From Aquimarina spinulae (lineage in GTDB: Bacteria; Bacteroidota; Bacteroidia; Flavobacteriales; Flavobacteriaceae), in the NCBI RefSeq assembly GCF_943373825.1, contig NZ_CALSBP010000002.1:124001-188000 (forward strand): a stretch of 64,000 nucleotides of DNA. Reading direction: 5' to 3'. Each line of letters starts with the position of its first letter. Within the stretch, counting starts at the first letter, position 1. A program made the translations under genes and the position numbers. This document shows, piece after piece, positions 1-64,000 of the stretch. The notes beneath the pieces are model-generated. The model was not told the origin of the DNA. It made no database searches and was given only the letters and a program-made list of their open reading frames with translations.

Positions 1-3000
1 GTACTGGCTACTGCGCAATTATCTGAAGTAGTAGGTGTACCTAAAGCAACACTGCTCGCTGTACATAAACCTGCATCTACATTAACGCTTACCGTTGCTG
101 GACAACTGATTGTTGGATCGATATTATCGGTTACTGTTACCGTTTGTGTACAGGTAGCTGTATTTCCTGAACTATCCGTTACTGTCCAGGTGACTGTGGT
201 ATCTCCTATCGGGAAAACTCCCGGTGCATCGTTGGTTGTACTGGCTACTGCGCAATTATCTGAAGTAGTCGGTGTACCTAAAGCAACACTGCTCGCAGTA
301 CATAAACCTGCATCTACATTGACATTTACCGTTGCTGGACAACTGATCGTTGGATCAATGTTATCGGTTACCGTTACCGTTTGTGTACAGGTAGCTGTAT
401 TTCCAGAACTATCCGTTACTGTCCAGGTTACTGTGGTATCTCCTAGTGGGAAAACTCCCGGTGCATCATTAGTCGCACTAGCTACTGCACAATTATCTGA
501 AGTAGTCGGTGTACCTAAAGCAACACTACTCGCAGTACATAAGCCAGCGTCTACATTAACGTTTACCGTTGCTGGACAACTGATTGTTGGATCGATATTA
601 TCGGTTACCGTTACGGTCTGTGTACAGGTCGCTGTATTACCAGAACTGTCCGTTACGGTCCAGGTGACTGTTGTATCTCCTATCGGGAAAACTCCCGGTG
701 CATCGTTGGTTGTACTGGCTACTGCACAATTATCTGAAGTAGTAGGTGTACCTAAAGCAACACTACTCGCAGTACATAAGCCTGCATCTACATTGACATT
801 TACTGTCGCTGGGCAACTGATTGTTGGATCGATATTGTCGGTTACTGTTACCGTTTGTGTACAGGTCGCTGTATTTCCAGAACTATCCGTTACGGTCCAG
901 GTCACTGTGGTATCTCCTAGTGGGAAAACTCCTGGTGCATCGTTGGTTGTACTGGCTACTGTACAATTATCTGAAGTAGTAGGTGTACCCAAAGCAACAC
1001 TACTTGCAGTACATAATCCAGCATCTACATTGACATTTACCGTTGCTGGACAACTGATTGTTGGATCGATATTGTCGGTTACTGTTACGGTTTGAGTACA
1101 GGTCGCTGTGTTTCCAGAACTATCCGTTACTGTCCAGGTGACTGTCGTATCTCCTATCGGGAAAACTCCCGGTGCATCATTGGTTGTACTGGCTACTGCA
1201 CAATTATCTGAAGTAGTAGGTGTACCTAAAGCAACACTACTCGCTGTACATAAGCCAGCATCTACATTGACATTTACTGTGGATGGACAACTGATTGTTG
1301 GATCAATGTTATCGGTTACGGTTACCGTTTGGTTACAAATGGCTGTATTACCTGAACTATCTGTTACCGTCCAGGTGACTGTTGTATCCCCTATCGGGAA
1401 AACTCCCGGTGCATCGTTAGTTACACTGGCTACTGCACAATTATCTGAAGTAGTAGGTGTACCTAAAGCAACACTACTCGCTGTACATAAACCTGCATCT
1501 ACATTTACATTTACTGTGGATGGACAACTGATTGTTGGATCAATGTTATCGGTTACGGTTACCGTTTGTGTACAGGTCGCTGTATTTCCAGAACTATCCG
1601 TTACTGTCCAGGTCACTGTGGTATCTCCTAGTGGGAAAACTCCCGGTGCATCATTAGTTGTACTAGCTACTGCACAATTATCTGAAGTAGTAGGTGTACC
1701 TAAAGCAACACTGCTCGCAGTACATAAGCCTGCATCTACATTGACATTTACCGTGGCTGGGCAACTGATCGTTGGATCAATGTTATCGGTTACTGTTACC
1801 GTTTGTGTACAAGTTGCTGTGTTTCCAGAACTATCCGTGACTGTCCAGGTGACTGTCGTATCTCCTAGTGGGAAAACTCCTGGTGCATCATTGGTTGTAC
1901 TAGCTACTGCACAATTATCTGAAGTAGTCGGTGTACCCAAAGCAACACTGCTCGCAGTACATAAACCTGCATCTACATTGACATTTACCGTTGCTGGACA
2001 ACTGATCGTTGGATCAATGTTATCGGTTACCGTTACGGTTTGTGTACAGGTCGCTGTATTTCCAGAACTATCCGTTACTGTCCAGGTTACTATGGTATCT
2101 CCTAGTGGGAAAACTCCCGGTGCATCGTTGGTTGTACTAGCTACTGCACAATTATCTGAAGTAGTAGGTGTACCTAAAGCAACACTGCTCGCAGTACATA
2201 AGCCAGCATCTACATTTACATTTACCGTTGCTGGGCAACTGATTGTTGGATCGATATTGTCGGTTACTGTTACCGTTTGTGTACAGGTAGCTGTATTTCC
2301 AGAACTGTCGGTGACTGTCCAGGTGACTGTTGTATCTCCTATCGGGAAAACTCCTGGTGCATCATTGGTTGTACTGGCTACAGCACAATTATCTCCTGTA
2401 GTTGGCGTACCTAAAGCAACACTACTCGCAGTACATAAGCCTGCATCTACATTGACATTTACTGTGGCAGGACAACTGATTGTTGGATCAATATTGTCGG
2501 TTACGGTTACGGTTTGTGTACAGGTAGCTGTATTCCCAGAACTGTCCGTTACTGTCCAGGTGACTGTCGTATCTCCTATCGGGAAAACTCCTGGTGCATC
2601 ATTGGTTGTACTGGCTACTGCACAATTATCTCCTGTAGTTGGGGTTCCTAAAGTAACACCACTCGCAGTACATAAGCCTGCATCTACATTGACATTTACC
2701 GTGGCTGGACAACTGATCGTTGGATCAATATTGTCGGTTACCGTTACCGTTTGAGTACAGGTAGCTGTGTTTCCAGAACTATCCGTGACTGTCCAGGTGA
2801 CTGTTGTATCTCCTAATGGGAAAACTCCCGGTGCATCATTGGTTGTACTGGCTACTGCACAATTATCTCCTGTAGTTGGGGTTCCTAAAGTAACACCACT
2901 CGCAGTACATAAGCCTGCATCTACATTGACATTTACCGTGGCTGGACAACTGATCGTTGGATCAATATTGTCGGTTACCGTTACCGTTTGAGTACAGGTA

Positions 3001-6000
3001 GCTGTGTTTCCAGAACTATCCGTGACTGTCCAGGTGACTGTTGTATCTCCTAATGGGAAAACTCCCGGTGCATCATTGGTTGTACTCGCTACTGCACAAT
3101 TATCTCCTGTAGTCGGAGTGCCTAAAGTAACACTACTCGCAGTACATAGACCGGCATCAACATTTACGTTTACGGTTGCTGGACAACTGATTGTTGGATC
3201 AATGTTATCGGTTACTGTTACCGTTTGTGTACAGGTAGCTGTATTTCCAGAACTATCCGTGACTGTCCAGGTCACTGTGGTATCTCCTAGTGGGAAAACT
3301 CCTGGTGCATCATTGGTTGTACTGGCTACTGCACAATTATCTGAAGTAGTAGGTGTACCCAAAGCAACACTGCTCGCTGTACATAATCCAGCATCTACAT
3401 TGACATTTACTGTCGCTGGGCAACTGATTGTTGGATCGATATTATCGGTTACCGTTACGGTCTGTGTACAGGTTGCTGTATTACCAGAACTATCCGTTAC
3501 TGTCCAGGTGACTGTCGTATCTCCTAGTGGGAAAACTCCTGGTGCATCATTGGTTGTACTGGCTACTGCACAATTATCTCCTGTAGTTGGGGTTCCTAAA
3601 GTAACACCACTCGCAGTACATAAGCCAGCATCTACATTGACATTTACTGTGGCTGGACAACTGATCGTTGGATCAATATTATCCGTTACCGTTACCGTTT
3701 GAGTACAGGTAGCTGTGTTTCCAGAACTATCCGTGACTGTCCAGGTGACTGTTGTATCTCCTAATGGGAAAACTCCCGGTGCATCATTGGTTGTACTCGC
3801 TACTGCACAATTATCTCCTGTAGTCGGAGTGCCTAAAGTAACACTACTCGCAGTACATAGACCGGCATCAACATTTACGTTTACGGTTGCTGGACAACTG
3901 ATTGTTGGATCAATGTTATCGGTTACTGTTACCGTTTGTGTACAGGTAGCTGTATTTCCAGAACTATCCGTTACTGTCCAGGTCACTGTGGTATCTCCTA
4001 GTGGGAAAACTCCCGGTGCATCGTTAGTTACACTGGCTACTGCACAATTATCTGAAGTAGTAGGTGTACCTAAAGCAACACTGCTCGCAGTACATAAACC
4101 AGCGTCTACATTAACGTTTACGGTGGCTGGACAACTGATTGTTGGATCGATATTATCGGTTACCGTTACGGTCTGTGTACAGGTCGCTGTATTTCCAGAA
4201 CTATCCGTGACTGTCCAGGTCACTGTGGTATCTCCTATCGGGAAAACTCCCGGTGCATCATTGGTTGTACTGGCTACTGCACAATTATCTGAAGTAGTAG
4301 GTGTACCTAAAGCAACACTGCTCGCTGTACATAAACCAGCATCAACATTTACGTTTACGGTTGCTGGACAACTGATTGTTGGATCGATATTGTCTGTTAC
4401 TGTTACCGTTTGTGTACAGGTAGCTGTATTTCCAGAACTATCCGTTACGGTCCAGGTGACTGTCGTATCTCCTAGTGGGAAAACTCCCGGTGCATCGTTG
4501 GTTGTACTGGCTACTGCACAATTATCTGAAGTAGTAGGTGTACCCAAAGCAACACTGCTCGCTGTACATAATCCAGCATCTACATTGACATTTACTGTCG
4601 CTGGGCAACTGATTGTTGGATCGATATTATCGGTTACCGTTACGGTCTGTGTACAGGTTGCTGTATTACCAGAACTATCCGTGACTGTCCAGGTCACTGT
4701 GGTATCTCCTAGTGGGAAAACTCCTGGTGCATCATTAGTCGCACTAGCTACTGCACAATTATCTGAAGTAGTAGGTGTACCCAAAGCAACACTACTCGCA
4801 GTACATAAACCAGCGTCTACATTAACGTTTACGGTGGCTGGACAACTGATCGTTGGATCAATGTTATCGGTTACCGTTACGGTTTGAGTACAGGTCGCTG
4901 TATTTCCAGAACTATCCGTTACTGTCCAGGTGACTGTCGTATCTCCTATCGGGAAAACTCCCGGTGCATCATTAGTCGCACTAGCTACAGCACAATTATC
5001 TGAAGTAGTAGGTGTACCCAAAGCAACACTACTCGCAGTACATAAGCCAGCATCTACATTGACATTTACCGTTGCTGGACAACTGATCGTTGGATCAATG
5101 TTATCGGTTACTGTTACCGTTTGTGTACAGGTCGCTGTATTTCCAGAACTATCCGTTACTGTCCAGGTGACTGTGGTATCTCCTAGTGGGAAAACTCCCG
5201 GTGCATCATTGGTTGTACTGGCTACTGCACAATTATCTGAAGTAGTCGGTGTACCCAAAGCAACACTGCTCGCAGTACATAAGCCTGCATCTACATTGAC
5301 ATTTACCGTGGCTGGACAACTGATCGTTGGATCAATATTGTCGGTTACGGTTACGGTTTGTGTACAGGTAGCTGTATTCCCAGAACTGTCCGTTACTGTC
5401 CAGGTGACTGTCGTATCTCCTATCGGGAAAACTCCTGGTGCATCATTGGTTGTACTGGCTACTGCACAATTATCTCCTGTAGTTGGGGTTCCTAAAGTAA
5501 CACCACTCGCAGTACATAAGCCTGCATCTACATTGACATTTACGGTTGCTGGACAACTGATCGTTGGATCAATGTTATCGCTTACTGTTACCGTTTGTGT
5601 ACAGGTAGCTGTATTACCAGAACTGTCCGTTACGGTCCAGGTCACTGTCGTATCTCCTATCGGGAAAACTCCCGGTGCATCATTAGTCACACTGGCTACT
5701 GCACAGTTATCCCCTGTAGTTGGAGTGCCTAAAGCAACACTACTCGCTGTACATAATCCTGCATCTACATTGACATTTACCGTGGCTGGACAACTGATTG
5801 TTGGGTCAATATTGTCGGTTACTGTTACCGTTTGTGTACAGGTCGCTGTATTACCAGAACTATCCGTTACTGTCCAGGTCACTGTCGTATCTCCTATCGG
5901 GAAAACTCCCGGTGCATCATTGGTTGTACTAGCTACTGCACAATTATCTGAAGTAGTAGGTGTACCCAAAGCAACACTGCTCGCAGTACATAAGCCTGCA

Positions 6001-7692
6001 TCTACATTGACATTTACTGTCGCTGGGCAACTGATCGTTGGATCAATATTATCCGTTACCGTTACCGTTTGAGTACAGGTCGCTGTATTACCAGAACTGT
6101 CCGTTACAGTCCAGGTGACTGTCGTATCTCCTAATGGGAAAACTCCCGGTGCATCATTGGTTGTACTGGCAACTGCACAATTATCTGAAGTAGTAGGTGT
6201 ACCTAAAGCAACACTACTTGCAGTACATAAACCTGCATCTACATTGATATTTACTGTCGCTGGGCAACTGATCGTTGGATCAATATTATCCGTTACCGTT
6301 ACCGTTTGAGTACAGGTAGCTGTGTTTCCAGAACTATCCGTTACTGTCCAGGTTACTGTTGTATCTCCTATCGGGAAAACTCCTGGTGCATCATTGGTTG
6401 TACTGGCTACAGCACAATTATCTCCTGTAGTTGGCGTACCTAAAGCAACACTACTCGCAGTACATAAGCCTGCATCTACATTGACATTTACTGTGGCAGG
6501 ACAACTGATTGTTGGATCAATATTGTCGGTTACGGTTACGGTTTGTGTACAGGTAGCTGTATTACCAGAACTGTCCGTTACTGTCCAGGTGACTGTCGTA
6601 TCTCCTATCGGGAAAACTCCTGGTGCATCATTGGTTGTACTGGCTACTGCACAATTATCTCCTGTAGTTGGGGTTCCTAAAGTAACACCACTCGCAGTAC
6701 ATAAGCCTGCATCTACATTGACATTTACGGTTGCTGGACAACTGATCGTTGGATCAATATTATCCGTTACCGTTACCGTTTGAGTACAGGTAGCTGTGTT
6801 TCCAGAACTATCCGTGACTGTCCAGGTGACTGTGGTATCTCCTATCGGGAAAACTCCCGGTGCATCATTGGTTGTACTGGCTACTGCACAATTATCTGAA
6901 GTAGTAGGTGTACCTAAAGCAACACTGCTCGCAGTACATAAACCAGCATCAACATTTACGTTTACGGTTGCTGGACAACTGATCGTTGGATCAATGTTAT
7001 CGGTTACGGTTACCGTTTGGTTACAAATGGCTGTATTACCTGAACTATCTGTTACCGTCCAGGTGACTGTTGTATCTCCTATCGGGAAAACTCCCGGTGC
7101 ATCGTTAGTTACACTAGTTACTGCACAATTATCTGAAGTAGTTGGTGTACCTAAAGTAACACCACTGGCTGTACATAGACCAGCATCTACATTGACATTT
7201 ACTGTGGCAGGACATGCAATTATCGGATCTATATTATCTGTTACTGTTACGGTTTGTGTACAGGTAGCTGTGTTTCCAGAACTATCTGTTACTGTCCAGG
7301 TTACTGTTGTATCTCCTAATGGGAAAGCTCCTGGTGCATCGTTGGTTGTACTGGCTACAGCACAATTATCTGAAGTAGTTGGCGTACCTAAAGTAACACC
7401 ACTCGCAGTACATAGACCGGCATCAACATTAACATTTACGGTTGCTGGACAACTGATTGTTGGATCAATATTGTCGGTTACCGTTACCGTTTGTGTACAG
7501 GTAGCTGTGTTTCCTGAACTATCCGTGACTGTCCAGGTGACTGTAGTATCTCCTATCGGGAAAACTCCCGGTGCATCATTGGTTGTACTCGCTACTGCAC
7601 AATTATCTCCTGTAGTCGGAGTGCCTAAAGTAACACTACTCGCAGTACATAGACCGGCATCAACATTGACATTTACTGTGGCAGGACAACTG
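1..7692 (-). repeat. Tandem array of 237-bp HYR-encoding units
   Basis: Units of 237 bp (79 residues) repeat head to tail. The landmark gggaaaactcccgg first occurs at 211 and last at 7558, a distance of 7347 bp or exactly 31 x 237, so 32 landmarks occur without any net indel. Each encoded unit has four Cys and the motifs TDNIDPTISCP, GTPTTSDNC (or GTPTTGDNC) and TVTWTVTDSSGNTATC, which are HYR hallmarks. Variants (SSVALG or SGVTLG; FPIGD or FPLGD) are mosaically distributed. The last units, near 7000-7690, are the most diverged. The array continues past the left edge. Confidence 0.97.
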
Positions 7693-10600
7693 ATTGTTGG
7701 ATTAGTAGTATCTTCAACAGTAAGAGTTACAGTAATTGAAGTTTCAGGAGTACATACATATGTTGAACTTGAAACAACAACTCGATATTGATTACCATTA
7801 TGTGCAACAAGTGCATTGGTAATTGTTAGTGTAGCAGTAGTTGTAGTACTATGAATTCCTGTATCTGTTAAATCATCCCAGGTACTACCATTAAACAATT
7901 GCCACTGATACGTATCTGCATTAGATGTCGCAACAGTGAAGGTAGTGTTTCCGCCTGGACATATGGCCGAATCTGATGGTTGTGTAGTAATTGATGGGGC
8001 AACTCCCGCTGTGGTTACATTAGCATTAGTACCTGTATATCCATCGGTTCCCGAGGTGACTACTCCATTTCCATCTACTGTAAGACCAGCTCCAAAAGTA
8101 CCGTTACCCAAATATCCGTTATTATCACCATCGGTAAATCCGGCTTCAATAACATCATTACACCCATCGGCATCACTATCTAATTCTAAAAAATTATAAT
8201 TATTATCTGTATCACTATCAGCAACTGTATAGTTTATGGTTCCACTGCTTTCACTTCCAGGTGCCTGAACCGCATCTGGTACTCCATCTGAACTTAAAGC
8301 GCCAGATACAACACCGTTTACATGTGCTTGATTATGACCCGCTTCTACAGCATCATAGATCCCATCATTATCACTATCTAAATCCAGACGATCCACAATG
8401 TTATCACCATCAGTATCTCTGTCGAAACATAATACAAAAGAATTTGCCTTAAAAGCTAACCAGGAATCAAAAAGATTATCTCCATTATCTGCTACTCCGA
8501 TTTTGATCGTATTATTTCCTGCATTTAACACTGCAGAAAAAGTTATTGTATGTGTAAAACCATCTGCTTCAATATTTATGGCTGTAGGAACCGTTTCATT
8601 ATCTGTATATGATCCGCTATCTACTGTATTATTTACCGTATCGATACTTAGTTGTGCTCCAGAAGGTGTTAATGCTAAATTAGTTCCGTTTATAAATATT
8701 TTAGGAGCATCGTTTAATCCTGTATTTACATAATCATTATATTCTTCCGAAGCAAAAACAAACTGACCCGAGATCACTGTTTCTGCTGGGATATTAACTA
8801 CTATTTCAAGACTGGCAACATCAAATTCTGTACTACCTCCACCAAAATCGGCATCTTTTCCTCCTCCAGCGGCACCTGTACCATTAATTCCATCACCTAA
8901 TGCATTAGGGGTTGAGAATTGATTAGATAAATTATCATCTAATTCAAGAACGTTACCCGAAGAAAAAATAATTCCCCGATCAAATCCAAGGAATGCATTT
9001 AAAGCTCCTCCACTACTTGTTATTTGATCACCATCATTGAATGTTCCTATTTGTGTTACAGCTCCACTACCTTCATTAACAGTAGCAGATACCAAAGTAA
9101 GATCAGAATCAGGGGCAAATAATAAATTTGCCAGAGTAGTGGCATTGTTTTCTGCAGTAATCTCAAAAGTAGTATTGGCATCATCCAGCAATTCTACTCC
9201 AAATGACCCTCCACCCAAATCACATTCATCTCTATCCAGGATTCCATCATTATCATCATCTAAATCTATAGAATCCATTATACCGTCTCCATCTGAGTTT
9301 ACGGTTAAAAGCGCAGGTCCGGCGGGATCGATAATTTGTCCATCTGAAACGGTATCATCACCAAATACTCCATCTGTAAGATTATAAGAAGCCGTAGCTA
9401 TTGTTCTTGCTCCTATAGTTGTTGTATTCAATGTAGTTGTAAAATCCTGATAAATATCTGATGCTCCTCCAGGAGTATTTGGTCCATATTTTCGGTATGT
9501 AAATCCTGCTAAAGAATTAGTGATATGCCAATAGTAAGTAACTGTTACATCGTCTCCCGGAGTTATACAGTCTAAAGTAAAATCTACCAATCCATAGGGA
9601 TAATGATATGTTGCATCATTGGCCGCCAATTCTGATTCTAATACGGTACTGATACTAGAGATCTGAAAACAAATCCCTGTGGTTTCTATTGTTACATATC
9701 CTGTACCATCTGCTATGGGTATAGTAGCTACATTTCCTTGTGAAGAATCTGGTATTCCATCCCCGTTTCCATCGCCTCCATTAGGCCCTGCATCTTCTAC
9801 TGTTCCTGTAACTCCATCACCATCCTCACAACCTGTAGTTATTGCATTATTTGTTACAGCAGCTACTGCTCCTGTGGTATATGCTGCTGCGACGACTAGA
9901 CCATCATGATTCACAGTATTTGCAGTCACGGTAAGTGGTTCTGTAGCCGTATTCCATGGGTTATAGACTCCTCCATTTGCGCCATCTGCATTCCAGTTAT
10001 TATATGCTTCATTGGCATCACTACAACCATCTGCATCACTATCAAGAGATTCAAAATCAAAGTCTCCAGCTGCATCTGTGTTTGCTATTGTATAATTAAG
10101 TATTCCAGACTCTGCAACCGTTTCTATAGTATCAAAAAGCCCATTATTTCCTGATCCCGTATCTGCTCCATTGATTCTTCCGTTACTGGTAGCAAACCCA
10201 TGACCGGCTTCTATGGCATCATAGATACCATCATTATCACTATCTAAATCATAAAAATCAGGGACTCCATCTCCATCTGTATCAAAAGCAGTTTCGACGG
10301 CTCCATCTACATTTCCTGTTCCTCCATCGGCATCATCATCATCAAGATAAGCAAAGATATTATCTGTATCTCCATCTGCATATGGATCAGACGGAGCTTC
10401 ATTCAAATTAGGAATTCCGTCATTATCTACATCCAGATCCCAGGGATCTAAAACAAGATCTCCATCAAGATCAAAAGCAGAAGATGCTGTAGGGCAGGCA
10501 AATCCATCATTACTGGTGGTAGCTATTGTATTGTTTAAAAGGGTTACAGAAGGTGTTGCAGTGGTATAATCATTAACCAGGTACATCCCTCCAAGATTAT

Positions 10601-12653
10601 AAGATACATATAAGCGATCTTCTGCATCAGTAAATGCAGCTCCAAAATTAGTTGCTGTAGGAGTGCCCAGACCTGAAACTTCTGTTTTAACTAATGTAGT
10701 AAGATCCCAACTAATTAATAGGTCTGTATTACTTACACCATATAATTTGTCGTTGATAAAAACTACATCATTGGTATTTTTATTTGTTCCTCCTGTAAAG
10801 TTAACTGTAACTACTGCAGGTGAGCCACCGACTGGTAAGGTCGATAGATTTTCGATTCTGTCGTAATGCCCATTTCTATTAATCCATAGGTTATCACTGG
10901 CATCAACATCTCCAGATATACCACCACCACTCATGTTAGTTAGTGCTCCCAAATCCTGAAAAGCCCCATCCGCTCCTATACGAAGTAAGTGATTATGGAT
11001 AGGACTCGAGCCTCCCCCTTTACCAATAGCATACACATAATCATCAATTCTATTATATCCTGTTGCGTTGTATAATTGACTCACTGCAATGGGATCAGAA
11101 TATTCTCCTGTTATGGCATCGTAACTTTTTAACTCTCCAGAGATAATTTGAAAAAAGTTTTGAGGGCAACTAAATGGAGTTAGCGAGCATGCTGCTGACA
11201 CTACTCCACCATTAATATAATCTGCATTAGGAGTGGTATATCCATCTACTGCACTAGTCACTACTCCGTCTTCATTAACGGTTACGACAAGAGGTCCCAA
11301 AATACCATCACTACTTTCATCTGTAAAACCAGCTTCTCGAACATCACTACACGTATCTCCATCACTATTTGTAGATTGAAAATTAGGATTTCCTGCCGCA
11401 TCTGTATCTGCTATTGTATAATTAATTATACCAGAATCTACTATAGTTTCCAGACCGTCGAAAAGCCCATTTGTACCTGCTCCTGTATCCTGACCGGTTA
11501 TTCTTCCATTGGTATGTGGCAAACCATGTCCTGCTTCAACCACATCATAAATCCCGTCATTATCACTATCAAGATCAAAAAAATCGGGAACTCCATCTCC
11601 ATCGGTATCAAAAGCAGTTTCGATAGCCCCATCTACATTACCTGTTGCTCCATCGGCATCATCATCATCTAAATATGCAAAAATCAAGTCTCCATCTCCA
11701 TCGGCAAAAGGATCAGATGGAGATTCGTCTGTATTTGTTAGACCATCCCCATCTACGTCTAAATCTAAAGGATCTAAAATATCATCACCATCCTGATCTA
11801 TCGGTGAAGGTGCCGAGGGGCATGAAAACCCATCATTACTGGTTGTAGCAGCTGTAGAGTTTAAAAATGATGATGTTGGTGTTCCTGTTGTATAATCATT
11901 GATTAAATACAACCCTCCATCATTATACGATACGTACAAGCGATCTTCATTATCTGTAAATGCAGCTCCAAAACCAAGAGTTGTGGTTGGAGTACTTAAA
12001 CCTCCTACTACCGTTTTGATCGATGTATCGAGATCCCATATAATAAGTTCTGCACTTTTATTAACTCCATATAATTTTCTATTGATATGCACAACATCAT
12101 TAACATCACCCGCTGGTCCTGTAAAATTAACGGTTACTACTGCGGGAGATCCTCCTACAGGAAGGGTTGACAGGTTTTCGATTCTATCATAATGGTCTCC
12201 CCTATTAATCCATAAATTATCACTATCATCAACATCTCCAGATATACCACCAGACCCCTTATTGGTCAAGGCCCCAAGATCCGCTATGGATCCATCTGCA
12301 TCAATACGAATTAAATGATCATTTATGGTACCGGCTTTTCCTATAGCATATACAAAATCATCAACCGGATTATATCCTGTAGCATTATAGAGGTCATTCG
12401 TGCTAATTGGTGCCGAATATTCGCCTGTAACTGCATTATAGCTTTTTAATTCGCCACTAATGACCTGATAAAATGTAGAAGGACAGCTAAACTGTCCATA
12501 CCCCAAAGAACCAATAAGCATAAAGGTTATACCACATGCTATAGAGAAATTGTTCTTCTTTTTATTTTTTCTTACTATACAAAAACGTAACAATCTATTT
12601 ATCAAGATGAATATGAGTTGTATTAGAAACAAGAATCGTGTATTGATTTTCAT
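1..12653 (-). CDS. Giant HYR-repeat cell-surface protein (C-terminus beyond window)
   Basis: The reading frame is open from the ATG at 12653 to the left edge, so at least 4217 residues are encoded and the C-terminus is not visible. Domains by residue: two hydrophobic stretches in the first 55 residues, the second ending GYGQ like a signal peptide; a DUF6923-like module (about 56-280, GELKSYN...YNATGYN); DxDxDGD calcium-type repeats; a second DUF6923-like copy (about 490-725) with more Asp-rich repeats; a choice-of-anchor L domain (about 1158-1408, motif ASEEYNDYV); an Ig-like domain (about 1548-1650); then 32 HYR units to the edge. HYR and choice-of-anchor domains are typical of secreted Bacteroidota adhesins, many of which use T9SS and carry a C-terminal sorting domain, which cannot be checked here. 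An adhesion or gliding role is inference. A TTG codon about 20 residues downstream would give a more usual signal peptide. Confidence 0.9.
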   Translation of the reverse strand, partial: MKINTRFLFLIQLIFILINRLLRFCIVRKNKKKNNFSIACGITFMLIGSLGYGQFSCPSTFYQVISGELKSYNAVTGEYSAPISTNDLYNATGYNPVDDFVYAIGKAGTINDHLIRIDADGSIADLGALTNKGSGGISGDVDDSDNLWINRGDHYDRIENLSTLPVGGSPAVVTVNFTGPAGDVNDVVHINRKLYGVNKSAELIIWDLDTSIKTVVGGLSTPTTTLGFGAAFTDNEDRLYVSYNDGGLYLINDYTTGTPTSSFLNSTAATTSNDGFSCPSAPSPIDQDGDDILDPLDLDVDGDGLTNTDESPSDPFADGDGDLIFAYLDDDDADGATGNVDGAIETAFDTDGDGVPDFFDLDSDNDGIYDVVEAGHGLPHTNGRITGQDTGAGTNGLFDGLETIVDSGIINYTIADTDAAGNPNFQSTNSDGDTCSDVREAGFTDESSDGILGPLVVTVNEDGVVTSAVDGYTTPNADYINGGVVSAACSLTPFSCPQNFFQIISGELKSYDAITGEYSDPIAVSQLYNATGYNRIDDYVYAIGKGGGSSPIHNHLLRIGADGAFQDLGALTNMSGGGISGDVDASDNLWINRNGHYDRIENLSTLPVGGSPAVVTVNFTGGTNKNTNDVVFINDKLYGVSNTDLLISWDLTTLVKTEVSGLGTPTATNFGAAFTDAEDRLYVSYNLGGMYLVNDYTTATPSVTLLNNTIATTSNDGFACPTASSAFDLDGDLVLDPWDLDVDNDGIPNLNEAPSDPYADGDTDNIFAYLDDDDADGGTGNVDGAVETAFDTDGDGVPDFYDLDSDNDGIYDAIEAGHGFATSNGRINGADTGSGNNGLFDTIETVAESGILNYTIANTDAAGDFDFESLDSDADGCSDANEAYNNWNADGANGGVYNPWNTATEPLTVTANTVNHDGLVVAAAYTTGAVAAVTNNAITTGCEDGDGVTGTVEDAGPNGGDGNGDGIPDSSQGNVATIPIADGTGYVTIETTGICFQISSISTVLESELAANDATYHYPYGLVDFTLDCITPGDDVTVTYYWHITNSLAGFTYRKYGPNTPGGASDIYQDFTTTLNTTTIGARTIATASYNLTDGVFGDDTVSDGQIIDPAGPALLTVNSDGDGIMDSIDLDDDNDGILDRDECDLGGGSFGVELLDDANTTFEITAENNATTLANLLFAPDSDLTLVSATVNEGSGAVTQIGTFNDGDQITSSGGALNAFLGFDRGIIFSSGNVLELDDNLSNQFSTPNALGDGINGTGAAGGGKDADFGGGSTEFDVASLEIVVNIPAETVISGQFVFASEEYNDYVNTGLNDAPKIFINGTNLALTPSGAQLSIDTVNNTVDSGSYTDNETVPTAINIEADGFTHTITFSAVLNAGNNTIKIGVADNGDNLFDSWLAFKANSFVLCFDRDTDGDNIVDRLDLDSDNDGIYDAVEAGHNQAHVNGVVSGALSSDGVPDAVQAPGSESSGTINYTVADSDTDNNYNFLELDSDADGCNDVIEAGFTDGDNNGYLGNGTFGAGLTVDGNGVVTSGTDGYTGTNANVTTAGVAPSITTQPSDSAICPGGNTTFTVATSNADTYQWQLFNGSTWDDLTDTGIHSTTTTATLTITNALVAHNGNQYRVVVSSSTYVCTPETSITVTLTVEDTTNPTISCPATVNVNVDAGLCTASSVTLGTPTTGDNCAVASTTNDAPGVFPIGDTTVTWTVTDSSGNTATCTQTVTVTDNIDPTISCPATVNVNVDAGLCTASGVTLGTPTTSDNCAVASTTNDAPGAFPLGDTTVTWTVTDSSGNTATCTQTVTVTDNIDPIIACPATVNVNVDAGLCTASGVTLGTPTTSDNCAVTSVTNDAPGVFPIGDTTVTWTVTDSSGNTAICNQTVTVTDNIDPTISCPATVNVNVDAGLCTASSVALGTPTTSDNCAVASTTNDAPGVFPIGDTTVTWTVTDSSGNTATCTQTVTVTDNIDPTISCPATVNVNVDAGLCTASGVTLGTPTTGDNCAVASTTNDAPGVFPIGDTTVTWTVTDSSGNTATCTQTVTVTDNIDPTISCPATVNVNVDAGLCTASSVALGTPTTGDNCAVASTTNDAPGVFPIGDTTVTWTVTDSSGNTATCTQTVTVTDNIDPTISCPATVNINVDAGLCTASSVALGTPTTSDNCAVASTTNDAPGVFPLGDTTVTWTVTDSSGNTATCTQTVTVTDNIDPTISCPATVNVNVDAGLCTASSVALGTPTTSDNCAVASTTNDAPGVFPIGDTTVTWTVTDSSGNTATCTQTVTVTDNIDPTISCPATVNVNVDAGLCTASSVALGTPTTGDNCAVASVTNDAPGVFPIGDTTVTWTVTDSSGNTATCTQTVTVSDNIDPTISCPATVNVNVDAGLCTASGVTLGTPTTGDNCAVASTTNDAPGVFPIGDTTVTWTVTDSSGNTATCTQTVTVTDNIDPTISCPATVNVNVDAGLCTASSVALGTPTTSDNCAVASTTNDAPGVFPLGDTTVTWTVTDSSGNTATCTQTVTVTDNIDPTISCPATVNVNVDAGLCTASSVALGTPTTSDNCAVASATNDAPGVFPIGDTTVTWTVTDSSGNTATCTQTVTVTDNIDPTISCPATVNVNVDAGLCTASSVALGTPTTSDNCAVASATNDAPGVFPLGDTTVTWTVTDSSGNTATCTQTVTVTDNIDPTISCPATVNVNVDAGLCTASSVALGTPTTSDNCAVASTTNDAPGVFPLGDTTVTWTVTDSSGNTATCTQTVTVTDNIDPTISCPATVNVNVDAGLCTASSVALGTPTTSDNCAVASTTNDAPGVFPIGDTTVTWTVTDSSGNTATCTQTVTVTDNIDPTISCPATVNVNVDAGLCTASSVALGTPTTSDNCAVASVTNDAPGVFPLGDTTVTWTVTDSSGNTATCTQTVTVTDNIDPTISCPATVNVNVDAGLCTASSVTLGTPTTGDNCAVASTTNDAPGVFPLGDTTVTWTVTDSSGNTATCTQTVTVTDNIDPTISCPATVNVNVDAGLCTASGVTLGTPTTGDNCAVASTTNDAPGVFPLGDTTVTWTVTDSSGNTATCTQTVTVTDNIDPTISCPATVNVNVDAGLCTASSVALGTPTTSDNCAVASTTNDAPGVFPLGDTTVTWTVTDSSGNTATCTQTVTVTDNIDPTISCPATVNVNVDAGLCTASSVTLGTPTTGDNCAVASTTNDAPGVFPLGDTTVTWTVTDSSGNTATCTQTVTVTDNIDPTISCPATVNVNVDAGLCTASGVTLGTPTTGDNCAVASTTNDAPGVFPLGDTTVTWTVTDSSGNTATCTQTVTVTDNIDPTISCPATVNVNVDAGLCTASGVTLGTPTTGDNCAVASTTNDAPGVFPIGDTTVTWTVTDSSGNTATCTQTVTVTDNIDPTISCPATVNVNVDAGLCTASSVALGTPTTGDNCAVASTTNDAPGVFPIGDTTVTWTVTDSSGNTATCTQTVTVTDNIDPTISCPATVNVNVDAGLCTASSVALGTPTTSDNCAVASTTNDAPGVFPLGDTIVTWTVTDSSGNTATCTQTVTVTDNIDPTISCPATVNVNVDAGLCTASSVALGTPTTSDNCAVASTTNDAPGVFPLGDTTVTWTVTDSSGNTATCTQTVTVTDNIDPTISCPATVNVNVDAGLCTASSVALGTPTTSDNCAVASTTNDAPGVFPLGDTTVTWTVTDSSGNTATCTQTVTVTDNIDPTISCPSTVNVNVDAGLCTASSVALGTPTTSDNCAVASVTNDAPGVFPIGDTTVTWTVTDSSGNTAICNQTVTVTDNIDPTISCPSTVNVNVDAGLCTASSVALGTPTTSDNCAVASTTNDAPGVFPIGDTTVTWTVTDSSGNTATCTQTVTVTDNIDPTISCPATVNVNVDAGLCTASSVALGTPTTSDNCTVASTTNDAPGVFPLGDTTVTWTVTDSSGNTATCTQTVTVTDNIDPTISCPATVNVNVDAGLCTASSVALGTPTTSDNCAVASTTNDAPGVFPIGDTTVTWTVTDSSGNTATCTQTVTVTDNIDPTISCPATVNVNVDAGLCTASSVALGTPTTSDNCAVASATNDAPGVFPLGDTTVTWTVTDSSGNTATCTQTVTVTDNIDPTISCPATVNVNVDAGLCTASSVALGTPTTSDNCAVASTTNDAPGVFPIGDTTVTWTVTDSSGNTATCTQTVTVTDNIDPTISCPATVSVNVDAGLCTASSVALGTPTTSDNCAVAS

Positions 12654-12660
12654 AAGCTAT

Positions 12661-13161
12661 TTATGATAAAATTGTTTTATTATTATTCTGAAGGGACTCA
12701 TACGAATCCATAGCTACTATGTTTTTAGAAATACATAGCAGCGTAATACCGCCAACTAATGTGTAGTCTTGCTGAATTGATCTTAAATATTTCTGAAAAG
12801 AAGTATGAGTAGTACTTACCACACTATTTTTTGAGTCATGGATGGTATTATATGTTTTACTTTTATATAAATATGGATATACATGAGTATGTATACTATC
12901 TTTAAAAGCGGTACTATTTTCTATAGGTAGCTCGGTGCGATTATTACTTTTTAATAAAAGGACAGAGGAAGACTCTAAAAATGAATATGCAATAAAAGAG
13001 TATAATACTAATAGAAGCGTAATTACTCCCATCAAAATTATGATGTTATAGTTAGATAGCGTATCTATTTTTCGAACATAATTCGTGTAGATACCAGAAA
13101 AACTATCTTTTATATAAGAAGACCTTTGTACATCTTTTGATGCAAAAAAATGAAACCTCAT
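12661..13161 (-). CDS. Small single-pass membrane protein, function unknown
   Basis: This encodes 166 residues that I do not recognise. A strongly hydrophobic segment near residues 40-62 (IIILMGVITLLLVLYSFIAY) predicts one membrane helix, with about 40 mostly polar residues before it and about 100 after it. The stop lies 7 bp upstream of the start of the giant HYR gene, so the two are almost certainly co-transcribed and may be translationally coupled. The gene starts 36 bp downstream of a conserved hairpin that also precedes the sulfatase gene. A role in export, anchoring or regulation of the giant protein is suggested only by position. Confidence 0.75.
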   Translation of the reverse strand: MRFHFFASKDVQRSSYIKDSFSGIYTNYVRKIDTLSNYNIIILMGVITLLLVLYSFIAYSFLESSSVLLLKSNNRTELPIENSTAFKDSIHTHVYPYLYKSKTYNTIHDSKNSVVSTTHTSFQKYLRSIQQDYTLVGGITLLCISKNIVAMDSYESLQNNNKTILS

Positions 13162-13200
13162 AATGGTTAATTTAGTATTAAATTGATCGTTATTCAGATC

Positions 13201-13240
13201 CCTGGGATTGCTGGCTCGCCAAAAGGTTTACAATTCCGGG
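13201..13240 (-). ncRNA. Candidate structured leader RNA, copy 1
   Basis: Arms CCTGGGATTG (13201-13210) and CAATTCCGGG (13231-13240) can form a 10-bp stem with two G-U pairs. It encloses the palindromic core TGGCTCGCCA (13212-13221), which reads TGGCGAGCCA on the minus strand. The same core, followed by a similar GTTTTACA-type stretch, occurs at 17598-17640 with a different but again self-complementary outer stem. That pattern of conserved core and covarying stem suggests RNA. It lies 40 bp upstream of the 166-residue membrane protein gene. I cannot assign it to a known family; a Flavobacteria-specific RNA such as Flavo-1 is possible but unchecked. Confidence 0.5.
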
Positions 13241-13680
13241 ATTGTTATTTTTCTATGCTATATTCTCATTATTATTTATGTACATTATCAAACAAAAATT
13301 ATCTTTTCCTTCTACATTAAACACCAAAGCATTGTTTGGTAACAGATTCTGAAAATCACATGTTTTGTATTTTCAAAATGGTATTATATCTTTTGCATAT
13401 GAAAAAATCAGATGAGGAAAACATCATCACACATTTTACGAAGGAAATAAAAGTAGTGCAGTCCATAAGCAATTTATTATATCGATTAAAGTTCACTAAC
13501 TATAATATCTACGGGCAAATAAATACTATACTATATCACAGCAATATTGCCGTAATTTTCTATGCTAAATAGCTATAAAAAAATAACACATTTGGGACAT
13601 CAAGGGGTAAGAAATAAAATGTCTAGTGTAATTTTTTCTATAAGCAATATCTATTTTAAGTAATGTGTTTACGTTATGCT

Positions 13681-13760
13681 TTTATTAACATTATAAATGT
13701 ATACATAAAACTTTGATTATGAGTATCTTAAAACACCAAAATAATTACGGTTTTACCATA
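13681..13760 (-). promoter_or_regulatory. Conserved 80-bp upstream block, copy 1 (two dyads)
   Basis: This block aligns without gaps to 18076-18155 at about 80 percent identity by eye, although the surrounding intergenic DNA is not alike. It contains the dyad ACATT-ATA-AATGT and, at its other end (13746-13760), TACGGT-TTT-ACCATA. Between the copies the centre of the second dyad changes from TTT to AAA while the arms stay conserved, as expected of a site read as an inverted repeat. It lies about 520-600 bp upstream of the surface-protein operon. Orientation and the binding protein are unknown. Confidence 0.5.
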
Positions 13761-13995
13761 AAAACAGGTTGAAATCATCAATTTTCGGGATAAAAGACAT
13801 GAATTTGAGAGAATCCTACGAATACGTAATACAATTTCTAAAAAAGTAACCCGCACCTATTTAAGGTCATTTGGTTAAGAAATTAAGTAGTACTAGTATC
13901 AAATTAAGTCTATCAGAATGTAAACACGATTTGCGTTCTATTTTGATTTTGACAAGGTTCAATATTGCAACGATTTTCTTTATATCAAAAAAACA

Positions 13996-14024
13996 AAAGA
14001 GGTTACCATTTTGATAACCTCTTT
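13996..14024 (-). terminator. Rho-independent terminator downstream of the sulfatase gene
   Basis: Inverted repeat AAAGAGGTTA (13996-14005) and TAACCTCTTT (14015-14024) with a 9-nt loop and T-rich flanks on both strands. It lies about 210 bp beyond the sulfatase stop and could act in both directions. Confidence 0.75.
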
Positions 14025-14235
14025 TTAATTTGCATTCGTACCTTACTGAACATCTGATCTAATACCATTTGCACTTTAAACCTACTGGAATAAAATGTTC
14101 TTTTTTCATCTCAGTTTCAGAATAAAAATAAACCGTAGTCCTGCTATGCTTGATTTTTCTTCTTTACTGAAACAAAAAAATCTTAATTTTCTTTGCCAGT
14201 AAATTCAAAATACAAATGATATACTATAATTTACA

Positions 14236-17200
14236 TTACATCTTGATCAATCGTTTTTGAATTATAGTATCACCAACACTTATTTTTATAAAATACTGTC
14301 CCGTAGATAAATCTTGAGTAGGCACTTTAATTCTTTCTTGATTTGTATATGATTTCAAGAAAATTGACTGTCCTAAATTATTAAGTATCTCGACTTCTGT
14401 ATTTTGATCACTATTTTCTTTTGAAGTGATATATATCTGGTTTCCAAATGGATTTGGATATATCGAAAACATATCATCTTTAGATATCGTTTCTTCTGTT
14501 ACTGCTTCTTGCTCTTCGGCTTGTGCCTCTGGTTGCACTTCTGCTTCTGTAGGTACATCATTAACAATTGGTGCGCTGGTCATAGAAGCAGTTGGAGTAC
14601 TACAACCATTAATCACTACATCATCAATATACACCCAATCTGAATTACCAGATGCATCTGCTCTAAATCGAAGTTGAGTTGTTGCCGTAAAAGGCCCCGG
14701 GATTACTACCTGATCATTATAACGTTGATCATTTACAAATTCATCAGATTGATTCCATTCTTCTACAGTAGTAAAGTTTGCTCCACCATCTGTTGATATC
14801 TGAAGCCAGAAATCTTCATTACTATTATCCATACTTCTACAGTAATACGAGAAATTAATCGTTAACTCTTCATAACTTGTCATATCAAAATTAGAAGTCG
14901 TCATCACCGATGTAGATGTGTTATCTCGTAATCGTATACAATAGGTTCCCGAATTTGCATACGCTGCATCGCTAGAACTTCTTCTTGCATCAGATCCACC
15001 ACCGGACCATACGCCCCACCCGGATTCGAAATCTTCTGAGTTAATAACCGCATATGTACATTGTGATGGGTTAGGATCTGGGAGACATCCAGATGTGATC
15101 ACCTGTGCCGCAGAGAGTGCAAAATCATACACAACAACTGCATCCATTTTCCCGGTATAAAAATTATCTACAGTTTCTCCAAAACTATCTTTTTTCTGTA
15201 CACCACCAATTCCTCCTGATCCTATATGTGTAGGAACAGAACCTGGCGCTGCACTACTTGAAGCAGCAGAAACACCATCAATATATAAACTATGACTGGT
15301 ACTTCCGCCATTATACACTACAGCAACATGGTGCCAATCTCCATCATTTGGAAAAGCTACACTATGACTATCAGAAACCGTAGCGCTATTTCTTACTATA
15401 GACTCCAGGTTTGAACCGTTTAATCTCAATACAACTCCGCTAACTCCTCCTCCTTCTTCAAAAAGATTCTGGATACCAGACAGTGCAGTTGGTTTTATCC
15501 ACATGGCAACACTTCTTTGCGACATCGATGCAATCAAAAACGGACCAGGGTTCTCACTGTACTGTATTTTTGTAGCTCCATCAAATACAGCAGATCGATC
15601 TCCTTCTTTAAAATCTACAGCATCGTAAGTTAACGTTCCTATAGTCGAAAGAGGATCATTATTATTTGCAGAAGCATCATTTGCATCTACCCCAACATCA
15701 AAATTCCAAAGTGCTAAATATGTATCTGGTTCAACACAACTCACAACTGGTGGGTTGATCTGGATAATTTCTGGTAACGGAACCGTAAGTCCACTACTTC
15801 TATAGGTAGGCAAAGGAGCAGATATATTAATCAGATAGTTACGAAGATCGGTACTTAGATCATTTGCGATAGTTAAGGTTGCATTATCAGGGCTTCCTGA
15901 TAATAAGTTAGTCGCTTCGCCAATATCGGTTATAAGATTATACATTTCATAAGAAGCTGTTTCAAAATTATGAATCAACTTGTAGTCTCCTTTTCGTATA
16001 ATAGATACAGGTCTTTGATCACGTTTAGAATCAATTAGGTATCCAGGAAAATGCCAGTAGATTGCATCTCTATTTAGGTTAGGATTCGTACCGGTTAACA
16101 TAGACCATTGGCTTACACCATCGATATCATATCCTGTTGGTAATGTTCCTCCTGCGGCTTCTACAAGTGTTGGATACAGGTCAAAAGCAACAATAGGCGT
16201 ATTATTAATTGTACCTGTATTTGCCAATAAACCTTCTGACCATGCTATAGTAATTGATCGTACTCCGCCTTCATAATGCTCGCCTTTCATTCCTCGTAAA
16301 GGACCATTATCTTCTGTTCCGATAGCACCACCATTATCAGAAATAAAATATACCAATGTATTTTCTGATAACATATGACCAGGATTTCTTGGATCTGCCG
16401 TTGTTTTTAGGTAATCGATAAGTCTGCTAATGGTTTGATCCATTCCTTCGGCGATTGCTGCCTGGCTTACATTAGTATGCCCCATCTGGCTGGGGTTTGT
16501 ATTATTTTTAGCCACGTACTTGGCATATAAATCTGGCCTTGCATTTGCCTGCCCCCAAGGGCCATGTATTGCATAATTACTAAAATGCATAAAAAACGGA
16601 GATGTATTATTTGCATTCATAAAATCGATTGCGGCATCCGCCATCGCATCTGTTACATGTTTTGCTGTTCCTTCTAGAGAGTTATCTCCTGCTAGTGCCA
16701 TAGATTCACTTAGTGTATATGGATCGGCATATGGATCTAGCTCTGGGCCTATCCTGCTATGAAAAGTCCAAACACCCCCAGATTGCGAAGCAAAATAGCT
16801 TCCCGGAGCACCATCAGAACCGCCTCCATAGTTAAAATCAAACCCTTGATCGGTAGGTCCATTGCTCATGCTTCCTCCCGAGTGATATTTTCCAAAATGA
16901 GCTGTTGTATATCCACTTGCTTTTATGGTCTCGGCTATTGTAATCGCACTGGCAGGAATTTCATCTTCTCCGTTAGATAATCCCTGGCTAGGGCCTACTA
17001 ATAAGGTAGAACTTCCTCCTCTATTTAAACCATTTACCGCAAATACGTTATTATCGGGTCTTGATGCATATTGCCCGCTTAAAATTGCTGCCCTGGTTGG
17101 TGCACAATTTGCCCCGTTTACATAGGCCTGCGGAAATGCAATACCTTGAGTCGCCAACGTTTCTAAAGTTGGTGTCTCATAAAAATCACTGGGGTTATTA

Positions 17201-17340
17201 ATGTTAGTTGCCCCCGTACTCACTTGTGACCACCCCATATCATCGGCTATAATAACTACGATATTTGGAGATTGAGAATAAATCGAACTACTAACGCCAA
17301 TACAGAGTAGCAGTACTAAGAATTTGGTTGTTGTTTTCAT
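14236..17340 (-). CDS. T9SS-exported multidomain sulfatase
   Basis: The 1034 residues begin with a signal peptide (to about 23). An N-terminal type I sulfatase domain follows (about 25-480), with the metal-binding motif IADDMGW at 31-37 and the active-site signature C79-A-P-T-R83, whose Cys must be converted to formylglycine by a maturase. A LamG/concanavalin-like domain comes next (about 530-760, starting near YLALWNFD), then a beta-sandwich domain with FESGWGVW and WVYIDDVVING (about 765-925) that may bind carbohydrate. A type A T9SS sorting domain ends the protein (about 960-1034, SIYPNPF...). The family removes sulfate esters from polysaccharides, here probably outside the cell or on its surface; the substrate is unknown. 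Non-catalytic domains of this size are unusual for a minimal sulfatase. The promoter region is long and shares elements with the giant surface gene. Confidence 0.92.
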   Translation of the reverse strand: MKTTTKFLVLLLCIGVSSSIYSQSPNIVVIIADDMGWSQVSTGATNINNPSDFYETPTLETLATQGIAFPQAYVNGANCAPTRAAILSGQYASRPDNNVFAVNGLNRGGSSTLLVGPSQGLSNGEDEIPASAITIAETIKASGYTTAHFGKYHSGGSMSNGPTDQGFDFNYGGGSDGAPGSYFASQSGGVWTFHSRIGPELDPYADPYTLSESMALAGDNSLEGTAKHVTDAMADAAIDFMNANNTSPFFMHFSNYAIHGPWGQANARPDLYAKYVAKNNTNPSQMGHTNVSQAAIAEGMDQTISRLIDYLKTTADPRNPGHMLSENTLVYFISDNGGAIGTEDNGPLRGMKGEHYEGGVRSITIAWSEGLLANTGTINNTPIVAFDLYPTLVEAAGGTLPTGYDIDGVSQWSMLTGTNPNLNRDAIYWHFPGYLIDSKRDQRPVSIIRKGDYKLIHNFETASYEMYNLITDIGEATNLLSGSPDNATLTIANDLSTDLRNYLINISAPLPTYRSSGLTVPLPEIIQINPPVVSCVEPDTYLALWNFDVGVDANDASANNNDPLSTIGTLTYDAVDFKEGDRSAVFDGATKIQYSENPGPFLIASMSQRSVAMWIKPTALSGIQNLFEEGGGVSGVVLRLNGSNLESIVRNSATVSDSHSVAFPNDGDWHHVAVVYNGGSTSHSLYIDGVSAASSSAAPGSVPTHIGSGGIGGVQKKDSFGETVDNFYTGKMDAVVVYDFALSAAQVITSGCLPDPNPSQCTYAVINSEDFESGWGVWSGGGSDARRSSSDAAYANSGTYCIRLRDNTSTSVMTTSNFDMTSYEELTINFSYYCRSMDNSNEDFWLQISTDGGANFTTVEEWNQSDEFVNDQRYNDQVVIPGPFTATTQLRFRADASGNSDWVYIDDVVINGCSTPTASMTSAPIVNDVPTEAEVQPEAQAEEQEAVTEETISKDDMFSIYPNPFGNQIYITSKENSDQNTEVEILNNLGQSIFLKSYTNQERIKVPTQDLSTGQYFIKISVGDTIIQKRLIKM

Positions 17341-17597
17341 AGATTAATGGTTTAAAATTTACAATCGTAATGATTGGATAGATTAGTTATTTATGTATTC
17401 GTTTTTTAATTGAAATCTTTATGACTTCTTACTATCTTGTTGTTAAACTGATCTTTGGGAGGATTCTATATTTAGAAAGGAAAATCATGATCAGGTCTGG
17501 GAAACCACCAACTCAAAAAATAAGAATTCTGAGTTCTTTTTTAGAAAACATCATGAGATGTATTGCTTCTAAATTGTAATTAGTATTTCTATTCCAG

Positions 17598-17640
17598 ACA
17601 CTGCTTTTGTTGGCTCGCCAAAGTTTTACAGTTGCAGTGT
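17598..17640 (-). ncRNA. Candidate structured leader RNA, copy 2
   Basis: Arms ACACTGC (17598-17604) and GCAGTGT (17634-17640) form a perfect 7-bp stem around the palindromic core TTGGCTCGCCAA (17610-17621) and a GTTTTACAG stretch. The core matches copy 1 at 13201-13240, while the outer stem has a different sequence that still pairs. On the minus strand it lies about 257 bp upstream of the sulfatase start. An RNA role (riboswitch, attenuator or protein-binding leader) is inference. Confidence 0.5.
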
Positions 17641-18075
17641 TGTTTTATATTTTGTTGTTTAACACTATATAATAATAACAAACTGGTTCATATGCTAATA
17701 CTGCATATACACTCTTATATTCCTTAAGAGGTGCTATAATTGGTCATATCCATTGTTTTTAGATCTGAAAAAGAATCAGATCCTATACACATGGTATAGA
17801 TGTTATATACGAGGTAAAAAGATGACTTAAAAAGCATTTGCATCACCCTTACTAAGAAAAAAGTAAATGTAGTCATAAGTAGAATAATTTAATTAATATC
17901 TAAAAATTAGCTCATTAACTTAACCATGCGATTGGGTACATGATTAGTAGTATTTACATTATGACAATGGTAATTTGATGATATCGTATACTTAAAAAAG
18001 ACGTATCTAATAGTTGGGGTAGGCACTACTGTCTTTAATAACTAAACTATTTTACATCCAGGTTTCTGTTAAGTT

Positions 18076-18155
18076 TTTTTTAACATTATAAATGTATGTA
18101 TAAAACTTTGATTAAGAGCAATTTAAACCCTCAAAATAATTGTGGTAAAACCGTA
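18076..18155 (-). promoter_or_regulatory. Conserved 80-bp upstream block, copy 2 (two dyads)
   Basis: Ungapped match to 13681-13760. It carries the same ACATT-ATA-AATGT dyad and the site TGTGGT-AAA-ACCGTA at 18141-18155. The distance from this block to the hairpin element (about 440 bp from block edge to stem) nearly equals that of copy 1, even though the DNA between is not conserved. It could be a distal operator or promoter of the sulfatase transcript. Confidence 0.5.
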
Positions 18156-18243
18156 TATCATATATTTATATGCCTGAATACAAGTAAAATCCAAAAAAAT
18201 AAAAGAGGTAGATATTTATAAATAGTTATTTTTATTTAATGTG

Positions 18244-18270
18244 GATTCCGGATCAAGTCCGGAATGACAG
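18244..18270. repeat. Short palindromic intergenic repeat
   Basis: TTCCGGA-tcaag-TCCGGAA forms a perfect 7-bp hairpin followed by ATGACAG. Sequences of this form are dispersed intergenic repeats in many bacterial genomes. Only one copy is visible here. Confidence 0.5.
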
Positions 18271-18493
18271 AGTGAATTTGTACGAAACGTAATGAGATGC
18301 CAGCCAAACACGAATAATCCTTAATAATCAAAAAAGGTCTCGATAGCTTTGTATCGAAAACAAGCATTTCAATGCTAAAAACCTATTCTCGATACAAATT
18401 TTACTCATTCTAATCGTAAAATTCACTCGAATTGACAGTTTTTATACCCCCTGAAATATTAATCGACCGGACCCTGAAAAATACCTTATAAAA

Positions 18494-18535
18494 AAAAGGC
18501 TTAATTCTAAGTAAAAACAAAGAATTAAGCCTTTT
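18494..18535 (-). terminator. Terminator of the two-component operon
   Basis: AAAAGGCTTAATTCT (18494-18508) pairs with AGAATTAAGCCTTTT (18521-18535), a perfect 15-bp stem, 18 bp beyond the response-regulator stop. Confidence 0.85.
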
Positions 18536-18553
18536 CTATATCGTATTTGTTCT

Positions 18554-19225
18554 TTATATAAATCCTCTTTTTCTAGCTTCTTCTAATAACATTTGATCAT
18601 CTGCTTTGGCAATAGAAAACATTTCTTTGATCTGGTTCTTTCTTTTCTCGATTGCACTTAATGATAAGCTTACATAATTAGGTAAATTCTTGGTCTTAAC
18701 ACCACGAGATAAATGATATAAGATCTTTAGGTTTTTCTCATCTAAAGAAAATTTATTTGTCATCATTTTTCTAAAATGATCATTTACTGTAGCGCTATAA
18801 TACGCTTTACCTTTTAAGATATTATTAAATGCTAATAATAATTCGCTAGAAGTAAGATCACTCTTGATTAAGAATCCTGCCGGATTAATATTCTTAAGGA
18901 TATTATGTATTCTATGATCTTCTCTATGCATGGTTAAGATAATGATCTTTGATTTTGGCAACAGCTCTTTTGCATGCTTTGCCAAATCCTCACCAGAGGT
19001 AATCGATCCATCTGAAGAAGGAGGTAATTTAATATCAACAAAAAGCATATCATAAGGAACCGTCTCTGAAGATTTTACGATACTGGCATATGCATCATCA
19101 CAATTAGAGGCGATGTCAATCTTAATTTGATATTCTTTTTGATTTTCTCCTAATAAGGTATTCTTATACCCTTCGATAATCATAGGATGATCATCAATCA
19201 TAAGAACTTTTAGCTTTTTCTTCAT
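18554..19225 (-). CDS. LuxR/NarL-type response regulator
   Basis: The 223 residues have an N-terminal receiver (acidic pair D11-D12, phosphoacceptor D64 in FVDIKLP, T98, K121) and a C-terminal helix-turn-helix of LuxR/GerE type (about 160-205, LSRGVKTKNLPNYVSLSLSAIE). The HTH is somewhat divergent from the usual GxTNKEIA sequence. The gene follows the TPR histidine kinase gene by 89 bp on the same strand, so that kinase is the expected phosphodonor. Targets are unknown; the conserved operators before the sulfatase, the surface-protein operon and the LytTR gene are candidates by proximity only. Confidence 0.88.
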   Translation of the reverse strand: MKKKLKVLMIDDHPMIIEGYKNTLLGENQKEYQIKIDIASNCDDAYASIVKSSETVPYDMLFVDIKLPPSSDGSITSGEDLAKHAKELLPKSKIIILTMHREDHRIHNILKNINPAGFLIKSDLTSSELLLAFNNILKGKAYYSATVNDHFRKMMTNKFSLDEKNLKILYHLSRGVKTKNLPNYVSLSLSAIEKRKNQIKEMFSIAKADDQMLLEEARKRGFI

Positions 19226-19314
19226 CTTAAAATTTGTTGTTTTTTAGGTTTTAAAATTTTCACCCCTTGCTATTTAAACTTAATAATACGTAAAATAGTA
19301 TGAGCATAGATTAT

Positions 19315-21396
19315 TTAGTACACTTCTTCAACTATGGCTTCTATGGGTACGCGTACCGATACTGTAGTACCAGAGCCTTCGTTGCTTAGAAATTGAACTT
19401 CTCCATTCATCTGACTAACTCTTGATGTAATGTTTTTTAAACCAATTCCTTTTTTAACCTTATTTGCTTTAAATCCTATTCCATCATCTAAAATAGTAAG
19501 ATTTATGGTACTATCCACATATTCGAAATTAATTTTTATATGATCTGCATGAGCATGTTTAAAGATATTCTGCATAGACTCTTGTAAAATCCTAAAAAAG
19601 TTTACCTTTTTCTGGTCGTCTATACCCTCCCAATCGATATCCTCGTCATTATTAAACTCAAACTCTATATTATGTACTTCGCACAGGTCCTTGATCAGGT
19701 TTTCTACGGCATCGATATAGGCCACATCAGACGGTAAAGTCTCTGCACCAAGATCATGAGAGATTAATCGTATTTCTTTTTCTATGGCTTTAAGCTCGTC
19801 TATATATTTATTTCTGGTTTCTGTAAAACCATCGTTGGCACGCTGGTTGATCCCATCGAGACTTAGTCGTACCCCAAACAACCTACCCAGTACCCCATCG
19901 TGCAACTCCTCGGACATACGTTGCTGCTCTAGCTGTCTACCTTCTTCTAGTTTGATTTGTTGATTAAGTAGTAATCGATAAATCTCTTCGTTAGATTCTT
20001 GCTGGGTTTGCGCAAATAGCAGTTCTTTATTGCTCTGTTGCTGTCTAAAGATAATATACCCCAATAAAAATAAGGCGGTTAGCCCTAATATGGCAATGAT
20101 TAAGATTTGATTTTCTCTACTAATCTGCTGGTTTTCTTCTACAATCTCATCGGTTTCAAATTGAATACGGGCAAATTTATCTCTAAACAAACGTTCTTCT
20201 TTTATCAAACTATCGTTAAGCTTTATATATGTATTTGCGTAATTTAACCCTTCTTTACTATCCGAAACTTCTGACAGTACCTTATATGCTTTAAGCAACT
20301 CTTCATTATTTTGTAATTCCAAAGATATATTTCTAGACTGATCGGCATACATTTTGGCAATACTATCCTCAGCAATTGATTGATAATATTCTGCCAGATG
20401 TAAGGTATTGGTAGCAATACCAAATTTATCATCAATACTATCTCTAATTTTTAATGACTTGTAGAAAAGATCGGGAATATCTTCTGCATCCTTAGATAAA
20501 AATTTAACATATCCTAAATTATCAAGTAATAGAGAATGTCGTTTAGGATTTTTATTTAAAAATTCTATGTAAGACAACCCCTTATGATAATATTCTTTTG
20601 CCTTATCATATTTTTGTTGAGATTTATATACCGTACCTATATTATTAAAGGATAATACTGTTTGTAGTACCTCTTTATTTGTTCCTTTAGCATATTCAAT
20701 TGCTTTTAAATGGTATTCTACTGACTCCTGATATCGTTCCAAATATTTTGCTAGTATCCCTAAATTGGTATAACATAAAGGTAGGTATTGGAAATTTTCA
20801 GATAACTCAAACTTTTTAATAGCCTTAATAGTTGTAGCTTCACTCTCATTATAATCTTTAGTTCGTTGTTGTATTCTAGCGATATCAATTAATGCTTTTC
20901 CATGATCAAACGCATAATCTTTAGATTTATATTTTTGATGATCTAACGAAGAATAAATTTTATCTGCTTCGTGAAAATTCTTGAAAGCAACATCCAATTT
21001 AGAACTTCTATAATAAAGCCCTACAAAAAAATAGGATCTAGCCAAATTTAAAGAATCTCCTATCAAAACAGATAATTTTAAAGCTTTTTCATTCATCTCC
21101 TTATAACTATCATAATCTTTAAGATTATAATATTGAATCGAAATTTCTTGAATCTTTTTTATTTTAAATGAGTTATCCTCTAGAGTAGAATAAATGGTAT
21201 ATGCTTTTTCTAAATTCTGTTTACGTTCTTCAATAGGCATTTTCTTGTCCTTTGCCTTTTTTATATAACTATCTACAAGATCAGATTTCAATTTATTACT
21301 TTCGACAGTTTTATCAGGTTGGTTACAGCTAACACACAAGATTAAACAGCAAAGAGAAATCGATTTTAGAAAAAATCGTAACATTCTATGAATCAT
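19315..21396 (-). CDS. TPR-containing membrane histidine kinase
   Basis: The 693 residues start with a hydrophobic leader ending in LILCVSC24, an imperfect lipobox. A long series of tetratricopeptide repeats (about 40-400) follows, then one membrane helix (about 428-447, ILIIAILGLTALFLLGY) and a short coiled-coil linker. The HisKA_3 dimerisation domain has phosphoacceptor H499 in ELHDGVLGRLF. The HATPase domain has NIFKHAHA, DDGIGF and GIGLKNI. The likely topology is a periplasmic TPR sensor and a cytoplasmic kinase. It is paired with the LuxR-type regulator downstream. TPR/HisKA_3 kinases are abundant in Flavobacteriia, and their signals are mostly unknown. Confidence 0.9.
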   Translation of the reverse strand: MIHRMLRFFLKSISLCCLILCVSCNQPDKTVESNKLKSDLVDSYIKKAKDKKMPIEERKQNLEKAYTIYSTLEDNSFKIKKIQEISIQYYNLKDYDSYKEMNEKALKLSVLIGDSLNLARSYFFVGLYYRSSKLDVAFKNFHEADKIYSSLDHQKYKSKDYAFDHGKALIDIARIQQRTKDYNESEATTIKAIKKFELSENFQYLPLCYTNLGILAKYLERYQESVEYHLKAIEYAKGTNKEVLQTVLSFNNIGTVYKSQQKYDKAKEYYHKGLSYIEFLNKNPKRHSLLLDNLGYVKFLSKDAEDIPDLFYKSLKIRDSIDDKFGIATNTLHLAEYYQSIAEDSIAKMYADQSRNISLELQNNEELLKAYKVLSEVSDSKEGLNYANTYIKLNDSLIKEERLFRDKFARIQFETDEIVEENQQISRENQILIIAILGLTALFLLGYIIFRQQQSNKELLFAQTQQESNEEIYRLLLNQQIKLEEGRQLEQQRMSEELHDGVLGRLFGVRLSLDGINQRANDGFTETRNKYIDELKAIEKEIRLISHDLGAETLPSDVAYIDAVENLIKDLCEVHNIEFEFNNDEDIDWEGIDDQKKVNFFRILQESMQNIFKHAHADHIKINFEYVDSTINLTILDDGIGFKANKVKKGIGLKNITSRVSQMNGEVQFLSNEGSGTTVSVRVPIEAIVEEVY

Positions 21397-21445
21397 TTTA
21401 TTTCAATTTAACAAAATCTAATAAAGAAAAAAAGTAAAAAAACAA

Positions 21446-21479
21446 AAAACAAGCCTTAATTAAGATTAAGACTTGTTTT
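21446..21479 (-). terminator. Terminator after the small lipoprotein genes
   Basis: AAAACAAG plus CTTAAT pairs with ATTAAG plus CTTGTTTT across one mismatch, with loop taag. It lies 24 bp past the stop of the small lipoprotein gene at 21503. Confidence 0.75.
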
Positions 21480-21502
21480 ATCATAATATTTATTTTAGTA
21501 TA

Positions 21503-21655
21503 TCATTCATTACCAGGAGATGTCTCATCTGCTCCATCTTCACCAAAAGTATCAACTTCTTCAAAGCCAACTTCATCATTTAGAGTATCTGTTTCACATG
21601 ACATAAACATTGTAGTTAGGAATAATATAGCGAATATAGTTTTTATAGTTTTCAT
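21503..21655 (-). CDS. Small lipoprotein, 50 residues (tandem paralog A)
   Basis: An ATG at 21655 opens a 50-codon gene. It encodes a lipoprotein signal peptide (MKTIKTIFAILFLTTMFMSC, Cys 20 in FMSC) and a 30-residue acidic tail that contains GEDGADETSP. It is a clear paralog of the gene at 21705-21860: leader and tail motif are nearly identical, and both starts follow the same AACATT context. A terminator follows. Conservation of two copies supports a real gene. I recognise no family; a role as a surface peptide or ligand is speculation. Confidence 0.75.
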   Translation of the reverse strand: MKTIKTIFAILFLTTMFMSCETDTLNDEVGFEEVDTFGEDGADETSPGNE

Positions 21656-21704
21656 AATGTTAGTTTTTGGTTATCAGATATATATTATAATATTTCTTTA
21701 TTTT

Positions 21705-21860
21705 TTATCCTTGTAATTCTGGACTTGTTTCATCCGCTCCATCTTCTCCAATTGTTTCAACATCTTCAATTCCAACTTCATCATTTACGGCATCAGCTTC
21801 ACAAGCGATAAACATAGTACTTAAGAATAGTATAGCGAATATAGTTTTTACAGTTTTCAT
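21705..21860 (-). CDS. Small lipoprotein, 51 residues (tandem paralog B)
   Basis: A 51-codon gene with the lipoprotein leader MKTVKTIFAILFLSTMFIAC (Cys 20) and an acidic tail with GEDGADETSP near the end. It lies 49 bp upstream of its paralog on the same strand and resembles it in both leader and tail, so a recent tandem duplication is likely. Both lie just upstream of the TPR histidine kinase gene, which itself has a lipoprotein-like N-terminus. Function unknown. Confidence 0.75.
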   Translation of the reverse strand: MKTVKTIFAILFLSTMFIACEADAVNDEVGIEDVETIGEDGADETSPELQG

Positions 21861-22211
21861 AATGTTAGTTTTTTTAGTTTAAATTTACTTTTCAAAAGAC
21901 ATATAGTCTTTAACGGGGTATGTTTGTTTTTATTTAATTTGGGTTGTCGTTGCGCATACGACGTTTATTTTTTAGAGTACTCTTTTTATATACATTTTTA
22001 ATGATGTGTATCTCTAATTGTACACTACAAATGTAGCTCGATATCCCCCTCGCGCCTAATATATTAAGGTGTGTTTAGTAACTGGTGCCCTATGAGATGT
22101 ACATGAACCGATTATACGGGTAAATGAACCTATTTTTAATTTCACACTTTTTTGTAGGAAACGCAGTACTAACAGTTTTGTAATACAAATACTGGCTTTA
22201 TCGCATAAAAA

Positions 22212-22239
22212 AACCGATAAATCCTACAATTTATCGGTT
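22212..22239 (-). terminator. Hairpin terminator downstream of the LytTR gene
   Basis: AACCGATAAAT (22212-22222) pairs perfectly with ATTTATCGGTT (22229-22239) around a 6-nt loop. A run of A precedes it on the plus strand, giving a U-run on the minus strand. It is about 190 bp past the LytTR stop, on the far side of the inverted-repeat element, which may have inserted between gene and terminator. Confidence 0.7.
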
Positions 22240-22268
22240 GAGATATATACGAATCCAATCTATTTTAT

Positions 22269-22430
22269 GAACTCATCTTGAGTAGTGGTTTTAAGCCGAA
22301 AAGTTTGGCTTTTGTGCCGTAATGAAGTTATTATTTTTTCAGCATAGCCTTAGCTACGTTGAAAAAAAATAGCAAAATTAGAGTGCAAAATGTGAATTTT
22401 GTAGGCAAAAGCATTACTCAAGATGAGTTC
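22269..22430. mobile_element. MITE-like inverted-repeat element, 162 bp
   Basis: Terminal inverted repeats GAACTCATCTTGAGTA (22269-22284) and TACTCAAGATGAGTTC (22415-22430) are perfect over 16 bp and extend imperfectly inward. The interior contains another near-palindrome (ttttttcagcatagcc / ctacgttgaaaaaa). There is no coding capacity. The right end overlaps the first base of the LytTR stop codon, so the element abuts or supplies the gene end. Non-autonomous elements of this kind are typical of flavobacterial intergenic DNA; mobility is inferred from structure only. Confidence 0.65.
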
Positions 22431-23167
22431 TATATATAGATCAAACTTTTCTTTGCTAAGGAATCTTTAATTTCTTCTACATTGTTTTTATACGACTTAG
22501 AGAAGGGGATTAAATCATCTGTATTTTTGATGGCGCATTTTGCTTTTCCGAAATGTATTCTCGATACATAATCGGTATTAATAATATAACTGTTATGTAT
22601 ACGCACAAAATGATCTGGCAACAGGTTCTGAAAATGTTTTAAGGTCTTAAAAGCTTCTACCTTAGTACCATTACTCATTATAAAATCTGTGGTATTATTA
22701 TCTGCTTTTAGGTATAATATCTCATCTACATCTACAAATCGATAGTCTCCATAAGACTTAAAACATAGGGTATTATCACCACTCTGGCCAAAGTCTTTTT
22801 CGAACCTCATTAAGGTTCTGTTTATCTGCCCTTTGCTAAAGGGTTTAAGGATATAATCCATAATTCTGTTACGTATGCCTTCTATAGCATAATCTGATGT
22901 TTTGGTGATTACAATAAACTCTGGTAACCGCGACATATACTTAGAAAGCTCGGTCATTAAAGAATACTTTGTTGTTACGGTATCTATTCCTGGCACTTCT
23001 GGCTCTAAAAAAACAAGTCTGGGTCTTCTCTCTAAAATTAAATCCAATGCATCCTGCTCGTCTTTTGCTATTCCTGTACAGATATAATCTGGCTGCTCTT
23101 CTAGAGAGATTTGGATAGAATCTGCAATTTTCTGATCATTATCAATGATTACATAAGGATATTTCAT
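22430..23167 (-). CDS. LytTR-family response regulator with atypical receiver
   Basis: The 245 residues comprise a receiver-like domain (about 1-120) and a LytTR DNA-binding domain (about 140-240, with FVRIHNSYIIN). The receiver keeps acidic residues D9 and D11 and the KPF motif, but the usual phosphoacceptor Asp is Glu55 (VFLEPEVPG instead of VFLDIEMPG). It may thus be constitutively active or phosphorylation-independent. There is no histidine kinase directly beside it. The promoter carries an overlapping palindromic site (23252-23278) that also occurs before the surface-protein operon and the sulfatase, so autoregulation and a shared regulon are possible. The C-terminus is bordered by a MITE-like element. 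Confidence 0.9.
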   Translation of the reverse strand: MKYPYVIIDNDQKIADSIQISLEEQPDYICTGIAKDEQDALDLILERRPRLVFLEPEVPGIDTVTTKYSLMTELSKYMSRLPEFIVITKTSDYAIEGIRNRIMDYILKPFSKGQINRTLMRFEKDFGQSGDNTLCFKSYGDYRFVDVDEILYLKADNNTTDFIMSNGTKVEAFKTLKHFQNLLPDHFVRIHNSYIINTDYVSRIHFGKAKCAIKNTDDLIPFSKSYKNNVEEIKDSLAKKSLIYI

Positions 23168-23251
23168 AGGGTATGAGTTAAAAAATTTGTGTTGGTTAAT
23201 ATATGCTGAATTATTCTACTTACAAGATAGGGTATTTACACTTTTTTTGTA

Positions 23252-23278
23252 TACGGTAAAACCGTAATAAAATTACGG
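23252..23278. promoter_or_regulatory. Overlapping palindromic operator before the LytTR gene
   Basis: TACGGT-AAA-ACCGTA (23252-23266) is a perfect 6-bp dyad and overlaps a second dyad CCGTAAT-AAA-ATTACGG (23262-23278). It lies 85-111 bp upstream of the LytTR start, just upstream of a possible -7 element (TATCTTGT on the minus strand). The same site with one arm mismatch is at 13746-13760 and at 18141-18155. Confidence 0.55.
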
Positions 23279-24015
23279 AAGCCCTTTGGTGTCAAGGGGT
23301 TACATAATGTTCTTTATCGATATATAAACGCTTTTTATCGGATAAAATTGTAAATAAACTAAATGAAGGAATTTAACAATACACTTATGGATTTGTTAAA
23401 AAAAGCCAAAAACTACGTTTAGTAGTCAAAAAATTGCGATAAAACACCTTCGATTTGTGCTTTTTTTAAGAATACATCATCTAAATCTGTCTATTATTAA
23501 CTTCTGCTTATGATTTTAACACAAGGTTTTGGGATATAAAAAGGCATTAATTAGAGTGTAGCACTAAAGCTCGGCAATCGAATTAACGTATTATTTTAAT
23601 CCTTTTGATTTTAAGCATAAAATTAGCAGCTTTGATTGGTCCTTCTGTTCATTTTAGTTCACAAGGTTTTTATTTGATAATATTGAGTTCATGAATCTAC
23701 GATTTCTTTGCTTGCCCGGCAGCAAACAGAACCAAAAGAAAAGGCAACCAACCACATCATCTCGCCCACAACTTACGCTATGTCGTAAGGTATTTTTCAG
23801 TTACACTGAAAACCAGATTAGTTTTGCTAAAATCTTTCCAAGGTTTTATAGATGTTGCAAACCCAAAACAAATCTTATACTAGTGAAAAAGTTTTCAAAG
23901 CCCTGCTTTGGAACGTAAATACATTTCTCAGATAAATTTTTATTTAGGATTTCGAATTGATAGCTTTTCTTATATTAGATTTACATTACAATAAAATCAT
24001 ATATCAAATAAATCT
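23279..24015. other. Intergenic region, no supported gene
   Basis: About 740 bp of AT-rich DNA between divergent genes. The part around 23700-23920 looks like a decayed flavobacterial intergenic repeat (GCTTGCCCGGCAGC near its start). A 75-codon plus-strand frame there has low-complexity, basic, unfamily-like composition and is not called. I see no other element. Confidence 0.55.
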
Positions 24016-24693
24016 ATGCAAAATATAGTCGTACTTACGGGAGCAGGAATTAGCGCAGAAAGCGGGATCAATACGTTTAGAGATGCCAATGGTTTATGGG
24101 AAGGACATGATGTTATGGAGGTAGCTTCTCCGCAAGGGTGGAGAAACAATCCAGAATTGGTTCTCGATTTTTATAATAAAAGACGTAGCCAACTACATAC
24201 AGTAACTCCTAACAAAGCGCATCTTGATCTGGTAGCTTTGGAAAAGAAATTTAACGTTTCTATCATTACTCAAAATGTAGATGACCTGCATGAAAGAGCA
24301 GGAAGTAATAATGTGATACATCTGCATGGCGAATTACTAAAAGTGCGAAGTCAGTTCGATGAGCAATTGGTACTCGACTGGAAACACGACCTGGTTCTCG
24401 GGGATCATTGCGAGCATAATTCGCAACTACGACCTCATATCGTATGGTTTGGCGAAGCAGTACCTATGATGGATCGAGCTATAAATATTACAGAACGGGC
24501 AGATATTCTTATGATTATTGGTACCTCTATGCAGGTATACCCTGCTGCCGGACTACTACAATATGCCAAGTATAAAACTCCTGTTTATTTTATCGATCCC
24601 AATCCGGCAATTTCCCCTACAGAGCATCTTACCATACTAGCAGAGAAAGCTACTACGGGAGTGACTAAAGTGGTGAATGAGTTGTTAGGGTGA
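24016..24693 (+). CDS. cobB: Sir2-family NAD-dependent protein deacylase
   Basis: The 225 residues have the sirtuin motifs GAGISAESGI (9-18), FRD (21-23), TQNVDDLH (85-92) and the catalytic His104 in HLHGE. Y53 and R56 (YNKR) match the Tyr-x-x-Arg pair that class III sirtuins such as SIRT5 and bacterial CobB use to bind succinyl- or malonyl-lysine, so desuccinylase activity is likely in addition to deacetylation. The four zinc-binding Cys of the family are not present; only C132 remains in that region. The gene is monocistronic and followed by a strong hairpin. Confidence 0.92.
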   Translation: MQNIVVLTGAGISAESGINTFRDANGLWEGHDVMEVASPQGWRNNPELVLDFYNKRRSQLHTVTPNKAHLDLVALEKKFNVSIITQNVDDLHERAGSNNVIHLHGELLKVRSQFDEQLVLDWKHDLVLGDHCEHNSQLRPHIVWFGEAVPMMDRAINITERADILMIIGTSMQVYPAAGLLQYAKYKTPVYFIDPNPAISPTEHLTILAEKATTGVTKVVNELLG

Positions 24694-24726
24694 TCATTAA
24701 TTAAGGTATTATATATGGAAACAAGC

Positions 24727-24759
24727 AGACCTCACAGGTTTTAAAAACCTGTGAGGTCT
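24727..24759 (+). terminator. Strong terminator-like hairpin after cobB
   Basis: AGACCTCACAGGTTTT pairs perfectly with AAAACCTGTGAGGTCT around a single central A, and TTGTTTT follows. The sequence resembles a dispersed flavobacterial repeat, so it may be a repeat that serves as terminator. Confidence 0.7.
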
Positions 24760-24774
24760 TGTTTTGTAGGTCTG

Positions 24775-24860
24775 AGTCCTTCGACAAACTCATGACAGGC
24801 CTATCGAAGACCAATAAAGCCGCTGTTTTTAATGCACTTCGACAGGCTTAGTGTGACATA
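24775..24860. repeat. Degenerate intergenic repeat (CTTCGACAGGCTTAGTGTGACA type)
   Basis: Contains two related stretches, CCTTCGACAAACTCATGACA and CTTCGACAGGCTTAGTGTGA. They resemble a dispersed repeat common in Bacteroidota intergenic DNA. No coding potential is seen. Confidence 0.4.
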
Positions 24861-24902
24861 GAGATAGTATTTCCTCCTAATTTAGGACACTGAGAATTCG
24901 GG

Positions 24903-25427
24903 TTAAATACTATCTACAACGGTAGAATCTGATACTTTTACAGGCAACGAATCTGTTACTTTTTTCTGTGGATCTTCTTCACCTTTGGTTATTGCTTTAC
25001 TGGTTTCTTTTGCCCAATTGATTAGTTTTTCTGCATCATTAGCTGGTAATTTACCATGCATCCAGGTATAGGATTCTAAAGGCATTTCTTTCTTCTCTAT
25101 CATTTCTATAAACTCTTCTAGCTTATGATCCTTTTGCTTATCGGTGTACGACTCCCAGTCAGAGACATTAAAATGCTCTTTTCCTTCTTTTATATGATAG
25201 GCCATCCAATGCGAAATGGGACTAACCTCCATATACCAGGGGTATCGTGTAACATTACTATGACAATCATAACATTGATTCTGCAAAATTGTTTTAACCT
25301 CTGCAGGAACCATGGTAGCTGCTTCGAACGTAGCAATACTATCGTAGCTTGCCTCGTTTTTAGTCGGTCGTAAAAACTGTGATATCAAAAAAATCAATAC
25401 GAGTAGAAAAAGAATTCTTTTTATCAT
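24903..25427 (-). CDS. Haem-binding domain protein (periplasmic, CxxCH)
   Basis: A 174-residue product from the ATG at 25427. An in-frame ATG at 25472 would add 15 residues before a perfectly good leader, so the shorter form is preferred. An N-terminal hydrophobic segment (MIKRILFLLVLIFLISQFL) serves as signal or anchor. The haem-binding domain carries C-Y-D-C-H and the downstream motif RYPWYMEVSPISHWMAYHI, typical of the Haem_bd family (PF14376). The acidic C-terminal tail is low complexity. The family is found with cytochromes and peroxidases in Bacteroidota; the exact role is unknown. It appears monocistronic. Confidence 0.82.
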   Translation of the reverse strand: MIKRILFLLVLIFLISQFLRPTKNEASYDSIATFEAATMVPAEVKTILQNQCYDCHSNVTRYPWYMEVSPISHWMAYHIKEGKEHFNVSDWESYTDKQKDHKLEEFIEMIEKKEMPLESYTWMHGKLPANDAEKLINWAKETSKAITKGEEDPQKKVTDSLPVKVSDSTVVDSI

Positions 25428-25686
25428 TTTAGTATACTTTAAGAAGACACTTACCAAAAACAAGTTCTCCATATGGATTCAACGTCAATAAGATGATAAT
25501 TGTCTGTTATAGAAGACATAACGGTTTTAACAAGTAATTATTATTAATTCGGGTTTACTGAAGATTAATCACCCTCATCACCCCAGGCTAGATTAGGGTT
25601 TCAATTTTAGAGTATTTAACTTACAGAATGCTGATCGCATTTGGAATCCATATTTTTATGTATTGAACTCATTTAAACTTTTTCGA

Positions 25687-25721
25687 TTTGCTAAAAAATT
25701 AAATAGGTTCGTTTATTTTTG
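25687..25721 (+). promoter_or_regulatory. Bacteroidota-type promoter for the HEAT-like gene
   Basis: A -33 TTTG at 25687-25690 and a -7 TATTTTTG (TAnnTTTG consensus) at 25714-25721, 23 bp apart. It overlaps a possible TTG start at 25719, so translation from the ATG at 25767 is more likely. Confidence 0.6.
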
Positions 25722-25766
25722 AAGTTGAAAAACCTGTACTTTTATCCTGAAGACATACCCTTATTT

Positions 25767-26321
25767 ATGACATCGCTTGAAGACGTATTAAGTACCGTAG
25801 ATCATTCTCGTGAAAAAAGGAAGCTTTTTGCTAATATGATCCTTGAGAATCCAGAACTGCTTCCTGATTTGCTAAATATCTGTGCCCGGGTAGATGATGA
25901 AATCTCGTGCAAAGCTTCCTGGGGTCTCGAATTTTTATGCAAACACGATCTTACTGCTATTCTCCCTTATCTTGATACGGTTATTAGTATTGTACCTAAT
26001 GTATATCAACATCCTGCTGTACGACCTATGGCAAAAATATTCGAATATCTAAGTATTGCCTATTACCAAAAAAAGAACCCTAAAGTAAGAGCTGCCTTAA
26101 CTACCACACATCGCGAAAAAATAACAGAACTATGCTTCGACTGGATCATTACAGATCAAAAAGTAGCTCCAAAAGCATATTCTATGACATCTTTATATCT
26201 GCTGGGCACAGAATTCGATTGGGTACACCCCGAACTTAAAATTACACTAGAGAATAATTACAATACCGGCAGTGCAGCTTATAAAGCACGTTCTCGAATG
26301 GTATTGAAAAAAATTGGGTAG
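25767..26321 (+). CDS. HEAT-repeat-like protein upstream of purB
   Basis: A 184-residue, mainly helical protein from the ATG at 25767. An upstream TTG at 25719 overlaps the promoter. Sequences such as KRKLFANMILENPELLPDLL and helix pairs with conserved spacing resemble HEAT/armadillo-type repeats. Flavobacterial homologs of this kind lie directly before purB and are sometimes labelled adenylosuccinate lyase by transfer, but the lyase signature is absent here. It lies 233 bp before purB with short tandem repeats between. Function unknown. Confidence 0.72.
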   Translation: MTSLEDVLSTVDHSREKRKLFANMILENPELLPDLLNICARVDDEISCKASWGLEFLCKHDLTAILPYLDTVISIVPNVYQHPAVRPMAKIFEYLSIAYYQKKNPKVRAALTTTHREKITELCFDWIITDQKVAPKAYSMTSLYLLGTEFDWVHPELKITLENNYNTGSAAYKARSRMVLKKIG

Positions 26322-26323
26322 TG

Positions 26324-26370
26324 GTTGATAGTTGATAGTTGATAGTTGATAGTTGATAGTTGATAGTTGA
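26324..26370. repeat. Heptanucleotide tandem repeat (GTTGATA)n
   Basis: Nearly seven perfect copies of GTTGATA begin directly after the stop of the HEAT-like gene. This is intergenic and may vary in copy number by slippage. Confidence 0.9.
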
Positions 26371-26398
26371 AAAATATTTAAAGATTTGAAAAAAACCA

Positions 26399-26475
26399 AT
26401 ACCTAATACTCAATACTCAATACTCAATACCCAATACCCAATACCTAATACCTAATACCTAATACCTAATATCTG
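26399..26475. repeat. Heptanucleotide tandem repeat (AATACTC/AATACCT)n
   Basis: About ten copies of a 7-bp unit shift from AATACTC through AATACCC to AATACCT. Located 51-130 bp upstream of the purB -7 element. Same unit length as the neighbouring GTTGATA array. Confidence 0.88.
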
Positions 26476-26525
26476 AAACTTTTAAAATTCGTTGCCTGTA
26501 CTTCGCAATTCGCAATTAATTAAAT

Positions 26526-26533
26526 TATCTTTG
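26526..26533 (+). promoter_or_regulatory. purB -7 promoter element
   Basis: TATCTTTG fits TAnnTTTG exactly and lies 21 bp upstream of the purB ATG. No clear -33 element is seen. It rules out an upstream in-frame ATG at 26492. Confidence 0.6.
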
Positions 26534-26554
26534 CAGCTTCAAAAAAAGAAAATT

Positions 26555-27898
26555 ATGTCATTATTCCCTTTGCAAGCAATCTCACCTATAGATGGGCGTT
26601 ACGCATCAAAGACCAAATCTCTTAGTGCATTTTTTAGTGAAGAAGCCTTAATCAAATATCGTGTACTCGTAGAAATTGAATATTTTATCGCTTTATGCGA
26701 GCTACCACTACCACAATTACAAGGTATTGATACTTCGTTATTTGATAAGCTAAGAGAAATCTATACTAATTTTTCTAGCGAGGATGCCTCGGCAATAAAA
26801 GACATAGAAAAAGTAACGAATCATGATGTAAAAGCTGTAGAGTATTTTATCAAAGAGAAATTTGATGCTCTTGGGTTACAAGAATATAAAGAGTTTATTC
26901 ATTTTGGATTAACCTCTCAGGATATTAATAATACTGCGGTACCGTTAAGTATTAAAGAAGCTATTAGTAGTGTTTATATCCCAGAGTACAATGCATTACT
27001 AACAAAGCTAAAATCTTTGGTAGAAGAATGGTCTGCCGTACCTATGCTTGCACGTACTCATGGACAACCTGCCTCTCCTACCCGATTAGGAAAAGAGTTT
27101 CAGGTATATGTTACCAGAATCGAAGCACAGTTTGATTTACTAAAGGATATACCAAGTGCTGCAAAATTTGGTGGTGCTACAGGAAATTACAACGCACATA
27201 AAGTAGCTTACCCCAATATCGACTGGAAAGCTTTTGGGACTCATTTTGTACAAGAAAAACTGGGGCTTCATCATTCTTTTCCCACTACTCAGATTGAGCA
27301 CTATGATCATATGGCTGCACTGTTTGATGGTTTAAAACGTATTAATACGATTATACTGGACCTGGATCGTGATGTATGGACTTATGTATCTATGGATTAT
27401 TTTAAGCAAAAAATAAAAAAAGGAGAAGTTGGTTCTTCGGCTATGCCGCATAAAGTAAATCCTATTGATTTTGAAAATAGTGAAGGTAACCTGGGCATTG
27501 CAAATGCCATATTCGAACACCTTGCTGCAAAACTACCTGTAAGTCGATTACAACGTGACCTTACCGATAGTACAGTACTTAGAAATGTTGGTGTACCCTT
27601 TGGGCATACGCTAATTGCTTTTCAGGCTACACTGAAAGGGCTAAATAAGCTTTTATTGAATGAAGGTAAATTCGCAGAAGATCTTGAGAATAACTGGGCT
27701 GTTGTTGCAGAAGCTATACAAACCATACTAAGGCGAGAAGGATATCCTAATCCTTATGAAGCTTTAAAAGGTCTTACTCGTACTAACGAAAAGATAAATC
27801 AAAATTCTATTGCTGATTTTATTGAAACCCTCGATGTTTCTGAATCTATAAAATCAGAGTTAAAACAAATTACTCCTTCTAACTATACAGGGATATAA
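26555..27898 (+). CDS. purB: Adenylosuccinate lyase
   Basis: The 447 residues start MSLFPLQAISPIDGRY, the usual start of the family. The signature loop GSSAMPHKVNPIDFEN and the catalytic His region of TSQDIN are present. The enzyme splits SAICAR and adenylosuccinate to release fumarate in purine synthesis and acts in the cytoplasm as a tetramer. Length is normal for the E. coli-like PurB branch. The start at 26555 is chosen because the promoter lies directly upstream and the N-terminus matches homologs. Confidence 0.96.
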   Translation: MSLFPLQAISPIDGRYASKTKSLSAFFSEEALIKYRVLVEIEYFIALCELPLPQLQGIDTSLFDKLREIYTNFSSEDASAIKDIEKVTNHDVKAVEYFIKEKFDALGLQEYKEFIHFGLTSQDINNTAVPLSIKEAISSVYIPEYNALLTKLKSLVEEWSAVPMLARTHGQPASPTRLGKEFQVYVTRIEAQFDLLKDIPSAAKFGGATGNYNAHKVAYPNIDWKAFGTHFVQEKLGLHHSFPTTQIEHYDHMAALFDGLKRINTIILDLDRDVWTYVSMDYFKQKIKKGEVGSSAMPHKVNPIDFENSEGNLGIANAIFEHLAAKLPVSRLQRDLTDSTVLRNVGVPFGHTLIAFQATLKGLNKLLLNEGKFAEDLENNWAVVAEAIQTILRREGYPNPYEALKGLTRTNEKINQNSIADFIETLDVSESIKSELKQITPSNYTGI

Positions 27899-27920
27899 AC
27901 AATAGATTTTAAACCATAAA

Positions 27921-27952
27921 AAAAGAGGCTGTTAAAAAACAGCCTCTTTTTT
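27921..27952 (+). terminator. purB terminator
   Basis: AAAGAGGCTGTT pairs with AACAGCCTCTTT around AAAA and a run of eight T follows, 25 bp after the purB stop. A-rich flanks mean it can also serve the convergent DUF4252 gene. Confidence 0.9.
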
Positions 27953-27970
27953 TTATATCATTACTACTGA

Positions 27971-28516
27971 TTAATCATCAATATCTATAGTTTGCGCTAT
28001 TTCTTTAAAGGCATTAAGGTTGATTTTACCTTTTTCTACAGATTTCATAAGCATAGCCATTTTTTCGGGTCTCATATTATCTCCCAATACACGTACTAAT
28101 GCTAATCCTTTTTCATTATTCTTGGCAAAAACGATAACCTCATCGATATCATCTTCTTCTCCTTGATATTTAAGTACTGCTTTGGTTCCGTCTGATCCAA
28201 ATCGCATTAAGGTTTCATACTTATCTGTATCTAATATCTTTTTTATCGCTGCACTCTCTTCTTCATATTTACCTTGATTACTCTCGGTAAGTTGCAAAGC
28301 CAAAAAGTTAACTTTTTTGATACTTTCTAAAGCTTCTCTCTCATCTTTATTAAGTTCTACCGTTTCTTTATCCAAAAGGCTAGTCGGTACATCGACTGCT
28401 ATAAAATCAGCATCACCATGATGATCTACAAAATACTTTTGTAGTGAGGGTTCGCTACTACAACTCATCATTAGTGATATACTTACAATGCCTAAAATTT
28501 TATACACATTTTTCAT
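27971..28516 (-). CDS. DUF4252 lipoprotein
   Basis: A 181-residue lipoprotein with leader MKNVYKILGIVSISLMMSC and a lipobox Cys at 19. The rest is a DUF4252 domain (for example IKKVNFLALQLTE and DEVIVFAKNNEKGLALVRVLGDNM). It is the last gene of the sigma-factor operon and paralogous to the next gene upstream (28646-29185). A long perfect hairpin lies between the two. DUF4252 genes commonly sit beside ECF sigma factors in Bacteroidetes; the molecular role is unknown, perhaps envelope homeostasis. Confidence 0.85.
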   Translation of the reverse strand: MKNVYKILGIVSISLMMSCSSEPSLQKYFVDHHGDADFIAVDVPTSLLDKETVELNKDEREALESIKKVNFLALQLTESNQGKYEEESAAIKKILDTDKYETLMRFGSDGTKAVLKYQGEEDDIDEVIVFAKNNEKGLALVRVLGDNMRPEKMAMLMKSVEKGKINLNAFKEIAQTIDIDD

Positions 28517-28584
28517 TTCTCTTATTTTTTTTCACCTGCCTAAGCTGGTGGGTTGGTTGATTATTTTTGATTGATGTTTTTAGA

Positions 28585-28622
28585 CCAGATTTCTTCTAAC
28601 CATGAGGTTAGAAGAAATCTGG
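28585..28622. promoter_or_regulatory. Long perfect intercistronic hairpin
   Basis: CCAGATTTCTTCTAACC (28585-28601) and its exact complement (28606-28622) form a 17-bp stem with a 4-nt loop between the two DUF4252 genes. The T-run lies on the plus-strand side, so it is a weak terminator for the minus-strand operon and might act as an attenuator or RNA-stability element. Confidence 0.65.
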
Positions 28623-28645
28623 ATCTTTTTTATCCTAATACTTGA

Positions 28646-29185
28646 TTAGTTTCCTTTCTTTTTCACGTGCTTTAATTCTTCTCCACCAGGTACATTAAGG
28701 TGATCTGCAATCTTAGAGACTTGTTTTAAATCAATATCTCCTGTTATCGTAAGTACTACAGTATTGGGTCCATCTCCATCTTCTTTTACGCCATCAAGAA
28801 ACATAAACAATTCACTTACATGATCATCGTCTTTTCCTGGTTTAGAATAAAATTTTACATTTTTCCCATCACTTTTTACTCTCATTAATTCATCAAGAGA
28901 AGAGCTTTTAAGGTAGTTACTTACATCTGCTCTCATCTTTTGTCCTACTGCTGCATTTTCTGTAGCAAAGACCTTGATGTTTTTGATGTTTTCTACAAGA
29001 TTCATATACTCTTGTACTTCGGTATCATTACTTTCTAATTTTATTTGGCTTAGTAGCTTAAACATTTTACTGGTTACTACTACAGAAGATACTCCTTTCA
29101 TATCTTCATATTTATCAAAATTACTTTGTGCGTTAGACACATATGGTAATATTGCAAAGGCTAAAATAATTGCTAACTTTTTCAT
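28646..29185 (-). CDS. DUF4252 secreted protein
   Basis: A 179-residue protein with a signal peptide (MKKLAIILAFAILPYVSNAQ, cleavage after about 20) and a DUF4252 domain (MKGVSSVVVTSKMFKLL, then NTVVLTITGDIDLKQVSKIADHLNV near the end). Unlike its downstream paralog it lacks a lipobox Cys and should be periplasmic. It is the third gene of the sigma factor operon, 70 bp after the membrane protein gene. Confidence 0.85.
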   Translation of the reverse strand: MKKLAIILAFAILPYVSNAQSNFDKYEDMKGVSSVVVTSKMFKLLSQIKLESNDTEVQEYMNLVENIKNIKVFATENAAVGQKMRADVSNYLKSSSLDELMRVKSDGKNVKFYSKPGKDDDHVSELFMFLDGVKEDGDGPNTVVLTITGDIDLKQVSKIADHLNVPGGEELKHVKKKGN

Positions 29186-29255
29186 AATATTTAAAATTTA
29201 ATCCCCTTACTACACCCTGTTTTACCAACAGTATTTTTCAGGTAGTCGTTTGTTT

Positions 29256-29696
29256 TTATTTTGTTAATTTTTCGGTAGTGCTTTCAAACTCGTTCAGGTA
29301 CACTAATTCCTGTTTGCCCTCATTCATTAATTGCGAAACCATATTGAGGATTTTTTTGGTTTCCTGTAAAGCTATTTCTGGATCTTCATAAGTTCCGAGA
29401 GTTTCGTCTGGGTTTGGTGGTGTATTTGTTAAAAATATCCCTGCGATCAAAGCTATTGATGCTGCAATACCCATCCAGGCGTATCTGGATTTTCTACTAC
29501 TGGTATTTAATTTTAGATCCTTGGTAGCCGTTATGGTACTCTCTTGAGAAAAATATTGAAATAGATTTTTGTATCTCTCTAAATGCGACGGCACAGTTTC
29601 TCTGGTAAAGTAAACCTTTAATTCTTTTTCTTCAGAAATGGTCGTTTCTCCTTCGAAATACTTCTCTAGTAATTTTTCTATGTTAGACAACTCCAT
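29256..29696 (-). CDS. Small single-pass membrane protein, putative anti-sigma factor
   Basis: The 146 residues comprise a soluble N-terminal part (MELSNIEKLLEKYFEGETTI), one membrane helix near 73-92 (YAWMGIAASIALIAGIFLT) and a short periplasmic tail. The gene overlaps the ECF sigma factor gene by 14 bp, the usual arrangement of sigma/anti-sigma pairs. There is no clear zinc-binding anti-sigma motif, so the assignment rests on topology and position. Confidence 0.7.
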   Translation of the reverse strand: MELSNIEKLLEKYFEGETTISEEKELKVYFTRETVPSHLERYKNLFQYFSQESTITATKDLKLNTSSRKSRYAWMGIAASIALIAGIFLTNTPPNPDETLGTYEDPEIALQETKKILNMVSQLMNEGKQELVYLNEFESTTEKLTK

Positions 29697-30192
29697 AATT
29701 GTGTTTTTTTAATAATTCTTCTCTAATTTTTTTTCTTCCTCTTGATAATGCAACTCTAACTGCCGTTTCATTAAGTCCTAGCATATCAGCTATTTCTGCA
29801 TTATTATATTGTTCTATATCTCTAAGCTGGATAATCATTCGTTGTTGTTCTGGCAGACCATCCATAATCTTACCTACCCAATCTAAACTATCTCTAGCTT
29901 CTACTTGTCGTTGTAATGAAGGTCTCTCGTCCTTATAATTACTATGTACAATTTTTAGGTTCCCTGTTTCTTTAGCCTTAAGCTTATCATAACAATAATT
30001 CTTAGTCATTGTCATCGCAAAAGCTTCTACATTTTTATACTCAGCCATTTTACTTTTATTCTTCCATAGCTTCAGTAATACTTCTTGTGTAGCATCTTCT
30101 GCTTCTTCATTACTTACAAGCAAACGTTTAGCTAACCTAAAAAGCTTATCTTTAAATCCGTTTGTAAGCGTTATAAATGCTCCTTCTTTCAT
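29683..30192 (-). CDS. ECF-type RNA polymerase sigma factor
   Basis: The 169 residues have sigma region 2 (LLVSNEEAEDATQEVLLKLW) and region 4 with a helix-turn-helix (LPEQQRMIIQLRDIEQYNNAEIA, split around residue 130; then VRVALSRGRKKIREEL). It is the first gene of a four-gene operon with the membrane protein and two DUF4252 proteins. The family redirects RNA polymerase after release from a membrane anti-sigma partner, here probably the overlapping downstream product. The stimulus is unknown. Confidence 0.92.
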   Translation of the reverse strand: MKEGAFITLTNGFKDKLFRLAKRLLVSNEEAEDATQEVLLKLWKNKSKMAEYKNVEAFAMTMTKNYCYDKLKAKETGNLKIVHSNYKDERPSLQRQVEARDSLDWVGKIMDGLPEQQRMIIQLRDIEQYNNAEIADMLGLNETAVRVALSRGRKKIREELLKKHNYGVV

Positions 30193-30420
30193 TTTGGTTG
30201 GTGGTTTTCATAAAACTTTGTCAGCTTTATATTAGGGAGACGACTATCTAAGTAATTTGTTACAATCTTTTTTAAAATTATAATAAAGTAGTTACATTTA
30301 TCACCTTATAATAAGAAGTATAGGTCATTATGAAATAAGTATAACTTTCATTTTTATTCTTCACGGAATGATTATTGATGGATTTCATTAAGACAAATAA
30401 AAACAATAAATATAAAATAG

Positions 30421-31842
30421 ATGAAGTACATAAAGTATTTTGCACTATTGTTTTTCGTTGGCAACCTGCTTACTGCATGTTTTGATGATAACGATGATGT
30501 ACCCCGTATTTCTGGAGCTACAGAAATAAATGATTTTATATGGAAAGGATTAAACCTTTATTACTTATATAAAGCAGATGTCCCGGATTTGGCAAATAAT
30601 CGTTTTCCATCGAATCAGGAATACACACAGTTTTTAGAAGGATTTTCTACTCCCGAAGCAATTTTCGCGGAATTAAAATCTAAGCAAACTGTATTAGTAA
30701 ACGGAGAACAGGTAGAAGTTGACCAGTTTAGTTGGATTGTAGATGACTATGTTGCTTTAGAGCAAGCTTTTGATGGGATTACAAAGAATAATGGTATGGA
30801 ATATGGCCTTGTACGTTATCCAAACGACCAATCTCTTGTGTTTGGATATGTACGTTATGTGTTACCAGGAACAGATGCTGAAGCCAAAGGAATAAAGAGA
30901 GGAGATATCTTTAATACGGTTAATGGCACCCAGATGAATGACCAAAACTTTAGACAATTACTATCCCCCGATAGTTATACTATAGGACTGGCTACTTTTG
31001 ATGGTACTAATGTTACTGCTACAGGAACTTCTGTTTCTCTTACCAAAGTTCAATATACCGAGAATCCTGTTTTTATATCAAAGACAATTGATGTAGGTGG
31101 TAGCCCTGTGGGATATCTTATGTATAATTCTTTTACTGGCGATTTTGATCCCCAGCTTAATGCAGCTTTTGCAAAATTTGTATCCGATAATGTAAGTGAT
31201 TTAATATTAGATCTAAGATATAACGGCGGTGGATCTGTTACCACTGCAATTGATTTATCGAGTATGATTACAGGGCAGTTTAATGGTCAGATTTTTTCGA
31301 CAGAAGAATGGAACTCTGATCGACAGGCACAATTTGGGAGTACCAACCTTTTTGATAATCAAATTAGAACAGGCGAAGCTATTAACAGTCTTAATTTGAG
31401 CAGAGTTTATGTTTTAACAACCAGAAGCTCTGCTTCGGCTAGTGAACTGGTAATTAACGGGCTTGATCCGCATATAAATGTGATTCAGGTAGGAACTACT
31501 ACAAGAGGAAAATTTCAAGCCTCAATAACATTGTATGATTCTAATAATTTTGGAAGAGACGGAGCTAATGCAGGACATACATATGCTATGCAACCTTTAG
31601 TTCTTAAATCTAGTAATTCTGTTGGTTTTACCGATTATCACGGCGGTTTTTCTCCAGAAATAGAAATCGAAGAAGATTATTCTAATCTTAATGTCTTAGG
31701 TGACGAAAACGAGCCTCTTTTTAAAGCTGCAATAGATAATATTTTAGGTACAAAAAGTGCTAAAAATTATAATTTGCTACAACTAGAAAGCGTAGGAAGT
31801 AGTAAAATGTTTTCTCCCACTTATCAACGAATGTATAAATAA
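30421..31842 (+). CDS. S41-family peptidase lipoprotein (paralog 1)
   Basis: The 473 residues have a lipoprotein leader (LLTAC, Cys 20), an N-terminal helical region (ATEINDFIWKGLNLYYLYKADV), a PDZ domain (about 140-200, PGTDAEAKGIKRGDIFNTVNG) and an S41 protease domain with ILDLRYNGGG and the active-site stretch TRSSASASELVING. Tail-specific proteases of this family cleave misfolded or signal proteins in the periplasm. A second, similar gene follows after 30 bp, so the pair arose by tandem duplication. Confidence 0.92.
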   Translation: MKYIKYFALLFFVGNLLTACFDDNDDVPRISGATEINDFIWKGLNLYYLYKADVPDLANNRFPSNQEYTQFLEGFSTPEAIFAELKSKQTVLVNGEQVEVDQFSWIVDDYVALEQAFDGITKNNGMEYGLVRYPNDQSLVFGYVRYVLPGTDAEAKGIKRGDIFNTVNGTQMNDQNFRQLLSPDSYTIGLATFDGTNVTATGTSVSLTKVQYTENPVFISKTIDVGGSPVGYLMYNSFTGDFDPQLNAAFAKFVSDNVSDLILDLRYNGGGSVTTAIDLSSMITGQFNGQIFSTEEWNSDRQAQFGSTNLFDNQIRTGEAINSLNLSRVYVLTTRSSASASELVINGLDPHINVIQVGTTTRGKFQASITLYDSNNFGRDGANAGHTYAMQPLVLKSSNSVGFTDYHGGFSPEIEIEEDYSNLNVLGDENEPLFKAAIDNILGTKSAKNYNLLQLESVGSSKMFSPTYQRMYK

Positions 31843-31872
31843 AAATACTTAACGAAAAATTTAAAAACAAAA

Positions 31873-33354
31873 ATGCGTACAGTACAATTTAAAATATTAT
31901 TTCTTTCCTTATTTATTGTTTTTTCTTGCTCTAATGATGATGATAACCCGCAAGATCAAGGAACACCCCCTGAAGTATTAACCAATTCTGATCAAAATAT
32001 CGATGAATTTATATGGAAAGGCATGAATACTGCTTATTTGTATAAAGCCAACGTAAGTGACCTGGCAAATGACAGGTTTAATACAAATCAAGATTTTTTT
32101 CAATTTTTAAGTAAATTCAACTCTCCAGAAACATTGTTTGATGGATTAAAATCTACCAATCCAGAAGATCGATTCAGTTTTATTGTTGATGACTATATTG
32201 CCTTAGAACAAGCTTTTAATGGTGTTTCTAAAAGCAATGGAATCGACTTTGGCTTAAGCTTGGTTTCTCAAGATTCTGATGATGTTATAGGTTTTATACG
32301 TTATATATTACCAGGAACGGATGCAGAGGCTAAAGGACTAAAACGTGGAGATCTTTTTAATGCAGTTAACGGTGTTAAATTAACTAGAAATACTGATTTT
32401 AATACCGTTTTTGGTCAAGATTCGTATAGCATCAGTTTAATTAATATTAATAATGGAAATATTGTCGAAACAGGTCAAAATGTTTCATTAACTAAGGTTC
32501 AATATACCGAAAACCCAATTTTTATTGCTAAAACTATAGAATATCAAGGTCAAAAGATTGGCTATTTAATGTATAATAGTTTTGTTGGTAGTTTTGATGC
32601 AAAACTAAATGAAGCTTTTGGGACATTTAAAGCCGATGGAATTAATGATTTAATTCTGGATTTAAGATACAATGGTGGTGGATCGGTAAGAACTGCAATA
32701 GATATGTCGAGTATGATCACAGGGCAATTTAACGGAGAAATCTTTTCAAAAGAAATATGGAATGATGAATTGCAAAATCAGTTTTCTTCTGGTGCTGAAG
32801 GAGAAGAAGCATTAATCAACAGATTTGGAAATACAATTCGTACAGGTGAACAAATTAATTCTTTAGGAGCTACCAAATTATATGTTCTTACTACCAACAG
32901 GACTGCTTCTGCCAGTGAGTTAGTTATTAACGGGTTAGAACCTTATATCGATGTAGTCCAAATTGGAGAATTAACTACAGGAAAATTTCAAGCTTCTGTT
33001 ACACTTTATGACTCTCAAGGTTTTGGAAGAGAAGGCGCCAATTCAACTCATACATACGCTATACAGCCTTTAGTATTAAAATCTGCTAATAAAAATGGAG
33101 TGACTGATTTTATAAATGGATTGACACCTGATCTTATGTTTAAAGAAAATATATCAAGTATGGGTGTTCTAGGAGAAATTGATGAACCTTTCTTAAAAAC
33201 AGCTTTGGATTTTATAGTTAGTGGTGCGACTTTAACTGCAACAAGTAAAAATGGATTTACAAATGATATAATTGATTGGGAGGCTAAAGCTTTATTGCCA
33301 AATTACCAAAGAATGTATAAAGACAATTTTACTTTTTCTCCCATAAATAGATAA
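31873..33354 (+). CDS. S41-family peptidase lipoprotein (paralog 2)
   Basis: The 493 residues have the same architecture as the gene upstream: lipoprotein leader (FIVFSC), IDEFIWKGMNTAYLYKANV, a PDZ domain (PGTDAEAKGLKRGD) and an S41 domain with LILDLRYNGGGSV and TNRTASASELVINGLEP, which carries the nucleophile Ser. It is 30 bp after paralog 1 and probably co-transcribed. The two differ mostly in the N-terminal spacer and in insertions. A shared strong terminator follows. Confidence 0.92.
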   Translation: MRTVQFKILFLSLFIVFSCSNDDDNPQDQGTPPEVLTNSDQNIDEFIWKGMNTAYLYKANVSDLANDRFNTNQDFFQFLSKFNSPETLFDGLKSTNPEDRFSFIVDDYIALEQAFNGVSKSNGIDFGLSLVSQDSDDVIGFIRYILPGTDAEAKGLKRGDLFNAVNGVKLTRNTDFNTVFGQDSYSISLININNGNIVETGQNVSLTKVQYTENPIFIAKTIEYQGQKIGYLMYNSFVGSFDAKLNEAFGTFKADGINDLILDLRYNGGGSVRTAIDMSSMITGQFNGEIFSKEIWNDELQNQFSSGAEGEEALINRFGNTIRTGEQINSLGATKLYVLTTNRTASASELVINGLEPYIDVVQIGELTTGKFQASVTLYDSQGFGREGANSTHTYAIQPLVLKSANKNGVTDFINGLTPDLMFKENISSMGVLGEIDEPFLKTALDFIVSGATLTATSKNGFTNDIIDWEAKALLPNYQRMYKDNFTFSPINR

Positions 33355-33393
33355 ATATGTACCATATAATGCTAAACCATCTCTAAAAAAATA

Positions 33394-33424
33394 AAAACTC
33401 CTAAACTATTCGTTTAGGAGTTTT
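33394..33424. terminator. Bidirectional terminator between S41 genes and btuB-like gene
   Basis: AAAACTCCTAAA pairs with TTTAGGAGTTTT around a 7-nt loop, with A-rich and T-rich flanks, between convergent genes. Confidence 0.85.
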
Positions 33425-33447
33425 TTGATTAGACCCGGGAGATAATT

Positions 33448-35391
33448 TTAAAATTCTAGAGTAATTCCAATTCTGGCATTTCTACCTTTGGTACTAAATC
33501 CTAAAATCTCCTGATAATCTTCATTGGTAATATTATGCATCGCTGCATAAACATTTAGATTTTTTAGTAATCGATGACTAATGTAAAAATCTAAAATCCC
33601 ATAACCATCAAGAGAAACTTGTGTTGGGGCAAAAGTAACCGGGTCTGTATTAGCAAAATCATTATCTATACGCTTAGTATTGTATTGATAGTTTAACGAA
33701 GTATATGTCTTTTCTCCTAGTTGGTAACCTATACTGGCATTAATCATATGTTTAGGAATTCTAATATTATCATCTAATTTATCAATATTAGTATATGTAT
33801 AATTCCCTTTTACTGATAGTTTATCTTCTAACATCAATGTAGACACCTCTACTTCTACTCCATCTACCTTAATATCGTCTGGCGAATTAAAGTTCACAAA
33901 AGTAGTTGGATTAAAGGTGATGAAATTTTCTGATTTACGATTAAAATATACTACACTCACTGTAGCTTTCTTCTTATGAGATAATTCAACTCCCCCTTCT
34001 ATAGTTGTACTCTCTTCTGGTTTAAGATCTGGATTTCCGGTAAGAAATGCTGTATCATACAATTGAAATAACGACGGTGTAATATATGCTGTACTATACG
34101 ATGCTAATCCTTTGATATAATTATCTCCAAATGTATGAGTATATGATGGGTTTATATTGTAGACAACATGATTATCATAGGTGCTATGAATATTATATCT
34201 CGCTCCCACATTTAGATTAAAACCAAAATCTGAAGCGTATACTACATTAATATATGGATCTATTATATCAAACTCTGCATCGGTATCACTAATTGTTTCT
34301 TCTAGATTTGTTGTGCCAAAAGGAATATTTAGTAGGCTAAATTTACTATACGAACCATTAGCTCCAATAACTGTATGTAGCGTATTGTTAAAGGTATATT
34401 TATTATATGCATCAAAAGTATGTACATTACCTTCGTATTTTGAAGGAAAGCTAGACCTGGTAAGATCTCTTTCTAAAGAAGCAAAACTGTTTGTAAATGT
34501 AAAACTCCCCTTAGGATATTTAATTTCCCAAAAAGACCCTGCTCTTAATTGTTGGCTTTCAAACCGGTTGTCTCCATCGATTCCTGCAGCAGCATCGAAA
34601 TCATTTTTATATTGATCCAAATTTCCAAAAAAATGAAACCTGAAGTTATCATTCCATCGGTATCCTAACTTGGCATATACATTAAATTTAGAAAACGCAT
34701 CACTTTCTGCTCCTTCGACCTCTGCTGCCGATAATCCATCACTAAACTGGTTTCCTATACTTGCCAAATAGCTTACCTTTCCTAAGGTTCCGTTAATCGA
34801 AGCCAAGTTTACAAATTCATTAATATCATAATCCTGATCTTCCTGAGATTGATTAGTCCCTATACTGGATTGAAAACTAGCAGCGATTTTTTTCTTACTC
34901 TCAGATTTTGTAATAATATTAATTACTGCAGCCGCAGCTCCCGAGCCATATAGCGTACTCGATGCTCCTTTAAGAATTTCAATTTCCTGTACCTGATTCA
35001 CCGATAATAATCGTAAATCAAAATCTCCAGAAGAAGTAGAAGGATCGCTAACGGTTACTCCATCAATTCTAATCACTACCTGGCGGTTACGCCCTCCTCG
35101 TACATAAACCCCAAGATCTTGTCCTGCCACACTGCTATTACCATTAATAAATAAGCCAGTTGCTCTTGTAAGTACCGTAGCTACCGATTGTCCCTGGCTA
35201 CGTTCTAGTTCTGCAGCGGTAATTTTAGTAATTACTTTACCACTTTGTTCTCGTTTTAAACTAAACTTAGAGTCAGAAATAACCACCTCGTCTAGCTCGT
35301 TAACCACTTCATCTATTTGGATCTCCTGTCCAAATACAAAAGAAGATCCCAACATTAAAAATGCGGTTCCAAAAAATACTTTTTTGTTCAT
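33448..35391 (-). CDS. btuB: TonB-dependent cobalamin/corrinoid outer-membrane receptor
   Basis: The 647 residues have a signal peptide (to about 22), a TonB box-like stretch (DEVVISDSKFSLKR), a plug domain (VYVRGGRNRQVVIRIDGV, then EILKGASSTLYGSGAAAAVINI) and a C-terminal beta barrel ending in ARIGITLEF with a terminal aromatic residue. Length is close to that of BtuB. A cobalamin riboswitch directly upstream in the 5' leader and the divergent cobU-T-S-C/btuF/btuC cluster strongly support a vitamin B12 substrate. Uptake of B12 or cobinamide over the outer membrane would need TonB/ExbBD encoded elsewhere. Confidence 0.92.
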   Translation of the reverse strand: MNKKVFFGTAFLMLGSSFVFGQEIQIDEVVNELDEVVISDSKFSLKREQSGKVITKITAAELERSQGQSVATVLTRATGLFINGNSSVAGQDLGVYVRGGRNRQVVIRIDGVTVSDPSTSSGDFDLRLLSVNQVQEIEILKGASSTLYGSGAAAAVINIITKSESKKKIAASFQSSIGTNQSQEDQDYDINEFVNLASINGTLGKVSYLASIGNQFSDGLSAAEVEGAESDAFSKFNVYAKLGYRWNDNFRFHFFGNLDQYKNDFDAAAGIDGDNRFESQQLRAGSFWEIKYPKGSFTFTNSFASLERDLTRSSFPSKYEGNVHTFDAYNKYTFNNTLHTVIGANGSYSKFSLLNIPFGTTNLEETISDTDAEFDIIDPYINVVYASDFGFNLNVGARYNIHSTYDNHVVYNINPSYTHTFGDNYIKGLASYSTAYITPSLFQLYDTAFLTGNPDLKPEESTTIEGGVELSHKKKATVSVVYFNRKSENFITFNPTTFVNFNSPDDIKVDGVEVEVSTLMLEDKLSVKGNYTYTNIDKLDDNIRIPKHMINASIGYQLGEKTYTSLNYQYNTKRIDNDFANTDPVTFAPTQVSLDGYGILDFYISHRLLKNLNVYAAMHNITNEDYQEILGFSTKGRNARIGITLEF

Positions 35392-35483
35392 TACTTAAAC
35401 ACTTAATTTTTACAATTACCGGAAAAAAGTATGTAGTTTACCCATACCCAAACCTTTGTCCCGAAAGTTTGATTACATCGAAT

Positions 35484-35757
35484 AAAGGCAGGTCTCCTGG
35501 CTCGCGTCTTGTTGTTTACCTTCCCGATCGCCATAACGAGCAGTGGTTATAAAGAATTAACAACAAGCATCCATTTTAATGTGGACACAGCATACAGTTG
35601 CGGGAACAGCTCAGGGATATTGATTTACGATGCTAGATGTTAGAAATACGATTAAAAATTAAAAATCGCTATTCATTTATCTATCTTCATTTTTTATTGT
35701 ACCTGATTCCCTTTTAATCCTCAACTCCCTTGATTAAGGAGTATCAGAACCAAAATT
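35484..35757 (-). ncRNA. Cobalamin riboswitch
   Basis: Read on the minus strand this leader has the conserved order of the AdoCbl aptamer: GGTTCTGATACTCC (5' P1 part), AAAAGGGAATCAGGT, ATCCCTGAGCTGTTCCCGCA followed by ACTGT, then CCACTG, GGGAAGG and the B12 box GAGCCAGGAGACCTGCC at the 3' end (35488-35506). It lies about 95 bp upstream of the TonB receptor start. When B12 binds, translation or transcription of the receptor is normally repressed. Extent is approximate at the 5' side. Confidence 0.93.
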
Positions 35758-35822
35758 CTGCGCGAATGTATTATATTTTACCGAATTTCGGATTACTTTA
35801 ACAAATAAATAATGTATTCAAT

Positions 35823-35830
35823 TACCTTTG
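35823..35830 (+). promoter_or_regulatory. cobU operon -7 promoter element
   Basis: TACCTTTG fits TAnnTTTG. It lies 20 bp upstream of the cobU ATG at 35851 and downstream of an alternative in-frame ATG at 35812, which argues against the longer start. Confidence 0.5.
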
Positions 35831-35850
35831 CTTTCTCTAAAACCAATTCA

Positions 35851-36363
35851 ATGTTATATTACATTACAGGAGGAGAACGTTCTGGTAAAAGTGGATATGC
35901 ACAACGTTTGGCATTACAATTATCTGATACTCCTTATTATCTAGCCACTTCACGCGTTTGGGATGATGATCATCGCAAACGTATAGATAGGCATATTGCA
36001 GATCGTGACGAACGTTGGACTTCTATAGAAGAAGAAAAAGAAATTTCTAAAGTTGTAAAAAAGGATAGCATCGTTGTAATCGATTGTGTAACTTTGTGGC
36101 TTACCAACTACTATATGGATACAAAAAATGATGTCCAGCTCTCTCTGTCGCAAGCAAAAGCAGAATTTGCTAAACTATTAGATATAAATGCGACTATAAT
36201 TATCATTTCTAATGAAATCGGAATGGGAGTTCATGCTACTACTGAAGTGGGCAGAAAATTTACAGAACTACAGGGTTGGATGAATCAACATATAGCCAGT
36301 CATGCCGATAAAGCAATATTAATGATTTCTGGTATTCCTGTAGAAATCAAAGAATCTAATTAA
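35851..36363 (+). CDS. cobU: Adenosylcobinamide kinase/guanylyltransferase
   Basis: The 170 residues start MLYYITGGERSGKS, where the P-loop G8-E-R-S-G-K-S14 is that of the CobU/CobP family. RIDRHIADRDERW matches the region of the guanylylated His, and VIDCVTLWLTN is also conserved. The enzyme phosphorylates adenosylcobinamide and transfers GMP to give adenosylcobinamide-GDP in the nucleotide loop pathway. It is the first gene of the cob operon, 11 bp before cobT. An ATG 13 codons upstream is rejected because a promoter lies between. Confidence 0.93.
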   Translation: MLYYITGGERSGKSGYAQRLALQLSDTPYYLATSRVWDDDHRKRIDRHIADRDERWTSIEEEKEISKVVKKDSIVVIDCVTLWLTNYYMDTKNDVQLSLSQAKAEFAKLLDINATIIIISNEIGMGVHATTEVGRKFTELQGWMNQHIASHADKAILMISGIPVEIKESN

Positions 36364-36374
36364 CCAAAATACGC

Positions 36375-37412
36375 ATGGAATTTACTATAAAACCTATCTT
36401 TAATAATAGCCTTGAAGCTACTCTTCAAAACAAAATTAATACTAAAACAAAACCTGTCGGAGCATTAGGAGTACTTGAAACAGTCGCCTTACAAATAGGT
36501 ATGATTCAAAACACAGATCAACCGAGTTTAAACCAATCCACAATTCTCGTTTTTGCGGGTGATCACGGTATTGCCCAAAAAAGAGAAGTCAACCTTTACC
36601 CTCAGGAAGTGACTGCACAAATGGTTTATAACTTTATAAATGAAGGAGCGGCTATAAATGTTTTTTGTAAACAACACCAAATTGCGCTTAAAATAGTAGA
36701 TGCCGGGGTTAATCATGATTTTGAAAATACTTCTGGCATTATTCATGCAAAAATTGATTATGGTACTCAAAATTATCAGGAAAAACCTGCTATGACGATA
36801 ACGCAATGTACAGAAGCTATACAAAAAGGTGCCGATTTGGTTACAGATACATTTAATAATGGTTGCAATACTATAGGTTTTGGCGAAATGGGAATCGGAA
36901 ACACCTCTGCTGCTTCATTATTAATGTCATATTTCACAGAGATTCCGATAGCAGAATGTGTGGGTTCTGGTACAGGACTGGATACTTCGGCTATCAAAAT
37001 CAAACAAAAAATTTTATCTGAAGTATACCAAAAACATACCCCTTCTTCTCCTCTTGATGCCTTAACAATTTTTGGAGGATTCGAAATTGCCATGATCACA
37101 GGTGCAATTTTAAAAGCAGCAGAACTCAAAATGACTGTTATCATCGATGGGTTTATCGTTACTTCTGCTGTATTGGTTGCACATGCTATGCATCAAAACG
37201 TATTAGATTATTGCATATTTGCACATACATCTGAAGAGCAAGGACATCAAAAAATGTATGAGTTCTTAGATAAAAAACCATTGATCAACCTTGGTATGCG
37301 CTTAGGGGAAGGAACAGGAGTTGCTGTTGCATATCCTATTATAGAATCTGCAGTTGCTTTTCTTAATACTATGGCTAGTTTTGAAAGTGCTGGAGTTTCT
37401 GGTAATAACTAA
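36375..37412 (+). CDS. cobT: Nicotinate-nucleotide--dimethylbenzimidazole phosphoribosyltransferase
   Basis: The 345 residues carry the family motifs VFAGDHGIA, GFGEMGIGNTSAAS and the catalytic base E312 in LGEGTGVA. CobT transfers the phosphoribosyl group of NaMN to the lower-ligand base, giving alpha-ribazole phosphate for cobalamin assembly. Genes for lower-ligand synthesis are not visible here. It sits between cobU and a small membrane protein gene in the operon. Confidence 0.95.
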   Translation: MEFTIKPIFNNSLEATLQNKINTKTKPVGALGVLETVALQIGMIQNTDQPSLNQSTILVFAGDHGIAQKREVNLYPQEVTAQMVYNFINEGAAINVFCKQHQIALKIVDAGVNHDFENTSGIIHAKIDYGTQNYQEKPAMTITQCTEAIQKGADLVTDTFNNGCNTIGFGEMGIGNTSAASLLMSYFTEIPIAECVGSGTGLDTSAIKIKQKILSEVYQKHTPSSPLDALTIFGGFEIAMITGAILKAAELKMTVIIDGFIVTSAVLVAHAMHQNVLDYCIFAHTSEEQGHQKMYEFLDKKPLINLGMRLGEGTGVAVAYPIIESAVAFLNTMASFESAGVSGNN

Positions 37413-37449
37413 CTGTTCTAAAATACCCAAATTAAAAATATGAAAACAT

Positions 37450-37827
37450 ATGAAAAGAGGTGTGTTATCTGTTATTATTGCATGCATAGGTTTTTATTTC
37501 ATGTATAAAATTAATCTATCGGGACATCATGTATTTTTAGAAATAAAAGAGAATACAGAAATTGCTCCTACAACACAAGTTCTTAGTAAACTATATAAAA
37601 TCACTACTCTATGCATAGGGTTATTAAGTCTATATTTAGGGGTTATTTCTGCTCTCAAAAAAAATAAAATAGGAGTTTTAGGTATCGTATTTTCAATAGT
37701 TCTCATTATTTTGGCATGTATACCATTTTCTAAATATCTACAGAAGAATTCTGCTATTAACACCGATTTCCATGCTAAAAAAGTTGCCGTCCTTACAAAA
37801 ATGATAAAAGAAACATACTATTTATGA
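37450..37827 (+). CDS. Small membrane protein inside the cob operon, function unknown
   Basis: The 125 residues have three predicted membrane segments (about 5-20, 48-68 and 76-92) and a short polar tail. No family is recognised. It lies 37 bp after cobT and overlaps the cobS start by 4 bp (ATGA), so translation of cobS is likely coupled to it. Because CobS is also an inner-membrane enzyme, a helper or unrelated passenger role is possible; this is inference from position only. Confidence 0.7.
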   Translation: MKRGVLSVIIACIGFYFMYKINLSGHHVFLEIKENTEIAPTTQVLSKLYKITTLCIGLLSLYLGVISALKKNKIGVLGIVFSIVLIILACIPFSKYLQKNSAINTDFHAKKVAVLTKMIKETYYL

Positions 37828-38588
37828 AAAAGGAAATTCACATCTTTTTTACTGCATTGATGTTTTTTACCCGTATTCCTTGCCCAAAATGGGTAAATCA
37901 TGATCCCGAATATTTACATCTTAGCTCCAAGTACTTTCCTCTAGTGGGGATCATTGTCGGAAGTATTGGTGCTATTGTTTTTTATGGAGCTTCTTTTATT
38001 TTTTCGGTAGAAATTTCAGTAATTCTATCTATGTTTTCTACCATTTATGCTACAGGTGCATTTCATGAAGATGGATTTGCAGATGTATGCGACGGATTTG
38101 GTGGTGGGTGGACCAAAGATAAGATCCTTTTGATCATGAAAGATTCTCGTTTAGGTACATATGGTACTATTGGGTTATTGTTAATGCTAAGCATAAAATT
38201 TGCAGCATTAAGAGAAGTAGAAATGTATTACATCCCATTTTTATTAATTTCTGGACATGCCCTAAGTCGTTTTATAGCCACCACCTTAATCTTTACGCAT
38301 CCTTATGTAAGAGATACAGAAAACAGTAAGGCAAAACCAGCAGCAAAAAGCATGAGTATACATTCATTATTAGTAAGTGGTATATTTGGTATTGCTCCTT
38401 TATTTTTCTTCAAAAATCCCATGATATTTCTTACCTTAATCCCCATGTACCTGTCAAAAATGTTCTTAGCAGCCAAATTCAAAAAATGGATTGGCGGTCA
38501 AACAGGAGATTGTGCAGGTGCCGTACAACAACTGAGCGAAATTGTTTTTTATCTTACTAGCATAGCACTATGGAAATATATCTGGTAA
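37824..38588 (+). CDS. cobS: Adenosylcobinamide-GDP ribazoletransferase (cobalamin synthase)
   Basis: A 254-residue polytopic inner-membrane protein with the CobS hallmarks FFTRIPCPKW at the start, GAFHEDGFADVCDGFGGG (about 78-95), DSRLGTYG and the C-terminal GGQTGDCAGAVQQLSE. It joins adenosylcobinamide-GDP and alpha-ribazole (phosphate) to form cobalamin (phosphate). Overlaps the preceding small gene by 4 bp and cobC by 19 bp. Confidence 0.95.
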   Translation: MKKEIHIFFTALMFFTRIPCPKWVNHDPEYLHLSSKYFPLVGIIVGSIGAIVFYGASFIFSVEISVILSMFSTIYATGAFHEDGFADVCDGFGGGWTKDKILLIMKDSRLGTYGTIGLLLMLSIKFAALREVEMYYIPFLLISGHALSRFIATTLIFTHPYVRDTENSKAKPAAKSMSIHSLLVSGIFGIAPLFFFKNPMIFLTLIPMYLSKMFLAAKFKKWIGGQTGDCAGAVQQLSEIVFYLTSIALWKYIW

Positions 38589-39088
38589 GACATACCACCC
38601 CAAATATCGAAAAAGGAATTTGCTACGGACAAAGCGATATAGGAATTACAAATACCTTTACTGCCGAAGTAGAAAAAATACATCAATCTATTCCTGTTCA
38701 TGAAATTACAACTATATATAGTAGTCCATTACAGCGGTGTAAACTATTAGCCCAAACATTCAAAAAAGAAATCATCTACGATCATCGACTTAAAGAATTA
38801 AATTTTGGAGATTGGGAGTTACAGCCCTGGGATGCTATACATAGTTCTGAAATAGATCCCTGGATGAACGATTTTGTAAATGTGCAAGTCCCAAATGGAG
38901 AGTCATATATCAAACTACAAGAACGTATTTTGGATTTTTATACCTCTCTGGATCATATTTCTGAAGAAAAAATTGCAATAATAACGCATGCTGGGCCTAT
39001 GAGAGCATTGCTTGCCAAGCTACAACAAATAGAGCTTAAAGACTCTTTTAGTATCAAGATTGCATACGGAGAAGTATTTAGTATCTAA
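38570..39088 (+). CDS. cobC: Alpha-ribazole phosphatase (histidine phosphatase family)
   Basis: The 172 residues have the phosphohistidine motif LVRHTTP (H8; RHT rather than RHG), YSSPLQRCKLLA, and the second catalytic His in ITHAGPMRALL. In this operon it should remove the 5'-phosphate of alpha-ribazole phosphate or cobalamin phosphate as the last step of the nucleotide loop. Overlaps cobS by 19 bp. Confidence 0.9.
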   Translation: MEIYLVRHTTPNIEKGICYGQSDIGITNTFTAEVEKIHQSIPVHEITTIYSSPLQRCKLLAQTFKKEIIYDHRLKELNFGDWELQPWDAIHSSEIDPWMNDFVNVQVPNGESYIKLQERILDFYTSLDHISEEKIAIITHAGPMRALLAKLQQIELKDSFSIKIAYGEVFSI

Positions 39089-39220
39089 TCTTATAAAATT
39101 TTAGTAGAAAAAATAATGTGCTCTTAATTTAATATGCTGTAACAGATTTTCTATTACAGCATACGGGTTTAAAATCATTTCGGGATTAAACTTATTCTGA
39201 TTTACTATTTTTACAAAAAA

Positions 39221-40369
39221 ATGATGCTCATGCGTACTATATTTATCATTTCTTTACTATTCTTATTAAGTGCTTCTTGTAAGAAAACACCAAAAGATAC
39301 AACTCCACTCACTGTGATGTATCTGGCTCCTCAAAATATTGAACACGCCTCGGGATTTACTATTAAAAACCAGGAAAATTATAAAGAAATTAAGGTTTCA
39401 ACACCCTGGCCAGATGCAAAAGAAGAGCTTACCTATATTTTACACCCAAAAGGAACAGAAAAACCATTTAAATCTCCAAATGCAATATTTATTGAAGTAC
39501 CTGTAGAAAGAGTCGTTGTGACTTCTACTACAGATATTCCGATGTTGGAGTATATGAATCTTGAAGAGAAGTTAGTAGGATTTCCCCATACAGATTATAT
39601 CTCTTCTGAGAAAACACGAGCTTTGATTAACAATGGTGCGATTAAAGAACTTGGTGAGGAATGGAATCTAAATACAGAAGTTGTTCTTGAGCTTTCCCCC
39701 GAATTAGTTGTTGGGTTTTCTTCTTCTGGAGATACAAAAGCTTATGACCTAATACAAAAAACCGGAATTCCTGTGGTAATTAATGGTTCCTGGTTAGAAG
39801 AACACCCCCTAGGTAGGGCAGAATGGATAAAATTTATGGCAGCTTTCTTTGGTAAAGAAAAAATGGCAGAAGATATCTTTCAAAATATAAAAAAAGAATA
39901 CAACCAAGCAACTACTTTAGCCAAAAACACAACTTCTTCTCCAACAGTATTATCGGGTAATATGTTTAAGGATGTATGGCATGTTCCCGGCGGAAACAGC
40001 TTTGTCGCCAAATTTTTAAAAGATGCAAATACTACATATTTATGGGAAGACGTAAAAAAAAGTGGAAGCGTGGCATTAAGTTTTGAAAGCGTACTTGAAA
40101 AGGCCCAAAAGGCAGAACTATGGATAGGATCAGGAAACTCTAAATCACTCGATGAGCTAAAAGCAAAGAATCATCGGTATACTTTATTCGATGCCTTTAA
40201 AAATAAAGCCGTATATTCTTCAACTTTAAAGATGGGTTCTAAAGGAGGATTAATATATTATGAATTAGGACCTATGCGGCCCGACTTAATTTTAAAAGAT
40301 ATCATTAAAATTGCTCATCCAGAATTATTAATCGATTATGAACCCTTTTTTTTTGAAAAACTAAATTAA
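39221..40369 (+). CDS. btuF: Corrinoid ABC transporter substrate-binding lipoprotein
   Basis: The 382 residues have a lipoprotein leader ending LLSASC and a class III periplasmic-binding fold (PF01497-like: RVVVTSTTDIPMLEYMNLE, LSPELVVGFSSSGD, IPVVINGSWLEEHPLGR). The start could also be the third in-frame ATG at 39230. It follows cobC by about 130 bp and is directly joined to the permease gene. Family members bind siderophores, haem or B12; the operon and the divergent riboswitch-controlled receptor point to B12. Confidence 0.85.
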   Translation: MMLMRTIFIISLLFLLSASCKKTPKDTTPLTVMYLAPQNIEHASGFTIKNQENYKEIKVSTPWPDAKEELTYILHPKGTEKPFKSPNAIFIEVPVERVVVTSTTDIPMLEYMNLEEKLVGFPHTDYISSEKTRALINNGAIKELGEEWNLNTEVVLELSPELVVGFSSSGDTKAYDLIQKTGIPVVINGSWLEEHPLGRAEWIKFMAAFFGKEKMAEDIFQNIKKEYNQATTLAKNTTSSPTVLSGNMFKDVWHVPGGNSFVAKFLKDANTTYLWEDVKKSGSVALSFESVLEKAQKAELWIGSGNSKSLDELKAKNHRYTLFDAFKNKAVYSSTLKMGSKGGLIYYELGPMRPDLILKDIIKIAHPELLIDYEPFFFEKLN

Positions 40370-41401
40370 TTGACCCCAACCAAATCATATAAACGTGTTT
40401 TTATAAGTATTATCATACTTCTGTTCATTTGCTTTATAACTAACATAAGCTTAGGCTCAGTATTTATTCCATGGTTAGATACGCTAAGCAGCCTGGTAGG
40501 CGGAACAGTAGAAAAAGAAGCCTGGAGGCATATCATTGTTGATTATCGATTACCAAAAGCAATTACTGCCATAATTGTAGGCAGTGGGCTTGGGATTTCT
40601 GGATTATTAATGCAAACCTTATTTAGAAATCCATTAGCAGGCCCCTTTGTACTCGGCATAAGCTCTGGAGCAAGTCTGGGAGTAGCACTACTCATATTAG
40701 GAAGTGCATTTACCGGAGTCGCTGTTTCTACTTTTTTAATTTCAAAATGGGGATTAGTTATTGCAGCCAGCTTGGGTAGTATATTAGTATTGTTTGCCGT
40801 AATGCTTGTTTCAATTAAAGTAAGAGATACAATGGCAATACTTATTATCGGACTTATGTTTGGAAGTATTACAGCTGCTATAGTGAGTGTACTGGCCTAC
40901 TTTGCTCCTGCCGATCAATTACAACGATATATTTTCTGGGGATTTGGAAGTTTAGGCAATCTATCCTGGCATGATGTACTTATATTTTCTGGTATATCAT
41001 TATTAGGAATGTTATTATCCATCCTTGCCATAAAACCTCTAAACACGCTACTCCTGGGAGAAAACTATGCTCGTAGCCTTGGGCTAAATATCAAGACAAG
41101 TCGTTTTCTGATTATTGTTGCTACAGGGTTATTAGCCGGTAGCGTTACCGTTTTTGCCGGACCGATTGCCTTTATTGGTCTAGCTGTCCCTCATCTTACA
41201 AGACAACTATTTCATACCTCAGATCATAAAACATTAATTCCTGCTGTAATATTATTAGGCAGTATCATTATGCTGGTATGTGATAGTATTGCACAGTTAC
41301 CATCTAGCGAATATACACTTCCTATTAATGCTATTACTTCATTAATTGGTGCTCCTGTAGTCATCTGGTTATTAGTTCGAAAACGAAAAATGTTGTTTTA
41401 G
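40370..41401 (+). CDS. btuC: FecCD-type ABC transporter permease for corrinoid uptake
   Basis: A 343-residue protein with about ten membrane helices and the family motifs DYRLPKAITAIIVGSGLG, GLLMQTLFRNPLAGPFVLG and GPIAFIGLAVPHL. The likely start is TTG, directly after the btuF stop; no ATG is available near the conserved N-terminus, so coupled translation is probable. The partner ATPase (BtuD/FecE type) would be expected next but is not present; the following gene is on the other strand. Confidence 0.88.
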   Translation: MTPTKSYKRVFISIIILLFICFITNISLGSVFIPWLDTLSSLVGGTVEKEAWRHIIVDYRLPKAITAIIVGSGLGISGLLMQTLFRNPLAGPFVLGISSGASLGVALLILGSAFTGVAVSTFLISKWGLVIAASLGSILVLFAVMLVSIKVRDTMAILIIGLMFGSITAAIVSVLAYFAPADQLQRYIFWGFGSLGNLSWHDVLIFSGISLLGMLLSILAIKPLNTLLLGENYARSLGLNIKTSRFLIIVATGLLAGSVTVFAGPIAFIGLAVPHLTRQLFHTSDHKTLIPAVILLGSIIMLVCDSIAQLPSSEYTLPINAITSLIGAPVVIWLLVRKRKMLF

Positions 41402-41443
41402 ACCTCTCCTTATATTTATCCTACAGCAATACCACTAAAATAT

Positions 41444-43384
41444 TTATTGCAGTATTGGTATTTCAATAGTAATAATAGTCCCTCTTTTAAGACGAGAATC
41501 GACATGCATTACACCCGATAATTTTTGTATTCGACTTTCTATATTTGTTAAACCAATACCTAAAGATGTAACAGAGGTATCAAACCCTTTACCATTGTCT
41601 TCAAAAATAACATGAATAAGGTTATCTATAAGATCGATTTGAATTTCAACTTTACGGGCATTAGCATGTTTTATGGTATTTGTAATAAGTTCCTGAAAAA
41701 CAGAGAATAGTTCATTATGAAATGAATGATCTATTTCATTAATTTTATTTTCTGAATAGGTTGAAATATGAATACTTAATTTACTGGCATTTCCAATATT
41801 CTGCATGTACTCTTTTAGCAACAGTATAAAGTTATTATGTCTAAATTTTTTAGGAATAAGGTCATGAGAAAGTGTCCTAACTTGCTTATAGGTATCATCA
41901 ATCTGTTGATAGATGGCGTCCATTTTCTTTAAGTTTTCTTTGGCCAAACCAAACTGAAGCTTTATTGCTGCCAGATTTCCTCCTATCCTGTCATGAAGCT
42001 CTTGAGCAATACGGTTTCTTTCTTTATCCTGAATACTAATCGAGGTTTTAATTAATTTTAACTCCTGGTCTCTTATTAAGGCTTCTATCTTTTGTTCTCC
42101 TATTTCTTTTTCTTTTTTATGCAATAAGCTCTGACTTTTTAACTTTTGATAATATAGAAAAAGTAAACCCGCCAGAGGTATCAAAATTACAACAAATGCA
42201 TATGTAAGAGTTTGTTTCTGAAACTGTTGTCTTTCTATTTCTAAAACTTTAAGTTCTTGATTCTTTTTTAAAATTGTTATTTCCTTTTCTTTCTTTAATG
42301 TCTCATATTCTATTTCCAGTTTAGCTACTTCCTTATCTTTTTGTAGTTTTTTTATAGAATCTTGTATTTGAATCTTTTTCTCTGTATTCTCTAAAGCTTC
42401 TTTATAGTTTTTTTCTTCTAGAGCTATATTTTTCAAGCTTTGGTATACATATAATTGTTGCTTAAGATATCCTGATTCTTTGGATATTTTCAATACCTCA
42501 TTATATCCTTTCTTAGCATTTTTAAAATCCTTCTTCTCTCGATAAATTTCGCATATATTAAGTATATTATTCAGGATAATTAAAGGATAATTATATTCTC
42601 TTGCAATAGGTAACGATTTATTAAAATAAATAAAAGCTTTATCATCTTCATACATATTTAAATACACTACGCCAATATTCAATAAAACAACCGCTATATT
42701 TCTATTATCACCTGTTGTCTCATGACGCTTCAGTGCTTTTTTATGATAAAATAATGCTTTTTCATAGTTTCCTAACTCCATATAGCACAAAGCAACACCT
42801 TCACAATAGTCCGGGTTTTCTTTATCTACAACAGTAGATGTTAAAAGTTCTAAAGATTTTGTGTAATCCCCGTTAAGTTTATAATTCATTGCCAAACTTA
42901 TAACCAACTTGTCCTTAGTGTCAGAATCTTTAGTTTTCTGAACAATATCAATACCTTTTAAAGCCCATTTTTTACTTTCCTCGATCAGATTTTTATCTTT
43001 GGAAGCATGCGAAAGAAGTAAGTGAAGCCTAGATGAAAAATCTAGAGATACAGAATCTTGTTTATTTCCTATTAATCCAATAGCTTTTTTAGAGTAAACC
43101 AATGATGAGTCAGTAGCATATTTATAATAATGATAGGTCGATAAAACAAAATATGCCAAAATCGTATTATGTTCACTTTTAGTTCTTTTTAATACATCAT
43201 GACTTATCCTAAAAGCTTTTTCCCGATCCTGATTTTCTGCCTTCATAAAACTTCTAGCATGTTCAAGCAGCATACTATCCTTTTTGGCAATCTTTATATC
43301 ACCTTCTTCATTTGTCTGGGCTTTTGCAATACTGCATATAATCAACAAAATAAATACGAGTGTAGGTTTTGAAAATATTGTCAT
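41444..43384 (-). CDS. Orphan TPR-containing histidine kinase
   Basis: The 646 residues have a signal peptide (to about 22), tetratricopeptide repeats (about 60-330, for example YEKALFYHKKALKRH), a coiled coil, one membrane helix (about 398-416, TYAFVVILIPLAGLLFLYY), a HisKA_3 domain with H464 in QELHDRIGGNLAA and a HATPase domain (NTIKHANA, DNGKGF, GIGLTNI). It resembles the kinase at 19315-21396 in layout. No response regulator gene adjoins it; it ends 42 bp from btuC in convergent orientation. Confidence 0.88.
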   Translation of the reverse strand: MTIFSKPTLVFILLIICSIAKAQTNEEGDIKIAKKDSMLLEHARSFMKAENQDREKAFRISHDVLKRTKSEHNTILAYFVLSTYHYYKYATDSSLVYSKKAIGLIGNKQDSVSLDFSSRLHLLLSHASKDKNLIEESKKWALKGIDIVQKTKDSDTKDKLVISLAMNYKLNGDYTKSLELLTSTVVDKENPDYCEGVALCYMELGNYEKALFYHKKALKRHETTGDNRNIAVVLLNIGVVYLNMYEDDKAFIYFNKSLPIAREYNYPLIILNNILNICEIYREKKDFKNAKKGYNEVLKISKESGYLKQQLYVYQSLKNIALEEKNYKEALENTEKKIQIQDSIKKLQKDKEVAKLEIEYETLKKEKEITILKKNQELKVLEIERQQFQKQTLTYAFVVILIPLAGLLFLYYQKLKSQSLLHKKEKEIGEQKIEALIRDQELKLIKTSISIQDKERNRIAQELHDRIGGNLAAIKLQFGLAKENLKKMDAIYQQIDDTYKQVRTLSHDLIPKKFRHNNFILLLKEYMQNIGNASKLSIHISTYSENKINEIDHSFHNELFSVFQELITNTIKHANARKVEIQIDLIDNLIHVIFEDNGKGFDTSVTSLGIGLTNIESRIQKLSGVMHVDSRLKRGTIITIEIPILQ

Positions 43385-43693
43385 ATGGTATAGTAACTAT
43401 TTTTATGGAACTTTAACTATTTTCTTGTCAAAAAGATCAATAGCATCTTTAAAAATAAGGAATTAACTTTTATTGCCATATCTATTTCTATAGGAAGAGA
43501 ATTTTAGTACTCTAAAAAATGATGTTATTTACAATTACAAACAAGAATATATATCCTATTCTTCTGTCTAAATATATTTGCACAGATATTATGTTCTACT
43601 AGTAGTTTACTCGAATCCATATACTCTGGTTTCGAACAATTAAAAATCAAGTATTAATTTAAAGTCCTATCTTTAAAGTAAAAGTATACAGTA
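43385..43693. other. Intergenic region between divergent genes
   Basis: About 310 bp, AT-rich. A possible -7 element TATCTTTA lies at 43666-43673, 20 bp before the DUF1572 gene. Nothing else is recognised. Confidence 0.4.
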
Positions 43694-44269
43694 ATGAAAT
43701 CATCTGAATATCTAGAAGGAATACAAAAACAGTTTTCCTATTATAAATCTCTGGGAGAAAAAACAATAGATCAGATTCCTGAAGAGAAGCTTTTTTGGCA
43801 ATATAACAGCGAGAGTAATAGTATAGCAATTATTGTAAAACATCTTTGGGGTAATATGAAATCCAGATGGACAGATTTTTTAACTACCGATGGGGAAAAA
43901 GAATGGAGGCAACGTGATGCAGAATTTGAAAATGATATTGCATCTAAGGAAGATCTTCTAACCAAATGGAACGATGGATGGCAATGCCTTTTTGAAGCAT
44001 TAGAAAGTATTGATCAAGATAATTTTAACCAGCCTATCTATATTCGTAATATTGAGCATAGCATTACCGAGGCAATCAATAGACAATTGGCACATTATTC
44101 ATATCATATAGGACAAATCGTATGTATAGGAAAAATGATTGTCGGTAAAGAATGGCACAGTTTATCTATCCCGAAAGGAAAATCTACAGCTTATAACCAA
44201 AAACGCTTCGCTACACCCAAGCATAAAGCACATTATACAGATAAGCTTATGAAAGATGGTACCAATTAA
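43694..44269 (+). CDS. DUF1572 (DinB-like) protein
   Basis: The 191 residues form a four-helix DinB-like fold of the DUF1572 group, with conserved stretches KHLWGNMKSRWTDFLTTDGE and RQLAHYSYHIGQIVCIGK whose His residues (H50-type, HYSYH) are the expected metal ligands. Members often act as metal-dependent thiol or hydrolase-like enzymes, but the reaction is unknown. Monocistronic. Confidence 0.85.
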   Translation: MKSSEYLEGIQKQFSYYKSLGEKTIDQIPEEKLFWQYNSESNSIAIIVKHLWGNMKSRWTDFLTTDGEKEWRQRDAEFENDIASKEDLLTKWNDGWQCLFEALESIDQDNFNQPIYIRNIEHSITEAINRQLAHYSYHIGQIVCIGKMIVGKEWHSLSIPKGKSTAYNQKRFATPKHKAHYTDKLMKDGTN

Positions 44270-44359
44270 TTGTCCTGAGTTCATAAAATAGTCAATAACT
44301 CTCTTTGGTTTGTTAATAACTATGGTTTTCTCAATACCAAATCCCAAATAGATTACGAT

Positions 44360-44367
44360 TATATTTG
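44360..44367 (+). promoter_or_regulatory. Possible dnaN -7 element
   Basis: TATATTTG fits TAnnTTTG, 170 bp upstream of dnaN. No clear -33 element is seen, so it is only a candidate; the leader would be long. Confidence 0.35.
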
Positions 44368-44537
44368 CGTAAAACTGTACGTAATTAGTCACACATATAT
44401 ATATGAAATTAAGTCATGCCAACTACATTGATTCTTACATACCTCACCGTAGATAAGTTAAAGTGATTATTGGCAAATTTCATACTGATCTGTATCAGCA
44501 TAAATCTGACAACTAAAATATAATAAAGAAAAAACAG

Positions 44538-45656
44538 ATGAAATTTATAGTATCCAGTTCTTACTTACTTAAGCAACTACAGGTATTAGGAGGGGTAATT
44601 AGTAATAGCAATACGTTACCAATTTTAGACAACTTTTTGTTCGAATTAGACAATAATGCACTAACTGTTTCTGCCTCTGATTTAGAGACCACTATGTCTG
44701 CAAAATTAGAAGTAGAATCTTCTGATCAGGGAACTATTGCAGTACCAGCTAAATTATTGCTAGAGACGCTTAAAACTTTTCCCGAGCAACCTTTAACTTT
44801 TGTCGCCGCAGATAATAATACAATAGAGATAAGTTCTAATCATGGTAAGTATGCTCTGGCCTATGCCAACGGTGAAGAATTTCCTAAAGCAGTAGAATTA
44901 GAAGATCCTAGTGCTACCAATTTACTAGGAGATATCTTAGCCACTGCAGTAAGTAAAACCATTTTTGCAACGGGTAATGATGATTTAAGACCAGTAATGA
45001 GTGGTGTGTTTTTTCAATTCTCTACAGAAGGCTTAACTTTTGTTGCTACCGACGCTCATAAACTGGTTAAGTATACTCGAGAAGACATTAAAGCCTCTCA
45101 AGCCGCAGAGTTTATTATGCCTAAAAAACCGTTGAACTTACTCAAAGGAATTTTGGCAGGTAGTGATAGTGAAGTATTAATCGAATACAATGAATCTAAT
45201 GCCAAATTCTCTTTTGATGAAACACAATTAATATGTAGATTAATTGATGGAAAGTATCCTAATTATGAAGCGGTAATACCAAAAGAGAACCCTAATAAAT
45301 TAACGATAGCTCGCACACAATTTTTAAATTCTGTACGTAGAGTTTCTATTTTCTCTAATAAAACAACTCATCAGATTAGATTAAAGATTGCAGGAGCAGA
45401 ATTAAATATATCTGCAGAAGATATCGATTACTCTAACAAAGCAGAAGAACGTTTAACATGTGATTATCAAGGTGATGATATGCAGATCGGTTTTAACTCT
45501 CGCTTTTTAAGTGAAATGCTAAATAACCTTAACGCAGATGAAGTACAACTAGAAATGTCATTACCTAATAGAGCAGGAATCCTTACTCCAATCGATGGAT
45601 TAGACGAAGGAGAACATGTAACCATGCTAGTAATGCCAGTAATGTTGAATAACTAA
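44538..45656 (+). CDS. dnaN: DNA polymerase III beta sliding clamp
   Basis: The 372 residues have the three repeated clamp domains: MKFIVSSSYLLKQLQVLGGV at the start, TLPILDNFLFE, ATDAHKLVKY in the middle and the C-terminal hydrophobic end VTMLVMPVML. The dimeric ring tethers polymerase III to DNA. In this genome it is not beside dnaA in the visible region, which is common in Bacteroidota. A terminator follows. Confidence 0.97.
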   Translation: MKFIVSSSYLLKQLQVLGGVISNSNTLPILDNFLFELDNNALTVSASDLETTMSAKLEVESSDQGTIAVPAKLLLETLKTFPEQPLTFVAADNNTIEISSNHGKYALAYANGEEFPKAVELEDPSATNLLGDILATAVSKTIFATGNDDLRPVMSGVFFQFSTEGLTFVATDAHKLVKYTREDIKASQAAEFIMPKKPLNLLKGILAGSDSEVLIEYNESNAKFSFDETQLICRLIDGKYPNYEAVIPKENPNKLTIARTQFLNSVRRVSIFSNKTTHQIRLKIAGAELNISAEDIDYSNKAEERLTCDYQGDDMQIGFNSRFLSEMLNNLNADEVQLEMSLPNRAGILTPIDGLDEGEHVTMLVMPVMLNN

Positions 45657-45680
45657 GGTCATAAATAATTATTTGTATCT

Positions 45681-45714
45681 AAAATTCCAACCATATTGAT
45701 GTGGTTGGAATTTT
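45681..45714 (+). terminator. dnaN terminator
   Basis: AAAATTCCAACC pairs with GGTTGGAATTTT around a 10-nt loop, followed by GTTTTT, 25 bp after the dnaN stop. Confidence 0.85.
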
Positions 45715-45760
45715 GTTTTTAAAGAATAGTAAACAATTGTAACCTTCTTAATTAAAAATA

Positions 45761-46138
45761 ATGAAATCTTCTATTCTGGAAACGACATTTAAGCTTCCTT
45801 TTGAAGCAGTGTACAACGCTATTAAGAAAAATATTTTATCAAATGGTTTTTTACTTCTTCATGAAATAAATACTCAGGAAATTGTTGCGAAACATGATTT
45901 AAAGATTCGCCCCTTAAAACAATTATTGTTTTTTCATCCTAGATACATCGAGACAATTCTAAATGAGGATGCTCTAGCAATTAATGAAATTCCTATTAAA
46001 ATAGTCGTTTATGAAAAAGAAAACGGAAATATTAGCGTTAGTTTTCCTAACCCCAAAATTAACCTGGGTGATTATAATTGTGATGAAGAAATGGCTTCAG
46101 AACTTCTAGAAAAAACAAATACTATATTAGATATCTAA
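45761..46138 (+). CDS. DUF302 domain protein
   Basis: The 125 residues show the DUF302 pattern: LLHEINTQEIVAKHDLKI, a turn, FFHPRYIETILNEDALAIN, then IPIKIVVYEKENGNISVSF. No signal peptide. The domain is widespread and forms a small alpha/beta fold; some members bind haem or metals, but function is not established. Monocistronic, behind the dnaN terminator. Confidence 0.75.
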   Translation: MKSSILETTFKLPFEAVYNAIKKNILSNGFLLLHEINTQEIVAKHDLKIRPLKQLLFFHPRYIETILNEDALAINEIPIKIVVYEKENGNISVSFPNPKINLGDYNCDEEMASELLEKTNTILDI

Positions 46139-46257
46139 ACAAAATATCATCCTAATTTACATAATAGGTTGTATTAATTATCTTTGATCTATAATTAAAC
46201 CATCAATCTTCGCTTGTATTAAACCATATACAAAACGATTAATTACAGGTTAAAAAC

Positions 46258-47163
46258 ATGAAACAAATTTTAAGCATACTACTTATAATTATAACTGCTT
46301 TGAGTTGCAAAAATTCAAATTCGATAGAAAACCATAAAATGAGATTTTTGGTAGATCAAATTCCGGATACTATTCCTATAGCATTTAAACAAGATTTGAT
46401 TCCTAACGATAAAATAATACATAGAGGTGTCTTTTCGTCAAATTTTGAAGAATATTATTATACCATTTCTGATAAAAACTTCGAACAATTTACTATTTAT
46501 AGCATTCAAAAAATAAATGGAAAATGGTCTATCCCCAAAAAAGCATTTTTTAACAGTGATTATAATGATCACGGAATGAGTTTTTCTTCTGATGGAAAAT
46601 CGCTTTATTTTAGTTCTACCAGGCCTGTTAATATCGAGGGAGTTACATCTACATGGCATATCTGGAAATCAGAAAAGAAAGATAATGTATGGAGTACTCC
46701 AGAATATGTAGATATCCCAAACCTGAGAGATAAGTTAGTATCTCACCCTTCTGTTACCAACTCGGGAACGCTTTATTTTCATGTAAGCAATACAGATTAT
46801 AGTGAAATGGACATCTATTCATCTAAACCTGTAAATGGTAAATTTCAAAATGCTCAAAAACTTATAGTTCCTCAATATGCAAAAGTTAGAAAATGCACTC
46901 CTTATATTTCTCCTAAAGAAGATTATATCATCTTTGCCTCTATTGGAAATCAGCTAGATTTAATTATAAGTTTTATGGATAAGAATGGTAAATGGACACA
47001 CACAAAGAAACTACCAGAAAAAATTAATAACCTTGGACAAGGAAACCCTTACATAACGCCAGATCATAAATTTCTATTTTTTGCAACTGGTGATCATATA
47101 GAGAAAAATTGGTCTGTAAAGTGGGTAAATATTGCATCCGAATTGAAGAAAAACCAAAACTAA
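46258..47163 (+). CDS. PD40/TolB-like beta-propeller lipoprotein
   Basis: The 301 residues have a lipoprotein leader (LIIITALSC, Cys 17) followed by WD40-like PD40 repeats of the TolB type (GMSFSSDGKSLYFSSTRP, HPSVTNSGTLYFHVS, TPYISPKEDYIIFAS, NPYITPDHKFLFFAT). It is probably an outer-membrane or periplasmic lipoprotein with a six-bladed propeller. Ligand unknown. About 95 bp before the Crp-like regulator gene. Confidence 0.8.
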   Translation: MKQILSILLIIITALSCKNSNSIENHKMRFLVDQIPDTIPIAFKQDLIPNDKIIHRGVFSSNFEEYYYTISDKNFEQFTIYSIQKINGKWSIPKKAFFNSDYNDHGMSFSSDGKSLYFSSTRPVNIEGVTSTWHIWKSEKKDNVWSTPEYVDIPNLRDKLVSHPSVTNSGTLYFHVSNTDYSEMDIYSSKPVNGKFQNAQKLIVPQYAKVRKCTPYISPKEDYIIFASIGNQLDLIISFMDKNGKWTHTKKLPEKINNLGQGNPYITPDHKFLFFATGDHIEKNWSVKWVNIASELKKNQN

Positions 47164-47257
47164 TATCTGTTTCTATTACAAAAAGTCATTTAAAAAATCC
47201 TTGGTATTTCATATCTTACTCATGTACATATTTTTTGTATTTCAATATTCATAAAAA

Positions 47258-47887
47258 ATGATTTTCGAAAAAGAGATTCTTAAAAAAATAGACTTTATTA
47301 CAGAAAACGAACTTCGGGAAGAGATCCTTAAACATTGTGAAATCTTATCTTTTAAAAAAGGAGATGTAATTGTTAGAGAGGGACAATATGTTAAGATATT
47401 ACCGATTGTAATCTCTGGTCTTATCCGAGTATTTCAGACAAAAGAAGATAGAGAAATCTTGCTTTATTATGTCGAGCCCAGCCAAACCTGTATGATGTCA
47501 TTATCGGCATGTTTTTTTAATAATCAAAGTCCCTCGCAGGCTATAGCAATGGCTCAAACCGATATTCTTGCTATACCATCAAGGTTTATTACCCAATGGC
47601 AAAAGCAATATAATTCATGGAACAATTTTGTGATTAAAACGTTTAGAAAAAGATACGATGAGCTTCTGGATACTTTTGAGAGTGTCGCCTTTGATCATAT
47701 TGACAAAAGAGCTATTGCGTATTTAACACGTAGAAAATCACAACAGGAAAGCTCTAGAATTAAAATTTCTCATCAACAATTAGCTAATGAGCTGGGTACA
47801 ACAAGAGTAGTTATTTCCCGCATACTAAAACAATTTGAATTAGATGGAAAATTAATTTTGCATAGAGCCGAGATAGAATTGTTATAA
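47258..47887 (+). CDS. Crp/Fnr-family transcriptional regulator
   Basis: The 209 residues have an N-terminal cyclic-nucleotide-binding-like domain (FKKGDVIVREGQYVKILPI) and a C-terminal winged helix (SHQQLANELGTTRVVISRIL, recognition helix about 172-188). No Cys cluster for an iron-sulfur centre is seen, so this is not a classical Fnr. The ligand is unknown. It lies 86 bp before the DinB-family gene, which may be its target or partner. Confidence 0.88.
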   Translation: MIFEKEILKKIDFITENELREEILKHCEILSFKKGDVIVREGQYVKILPIVISGLIRVFQTKEDREILLYYVEPSQTCMMSLSACFFNNQSPSQAIAMAQTDILAIPSRFITQWQKQYNSWNNFVIKTFRKRYDELLDTFESVAFDHIDKRAIAYLTRRKSQQESSRIKISHQQLANELGTTRVVISRILKQFELDGKLILHRAEIELL

Positions 47888-47973
47888 TTTTTTTGACACT
47901 GTGTATCTTTTGATACCGTTTTATCCCTTATTACTTACTGACCTTTGAAGTATTCATTTATAAAAAATAAAAT

Positions 47974-48471
47974 ATGAGTGCTACAAGTTTTTTAATAGAA
48001 ATGGAACAAGAGTTTGTTTCAACAAAAAACCTTCTGGATATACTTCCCGAAGATCGATTACATTATAAACCTCATGAAAAAGCAATGCCACTTGGTCAAC
48101 TTGCTTTTCATGTCGCAACTATTCCTGGTAGAAATTTGAGGTTTGCCCAGGATGGTCAGGTAGAAACAGAAGTTATCGTCGAACATCCTATTCCTGCCAA
48201 TAAAACAGAAATTCTAAATGCTTTTGAAGAGAGTATGACCTCTGTACGGGCATTACTTAAAGAAGAAAACACCTCTTGGTTAAAAAACGATTGGAAACTT
48301 CTAAAATCACAAAACCCAATAGCAGAAATGCCTACCTATGTTTTTATAAGAACTTTTGTTCTTAATCACTGGTATCACCATAGAGGAGAATTAACCACAT
48401 ATCTAAGGATACTAAACAAAAAATTACCTTCGATTTATGGCCCAACAGCAGATGTAAATCCATTTGCTTAG
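47974..48471 (+). CDS. DinB-family protein
   Basis: A 165-residue four-helix protein with the DinB/YfiT pattern: MPLGQLAFHVATIPG in helix 2 and LNHWYHHRGELTTYLR in helix 4, which supply the three metal-binding His. Members include thiol transferases and uncharacterised hydrolase-like proteins. It follows the Crp-like regulator on the same strand. Confidence 0.85.
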   Translation: MSATSFLIEMEQEFVSTKNLLDILPEDRLHYKPHEKAMPLGQLAFHVATIPGRNLRFAQDGQVETEVIVEHPIPANKTEILNAFEESMTSVRALLKEENTSWLKNDWKLLKSQNPIAEMPTYVFIRTFVLNHWYHHRGELTTYLRILNKKLPSIYGPTADVNPFA

Positions 48472-48572
48472 CTCTGAAATTAAAATGAATCTGGGAGATG
48501 TCGATATCGCCTCATCTCCCATTTTTAAGCAAATACGCATTAATAAAGATGAAACGTATTATAAACATCCAC

Positions 48573-49508
48573 TTACTCATCAAAATACCTCGAAAAATCA
48601 GATTCTGCTGCAATATATCCAAAAGAGTTTCGTGATTTACCTTTCAGGATTTCTTGTAAATGTACTTTTGCCTTCTCTTTGTTCCCATTATAAAAAAACC
48701 AATTGGCAATCCCATACCGAGTTGCATCATCCTGAGGTGCATCTTTTCCCGTTTGTAATGAATCAATCGGAATTATCTTTTTATAGAATCTACATAGATG
48801 ATAATAACTGGTATTCTCAATAATGGTCATATCATTTGTTATCAAATCTAATAACTCTTTTGCTCTGTCTTCGTTTCCTATTCTTCTCTGGATCATATAT
48901 AACCAGTTTGTACTCGAGACTGTATTATCATCATTAGATTTTAAATTTCTACAATTAAGGTAAGCATGATACGCTTTTTTCATATCATTCTTTAAGTAAT
49001 ATGCTAATCCCAGGTGGTACCATATGTTTCCGTGCAGGCTGCTTACGGGGATATTCATGGCATTAGGTAATCCATCGGGTTCAATAGTATTTTCCTTTCC
49101 TTTTATTAGTGTTGTTGCAAACTCTAAATCATGTATTGCTTTATCAAATTCTCTTATAGAAATATAACGATGCCCTCTATGCCTGTATAATCGAGCTTCA
49201 TTAGGATGCTTTTTAATTCCATTAGAGTAAATTTCTATAGCTTCTTTATACTTCCCTAAATATGCAGTTCTTCTTCCATACCAAATGATATTATCAATAT
49301 TAGTTGAATCTGCAAGAAAATCCTGTTTTGCTTTCTCATATTGATTGTTCATCTTTTGCGAAAGTGTTGTAACAGGATCTTTTTTATCTACTGCCTCTAC
49401 AGCAGGCTTTTCTTCTTTTTTTATAACTTCGGGTGTTTTTTCATTTTTACAAGAAAAACACAACACCAATACAAATGAAGAAACCAGGATTAACTTATGA
49501 GTATGCAT
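48573..49508 (-). CDS. TPR lipoprotein
   Basis: The 311 residues have a lipoprotein leader (VLCFSC, Cys 20), a charged linker, and several tetratricopeptide repeats (YKEAIEIYSNGIKKHPNEAR, FDKAIHDLEFATTL, NIWYHLGLAYYLKNDMKKAY). The family role is scaffold-like; no partner is evident. It is convergent with the DinB gene and divergent from the M20 peptidase gene. Confidence 0.82.
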   Translation of the reverse strand: MHTHKLILVSSFVLVLCFSCKNEKTPEVIKKEEKPAVEAVDKKDPVTTLSQKMNNQYEKAKQDFLADSTNIDNIIWYGRRTAYLGKYKEAIEIYSNGIKKHPNEARLYRHRGHRYISIREFDKAIHDLEFATTLIKGKENTIEPDGLPNAMNIPVSSLHGNIWYHLGLAYYLKNDMKKAYHAYLNCRNLKSNDDNTVSSTNWLYMIQRRIGNEDRAKELLDLITNDMTIIENTSYYHLCRFYKKIIPIDSLQTGKDAPQDDATRYGIANWFFYNGNKEKAKVHLQEILKGKSRNSFGYIAAESDFSRYFDE

Positions 49509-49633
49509 AGCCTAAATGATTTAATTTGAATCGAATATAAGAAAACTTGTTAAGGTTATTTAAAATAAAAATAGCTATTCTAATCTTTTATATACATTTA
49601 CAATTATCGGTAACATCTAATTCTTCTACGCAT

Positions 49634-51157
49634 ATGATTATAACTCGATGTATTATTACAACTACTCTGCTTTTTCTTACCTTCTCCTCTACTGCGCAAT
49701 CGCTACATGACAGTGAATTGGATAGACTTTCACTCACCTATGCCAGAGATTCTTTTAATGAATTGATAGAGCTTTTGAGTTTACCCAATGATGCTCACTA
49801 TCCAAAGGATATAGCAAAAAATATAGAGTGGTGTGAAAAAGCATTTAAAGACCGTGGATTTACATCCAAACGCCTTATAACAGAGAAAATTCCTTTACTA
49901 CTCGCCAGTAGACAACATAAGGATGCAAAAAAAACGGTGTTAGTCTACCTTCAAATAGATGGGCAACCTGTTGATACGACCAAATGGTTTCAGGAAAACC
50001 CATATAAAGCTGTACTAAAAGAACAAGATAATGCTGGAAAATGGAATACCATCCCATTACATAAATTAACTGGTAAGATTAATCCCGATTGGAGAATTTT
50101 TGCCAGATCAACATCTGATGCCAAAGGCCCTGTTGTTATGTTTCTAAAAGCGATGGATATTATTAATAAATTTAAGCATGAGCCTAATTATAACATTAAA
50201 GTCATTATGGATTTTGAGGAAGAAATTAGCTCTCCCAGATTACCCAAAGCCGTATTAGATTATAAAGAAGAATTGGCCTCGGATATGCTTGTTATTTTTG
50301 ATGGTCCAAGGCATATTTCTAATCAACCCACATTAGTATATGGAGCAAGAGGAATAACAACATTATCTCTCGAGGTTTTTGGCCCCAAAGCACCACAACA
50401 TAGTGGTCATTATGGTAATTATGTTCCCAATCCGGCATTACGTCTTGCTCAACTATTAGGTTCGATGATGCAAGAAGACGGAAGAGTCGCAATACCTGGT
50501 TGGTATGATGGAATCGAAATATCTGAGGAAACAAAAAAAATCCTAAACCAGGTACCTGATGATGAGAAAATAATTAGAAAAAAGCTTGGAATAGCTTCAA
50601 TAGATAACATTGCAAATACATATCAAGAATCTATACAATACCCTTCTTTAGGGATTCTTGGACTACAATCGGGTTGGGTAGGTAATAAAACAAGGACAAT
50701 AATCCCCTCTAGTGCTATCGCCGAAATGAATATCAGACTTGTTAAAGAAACCAATGCACAGCATATGGTTGATATGGTAAGACAACATATTTTGGATCAG
50801 GGATATCATATTGTAGATAGCACCCCTACTGAAGATGAGCGGATGAAATATTCAAAAATTATTCGTTTTAATTATCAAATTGCCTATGATGCTTTTAGAA
50901 CCGATTTTGATACTGAAATAGGGAAATGGTTAAGAAAGGCAATGACAAGAGCTTTTGGCAAACCTCCCATACAAATTCGTACCGGCGGAGGCTCTATTCC
51001 CATTTCACCATTTGTAAATACTTTAAATATTCCCGCTGTCATTGTTCCTACTGTAAACAAGGATAACAACCAACATAGCCCTAATGAAAATATTAGGCTT
51101 GGCAATTATATTGAAGGTATTAAAACAATTACAGCAATATTAACACAAAAACTGTAA
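49634..51157 (+). CDS. M20-family metallopeptidase
   Basis: The 507 residues start at the ATG at 49634, which gives a clean signal peptide (MIITRCIITTTLLFLTFSSTAQ). An in-frame ATG at 49547 would place 29 extra residues before it. The M20 signatures are RSTSDAKGPVVMFL (metal and bridging Asp), MDFEEEISSP (catalytic Glu and metal Glu), IFDGPRH, and the final metal His in NQHSPNENIRLGNY. A dimerisation domain lies between about 270 and 390. It is a probable periplasmic exo- or dipeptidase; the substrate is unknown. An alpha/beta hydrolase gene follows after 25 bp. Confidence 0.88.
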   Translation: MIITRCIITTTLLFLTFSSTAQSLHDSELDRLSLTYARDSFNELIELLSLPNDAHYPKDIAKNIEWCEKAFKDRGFTSKRLITEKIPLLLASRQHKDAKKTVLVYLQIDGQPVDTTKWFQENPYKAVLKEQDNAGKWNTIPLHKLTGKINPDWRIFARSTSDAKGPVVMFLKAMDIINKFKHEPNYNIKVIMDFEEEISSPRLPKAVLDYKEELASDMLVIFDGPRHISNQPTLVYGARGITTLSLEVFGPKAPQHSGHYGNYVPNPALRLAQLLGSMMQEDGRVAIPGWYDGIEISEETKKILNQVPDDEKIIRKKLGIASIDNIANTYQESIQYPSLGILGLQSGWVGNKTRTIIPSSAIAEMNIRLVKETNAQHMVDMVRQHILDQGYHIVDSTPTEDERMKYSKIIRFNYQIAYDAFRTDFDTEIGKWLRKAMTRAFGKPPIQIRTGGGSIPISPFVNTLNIPAVIVPTVNKDNNQHSPNENIRLGNYIEGIKTITAILTQKL

Positions 51158-51182
51158 CACTACATTAACCAAATACTTGTAT

Positions 51183-52031
51183 ATGATTAGTATTCCTGCC
51201 ATAGATAATTATTCCTTATCAGGAAAGATATACCCATGTGAGGGGATCATCGATAAAAACAAAGTATTGATTATTAATTCTGCCACAGCTGTAGATAAAA
51301 AATTATATCATCACTATGCTGCATACATGGCAAAAAATGGATATCAGGTAATTACCTATGATTATAGAGGAATTGCAGGTTCCAGACCTAAAAAACTTAG
51401 TGGTTTTAAAGCTTCTTTTACAGATTGGGGGCAAAAAGATTTTTCTGGAGTAATCGATTATGCAAAAAAAAAGTTTCCAAATCACAAAATAGTAACCCTT
51501 GGTCATAGCATTGGAGGAACAATTATTGGGATGACCGAAAAGAGTAATCAAATTAGTGGAATTATCAATATTGGAGCACAGACAGCATATTATAAAGATT
51601 GGTCTAAGAACCAGAGAACCAAAATCTATGTTTTATGGCATATTGTCTTTCCTATGATTACAAATCTATTTGGCTATTTCCCCGGAAAAAAATTGGGACT
51701 ACTAGAAGACGTTCCTAAAGGTGTAATCGAACAATGGAACAACCGAAGACGACATGCCGATATGAAAAAACAAATGGAAGCTATTGGTATTACTTTTTAT
51801 TATGATACCTGCGCATCAAAACTTCTTACGCTAGGCGTAGAAGATGATCCTATCGGGACAAGACCTGCCATTACCAGAATACATGATCTGTTTGAAAAAT
51901 CTGAGAAAGAAATTAAAATGATACAACTACATGAAATTCCGGTAGATAAAATAGGGCATTTTGGTTTTTTTAGCAGAAAATTTAAACATACGCTCTGGGC
52001 AAAAACTTTAATCTGGTTTGATGCTATATAA
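51183..52031 (+). CDS. Alpha/beta hydrolase
   Basis: The 282 residues start from the ATG at 51183; a TTG two codons upstream is less likely. The hydrolase fold shows VITYDYRGIAGSRP (oxyanion region), the nucleophile elbow GHS109IGG, an acidic residue in GVEDDPIG and the catalytic His in KIGHFGFF near the C-terminus. No signal peptide. Esterase or lipase-like; substrate unknown. Probably in one operon with the M20 peptidase. Confidence 0.87.
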   Translation: MISIPAIDNYSLSGKIYPCEGIIDKNKVLIINSATAVDKKLYHHYAAYMAKNGYQVITYDYRGIAGSRPKKLSGFKASFTDWGQKDFSGVIDYAKKKFPNHKIVTLGHSIGGTIIGMTEKSNQISGIINIGAQTAYYKDWSKNQRTKIYVLWHIVFPMITNLFGYFPGKKLGLLEDVPKGVIEQWNNRRRHADMKKQMEAIGITFYYDTCASKLLTLGVEDDPIGTRPAITRIHDLFEKSEKEIKMIQLHEIPVDKIGHFGFFSRKFKHTLWAKTLIWFDAI

Positions 52032-52264
52032 TTCATTTCATTACAAGTGATCTTTCATATTAACCACACTTTTAGCGACTTCTACTTTAGTATTACTTAT
52101 AAAAAAGTAAATAACTATGACAAATCGCATTTTTTATAACTTAAAAAGTCAATACATTTAAAACTATTGCTAATTACTGAATCCTATCAACACCTATCAT
52201 ATACTAATTTATGATGATGTAAAAGGTTTCATATATACTTATTATAATCATAATATGCAATAGT

Positions 52265-54142
52265 ATGGGAGAGCACAATGTTCATAGTAATGTAGATCAA
52301 AAAAAACGAGCCAAATATATAGGGCATCTACTCGATGATATAAAAGCTTTAGAAATGATGCTGGAGCAAGATTTGATCGAGAAAGATATAGTTCGAATTG
52401 GTGCAGAACAAGAATTTTGTTTGGTAAACAGTAACTGGAGGCCTGCAGAAAATGCAGAAGAGATTCTAAAAGTGATTAATGATCCTCACTTCACTACAGA
52501 ATTAGCAAAATATAATTTAGAGATTAATCTGGATCCTACAGAACTTAAAGAAGATTGTTTTTCTAAAATAGAGAACGAATTAAATCAACTTATCTTTAAA
52601 GCTAAAGCAGTCGCCAGTCAATTAGACACCAAAATATTGCTTACCGGTATTTTACCAACAATAAGGAAGCGTCATCTCGAACTGGAGTATATGACTCCCA
52701 ACCCCAGATATTCGGCTTTAAATGATATTTTGAAAACACAAAGAGGAACAGATTTTGAACTTCATATAAGAGGTATAGATGAATTAAATATTCATCATAA
52801 ATCTGTACTTTTTGAAGCTTGCAATACTAGTTTTCAGATGCATCTTCAAATACCTCCGCAAGATTTTGTTTCCAGTTACAATTGGGCTCAGGCTATATCT
52901 GCTCCTGTACTGGGAATATGTACCAACTCGCCTCTATTGTTTGGAAGAGAATTATGGAGCGAAACCCGAATTGCATTATTTCGTCAGAGTATGGATATCA
53001 GAAGTTCTTCTTACGCCTTAAAAGATAGAAGAGCCCGGGTGAGTTTTAGTAATCAGTGGGCATCGGGGTCTGTAGCAGAAATTTTCAAAAATGATGTTGC
53101 ACAACATAAGGTGGTTTTGTCTCGTGATATAGTAGCCAATTCTGTTTCAGAACTTAAAAAAGGAAGCATTCCAAAATTGCAAGCTCTTTCCTTACACAAT
53201 GGTACTGTGTATAGATGGAATCGTCCTTGTTATGGTGTTGGTGGTGGAAAAGCTCATGTTAGAATCGAAAATCGTTATATCCCTTCTGGCCCTACTACCC
53301 TGGATGAAATCGCAAACTTTGCTTTTTGGGCCGGATTAATGATAGGGCGTCCTTCAAAATATGATAACATGCCCGATCACATGGATTTCAGAGATGCAAA
53401 AGGAAATTTCGTAAAAGCTGCACGAACAGGAAAAGATACGATCATAAACTGGATGGGATCTTCTATTTCTATTCAAAATCTAATACTAAAAGAATTGTTA
53501 CCCATAGCTCACCAGGGTTTAAAAATAGCTGAGATTAATACTGATGACAGGGAACGATTTTTACGAATTATAGAAAATCGTGCCAAAGGTATTACTGCTG
53601 CAGAATGGAATATTAAAAACTATCGCTTTCTTCAAAAAAACATGAAAAAAGATGATGCACTAAGGGCGCTTACTAAAACTCTATACCAGAATCAAGAAAG
53701 TGGATATCCAGTTCATGAATGGCCCGTACTTAATACAAAAACATTACCCAAAATGCATAAAACCCCATCATTAGTGGGGCATATTATGTCTACAAAGCTA
53801 TTTACAGTAGACGCGTATGATTTGGCTAATCTGGCGATACGTATTATGAAATGGAAGAATATTCATCATGTTCCTGTAGAAAGTAAACCAGGTAAACTAT
53901 GTGGGTTGTTGACCTGGAACCATGTAAAAGATAATCAAAATGAAGATAATAATAATTGTGTTGTAGCAGACATTATGGTTAAAGAAGTAATAACCATTCA
54001 GCCCAAAACAACAATATCAAAAGCGATACAGATAATGAAAAAACATGAGATTGGTTGTCTTCCTGTAGTACAAAAAAAAGACCTTGTAGGAATTATTACA
54101 ATAAATGATGTAATGGTATTTGACGATGGTAAAAGTTTATAG
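52265..54142 (+). CDS. Glutamate-cysteine-ligase-like enzyme fused to two CBS domains
   Basis: The 625 residues consist of a GCS2-type carboxylate-amine ligase domain (about 30-470; IGAEQEFCLV, LEINLDPTELKED, and GGGKAHVRIENRYIPSGPT) and a C-terminal CBS pair (about 500-620; GHIMSTKLFTVDA and ADIMVKEVITIQPKTTISKA). The ligase family joins glutamate or another amino acid to an amine using ATP. CBS pairs usually bind adenosine nucleotides, so activity may respond to energy charge. The gene overlaps the next one (aspartoacylase-like) by 17 bp, which suggests that the two act on the same compound. True gamma-glutamylcysteine synthesis is not proven. Confidence 0.85.
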   Translation: MGEHNVHSNVDQKKRAKYIGHLLDDIKALEMMLEQDLIEKDIVRIGAEQEFCLVNSNWRPAENAEEILKVINDPHFTTELAKYNLEINLDPTELKEDCFSKIENELNQLIFKAKAVASQLDTKILLTGILPTIRKRHLELEYMTPNPRYSALNDILKTQRGTDFELHIRGIDELNIHHKSVLFEACNTSFQMHLQIPPQDFVSSYNWAQAISAPVLGICTNSPLLFGRELWSETRIALFRQSMDIRSSSYALKDRRARVSFSNQWASGSVAEIFKNDVAQHKVVLSRDIVANSVSELKKGSIPKLQALSLHNGTVYRWNRPCYGVGGGKAHVRIENRYIPSGPTTLDEIANFAFWAGLMIGRPSKYDNMPDHMDFRDAKGNFVKAARTGKDTIINWMGSSISIQNLILKELLPIAHQGLKIAEINTDDRERFLRIIENRAKGITAAEWNIKNYRFLQKNMKKDDALRALTKTLYQNQESGYPVHEWPVLNTKTLPKMHKTPSLVGHIMSTKLFTVDAYDLANLAIRIMKWKNIHHVPVESKPGKLCGLLTWNHVKDNQNEDNNNCVVADIMVKEVITIQPKTTISKAIQIMKKHEIGCLPVVQKKDLVGIITINDVMVFDDGKSL

Positions 54143-55364
54143 TAAGGCTCTGGATCAGTCGATAGAGATCGAACGTATAATAAGTTGTATCAAAGGTTCG
54201 AAACCGGGGCCTACTCTCATTTTTATTGGGGGTATTCATGGTAATGAACCCGCCGGAATATTTGCCCTTTATGATGTATTTAATCATATAAAAAACAGTC
54301 AAATCCCCGTAAAAGGAACTATGTATGCCATAAGCGGTAATCTCCCGGCATTAGCCAAAGGTAAACGGTATGAGAAAGAAGATTTAAATCGAGTTTGGAA
54401 ACACGATAGAATTAATAATTTATCCAAAGACATTAAAGATACAAATGTCAATCTTGACATAGAGCAGCAGTACGAAATTTATCACATCATCAAAGATATT
54501 CTTGATAAAGAAAGTGGGCCATTTTATTTTATGGACCTTCATACTACTTCGAGTAAAACAATGCCTTTTTTAACCGTTAATGATAGCTTGTTAAATAGAA
54601 AATATACAATGCAATATCCTACCCCTATGATACTAGGTATAGAAGAATATCTAGATGGTCCCTTATTAAGTTATATCAATGAATTAGGCTATGTATCTTT
54701 TGGTTTTGAAGGAGGACAGCATGATGATCCTGAAGCCATTAAAAATCATATTTCTTTTATCTACCTTACTATGGTTTTTGCCGGGAGTGTTACAAAAAAA
54801 GATGTTGAGTATGATTATCATTATAACTTTCTACTTAAAGGATCAGAAGCTCCAACAGAAATCTATGAAATCTATTGGCGCTACCAAATCAAAGAGAACG
54901 AAGTCTTCAAAATGAAGCCTGGATTTGTCAATTTTCAACAGATACAGAAAGGAGAACAACTTGCTCATAGTAATGGAAAAATAATAACAGCTTCAAAAAA
55001 CGGAAGGATATTTATGCCTCTATATCAACATCAAGGTAATGATGGTTTTTTTACCATCCATAGTGTGCATCCGATATTTTTAAGACTTTCTACCATCCTT
55101 CGCAAAGTACATTTTGATAATATAATTACTATTCTTCCCGGTGTTCATTGGGTTTCAAATAAAAAAAATGAACTTACGGTTAATCTTAAGATTGCTCGCT
55201 TCTTCACAAAACAGTTTTTTCACCTTTTGGGATATCGAAGTAAACAAGTAGACAAAACACACTTAAGTCTAAAAAATAGAGAGAGTGCTTCAAAAGAGAG
55301 AGAATATCGCTATACTTCATGGAGTAAAAGCAAAAACTGGTTGATAAACACTCTTAACCAATAG
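54126..55364 (+). CDS. Succinylglutamate desuccinylase/aspartoacylase-family zinc enzyme
   Basis: The 412 residues start at the ATG at 54126, two codons after a TTG. The M14-like zinc motifs are IGGIHGNEPAG (His-x-x-Glu) and MDLHTTSSKT (zinc His), with catalytic region GFEGGQHDDPEA. The family removes an acyl group from an amino acid. The C-terminal part (about 235-412) is an additional beta-rich domain and basic tail. Overlap with the ligase/CBS gene suggests coupled translation and a shared substrate. Confidence 0.85.
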   Translation: MVKVYSKALDQSIEIERIISCIKGSKPGPTLIFIGGIHGNEPAGIFALYDVFNHIKNSQIPVKGTMYAISGNLPALAKGKRYEKEDLNRVWKHDRINNLSKDIKDTNVNLDIEQQYEIYHIIKDILDKESGPFYFMDLHTTSSKTMPFLTVNDSLLNRKYTMQYPTPMILGIEEYLDGPLLSYINELGYVSFGFEGGQHDDPEAIKNHISFIYLTMVFAGSVTKKDVEYDYHYNFLLKGSEAPTEIYEIYWRYQIKENEVFKMKPGFVNFQQIQKGEQLAHSNGKIITASKNGRIFMPLYQHQGNDGFFTIHSVHPIFLRLSTILRKVHFDNIITILPGVHWVSNKKNELTVNLKIARFFTKQFFHLLGYRSKQVDKTHLSLKNRESASKEREYRYTSWSKSKNWLINTLNQ

Positions 55365-55434
55365 TAATTGAAAAGGTAAACAAGGCCATAGATAAAAATC
55401 TTTTACTTCCAAAGTAAGCTTCCAGATAATAAAA

Positions 55435-55466
55435 AAAGAGGGCAAACGATAATGTTTACCCTCTTT
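55435..55466. terminator. Bidirectional terminator
   Basis: AAAGAGGG and AAAC pair with GTTT and CCCTCTTT across one mismatch, loop GATAAT. It lies between the aspartoacylase-like gene (plus) and the small peptide gene (minus). Confidence 0.8.
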
Positions 55467-55473
55467 ATATCTA

Positions 55474-55656
55474 CTATGAAAATATGCAGACACCAGTAGG
55501 AAGGCAATTACCAGGTATACAAAAACTTAATCCCGGAACGCGACAATCTTGTCCTGTAGAGCAACACCACCCTTGTCTTGTACTTGATCCTGTAATACCT
55601 TGTTGTTGTTCTTTACTAAGTTTTGTAACTCCTGTTACATTAAGAATTTTTTTCAT
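55474..55656 (-). CDS. Bacteriocin-like/RiPP precursor peptide, Cys-rich
   Basis: The 60 residues have a leader typical of Bacteroidota bacteriocin-like peptides (MKKILNVTGVTKLSKEQQQG, followed by ITGSS in place of a GG or GS cleavage site) and a core with six Cys (CC, then C, C, C, C; GWCCSTGQDC ... GVCIFS). Such precursors are cut and exported by peptidase-containing ABC transporters. No transporter, maturation enzyme or immunity gene adjoins it, so it is an orphan precursor or uses machinery elsewhere. A terminator directly follows the stop. Confidence 0.72.
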   Translation of the reverse strand: MKKILNVTGVTKLSKEQQQGITGSSTRQGWCCSTGQDCRVPGLSFCIPGNCLPTGVCIFS

Positions 55657-56042
55657 CGTGTAAATATTTTTAAATTAATACAGACCTAAATTAATGTAAA
55701 TCAACAACATACACCCATTAAGATCAAGCAAATAAACTAAGGTTTTCGGCGTATTTGAGCGATTTATAGTCTATTTGCAGTCTATTCAAAAACCGTATAA
55801 ATATAGTGCTGTGAACATTAGAGTTTAGAACCTAAAAAAATCGAGAAAATTGGTATTTGTTATGTTTAAGTAGTATAAAGACAAAAGTAATTGAGTAAAA
55901 CTCCTAAGCAATGCTAATCAAATTTAAGTCGAATACCCTTTTCTTTTACTATCATGAAATTAATATATTAAGATAAAAAAATATCAAAAAATTAAACATT
56001 TTAACTTTACTTTTGAATCGCAATTTTACAAACAAAACAATA
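55657..56042. other. Intergenic region between divergent genes, with promoter
   Basis: About 385 bp of AT-rich DNA. It ends with a -7 element TACTTTTG (TAnnTTTG) at 56008-56015 that serves the GlcG/HbpS-like gene and overlaps an in-frame upstream ATG at 56013, which is therefore not used. Nothing else is recognised. Confidence 0.5.
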
Positions 56043-56453
56043 ATGAACATCACTCTAGAACAAGCAGAAAAAATCATTACCGCTGCAAAAGAAAAAGCAA
56101 TAGCTATACATACACAAATGAATATCGCAATAGTAGATTCTGGCGCAAACCTTATTGCCTTTGCTCGTATGGATCAGGCCTGGATAGGTTCTATTGATAT
56201 TTCAATTAAAAAAGCCAGAACGGCTTGTCTTTTTGGTAAAAACACTGGTGTTATCGGGGAACTTTCACAACCTGGGGGGCCTTTATATAATATAGAACAT
56301 TCTAATGGTGGGCTAATTACTTTTCCGGGGGGTATTCCTATTAAAAACAATTTGGGAGCTATAATAGGAGCTATTGGAGTAAGTGGCAGCAGTGTAGAAA
56401 ACGATCATGCTGTAGCCGAAGCTGGTTCTACAGCACTAGGCATATATGCTTAA
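56043..56453 (+). CDS. GlcG/HbpS-family haem-binding protein
   Basis: The 136 residues start [20 protein letters not shown] and show the family core [25 protein letters not shown] and FPGGIPIK...[10 protein letters not shown]. HbpS-type proteins bind haem or small ligands and form octamers; the function in Bacteroidota is not settled. The start at 56043 follows from the promoter at 56008-56015. It lies 52 bp before the methyltransferase-like gene and may be co-transcribed. Confidence 0.85.
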
Positions 56454-56505
56454 GGGCAAATCGATTGCAAGGCATTAAATAACCAGATTTTACGTACAGA
56501 AATAC

Positions 56506-57162
56506 ATGAAGAGATTATTAAGTTATCTATGGCCATTCACCAAAGAGGTTTCCTCACAAATTAATGGAACACTAGAACTCACATGGATGAATGGTAAAAA
56601 AGTACTGGATAGCCAGAATGCAAATTACTCCTACGGATCGCTACAAAAATTACTTAGTTACGGACTTTCACTACTAGATATTTCTGCAAATAGCGAAATT
56701 CTTTTACTAGGACTTGGTGGGGGGAGTATAATAGAACCTCTTAGAAATACATTTGATCATCAAGGAAAAATTACCGCTGTAGAAATTGATGAAGTTGTTA
56801 TCGAAATTGCTAAAAATGAATTTAATATAACCAATAATCACAATCTCGAAATCATTTGCGAAGATGCTTTTTTCTATGTTGAGCGTTGTGCATCACAATT
56901 TGAAATTATAATCATCGATATTTTTATCGATAATCAAGTTCCCAAGCAGTTTTATGAAAATCAATTCTGGAAAAACCTTATTCCCTTATTAAAACCTGAA
57001 GGACAAATCGTGTTTAATGCTGGAATTAATTTGAAGGAAAACATCAAAATCGAATCTCTTAAATCCATAGTTAAACCCGATATCGAATTTTCGCAACACA
57101 ATCAAGTTCAAGGAACCAATACATTATTAATCGGGAAGAAAAAATCAAGAGATAAAGGTTAA
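56506..57162 (+). CDS. Spermidine-synthase-like methyltransferase-fold protein
   Basis: The 218 residues have a Rossmann-type nucleotide-binding region (ILLLGLGGGSIIEPL, about 65-79), acidic ribose-binding AVEIDEVVIEIAK and the IIDIFIDNQVP segment, as in spermidine synthases and related fused methyltransferases. It is shorter than true spermidine synthases and the aminopropyl-transfer residues are not clear, so the reaction is uncertain. Follows the GlcG/HbpS-like gene. Confidence 0.78.
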   Translation: MKRLLSYLWPFTKEVSSQINGTLELTWMNGKKVLDSQNANYSYGSLQKLLSYGLSLLDISANSEILLLGLGGGSIIEPLRNTFDHQGKITAVEIDEVVIEIAKNEFNITNNHNLEIICEDAFFYVERCASQFEIIIIDIFIDNQVPKQFYENQFWKNLIPLLKPEGQIVFNAGINLKENIKIESLKSIVKPDIEFSQHNQVQGTNTLLIGKKKSRDKG

Positions 57163-57325
57163 AAACTACAATATACTTTTTACGAATTCGATACATTCTT
57201 AATCTGAAATGGTGTAGATCTTAGAAATATTCTGTTTTCCTACTCTTAAAATACGATAGTAATATTTTCCCAGAAAACAGGGTACTCTCGTATAGCACTT
57301 ATGTATTACATTTATAACAAATTAT

Positions 57326-57985
57326 ATGCTATATAAAACAAATGCTGTGAAGACAAATGCACATCTCTTATTAACTATTTTGATTTGTTGCCTATCATGT
57401 AACACTAATAAAGGCACAAAAGAGAGTAATAGTCAACCAAAAATGACCAAACCGATGGTTACAACTCATAGTCAGGATGACAAAATTAATACTATAAAAG
57501 CAACAGTTTTATCGGTTGAAGAGACTTTGATCATGCCCGATGATTACCTCACGACAGTTTTGACCGTTAAAACAAACACTAATGATACCTTGGCATTTAT
57601 AGATATGGATGGTTTTGAAAAATTAGTTAATAAAGAAGTTACCATTATCTATCGGTTAAAATCAAATCAGAAAAAATTAATAGTTTGTTTTGATTGCATG
57701 TCATATTCCAAACCAATTAAGTTAGCCAATATCACATCAATTGTACCCAAGATCGAATTTAAACTATTAAAGTTAAAAGAATATCAGGAAGATGAATATA
57801 TCACTACTGCCTCATCGTTTATCATGCTTACTAAAGATGATAAAATTGAACGTTTTTATACCAATATATTTGATCTAATTGAAGATAGTACAAAGATGAA
57901 AAGTGCATTTTTTAATTATGGCATTGTAACAGAATATACTCCCGAACTACTCAATCGTGATGAATTACGATTATTGTTAGAATAG
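57326..57985 (+). CDS. Hypothetical lipoprotein
   Basis: The 219 residues have a lipoprotein leader (LLLTILICCLSC, Cys 25) and then a soluble region with beta-strand-rich pattern (KATVLSVEETLIMPDDYLTT, KEVTIIYRLKSNQKK). I recognise no family. The N-terminal seven to nine residues may be excess if a later start is used. Upstream of the BlaI operators, on the same strand, but separated by 166 bp. Confidence 0.6.
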   Translation: MLYKTNAVKTNAHLLLTILICCLSCNTNKGTKESNSQPKMTKPMVTTHSQDDKINTIKATVLSVEETLIMPDDYLTTVLTVKTNTNDTLAFIDMDGFEKLVNKEVTIIYRLKSNQKKLIVCFDCMSYSKPIKLANITSIVPKIEFKLLKLKEYQEDEYITTASSFIMLTKDDKIERFYTNIFDLIEDSTKMKSAFFNYGIVTEYTPELLNRDELRLLLE

Positions 57986-58069
57986 ATACTTCCTCTTCTA
58001 AAACATATTATCATTTTTTTAACACCTTCTAAAAAACCCTTTAGAATCAATAGCTAACACGCTAATTCT

Positions 58070-58123
58070 ACTAATTAATTAGTTGAACTACTAATAAATT
58101 AGTTGCAAAACTAAAAGATTAGT
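58070..58123 (+). promoter_or_regulatory. Triple BlaI/MecI-type operator and promoter
   Basis: Three dyads spaced exactly 20 bp: ACTAATTAATTAGT (58070-58083, perfect), ACTAATAAATTAGT (58090-58103) and ACTAAAAGATTAGT (58110-58123, imperfect). They overlap a good promoter with -33 TTG at 58103-58105 and -7 TAGGTTTG at 58126-58133, 20 bp apart. The BlaI-type repressor encoded directly downstream is the expected binder, so repression of its own operon is likely. Confidence 0.82.
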
Positions 58124-58151
58124 AGTAGGTTTGCTTTATAAAATTGATACT

Positions 58152-58511
58152 ATGCAAAAATTAGCCAAAAGAGAAGAACAGATTATGCAAAGTCTGTGGA
58201 AATTGGAAAAAGCATTTATAAAAGAGATCATAGAAGAACTTTCTGATCCTAAACCACATTATAATACTACTGCTACGATTGTAAAAATTTTAGAAGAAAA
58301 AGGGTTTATCAGTCATGTGGCCTACGGAAACAGTTTTCAGTATTATCCTCTAGTATCAAAAGATGAGTATCAAAAAGAAGTATTAGGTGAGGTAGTGCAC
58401 AATTATTTTGACAATTCTCCTTTGGCTTTGGTTAAATTCTTTGCTAAGGAAGAAAAGATAAATACCGACGAATTAGAAGAAATAATTCAACTGATAAAAA
58501 ACAAGAAATAA
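58152..58511 (+). CDS. blaI: BlaI/MecI-family transcriptional repressor
   Basis: The 119 residues start from the ATG at 58152; a TTG at 58131 lies within the -7 promoter element and is excluded. The winged helix includes EEQIMQSLWKLEKAFIKEI and YNTTATIVKILEEKGFI, with a C-terminal dimerisation helix. Family members bind dyads like those just upstream and are inactivated by proteolysis after the membrane receptor senses its signal. The stop overlaps the start of the receptor gene by 1 bp. Confidence 0.92.
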   Translation: MQKLAKREEQIMQSLWKLEKAFIKEIIEELSDPKPHYNTTATIVKILEEKGFISHVAYGNSFQYYPLVSKDEYQKEVLGEVVHNYFDNSPLALVKFFAKEEKINTDELEEIIQLIKNKK

Positions 58512-61183
58512 TGGACTATATCATACATAGCTCGGCATTAATAGGATTATCTTATATTATTTATAGATTTTTTCTTTCCAAAGAGACCTTTTACCATTTA
58601 AACAGGTGGGTATTGATATCATTAGTTATACTTTCATTTACTTTACCTTTTATTACGGTTCCTGAAAATTTATCATTTAGAAGTGCTCTATTTCAAGAAG
58701 TAGAAGTACAACCTTCAAATTCTGTTGTCGCAGATTATAAAATACCAGAAACAGCCACAAAAATTGAAAATATATCAACCACCGATACTTCTGACATCAA
58801 TACTACTTCGGTTAGTAAATCTTTAGATTGGGGATCAATTCTGCTATACATTTATCTGTTAGGTATATTAGTATTTGGTATTCATTTTTTCATCCAATTA
58901 GGAGTTCTATTATATCGAATTTCTAAATATCCAACCATAGAAGTTGATGATTATAAAATTGTAGAAACCGATAAAAAACATGCCCCCTACTCGTTCTGGA
59001 ATAGAATATTTATGAATCCCAGTCAATATAATCCTGATACGTATTTACAAATCTTAAAACACGAACAAGTACATATCAAAGGTAGACATAGTGTCGATAT
59101 GTTATTAGTTGAGTTATTGGTGATGATGCAGTGGTTTAATCCTTTTGCCTGGTTATATCGCAGAGCCATCGATAACAATCTAGAATATCTAACCGACAAT
59201 AACATGCTTAATATAGGTGAAGACAGAGAAATCTATCAAATGAATCTCTTAAAAGTCTCCACCCCAAATATGCCAACAGGTTTGGCGACAAGTTACAATC
59301 AATCATTTCTCAAAAAACGAATACTCATGATGAATTCCAAAAAATCAACATCAAAATCAGGGTGGAAATACCTAATCATTATTCCTCTACTCGCCATCAC
59401 CGTGTTTTCTTTTAATCCGGTAAAGCCAAATGAAATACTAGTAAATTATGATAAGGAATCTATGGATCCGACTGTAGATTTTAGAAAAGAATCTATATCA
59501 TCTAGTGCTCAGAACAACTTTACCAAAGGAGTATGGGATGCTGAAGTTGGAGGAGGTAAATTATGCATTATGTACCGAAGTGCTGAGCCTCTTAAACGAA
59601 ATTTCTGGTCTATGACAAGATGTTATGACCCAATCTATTTTAAAGATTTCCCTACTGGAGATCGACAACAATTTAAAATTACCAAAGATGCAGGAACTAT
59701 AACTTATGTGGGTCGGTTTAACAACAAAATAGGTGATGGAAGATATGAATTCACTCCTAATGAATCATTTATTAAATCACTCAAAGCTTATGGTTTACAT
59801 GTAGATAACAAAGATTTGGTACATTGTTTCCTTACTGGTTTTGACAACAATTACCTTAGTTATTTAAAACGTGAAAATCTAAAAATAGATCAAGATGATT
59901 TTGAAGATATTATTCATAAATCACTTCCGCTTGATAAACTAAAAATGTATAGAAAAGAACTTGCACGATTAGGCTATGAGAATTATACAATGGAAGAAGT
60001 GAGTAAGCTTAATTTGTTCGATGTTGATGTTGCCTATATTTCATTCATCAATACATTAAATGATAATAAAACATCTTTAAAAAAGATTACAAAAGCTAAA
60101 ATCCATAATGTATCTTCTGAATTTGTTACATCATATCGAAATAATGGTTATGGCAACCTGTCTCTTGATGATTACATGAAATTAAAGATTCACGATGTGA
60201 CTCCAGATTTTATTGAGTCCTTTAAAAAGGCCGGGCATACTAATATCACTGTTCGAGAAGCTAAAAACCTTAAAATTCATAACGTTACTCCGGTTTACAT
60301 AAATAATTTTAAGAAAGCTGGATATCCCAATATTACTTTACAGGAGGCAAAGAAACTCAAAATTCATGGGGTAACTCCAGAACTTATAAAGGCTTATAAA
60401 AAAGCTGGGCAAAAAAATATTTCGTTACAAGAAGCTATAAAATTAAAGATTCATGATATCACACCGGGCCAGGTAAAAACAGCTAAAGGTTTTTCTTCTT
60501 CTAAAAGCAAAAGAGATCAAAATACCTTATCGAGTTCTACCAATAGTCGTGGTGCCTCACAAGATGATCAACAAACACCAAATGATTTTATTAGACAATT
60601 TAAACAACTTGGTTATGACAATGTACCTATTGATGATATCATCAAATTAAAAATACACAATGTAACGCCAGAATTTATCAAAATGTTCAATAAGGCCGGT
60701 TACAATAGCATTTCTTTGGATGATGTAGTTGCTTTAAAAATTCATAATGTGACACCTGATTTTATTGATTCGTTTAAAAAATCTGGATATAAAAACATCT
60801 CATTAGACGAGGCAAAATCATTAAAAATACACAACGTATCTCCTAATACTGCTTCAGAATATTTAAAAATAGGGTATTCTAATCTTTCTATAAGCAAGTT
60901 AATATCTCTAAAGATTCATAATGTATCTCCAGAGTATATTAAGGAGTTTAAAAAGACGCAATTCGGCGACCTTCCACTAGATGATATCATGTCATTTAAA
61001 ATTCATAGGGTTACTCCAGAATTTGTACAATCTTTTAAAGATATAGGGTTCAAAAATATAACAGCTGATCAAGCAAAGAGCCTTAAAATTCATAATGTTA
61101 CACCAGAGTTTATAAAATCCTTAAAAGAACAGGACAAAGATATTTCGCTAGAACAAGCCATCAGAATCAAAATTCATTTTTAA
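58511..61183 (+). CDS. BlaR1/MecR1-type M56 metallopeptidase with KIH-repeat tail
   Basis: The 890 residues have several membrane helices (about 5-20, 33-50, 108-130 and 284-302), a cytoplasmic or membrane-face M56 protease domain with zinc motif H184-E-Q-V-H188 and the WFNPFAWL stretch, then an extracytoplasmic part. Unlike BlaR1, this part has no penicillin-binding domain. Instead the last 360 residues (about 530-890) consist of repeats of about 24-25 residues built on L-K-I-H-N-V-T-P-E-F and G-Y-x-N-I-S-L; I count 12 KIH motifs. The repeats are interrupted once by a Ser/Lys/Gln-rich linker near 670-690. Signal is unknown. It is translationally coupled to blaI, and a terminator follows. Confidence 0.9.
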   Translation: MDYIIHSSALIGLSYIIYRFFLSKETFYHLNRWVLISLVILSFTLPFITVPENLSFRSALFQEVEVQPSNSVVADYKIPETATKIENISTTDTSDINTTSVSKSLDWGSILLYIYLLGILVFGIHFFIQLGVLLYRISKYPTIEVDDYKIVETDKKHAPYSFWNRIFMNPSQYNPDTYLQILKHEQVHIKGRHSVDMLLVELLVMMQWFNPFAWLYRRAIDNNLEYLTDNNMLNIGEDREIYQMNLLKVSTPNMPTGLATSYNQSFLKKRILMMNSKKSTSKSGWKYLIIIPLLAITVFSFNPVKPNEILVNYDKESMDPTVDFRKESISSSAQNNFTKGVWDAEVGGGKLCIMYRSAEPLKRNFWSMTRCYDPIYFKDFPTGDRQQFKITKDAGTITYVGRFNNKIGDGRYEFTPNESFIKSLKAYGLHVDNKDLVHCFLTGFDNNYLSYLKRENLKIDQDDFEDIIHKSLPLDKLKMYRKELARLGYENYTMEEVSKLNLFDVDVAYISFINTLNDNKTSLKKITKAKIHNVSSEFVTSYRNNGYGNLSLDDYMKLKIHDVTPDFIESFKKAGHTNITVREAKNLKIHNVTPVYINNFKKAGYPNITLQEAKKLKIHGVTPELIKAYKKAGQKNISLQEAIKLKIHDITPGQVKTAKGFSSSKSKRDQNTLSSSTNSRGASQDDQQTPNDFIRQFKQLGYDNVPIDDIIKLKIHNVTPEFIKMFNKAGYNSISLDDVVALKIHNVTPDFIDSFKKSGYKNISLDEAKSLKIHNVSPNTASEYLKIGYSNLSISKLISLKIHNVSPEYIKEFKKTQFGDLPLDDIMSFKIHRVTPEFVQSFKDIGFKNITADQAKSLKIHNVTPEFIKSLKEQDKDISLEQAIRIKIHF

Positions 61184-61202
61184 ATATTTAAAGTAAGCTA
61201 GC

Positions 61203-61250
61203 CAAAATTCAATCAATCAAAAAACGGGAATGGTTATTAATTCCATTCCC
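61203..61250 (+). terminator. Terminator of the BlaI/M56 operon, first copy of a 31-bp repeat
   Basis: GGGAATGG pairs with CCATTCCC (stem 61226-61250) and TTTT follows. Its left half with preceding CAAAATTCAATCAATC is repeated almost exactly at 62880-62910 downstream of the S41 gene. Confidence 0.75.
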
Positions 61251-61333
61251 TTTTACCAATAATCTGATAATCACTCTGTAGCGTTAAATCATTTTAAGAG
61301 TTTTCAATTATTATTAAAGCAATACAAATAAAA

Positions 61334-62812
61334 ATGGATAGGATTTACTGGGTAGTACTGATAAGCTTCTTGAGCATGTATATGGTTACAGGAAGAGCGC
61401 AGGAGTCCATAGTTTATCAACCTGAACAAATGCAGGCCGACTTAGAAAAATTTAAAACGGCACTCATCAAAATTCACCCTGGAACTTATACGCATCAAAA
61501 CCACGAAGAGTTTAATCAAATGATGAACGATTTGATGTTGCAAACTTCAAAACCAATGGAAGCCAAGATATTTTATAAAATTGTTCTTCGATTGATCGCG
61601 AATATACATGATGGACACACACAAGCATATACATTCGGCAAACTCGGAAGTATTATCAATAGTCAAAAAAGACTCCCCTTTCAAGTATATATTAAGGATG
61701 AACGTATTTTTATAATGAAAAACCTTAGTTCTCTAGAAATTCCCGAAGGGTCTGAAATCCTATCTATTGATAATAACTTGAGTAATGAGATTATTATTGA
61801 CATTTTAGCGCATTATTCTTCTGATGGTGAAAGTCAAAGTGGTATGCAACATTGGTTAGGAGGACCATACAGATCGTTTTATAGACTCTATCCCGAGATA
61901 TTTGGGGAACAACCTACGTACAACCTTGTGTATAGAGACTATAAAACCAAGAAAATCATAAAAACAAAAATTGAGGCAATTCCAAAAGAGGTTTATGAAA
62001 CTAGAGAATCTAAGAAATATCTGCCCGAAACAGTGCATGAAAAAGCATTTAACTTTGAGATAAATAAGGAAGAAAGTTATGCTTATCTGAAAATAAGCCG
62101 ATTTATAAAAGATGGTTTTGATGAACCCGAGAACACTTATCCTGATTTTTACAAACAATGTTTCAAAAAAATTTCTGATAAAAATATTAAGAACTTAATA
62201 ATCGATTTAAGAAATAATGGAGGTGGAAAAGCTAGTAATGCAGCTTACTTGCTTCAATATTTTATTGACCAACCCATCACTCCGGCAAAAGAGATAGTGA
62301 CTTTGGTAGATGATAAGTACTTTTTGGAAATAACTGGCAACTCATCTAATTTGGATGAATCTTTTGGATTAAAACGAAAAAAAGATGGCACTTTCAAGGT
62401 AACAAAACATGAATCACTACGTGATTTGATGAATTATGATCCAATTGAAGAGTATCGTTATAATGGAAGGCTGATTGTTCTTATCAATGGCGGTACCACT
62501 TCAGCTGCTGGTATTGCTGCAGGTTTACTAAAGGAATATACAAATGCAGACTTCGTTGGAACAGAAACCTATGGATATGCAGGTATTAGCAACGGTGTGC
62601 GTCAAATTTCTATCAAAGGTAATCATACCGAAACAGCAATCTATTTACCTTTACTACATGCAAAGTATACTATAGATGAACATATCCAGAAAAGAAGCGT
62701 AGTCCCAGATTATAATGTATCAAACGCTATACAAGATATTCTAGAGGATAATGATGCTGTTCTGGAATTTGCATTGAAAAAACTATTGCCGTCAACGTAT
62801 AAAAATTATTAA
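61334..62812 (+). CDS. S41-family peptidase, secreted
   Basis: The 492 residues have a signal peptide (to about 22, VTGRAQ) and an S41 protease domain in the C-terminal half: NLIIDLRNNGGGKASN and the active-site segment INGGTTSAAGIAAGLL, with a Lys/Glu in the following GTETYGYAG. No PDZ domain is obvious. It lies 150 bp after the M56 gene's terminator, on the same strand as the putative sensor, and may be under separate control. Substrate unknown. Confidence 0.88.
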   Translation: MDRIYWVVLISFLSMYMVTGRAQESIVYQPEQMQADLEKFKTALIKIHPGTYTHQNHEEFNQMMNDLMLQTSKPMEAKIFYKIVLRLIANIHDGHTQAYTFGKLGSIINSQKRLPFQVYIKDERIFIMKNLSSLEIPEGSEILSIDNNLSNEIIIDILAHYSSDGESQSGMQHWLGGPYRSFYRLYPEIFGEQPTYNLVYRDYKTKKIIKTKIEAIPKEVYETRESKKYLPETVHEKAFNFEINKEESYAYLKISRFIKDGFDEPENTYPDFYKQCFKKISDKNIKNLIIDLRNNGGGKASNAAYLLQYFIDQPITPAKEIVTLVDDKYFLEITGNSSNLDESFGLKRKKDGTFKVTKHESLRDLMNYDPIEEYRYNGRLIVLINGGTTSAAGIAAGLLKEYTNADFVGTETYGYAGISNGVRQISIKGNHTETAIYLPLLHAKYTIDEHIQKRSVVPDYNVSNAIQDILEDNDAVLEFALKKLLPSTYKNY

Positions 62813-63142
62813 AACGGTTTTTAGTTACTTCTTTCTTAACATCTAAAATTGAATCTTTAAATACATACAATACACTAATCAAAATTCAATCAATCAAAAA
62901 ACGGGAATGGCTCTATGATCATTACCCATGCTAAAACATTTGACAAAGGATGAACTTATTTGAAGATAAAACTAAGCCAAAAAAATATACTGTCTGGCAG
63001 CAAAGTATATAAACAATTGCTGATTTTTCATCTAAATTAATTACCTGTTTACTAAGGCTCATTTCCTGTAGAAAATTTGCACCTCCTACTAATTTTAAAA
63101 ATTTTTATACTAACCGTTAACAACAATTAATAAAAACAGATT
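62813..63142. other. Intergenic region with a second copy of a 31-bp repeat
   Basis: About 330 bp. The stretch 62880-62910 repeats 61204-61234 (CAAAATTCAATCAATC through CGGGAATGG), but the complementary arm is degraded here (CATTACCC), so terminator strength is doubtful. Otherwise AT-rich with no gene. Confidence 0.55.
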
Positions 63143-64000
63143 ATGAAAAAATATTTATTATTATTCCTTCTTTCTTTTTCTATTTGCTCATTTGGACAGC
63201 CTAAAGAAAGCCAAGCAATAGACAACCTCTTTTCGGAATGGAATAAACCTGATGTTCCAGGGGGTGCCATAGGAATTATTAAAAATGGTAAGCTGATTTA
63301 TTCAAATGGATATGGAATTGGTGACTTAGAACACAACATAGAAATAACCCCTTCATCTGTTTTTTATATTGGTTCTATTTCTAAGCAGTTTGTAACATTC
63401 AGTATTTTACTTCTCGAAGAACAAGGGAAATTAAACTTAGATGATAGAATTCAAAAATACCTTCCTGATTTTCCAGAATACGATACTCCTTTGACTATTC
63501 GACATTTTATACATCATACGAGTGGTGTTAGAGATTATTTTACCCTTATGTATTTAAAAGGCAAAAACTATCTTGACGATACAAATGTAGATGAGATCTA
63601 TGGACTTATAAAAAAACAGGAAGAGTTAAATTTTTTGTCAGGAGAAAAACATTTATACAGCAATTCTTGCTATTTCATGTTAGCGATGATTGTAGAAAAA
63701 GTAGCTGGTCAATCCCTAAAAATATTTGCACATGAGAATATTTTCCAGCCCCTAGGAATGAAAAATACACTTTTTTACGATGATAATACTGACCTGATTA
63801 AAAATCGTGTTTTCAGTTATAATAAAAAAAATAATGGAGAGGGATTTAATAATTTAATTATGAGATTTGACCTTGTTGGTTCTGGTGGAGTATATTCAAA
63901 CATAGAAGACTTGTTTTTATGGGATCAGAATTTTTATAATAATAAACTTGGAAAAGGAGGACAAGAAATTATTGAAAGAATGCATGAAGAAGGACTTTTA
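63143..64000 (+). CDS. Beta-lactamase-family serine hydrolase (C-terminus beyond window)
   Basis: The first 286 residues are visible. A signal peptide (MKKYLLLFLLSFSICSFG, cut near 18-19) precedes a class C beta-lactamase/DD-peptidase-like domain with the SxxK motif S-I-S-K (near 75-78) and Y-S-N for the YxN motif (near 174), plus RHFIHHTSGVRDY, which is typical of the family. The KTG-type motif would lie past the right edge. Members are esterases, peptidases or beta-lactamases. Position after the BlaI/M56 module hints at, but does not prove, a role in peptidoglycan or beta-lactam response. Confidence 0.88.
   Translation, partial: MKKYLLLFLLSFSICSFGQPKESQAIDNLFSEWNKPDVPGGAIGIIKNGKLIYSNGYGIGDLEHNIEITPSSVFYIGSISKQFVTFSILLLEEQGKLNLDDRIQKYLPDFPEYDTPLTIRHFIHHTSGVRDYFTLMYLKGKNYLDDTNVDEIYGLIKKQEELNFLSGEKHLYSNSCYFMLAMIVEKVAGQSLKIFAHENIFQPLGMKNTLFYDDNTDLIKNRVFSYNKKNNGEGFNNLIMRFDLVGSGGVYSNIEDLFLWDQNFYNNKLGKGGQEIIERMHEEGLL

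Follow-up and report, generated by a model that had tools for sequence, protein, structure and literature searches.

A hairpin RNA family beside surface-protein genes of Aquimarina, with signals on both strands

To our knowledge, how Flavobacteriia choose among several enormous adhesins is an open question. The 64,000-nucleotide stretch of Aquimarina DNA analysed here, the window, contains two hairpin elements beside surface-protein genes, one before a leader ORF and a giant adhesin and the other before a sulfatase. The first-pass annotation had proposed a cis-regulatory RNA. A leader that acts simply in cis explains only part of what was seen: sequence comparison suggests that some copies of the element form the ends of small antisense RNAs and that others provide the corresponding sites in adhesin mRNA leaders. 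The tentatively favoured reading, with a probability of about 0.42, is a single RNA module that serves on both strands, as a paralogous antisense small-RNA family and as the complementary leaders of giant-adhesin mRNAs. The features of the window are as follows.

1..12653, minus strand: start of the adhesin gene (6,016 residues), which runs beyond the window to C2:118603
12661..13161, minus strand: leader ORF (166 aa) that starts with the tail-end ATG and stops 7 nt short of the adhesin ATG
13185..13248, minus strand: hairpin element copy 1 (79.5 bits with model R1, in whose building it was used; alignments A4 and A5)
13667..13746, minus strand: conserved promoter-like block upstream of copy 1, in sense (Blast between loci; block 15-mer exact at -455)
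13745..13761, no strand assigned: operator-like palindrome at the head of the copy 1 block, one mismatch to TTACGG-N5-CCGTAA
14236..17340, minus strand: sulfatase of 1034 aa with a type IX sorting tail
17429..17441, plus strand: antisense promoter-like box, two mismatches to TTACTATATTGTG, without an operator
17446..17655, plus strand: candidate antisense small RNA with inferred boundaries, the hairpin and U-tract forming its end
17585..17646, minus strand: hairpin element copy 2 (80.6 bits with R1, in whose building it was used; folds)
18062..18141, minus strand: conserved promoter-like block upstream of copy 2 (Blast between loci; 15-mer)

The hairpins and their family

Both elements noticed earlier are present, with extents corrected from 13201-13240 and 17598-17640 to 13185-13248 and 17585-17646. 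The adjoining surface genes were correctly recognised, as was the conserved block at each locus (13667-13746 and 18062-18141), which is upstream relative to the minus-strand genes. Copy 1 belongs to the 5' leader that precedes the leader ORF and adhesin, and its conserved tail runs on to the ATG at 13161. Copy 2 lies 245 nt upstream of the sulfatase ATG and has a diverged tail; an operator-like sequence at its block (18140-18156) has three mismatches, which is chance level. The outer stems differ yet pair in both copies, as had been claimed: the plus strand folds at -18.1 kcal/mol (z -2.2) in copy 1 and, as the better fold there too, at -15.7 kcal/mol (z -2.7) in copy 2, and the minus strand at -12.9 (z -1.0) and -11.5 (z -1.3), respectively. 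A terminator scan flagged neither window copy.

The shared 10-mer TGGCTCGCCA does occur at 13212-13221 and 17611-17620, on the plus strand in both cases; on its own it is at chance level in the window (two matches with at most one mismatch vs 0.91 expected; 24 of 100 shuffles reach two). This palindrome had been taken for the conserved core, a role that belongs instead to the loop. One of the palindrome's three pairs is broken in 12 of the 64 countable distinct copies, and the palindrome was rejected as a functional site: the TGG/CCA pairing is lost in other genera, and CUU/GAG and the loop are kept. Conservation falls on the 11-nt loop, which reads ACUUUGGCGAG in sense, and on the 3' tail, whose end is a start codon. 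The proposal that covariation of the stem reflects selection on structure held up, with 90.2% of cells paired vs 83.1% after shuffling (0/500), a result reproduced on a second alignment. A separate partner with the exact complement of the loop was sought in the genome and dropped (the 11-mer has three occurrences, all in motif copies and on one strand).

The whole element, unlike the 10-mer, exceeds chance: model R1, built from the five element copies of the window's own Aquimarina genome, finds many copies in genomes outside its building set (E down to 2e-17 per genome). These homologues carry compensatory changes, and the covariance model detects the element in roughly 22 of the 37 Aquimarina genomes and in a few other Flavobacteriaceae genera. 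Comparison with Rfam (cmscan, gathering and relaxed thresholds) gave zero matches, Flavo-1 included, and the element is not described in the open-licence PMC literature examined. Both hairpins belong to an RNA family that Rfam lacks and that accompanies surface-protein genes in Aquimarina and certain relatives. A riboswitch or other known RNA was rejected for want of Rfam support, and integron or transposon ends were rejected because the copies, by inspection, keep their orientation to the gene.

A class-level search with model R3 was positive in one of 295 genomes, that of locus L284, which belongs to the same family; the L284 match has no loop and was excluded from the energy test and included in the pair count. 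Run on ten loci, R3 gave 11 matches at E <=1, nine of them at element sites, the two window copies not being among them. A 15-mer scan of the genome collection gave the element at E <1e-11 in at least three of the 119 loci listed (Aquimarina macrocephali, A. atlantica, and Aquimarina sp. Aq78). A FecR/SusC-type pattern sought in 397 genomes was positive in four, each already known, and viral contigs searched for the element yielded zero matches. Weak matches of model R2 (L226, L227, L228, L229, L240, L264, and L265) were judged by eye to be chance.

Signals on the two strands

In adhesin-locus copies the covarying structure keeps, as in a leader RNA, a constant position ahead of a start codon that is translated. 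The ATG is in place at the tail end in 40 of 46 alignment rows, and the leader ORF that it opens has a dN/dS of 0.18-0.41 and is under selection as protein; that of the window has no Pfam match. The P2 stem pairs better on the sense strand (95.4%) than on the antisense strand (89.4%). Sense deviations (GU 1/CA 27 vs GU 46/CA 28) speak for the two-strand reading; the GU/CA count is register-dependent and comes mostly from one pair, and without that dominating pair it gives p = 0.035 with related rows. The kept spacing of element, tail, and ATG, the selection on the ORF, the covarying sense stem, and the better sense pairing of P2 would all be expected if an RNA-binding protein or other factor read the loop in the message and controlled how the leader ORF and the surface protein are translated, with no role for the opposite strand. 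This purely cis reading is nevertheless considered unlikely, given the opposite-strand signals at other loci.

The conserved regulator and trmH loci, which lie outside the window, have a promoter-like box preceding the hairpin on the antisense strand, usually with an operator (TTACGG-N4/5-CCGTAA). All 13 regulator-locus copies have the box, between -76 and -190, and 11 of the 13 have the operator (at most one mismatch); the corresponding counts for trmH loci are 13 of 15 and, with at most two mismatches, 12 of 15. Just two of six sulfatase-locus copies have the box, without an operator. The sense block (15-mer, at most two mismatches) occurs in 27 of 50 other distinct copies vs 0 of 16 regulator/trmH copies. 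The canonical TAnnTTTG box is enriched near the element on neither strand. Regulator- and trmH-locus copies have often lost the sense ATG, and the trmH-locus sense ORF was discarded as a weak gene candidate (dN/dS 0.31-1.27).

The antisense hairpin with its U-tract resembles an intrinsic terminator: the 5' flank of the element is A-rich (8.0/12 vs 4.4 in background), which is a U-tract on the antisense strand. This stem and U-tract might simply shield promoters from antisense transcription. A plain terminator is very improbable, however, as it would need neither the invariant loop, nor the conserved tail, nor the ATG spacing.

Which strand folds better depends on the class of locus. The antisense hairpin is stabler in 21 of 21 copies of a group made up of the regulator, trmH, and sulfatase copies and two adhesin copies that have an antisense operator, in 12 of 12 FecR/SusC copies, in just 16 of 31 Aquimarina adhesin copies, and in 10 of 12 adhesin copies of other genera. 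This last count and the A-rich flank retained in adhesin copies suggest that these copies may also make antisense RNA. The earlier label of cis-regulatory RNA fits the adhesin-leader copies, whose tail-end ATG opens a leader ORF with dN/dS <1; it falls short for the regulator, trmH, sulfatase, and FecR/SusC copies, in which the opposite strand folds better, and for the antisense promoter-like blocks of the regulator and trmH loci. The better fold of the opposite strand and the promoter-like block found there make the element look like an antisense small-RNA family with complementary leaders.

Antisense RNAs and complementary leaders

Compared within one genome, copies of the putative small-RNA class and of the adhesin class are 96% identical in the loop and 88% in the tail, and 64% and 73% in the stem arms. 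Each copy's RNA might instead regulate only its own neighbour, with promoters unrecognised at some copies. The FecR/SusC copies, which favour the antisense strand and are placed as described for DonS-like RNAs (PMC7366714), would suit such cis-antisense action, as would the adhesin loci L196 and L207, where operator and box lie antisense to the leader. Cis action alone, however, does not require loop and tail to match between loci as well as within them, and regulator-locus copies have no surface gene in leader position at a constant distance; this alternative is judged distinctly unlikely. Several results count against the favoured reading: a regulator- or trmH-locus copy was not found in some genomes with adhesin copies (e.g., G010, G018, and G029), the TAnnTTTG box shows no enrichment, the terminator scan passed over both window copies, and the antisense box is sparse at sulfatase loci. 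The loop and tail conservation would also be expected if one protein bound both classes.

Under the favoured antisense-and-leader reading, a promoter, a conserved stretch, and a hairpin terminator would lie opposite the neighbouring genes at regulator and trmH loci, and possibly at window copy 2. The opposite strand would yield a small RNA of about 200-240 nt; at two non-window loci, the boundaries chosen give 202 and 244 nt, and the 5' part of such RNAs folds too. At adhesin loci, including window copy 1, the mRNA leader would consist of the hairpin, the conserved tail, and the ATG of the translated leader ORF. The small RNAs would be nearly complementary to these leaders. Loop-loop contacts and a duplex along the tail, spanning the AUG, are the most likely form of pairing, which would thereby block translation of leader ORF and adhesin. 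Predicted small RNA-leader duplexes are strong (-83 to -132 vs -78 or weaker for random pieces), because inverted homology must give them.

A wider scheme is doubtful: a two-sided network coordinating giant type IX adhesins, in which small RNAs under operator control, with a conserved terminator loop, would act in trans on several adhesin leaders with the complementary hairpin, the start codon opening a membrane leader ORF placed for coupling to the adhesin, and in which other genera would use the family in cis at their FecR/SusC loci. One antisense family would then serve both nutrient receptors and adhesins. If the favoured antisense-and-leader reading holds, adhesin translation would be tied to regulation by an antisense small-RNA family identifiable from its operator, loop, and leader ORF, and antisense-RNA control of Bacteroides glycan loci would be extended to another Bacteroidota family and gene class.

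Comparison with known RNA systems

Three known systems come closest to the element. Flavo-1 (RF01705) is a candidate structured RNA of Bacteroidetes occurring in both orientations relative to transcripts (PMC2864571, PMC9723704), as does the element, which lacks a cmscan match to RF01705 at gathering or relaxed thresholds. The FopS RNAs of Bacteroides thetaiotaomicron are multicopy paralogous small RNAs with a single-stranded 5' part and a Rho-independent terminator hairpin, have reported canonical promoters, and have a predicted action on the start codons of mRNAs for outer-membrane proteins (PMC11697453). The element likewise has multicopy paralogues and a proposed start-codon action; its antisense strand has a stem and U-tract, the terminator scan flagged neither window copy, and the small RNAs as delimited here fold in their 5' part too. 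In contrast to FopS, canonical promoters were not found near it, and its putative targets share sequence homology with the small RNAs; cmscan gave no FopS-family match, the deposited model being assumed present in Rfam 15.

DonS-like RNAs are cis-antisense RNAs of 78-128 nt in Bacteroides polysaccharide utilisation loci, opposite a susC homologue, with a negative effect on the neighbouring gene (PMC7366714, PMC10994844). Unlike these, the putative RNAs here would be about 200-240 nt long, the two window copies (adhesin leader and sulfatase) are not opposite a susC homologue, and Aquimarina copies lie at adhesin, sulfatase, regulator, and trmH loci. The likeness, drawn by position and not by sequence, is to the FecR/SusC copies, which are antisense, lie by the start of the susC homologue, favour the antisense hairpin, and stand in a DonS-like position at all 10 of the loci inspected, with Pfam used on three of them.

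Distribution of the hairpin element

The first-pass annotation placed two hairpin elements at 13201-13240 and 17598-17640; both exist, with slightly wider extents:

13185-13248, copy 1, before the leader ORF and adhesin gene
17585-17646, copy 2, before the sulfatase gene

The surface genes beside both hairpins lie on the minus strand, so the hairpin strand read initially is antisense to their messages. Counted across the window, the shared 10-mer by itself does not exceed chance expectation. The 6.24 Mb genome carries five true copies (the window's contig, at 88436, 116991, 137185, 141585 and 2024024) and a sixth exact core match, L005, that lacks the element. The further homologues sought were found: a covariance model built from the five copies (R1) matches 22 of 56 relatives (E up to 1). 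In a family sample it matches 9 of 397 genomes (E up to 0.01), namely this genome, one more Aquimarina and seven from five other genera. A model including the tail (R2) has hits in 24 of the 37 genomes of the genus at E up to 0.1, those in G453 and G007 being judged chance, and matches nine additional genomes weakly; in five of these nine, a hairpin with the same loop lies upstream of a SusC-like gene. A model from these five SusC-type hairpins (R3) matches 9 of 329 family genomes (E up to 0.01). At each of the ten R3 loci displayed, the hairpin follows a FecR-like gene at 31-152 nt and precedes a TonB-receptor gene (Pfam was run on three of these loci); one, L284, is without the loop. R2 recovers seven of the eight newly found sites, and R3 recovers adhesin-type sites weakly (9 of its 11 matches, the window copies being absent from the 11). 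The two types are treated here as one motif. Two to four tandem copies precede a single surface-protein gene at L175, L176, L177, L178, L181 and L214, and at some of these loci the leader ORFs are shortened.

At the gathering threshold, Rfam matches the window just once, at a cobalamin riboswitch (35470-35769, minus strand, 69.4 bits).

Stem covariation and the antisense strand

The proposed stem covariation is borne out in a structure-fitted alignment of 83 copies (66 distinct), with two-sided changes in all six pairs of helix P1 and three of four in P2. Paired cells reach 90.2% versus 83.1% when shuffled (0 of 500 shuffles as high). A structure-free alignment of 46 rows, selected by the author out of 77, gives the same picture (87.4 versus 82.5%). 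The loop ACUUUGGCGAG is nearly invariant, and the tail GAAUAACGAUUAAUUU..AUCAACCAUUAUG is kept as far as an ATG, in place in 40 of the 46 rows by the author's count.

Both window copies fold better on the plus strand than on the minus. A C.A mismatch kept in the sense stem reads as G.U on the antisense strand and the A-rich 5' flank as a U-tract, so the antisense hairpin, judged from sequence, has the look of an intrinsic terminator; a generic terminator scan flagged neither window copy. Separately, a terminator-like hairpin (14 pairs and a T-run; 13995-14025, minus strand) lies directly 3' of the sulfatase gene.

Antisense alignment of ten regulator-locus copies reveals the palindrome TTACGGGAAACCGTAA together with a TATATTG box resembling the F. 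psychrophilum TAnnTTGY (SM5) motif (PMC9723704). All 13 regulator-locus copies have the box, at -76 to -190, and 11 of them have the operator-like palindrome within one mismatch. At the trmH locus the box is present in 13 of 15 copies and the palindrome, within two mismatches, in 12; at sulfatase loci the box occurs in only two of six. The operator pattern occurs 21 times genome-wide versus 4 for the reversed pattern; the 21 include sites before the regulator gene listed below and near a kinase/regulator pair. The corresponding window features are:

17429-17441, plus strand, antisense promoter-like box of copy 2, no operator
22430-23167, minus strand, regulator gene, LytTR-type by eye from sequence
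23251-23267, operator-like palindrome ATACGGTAAAACCGTAA, upstream of the regulator gene by 84 nt

Autoregulation of this gene through the predicted operator is possible.

Adhesin leaders

At adhesin loci the tail-end ATG opens a leader ORF; in five loci (L189, L047, L177, L213, L214) the long protein itself begins there. In the window, 7 nt separate the leader stop from the adhesin ATG:

12661-13161, minus strand, leader ORF
1-12653, on to 118603 of the contig, minus strand, intact adhesin gene, 6,016 residues, with repeats

The window leader ORF has dN/dS of 0.18-0.41 against five orthologues, and values span 0.09-0.72 across three adhesin-locus groups. Its relatives are 12 proteins with no Pfam domain, the named ones being Aquimarina or "hypothetical". 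The adhesin's type B sorting domain scores 34.8 bits, just below the cut-off of 35, and a PorP/SprF gene comes next. The adhesin-start DNA ACAATTTTATCATAAATAGCTTATGAAA, with protein start MK[IVF][FN]T, is kept among otherwise unlike adhesins (window 12640-12690, minus strand; L195, L202, L185, L188). None of the 16 copies at the regulator and trmH loci has the sense promoter-like block (a 15-mer within two mismatches); of the 50 distinct copies elsewhere, 27 have it, 114-855 nt upstream.

Copy classes and a proposed paralogous small-RNA family

The antisense hairpin is the stabler in 21/21 distinct copies of a group that joins the regulator, trmH and sulfatase copies with two adhesin copies (L196, L207), in 12/12 FecR/SusC copies, in 16/31 Aquimarina adhesin copies and in 10/12 adhesin copies of other genera. 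On the sense strand, the first group shows deviations of GU 1/CA 27 and the adhesin group GU 46/CA 28, or 0/18 versus 47/37 with sulfatase copies on the adhesin side, counts that hinge on alignment register, for the most part on one pair, and on related rows. Between putative small-RNA and adhesin copies of the same genome (53 pairs inside 13 genomes), identity is 96% in the loop and 88% in the tail, whereas the arms reach 64% and 73%. Intermolecular pairing of loop and tail, with each stem pairing with itself, would give this pattern. One protein partner common to both classes would also fit the loop and tail identity. The favoured reading is that the element would represent a paralogous antisense small-RNA family with complementary adhesin leaders. 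Against it, no canonical promoter was found near the element, three genomes (G010, G018, G029) have leaders where no regulator- or trmH-locus copy was found, and the A-rich flank is retained in adhesin copies. The nearest parallels are DonS and FopS of Bacteroides (PMC7366714, PMC10994844, PMC11697453); the element is not claimed as a member of either.
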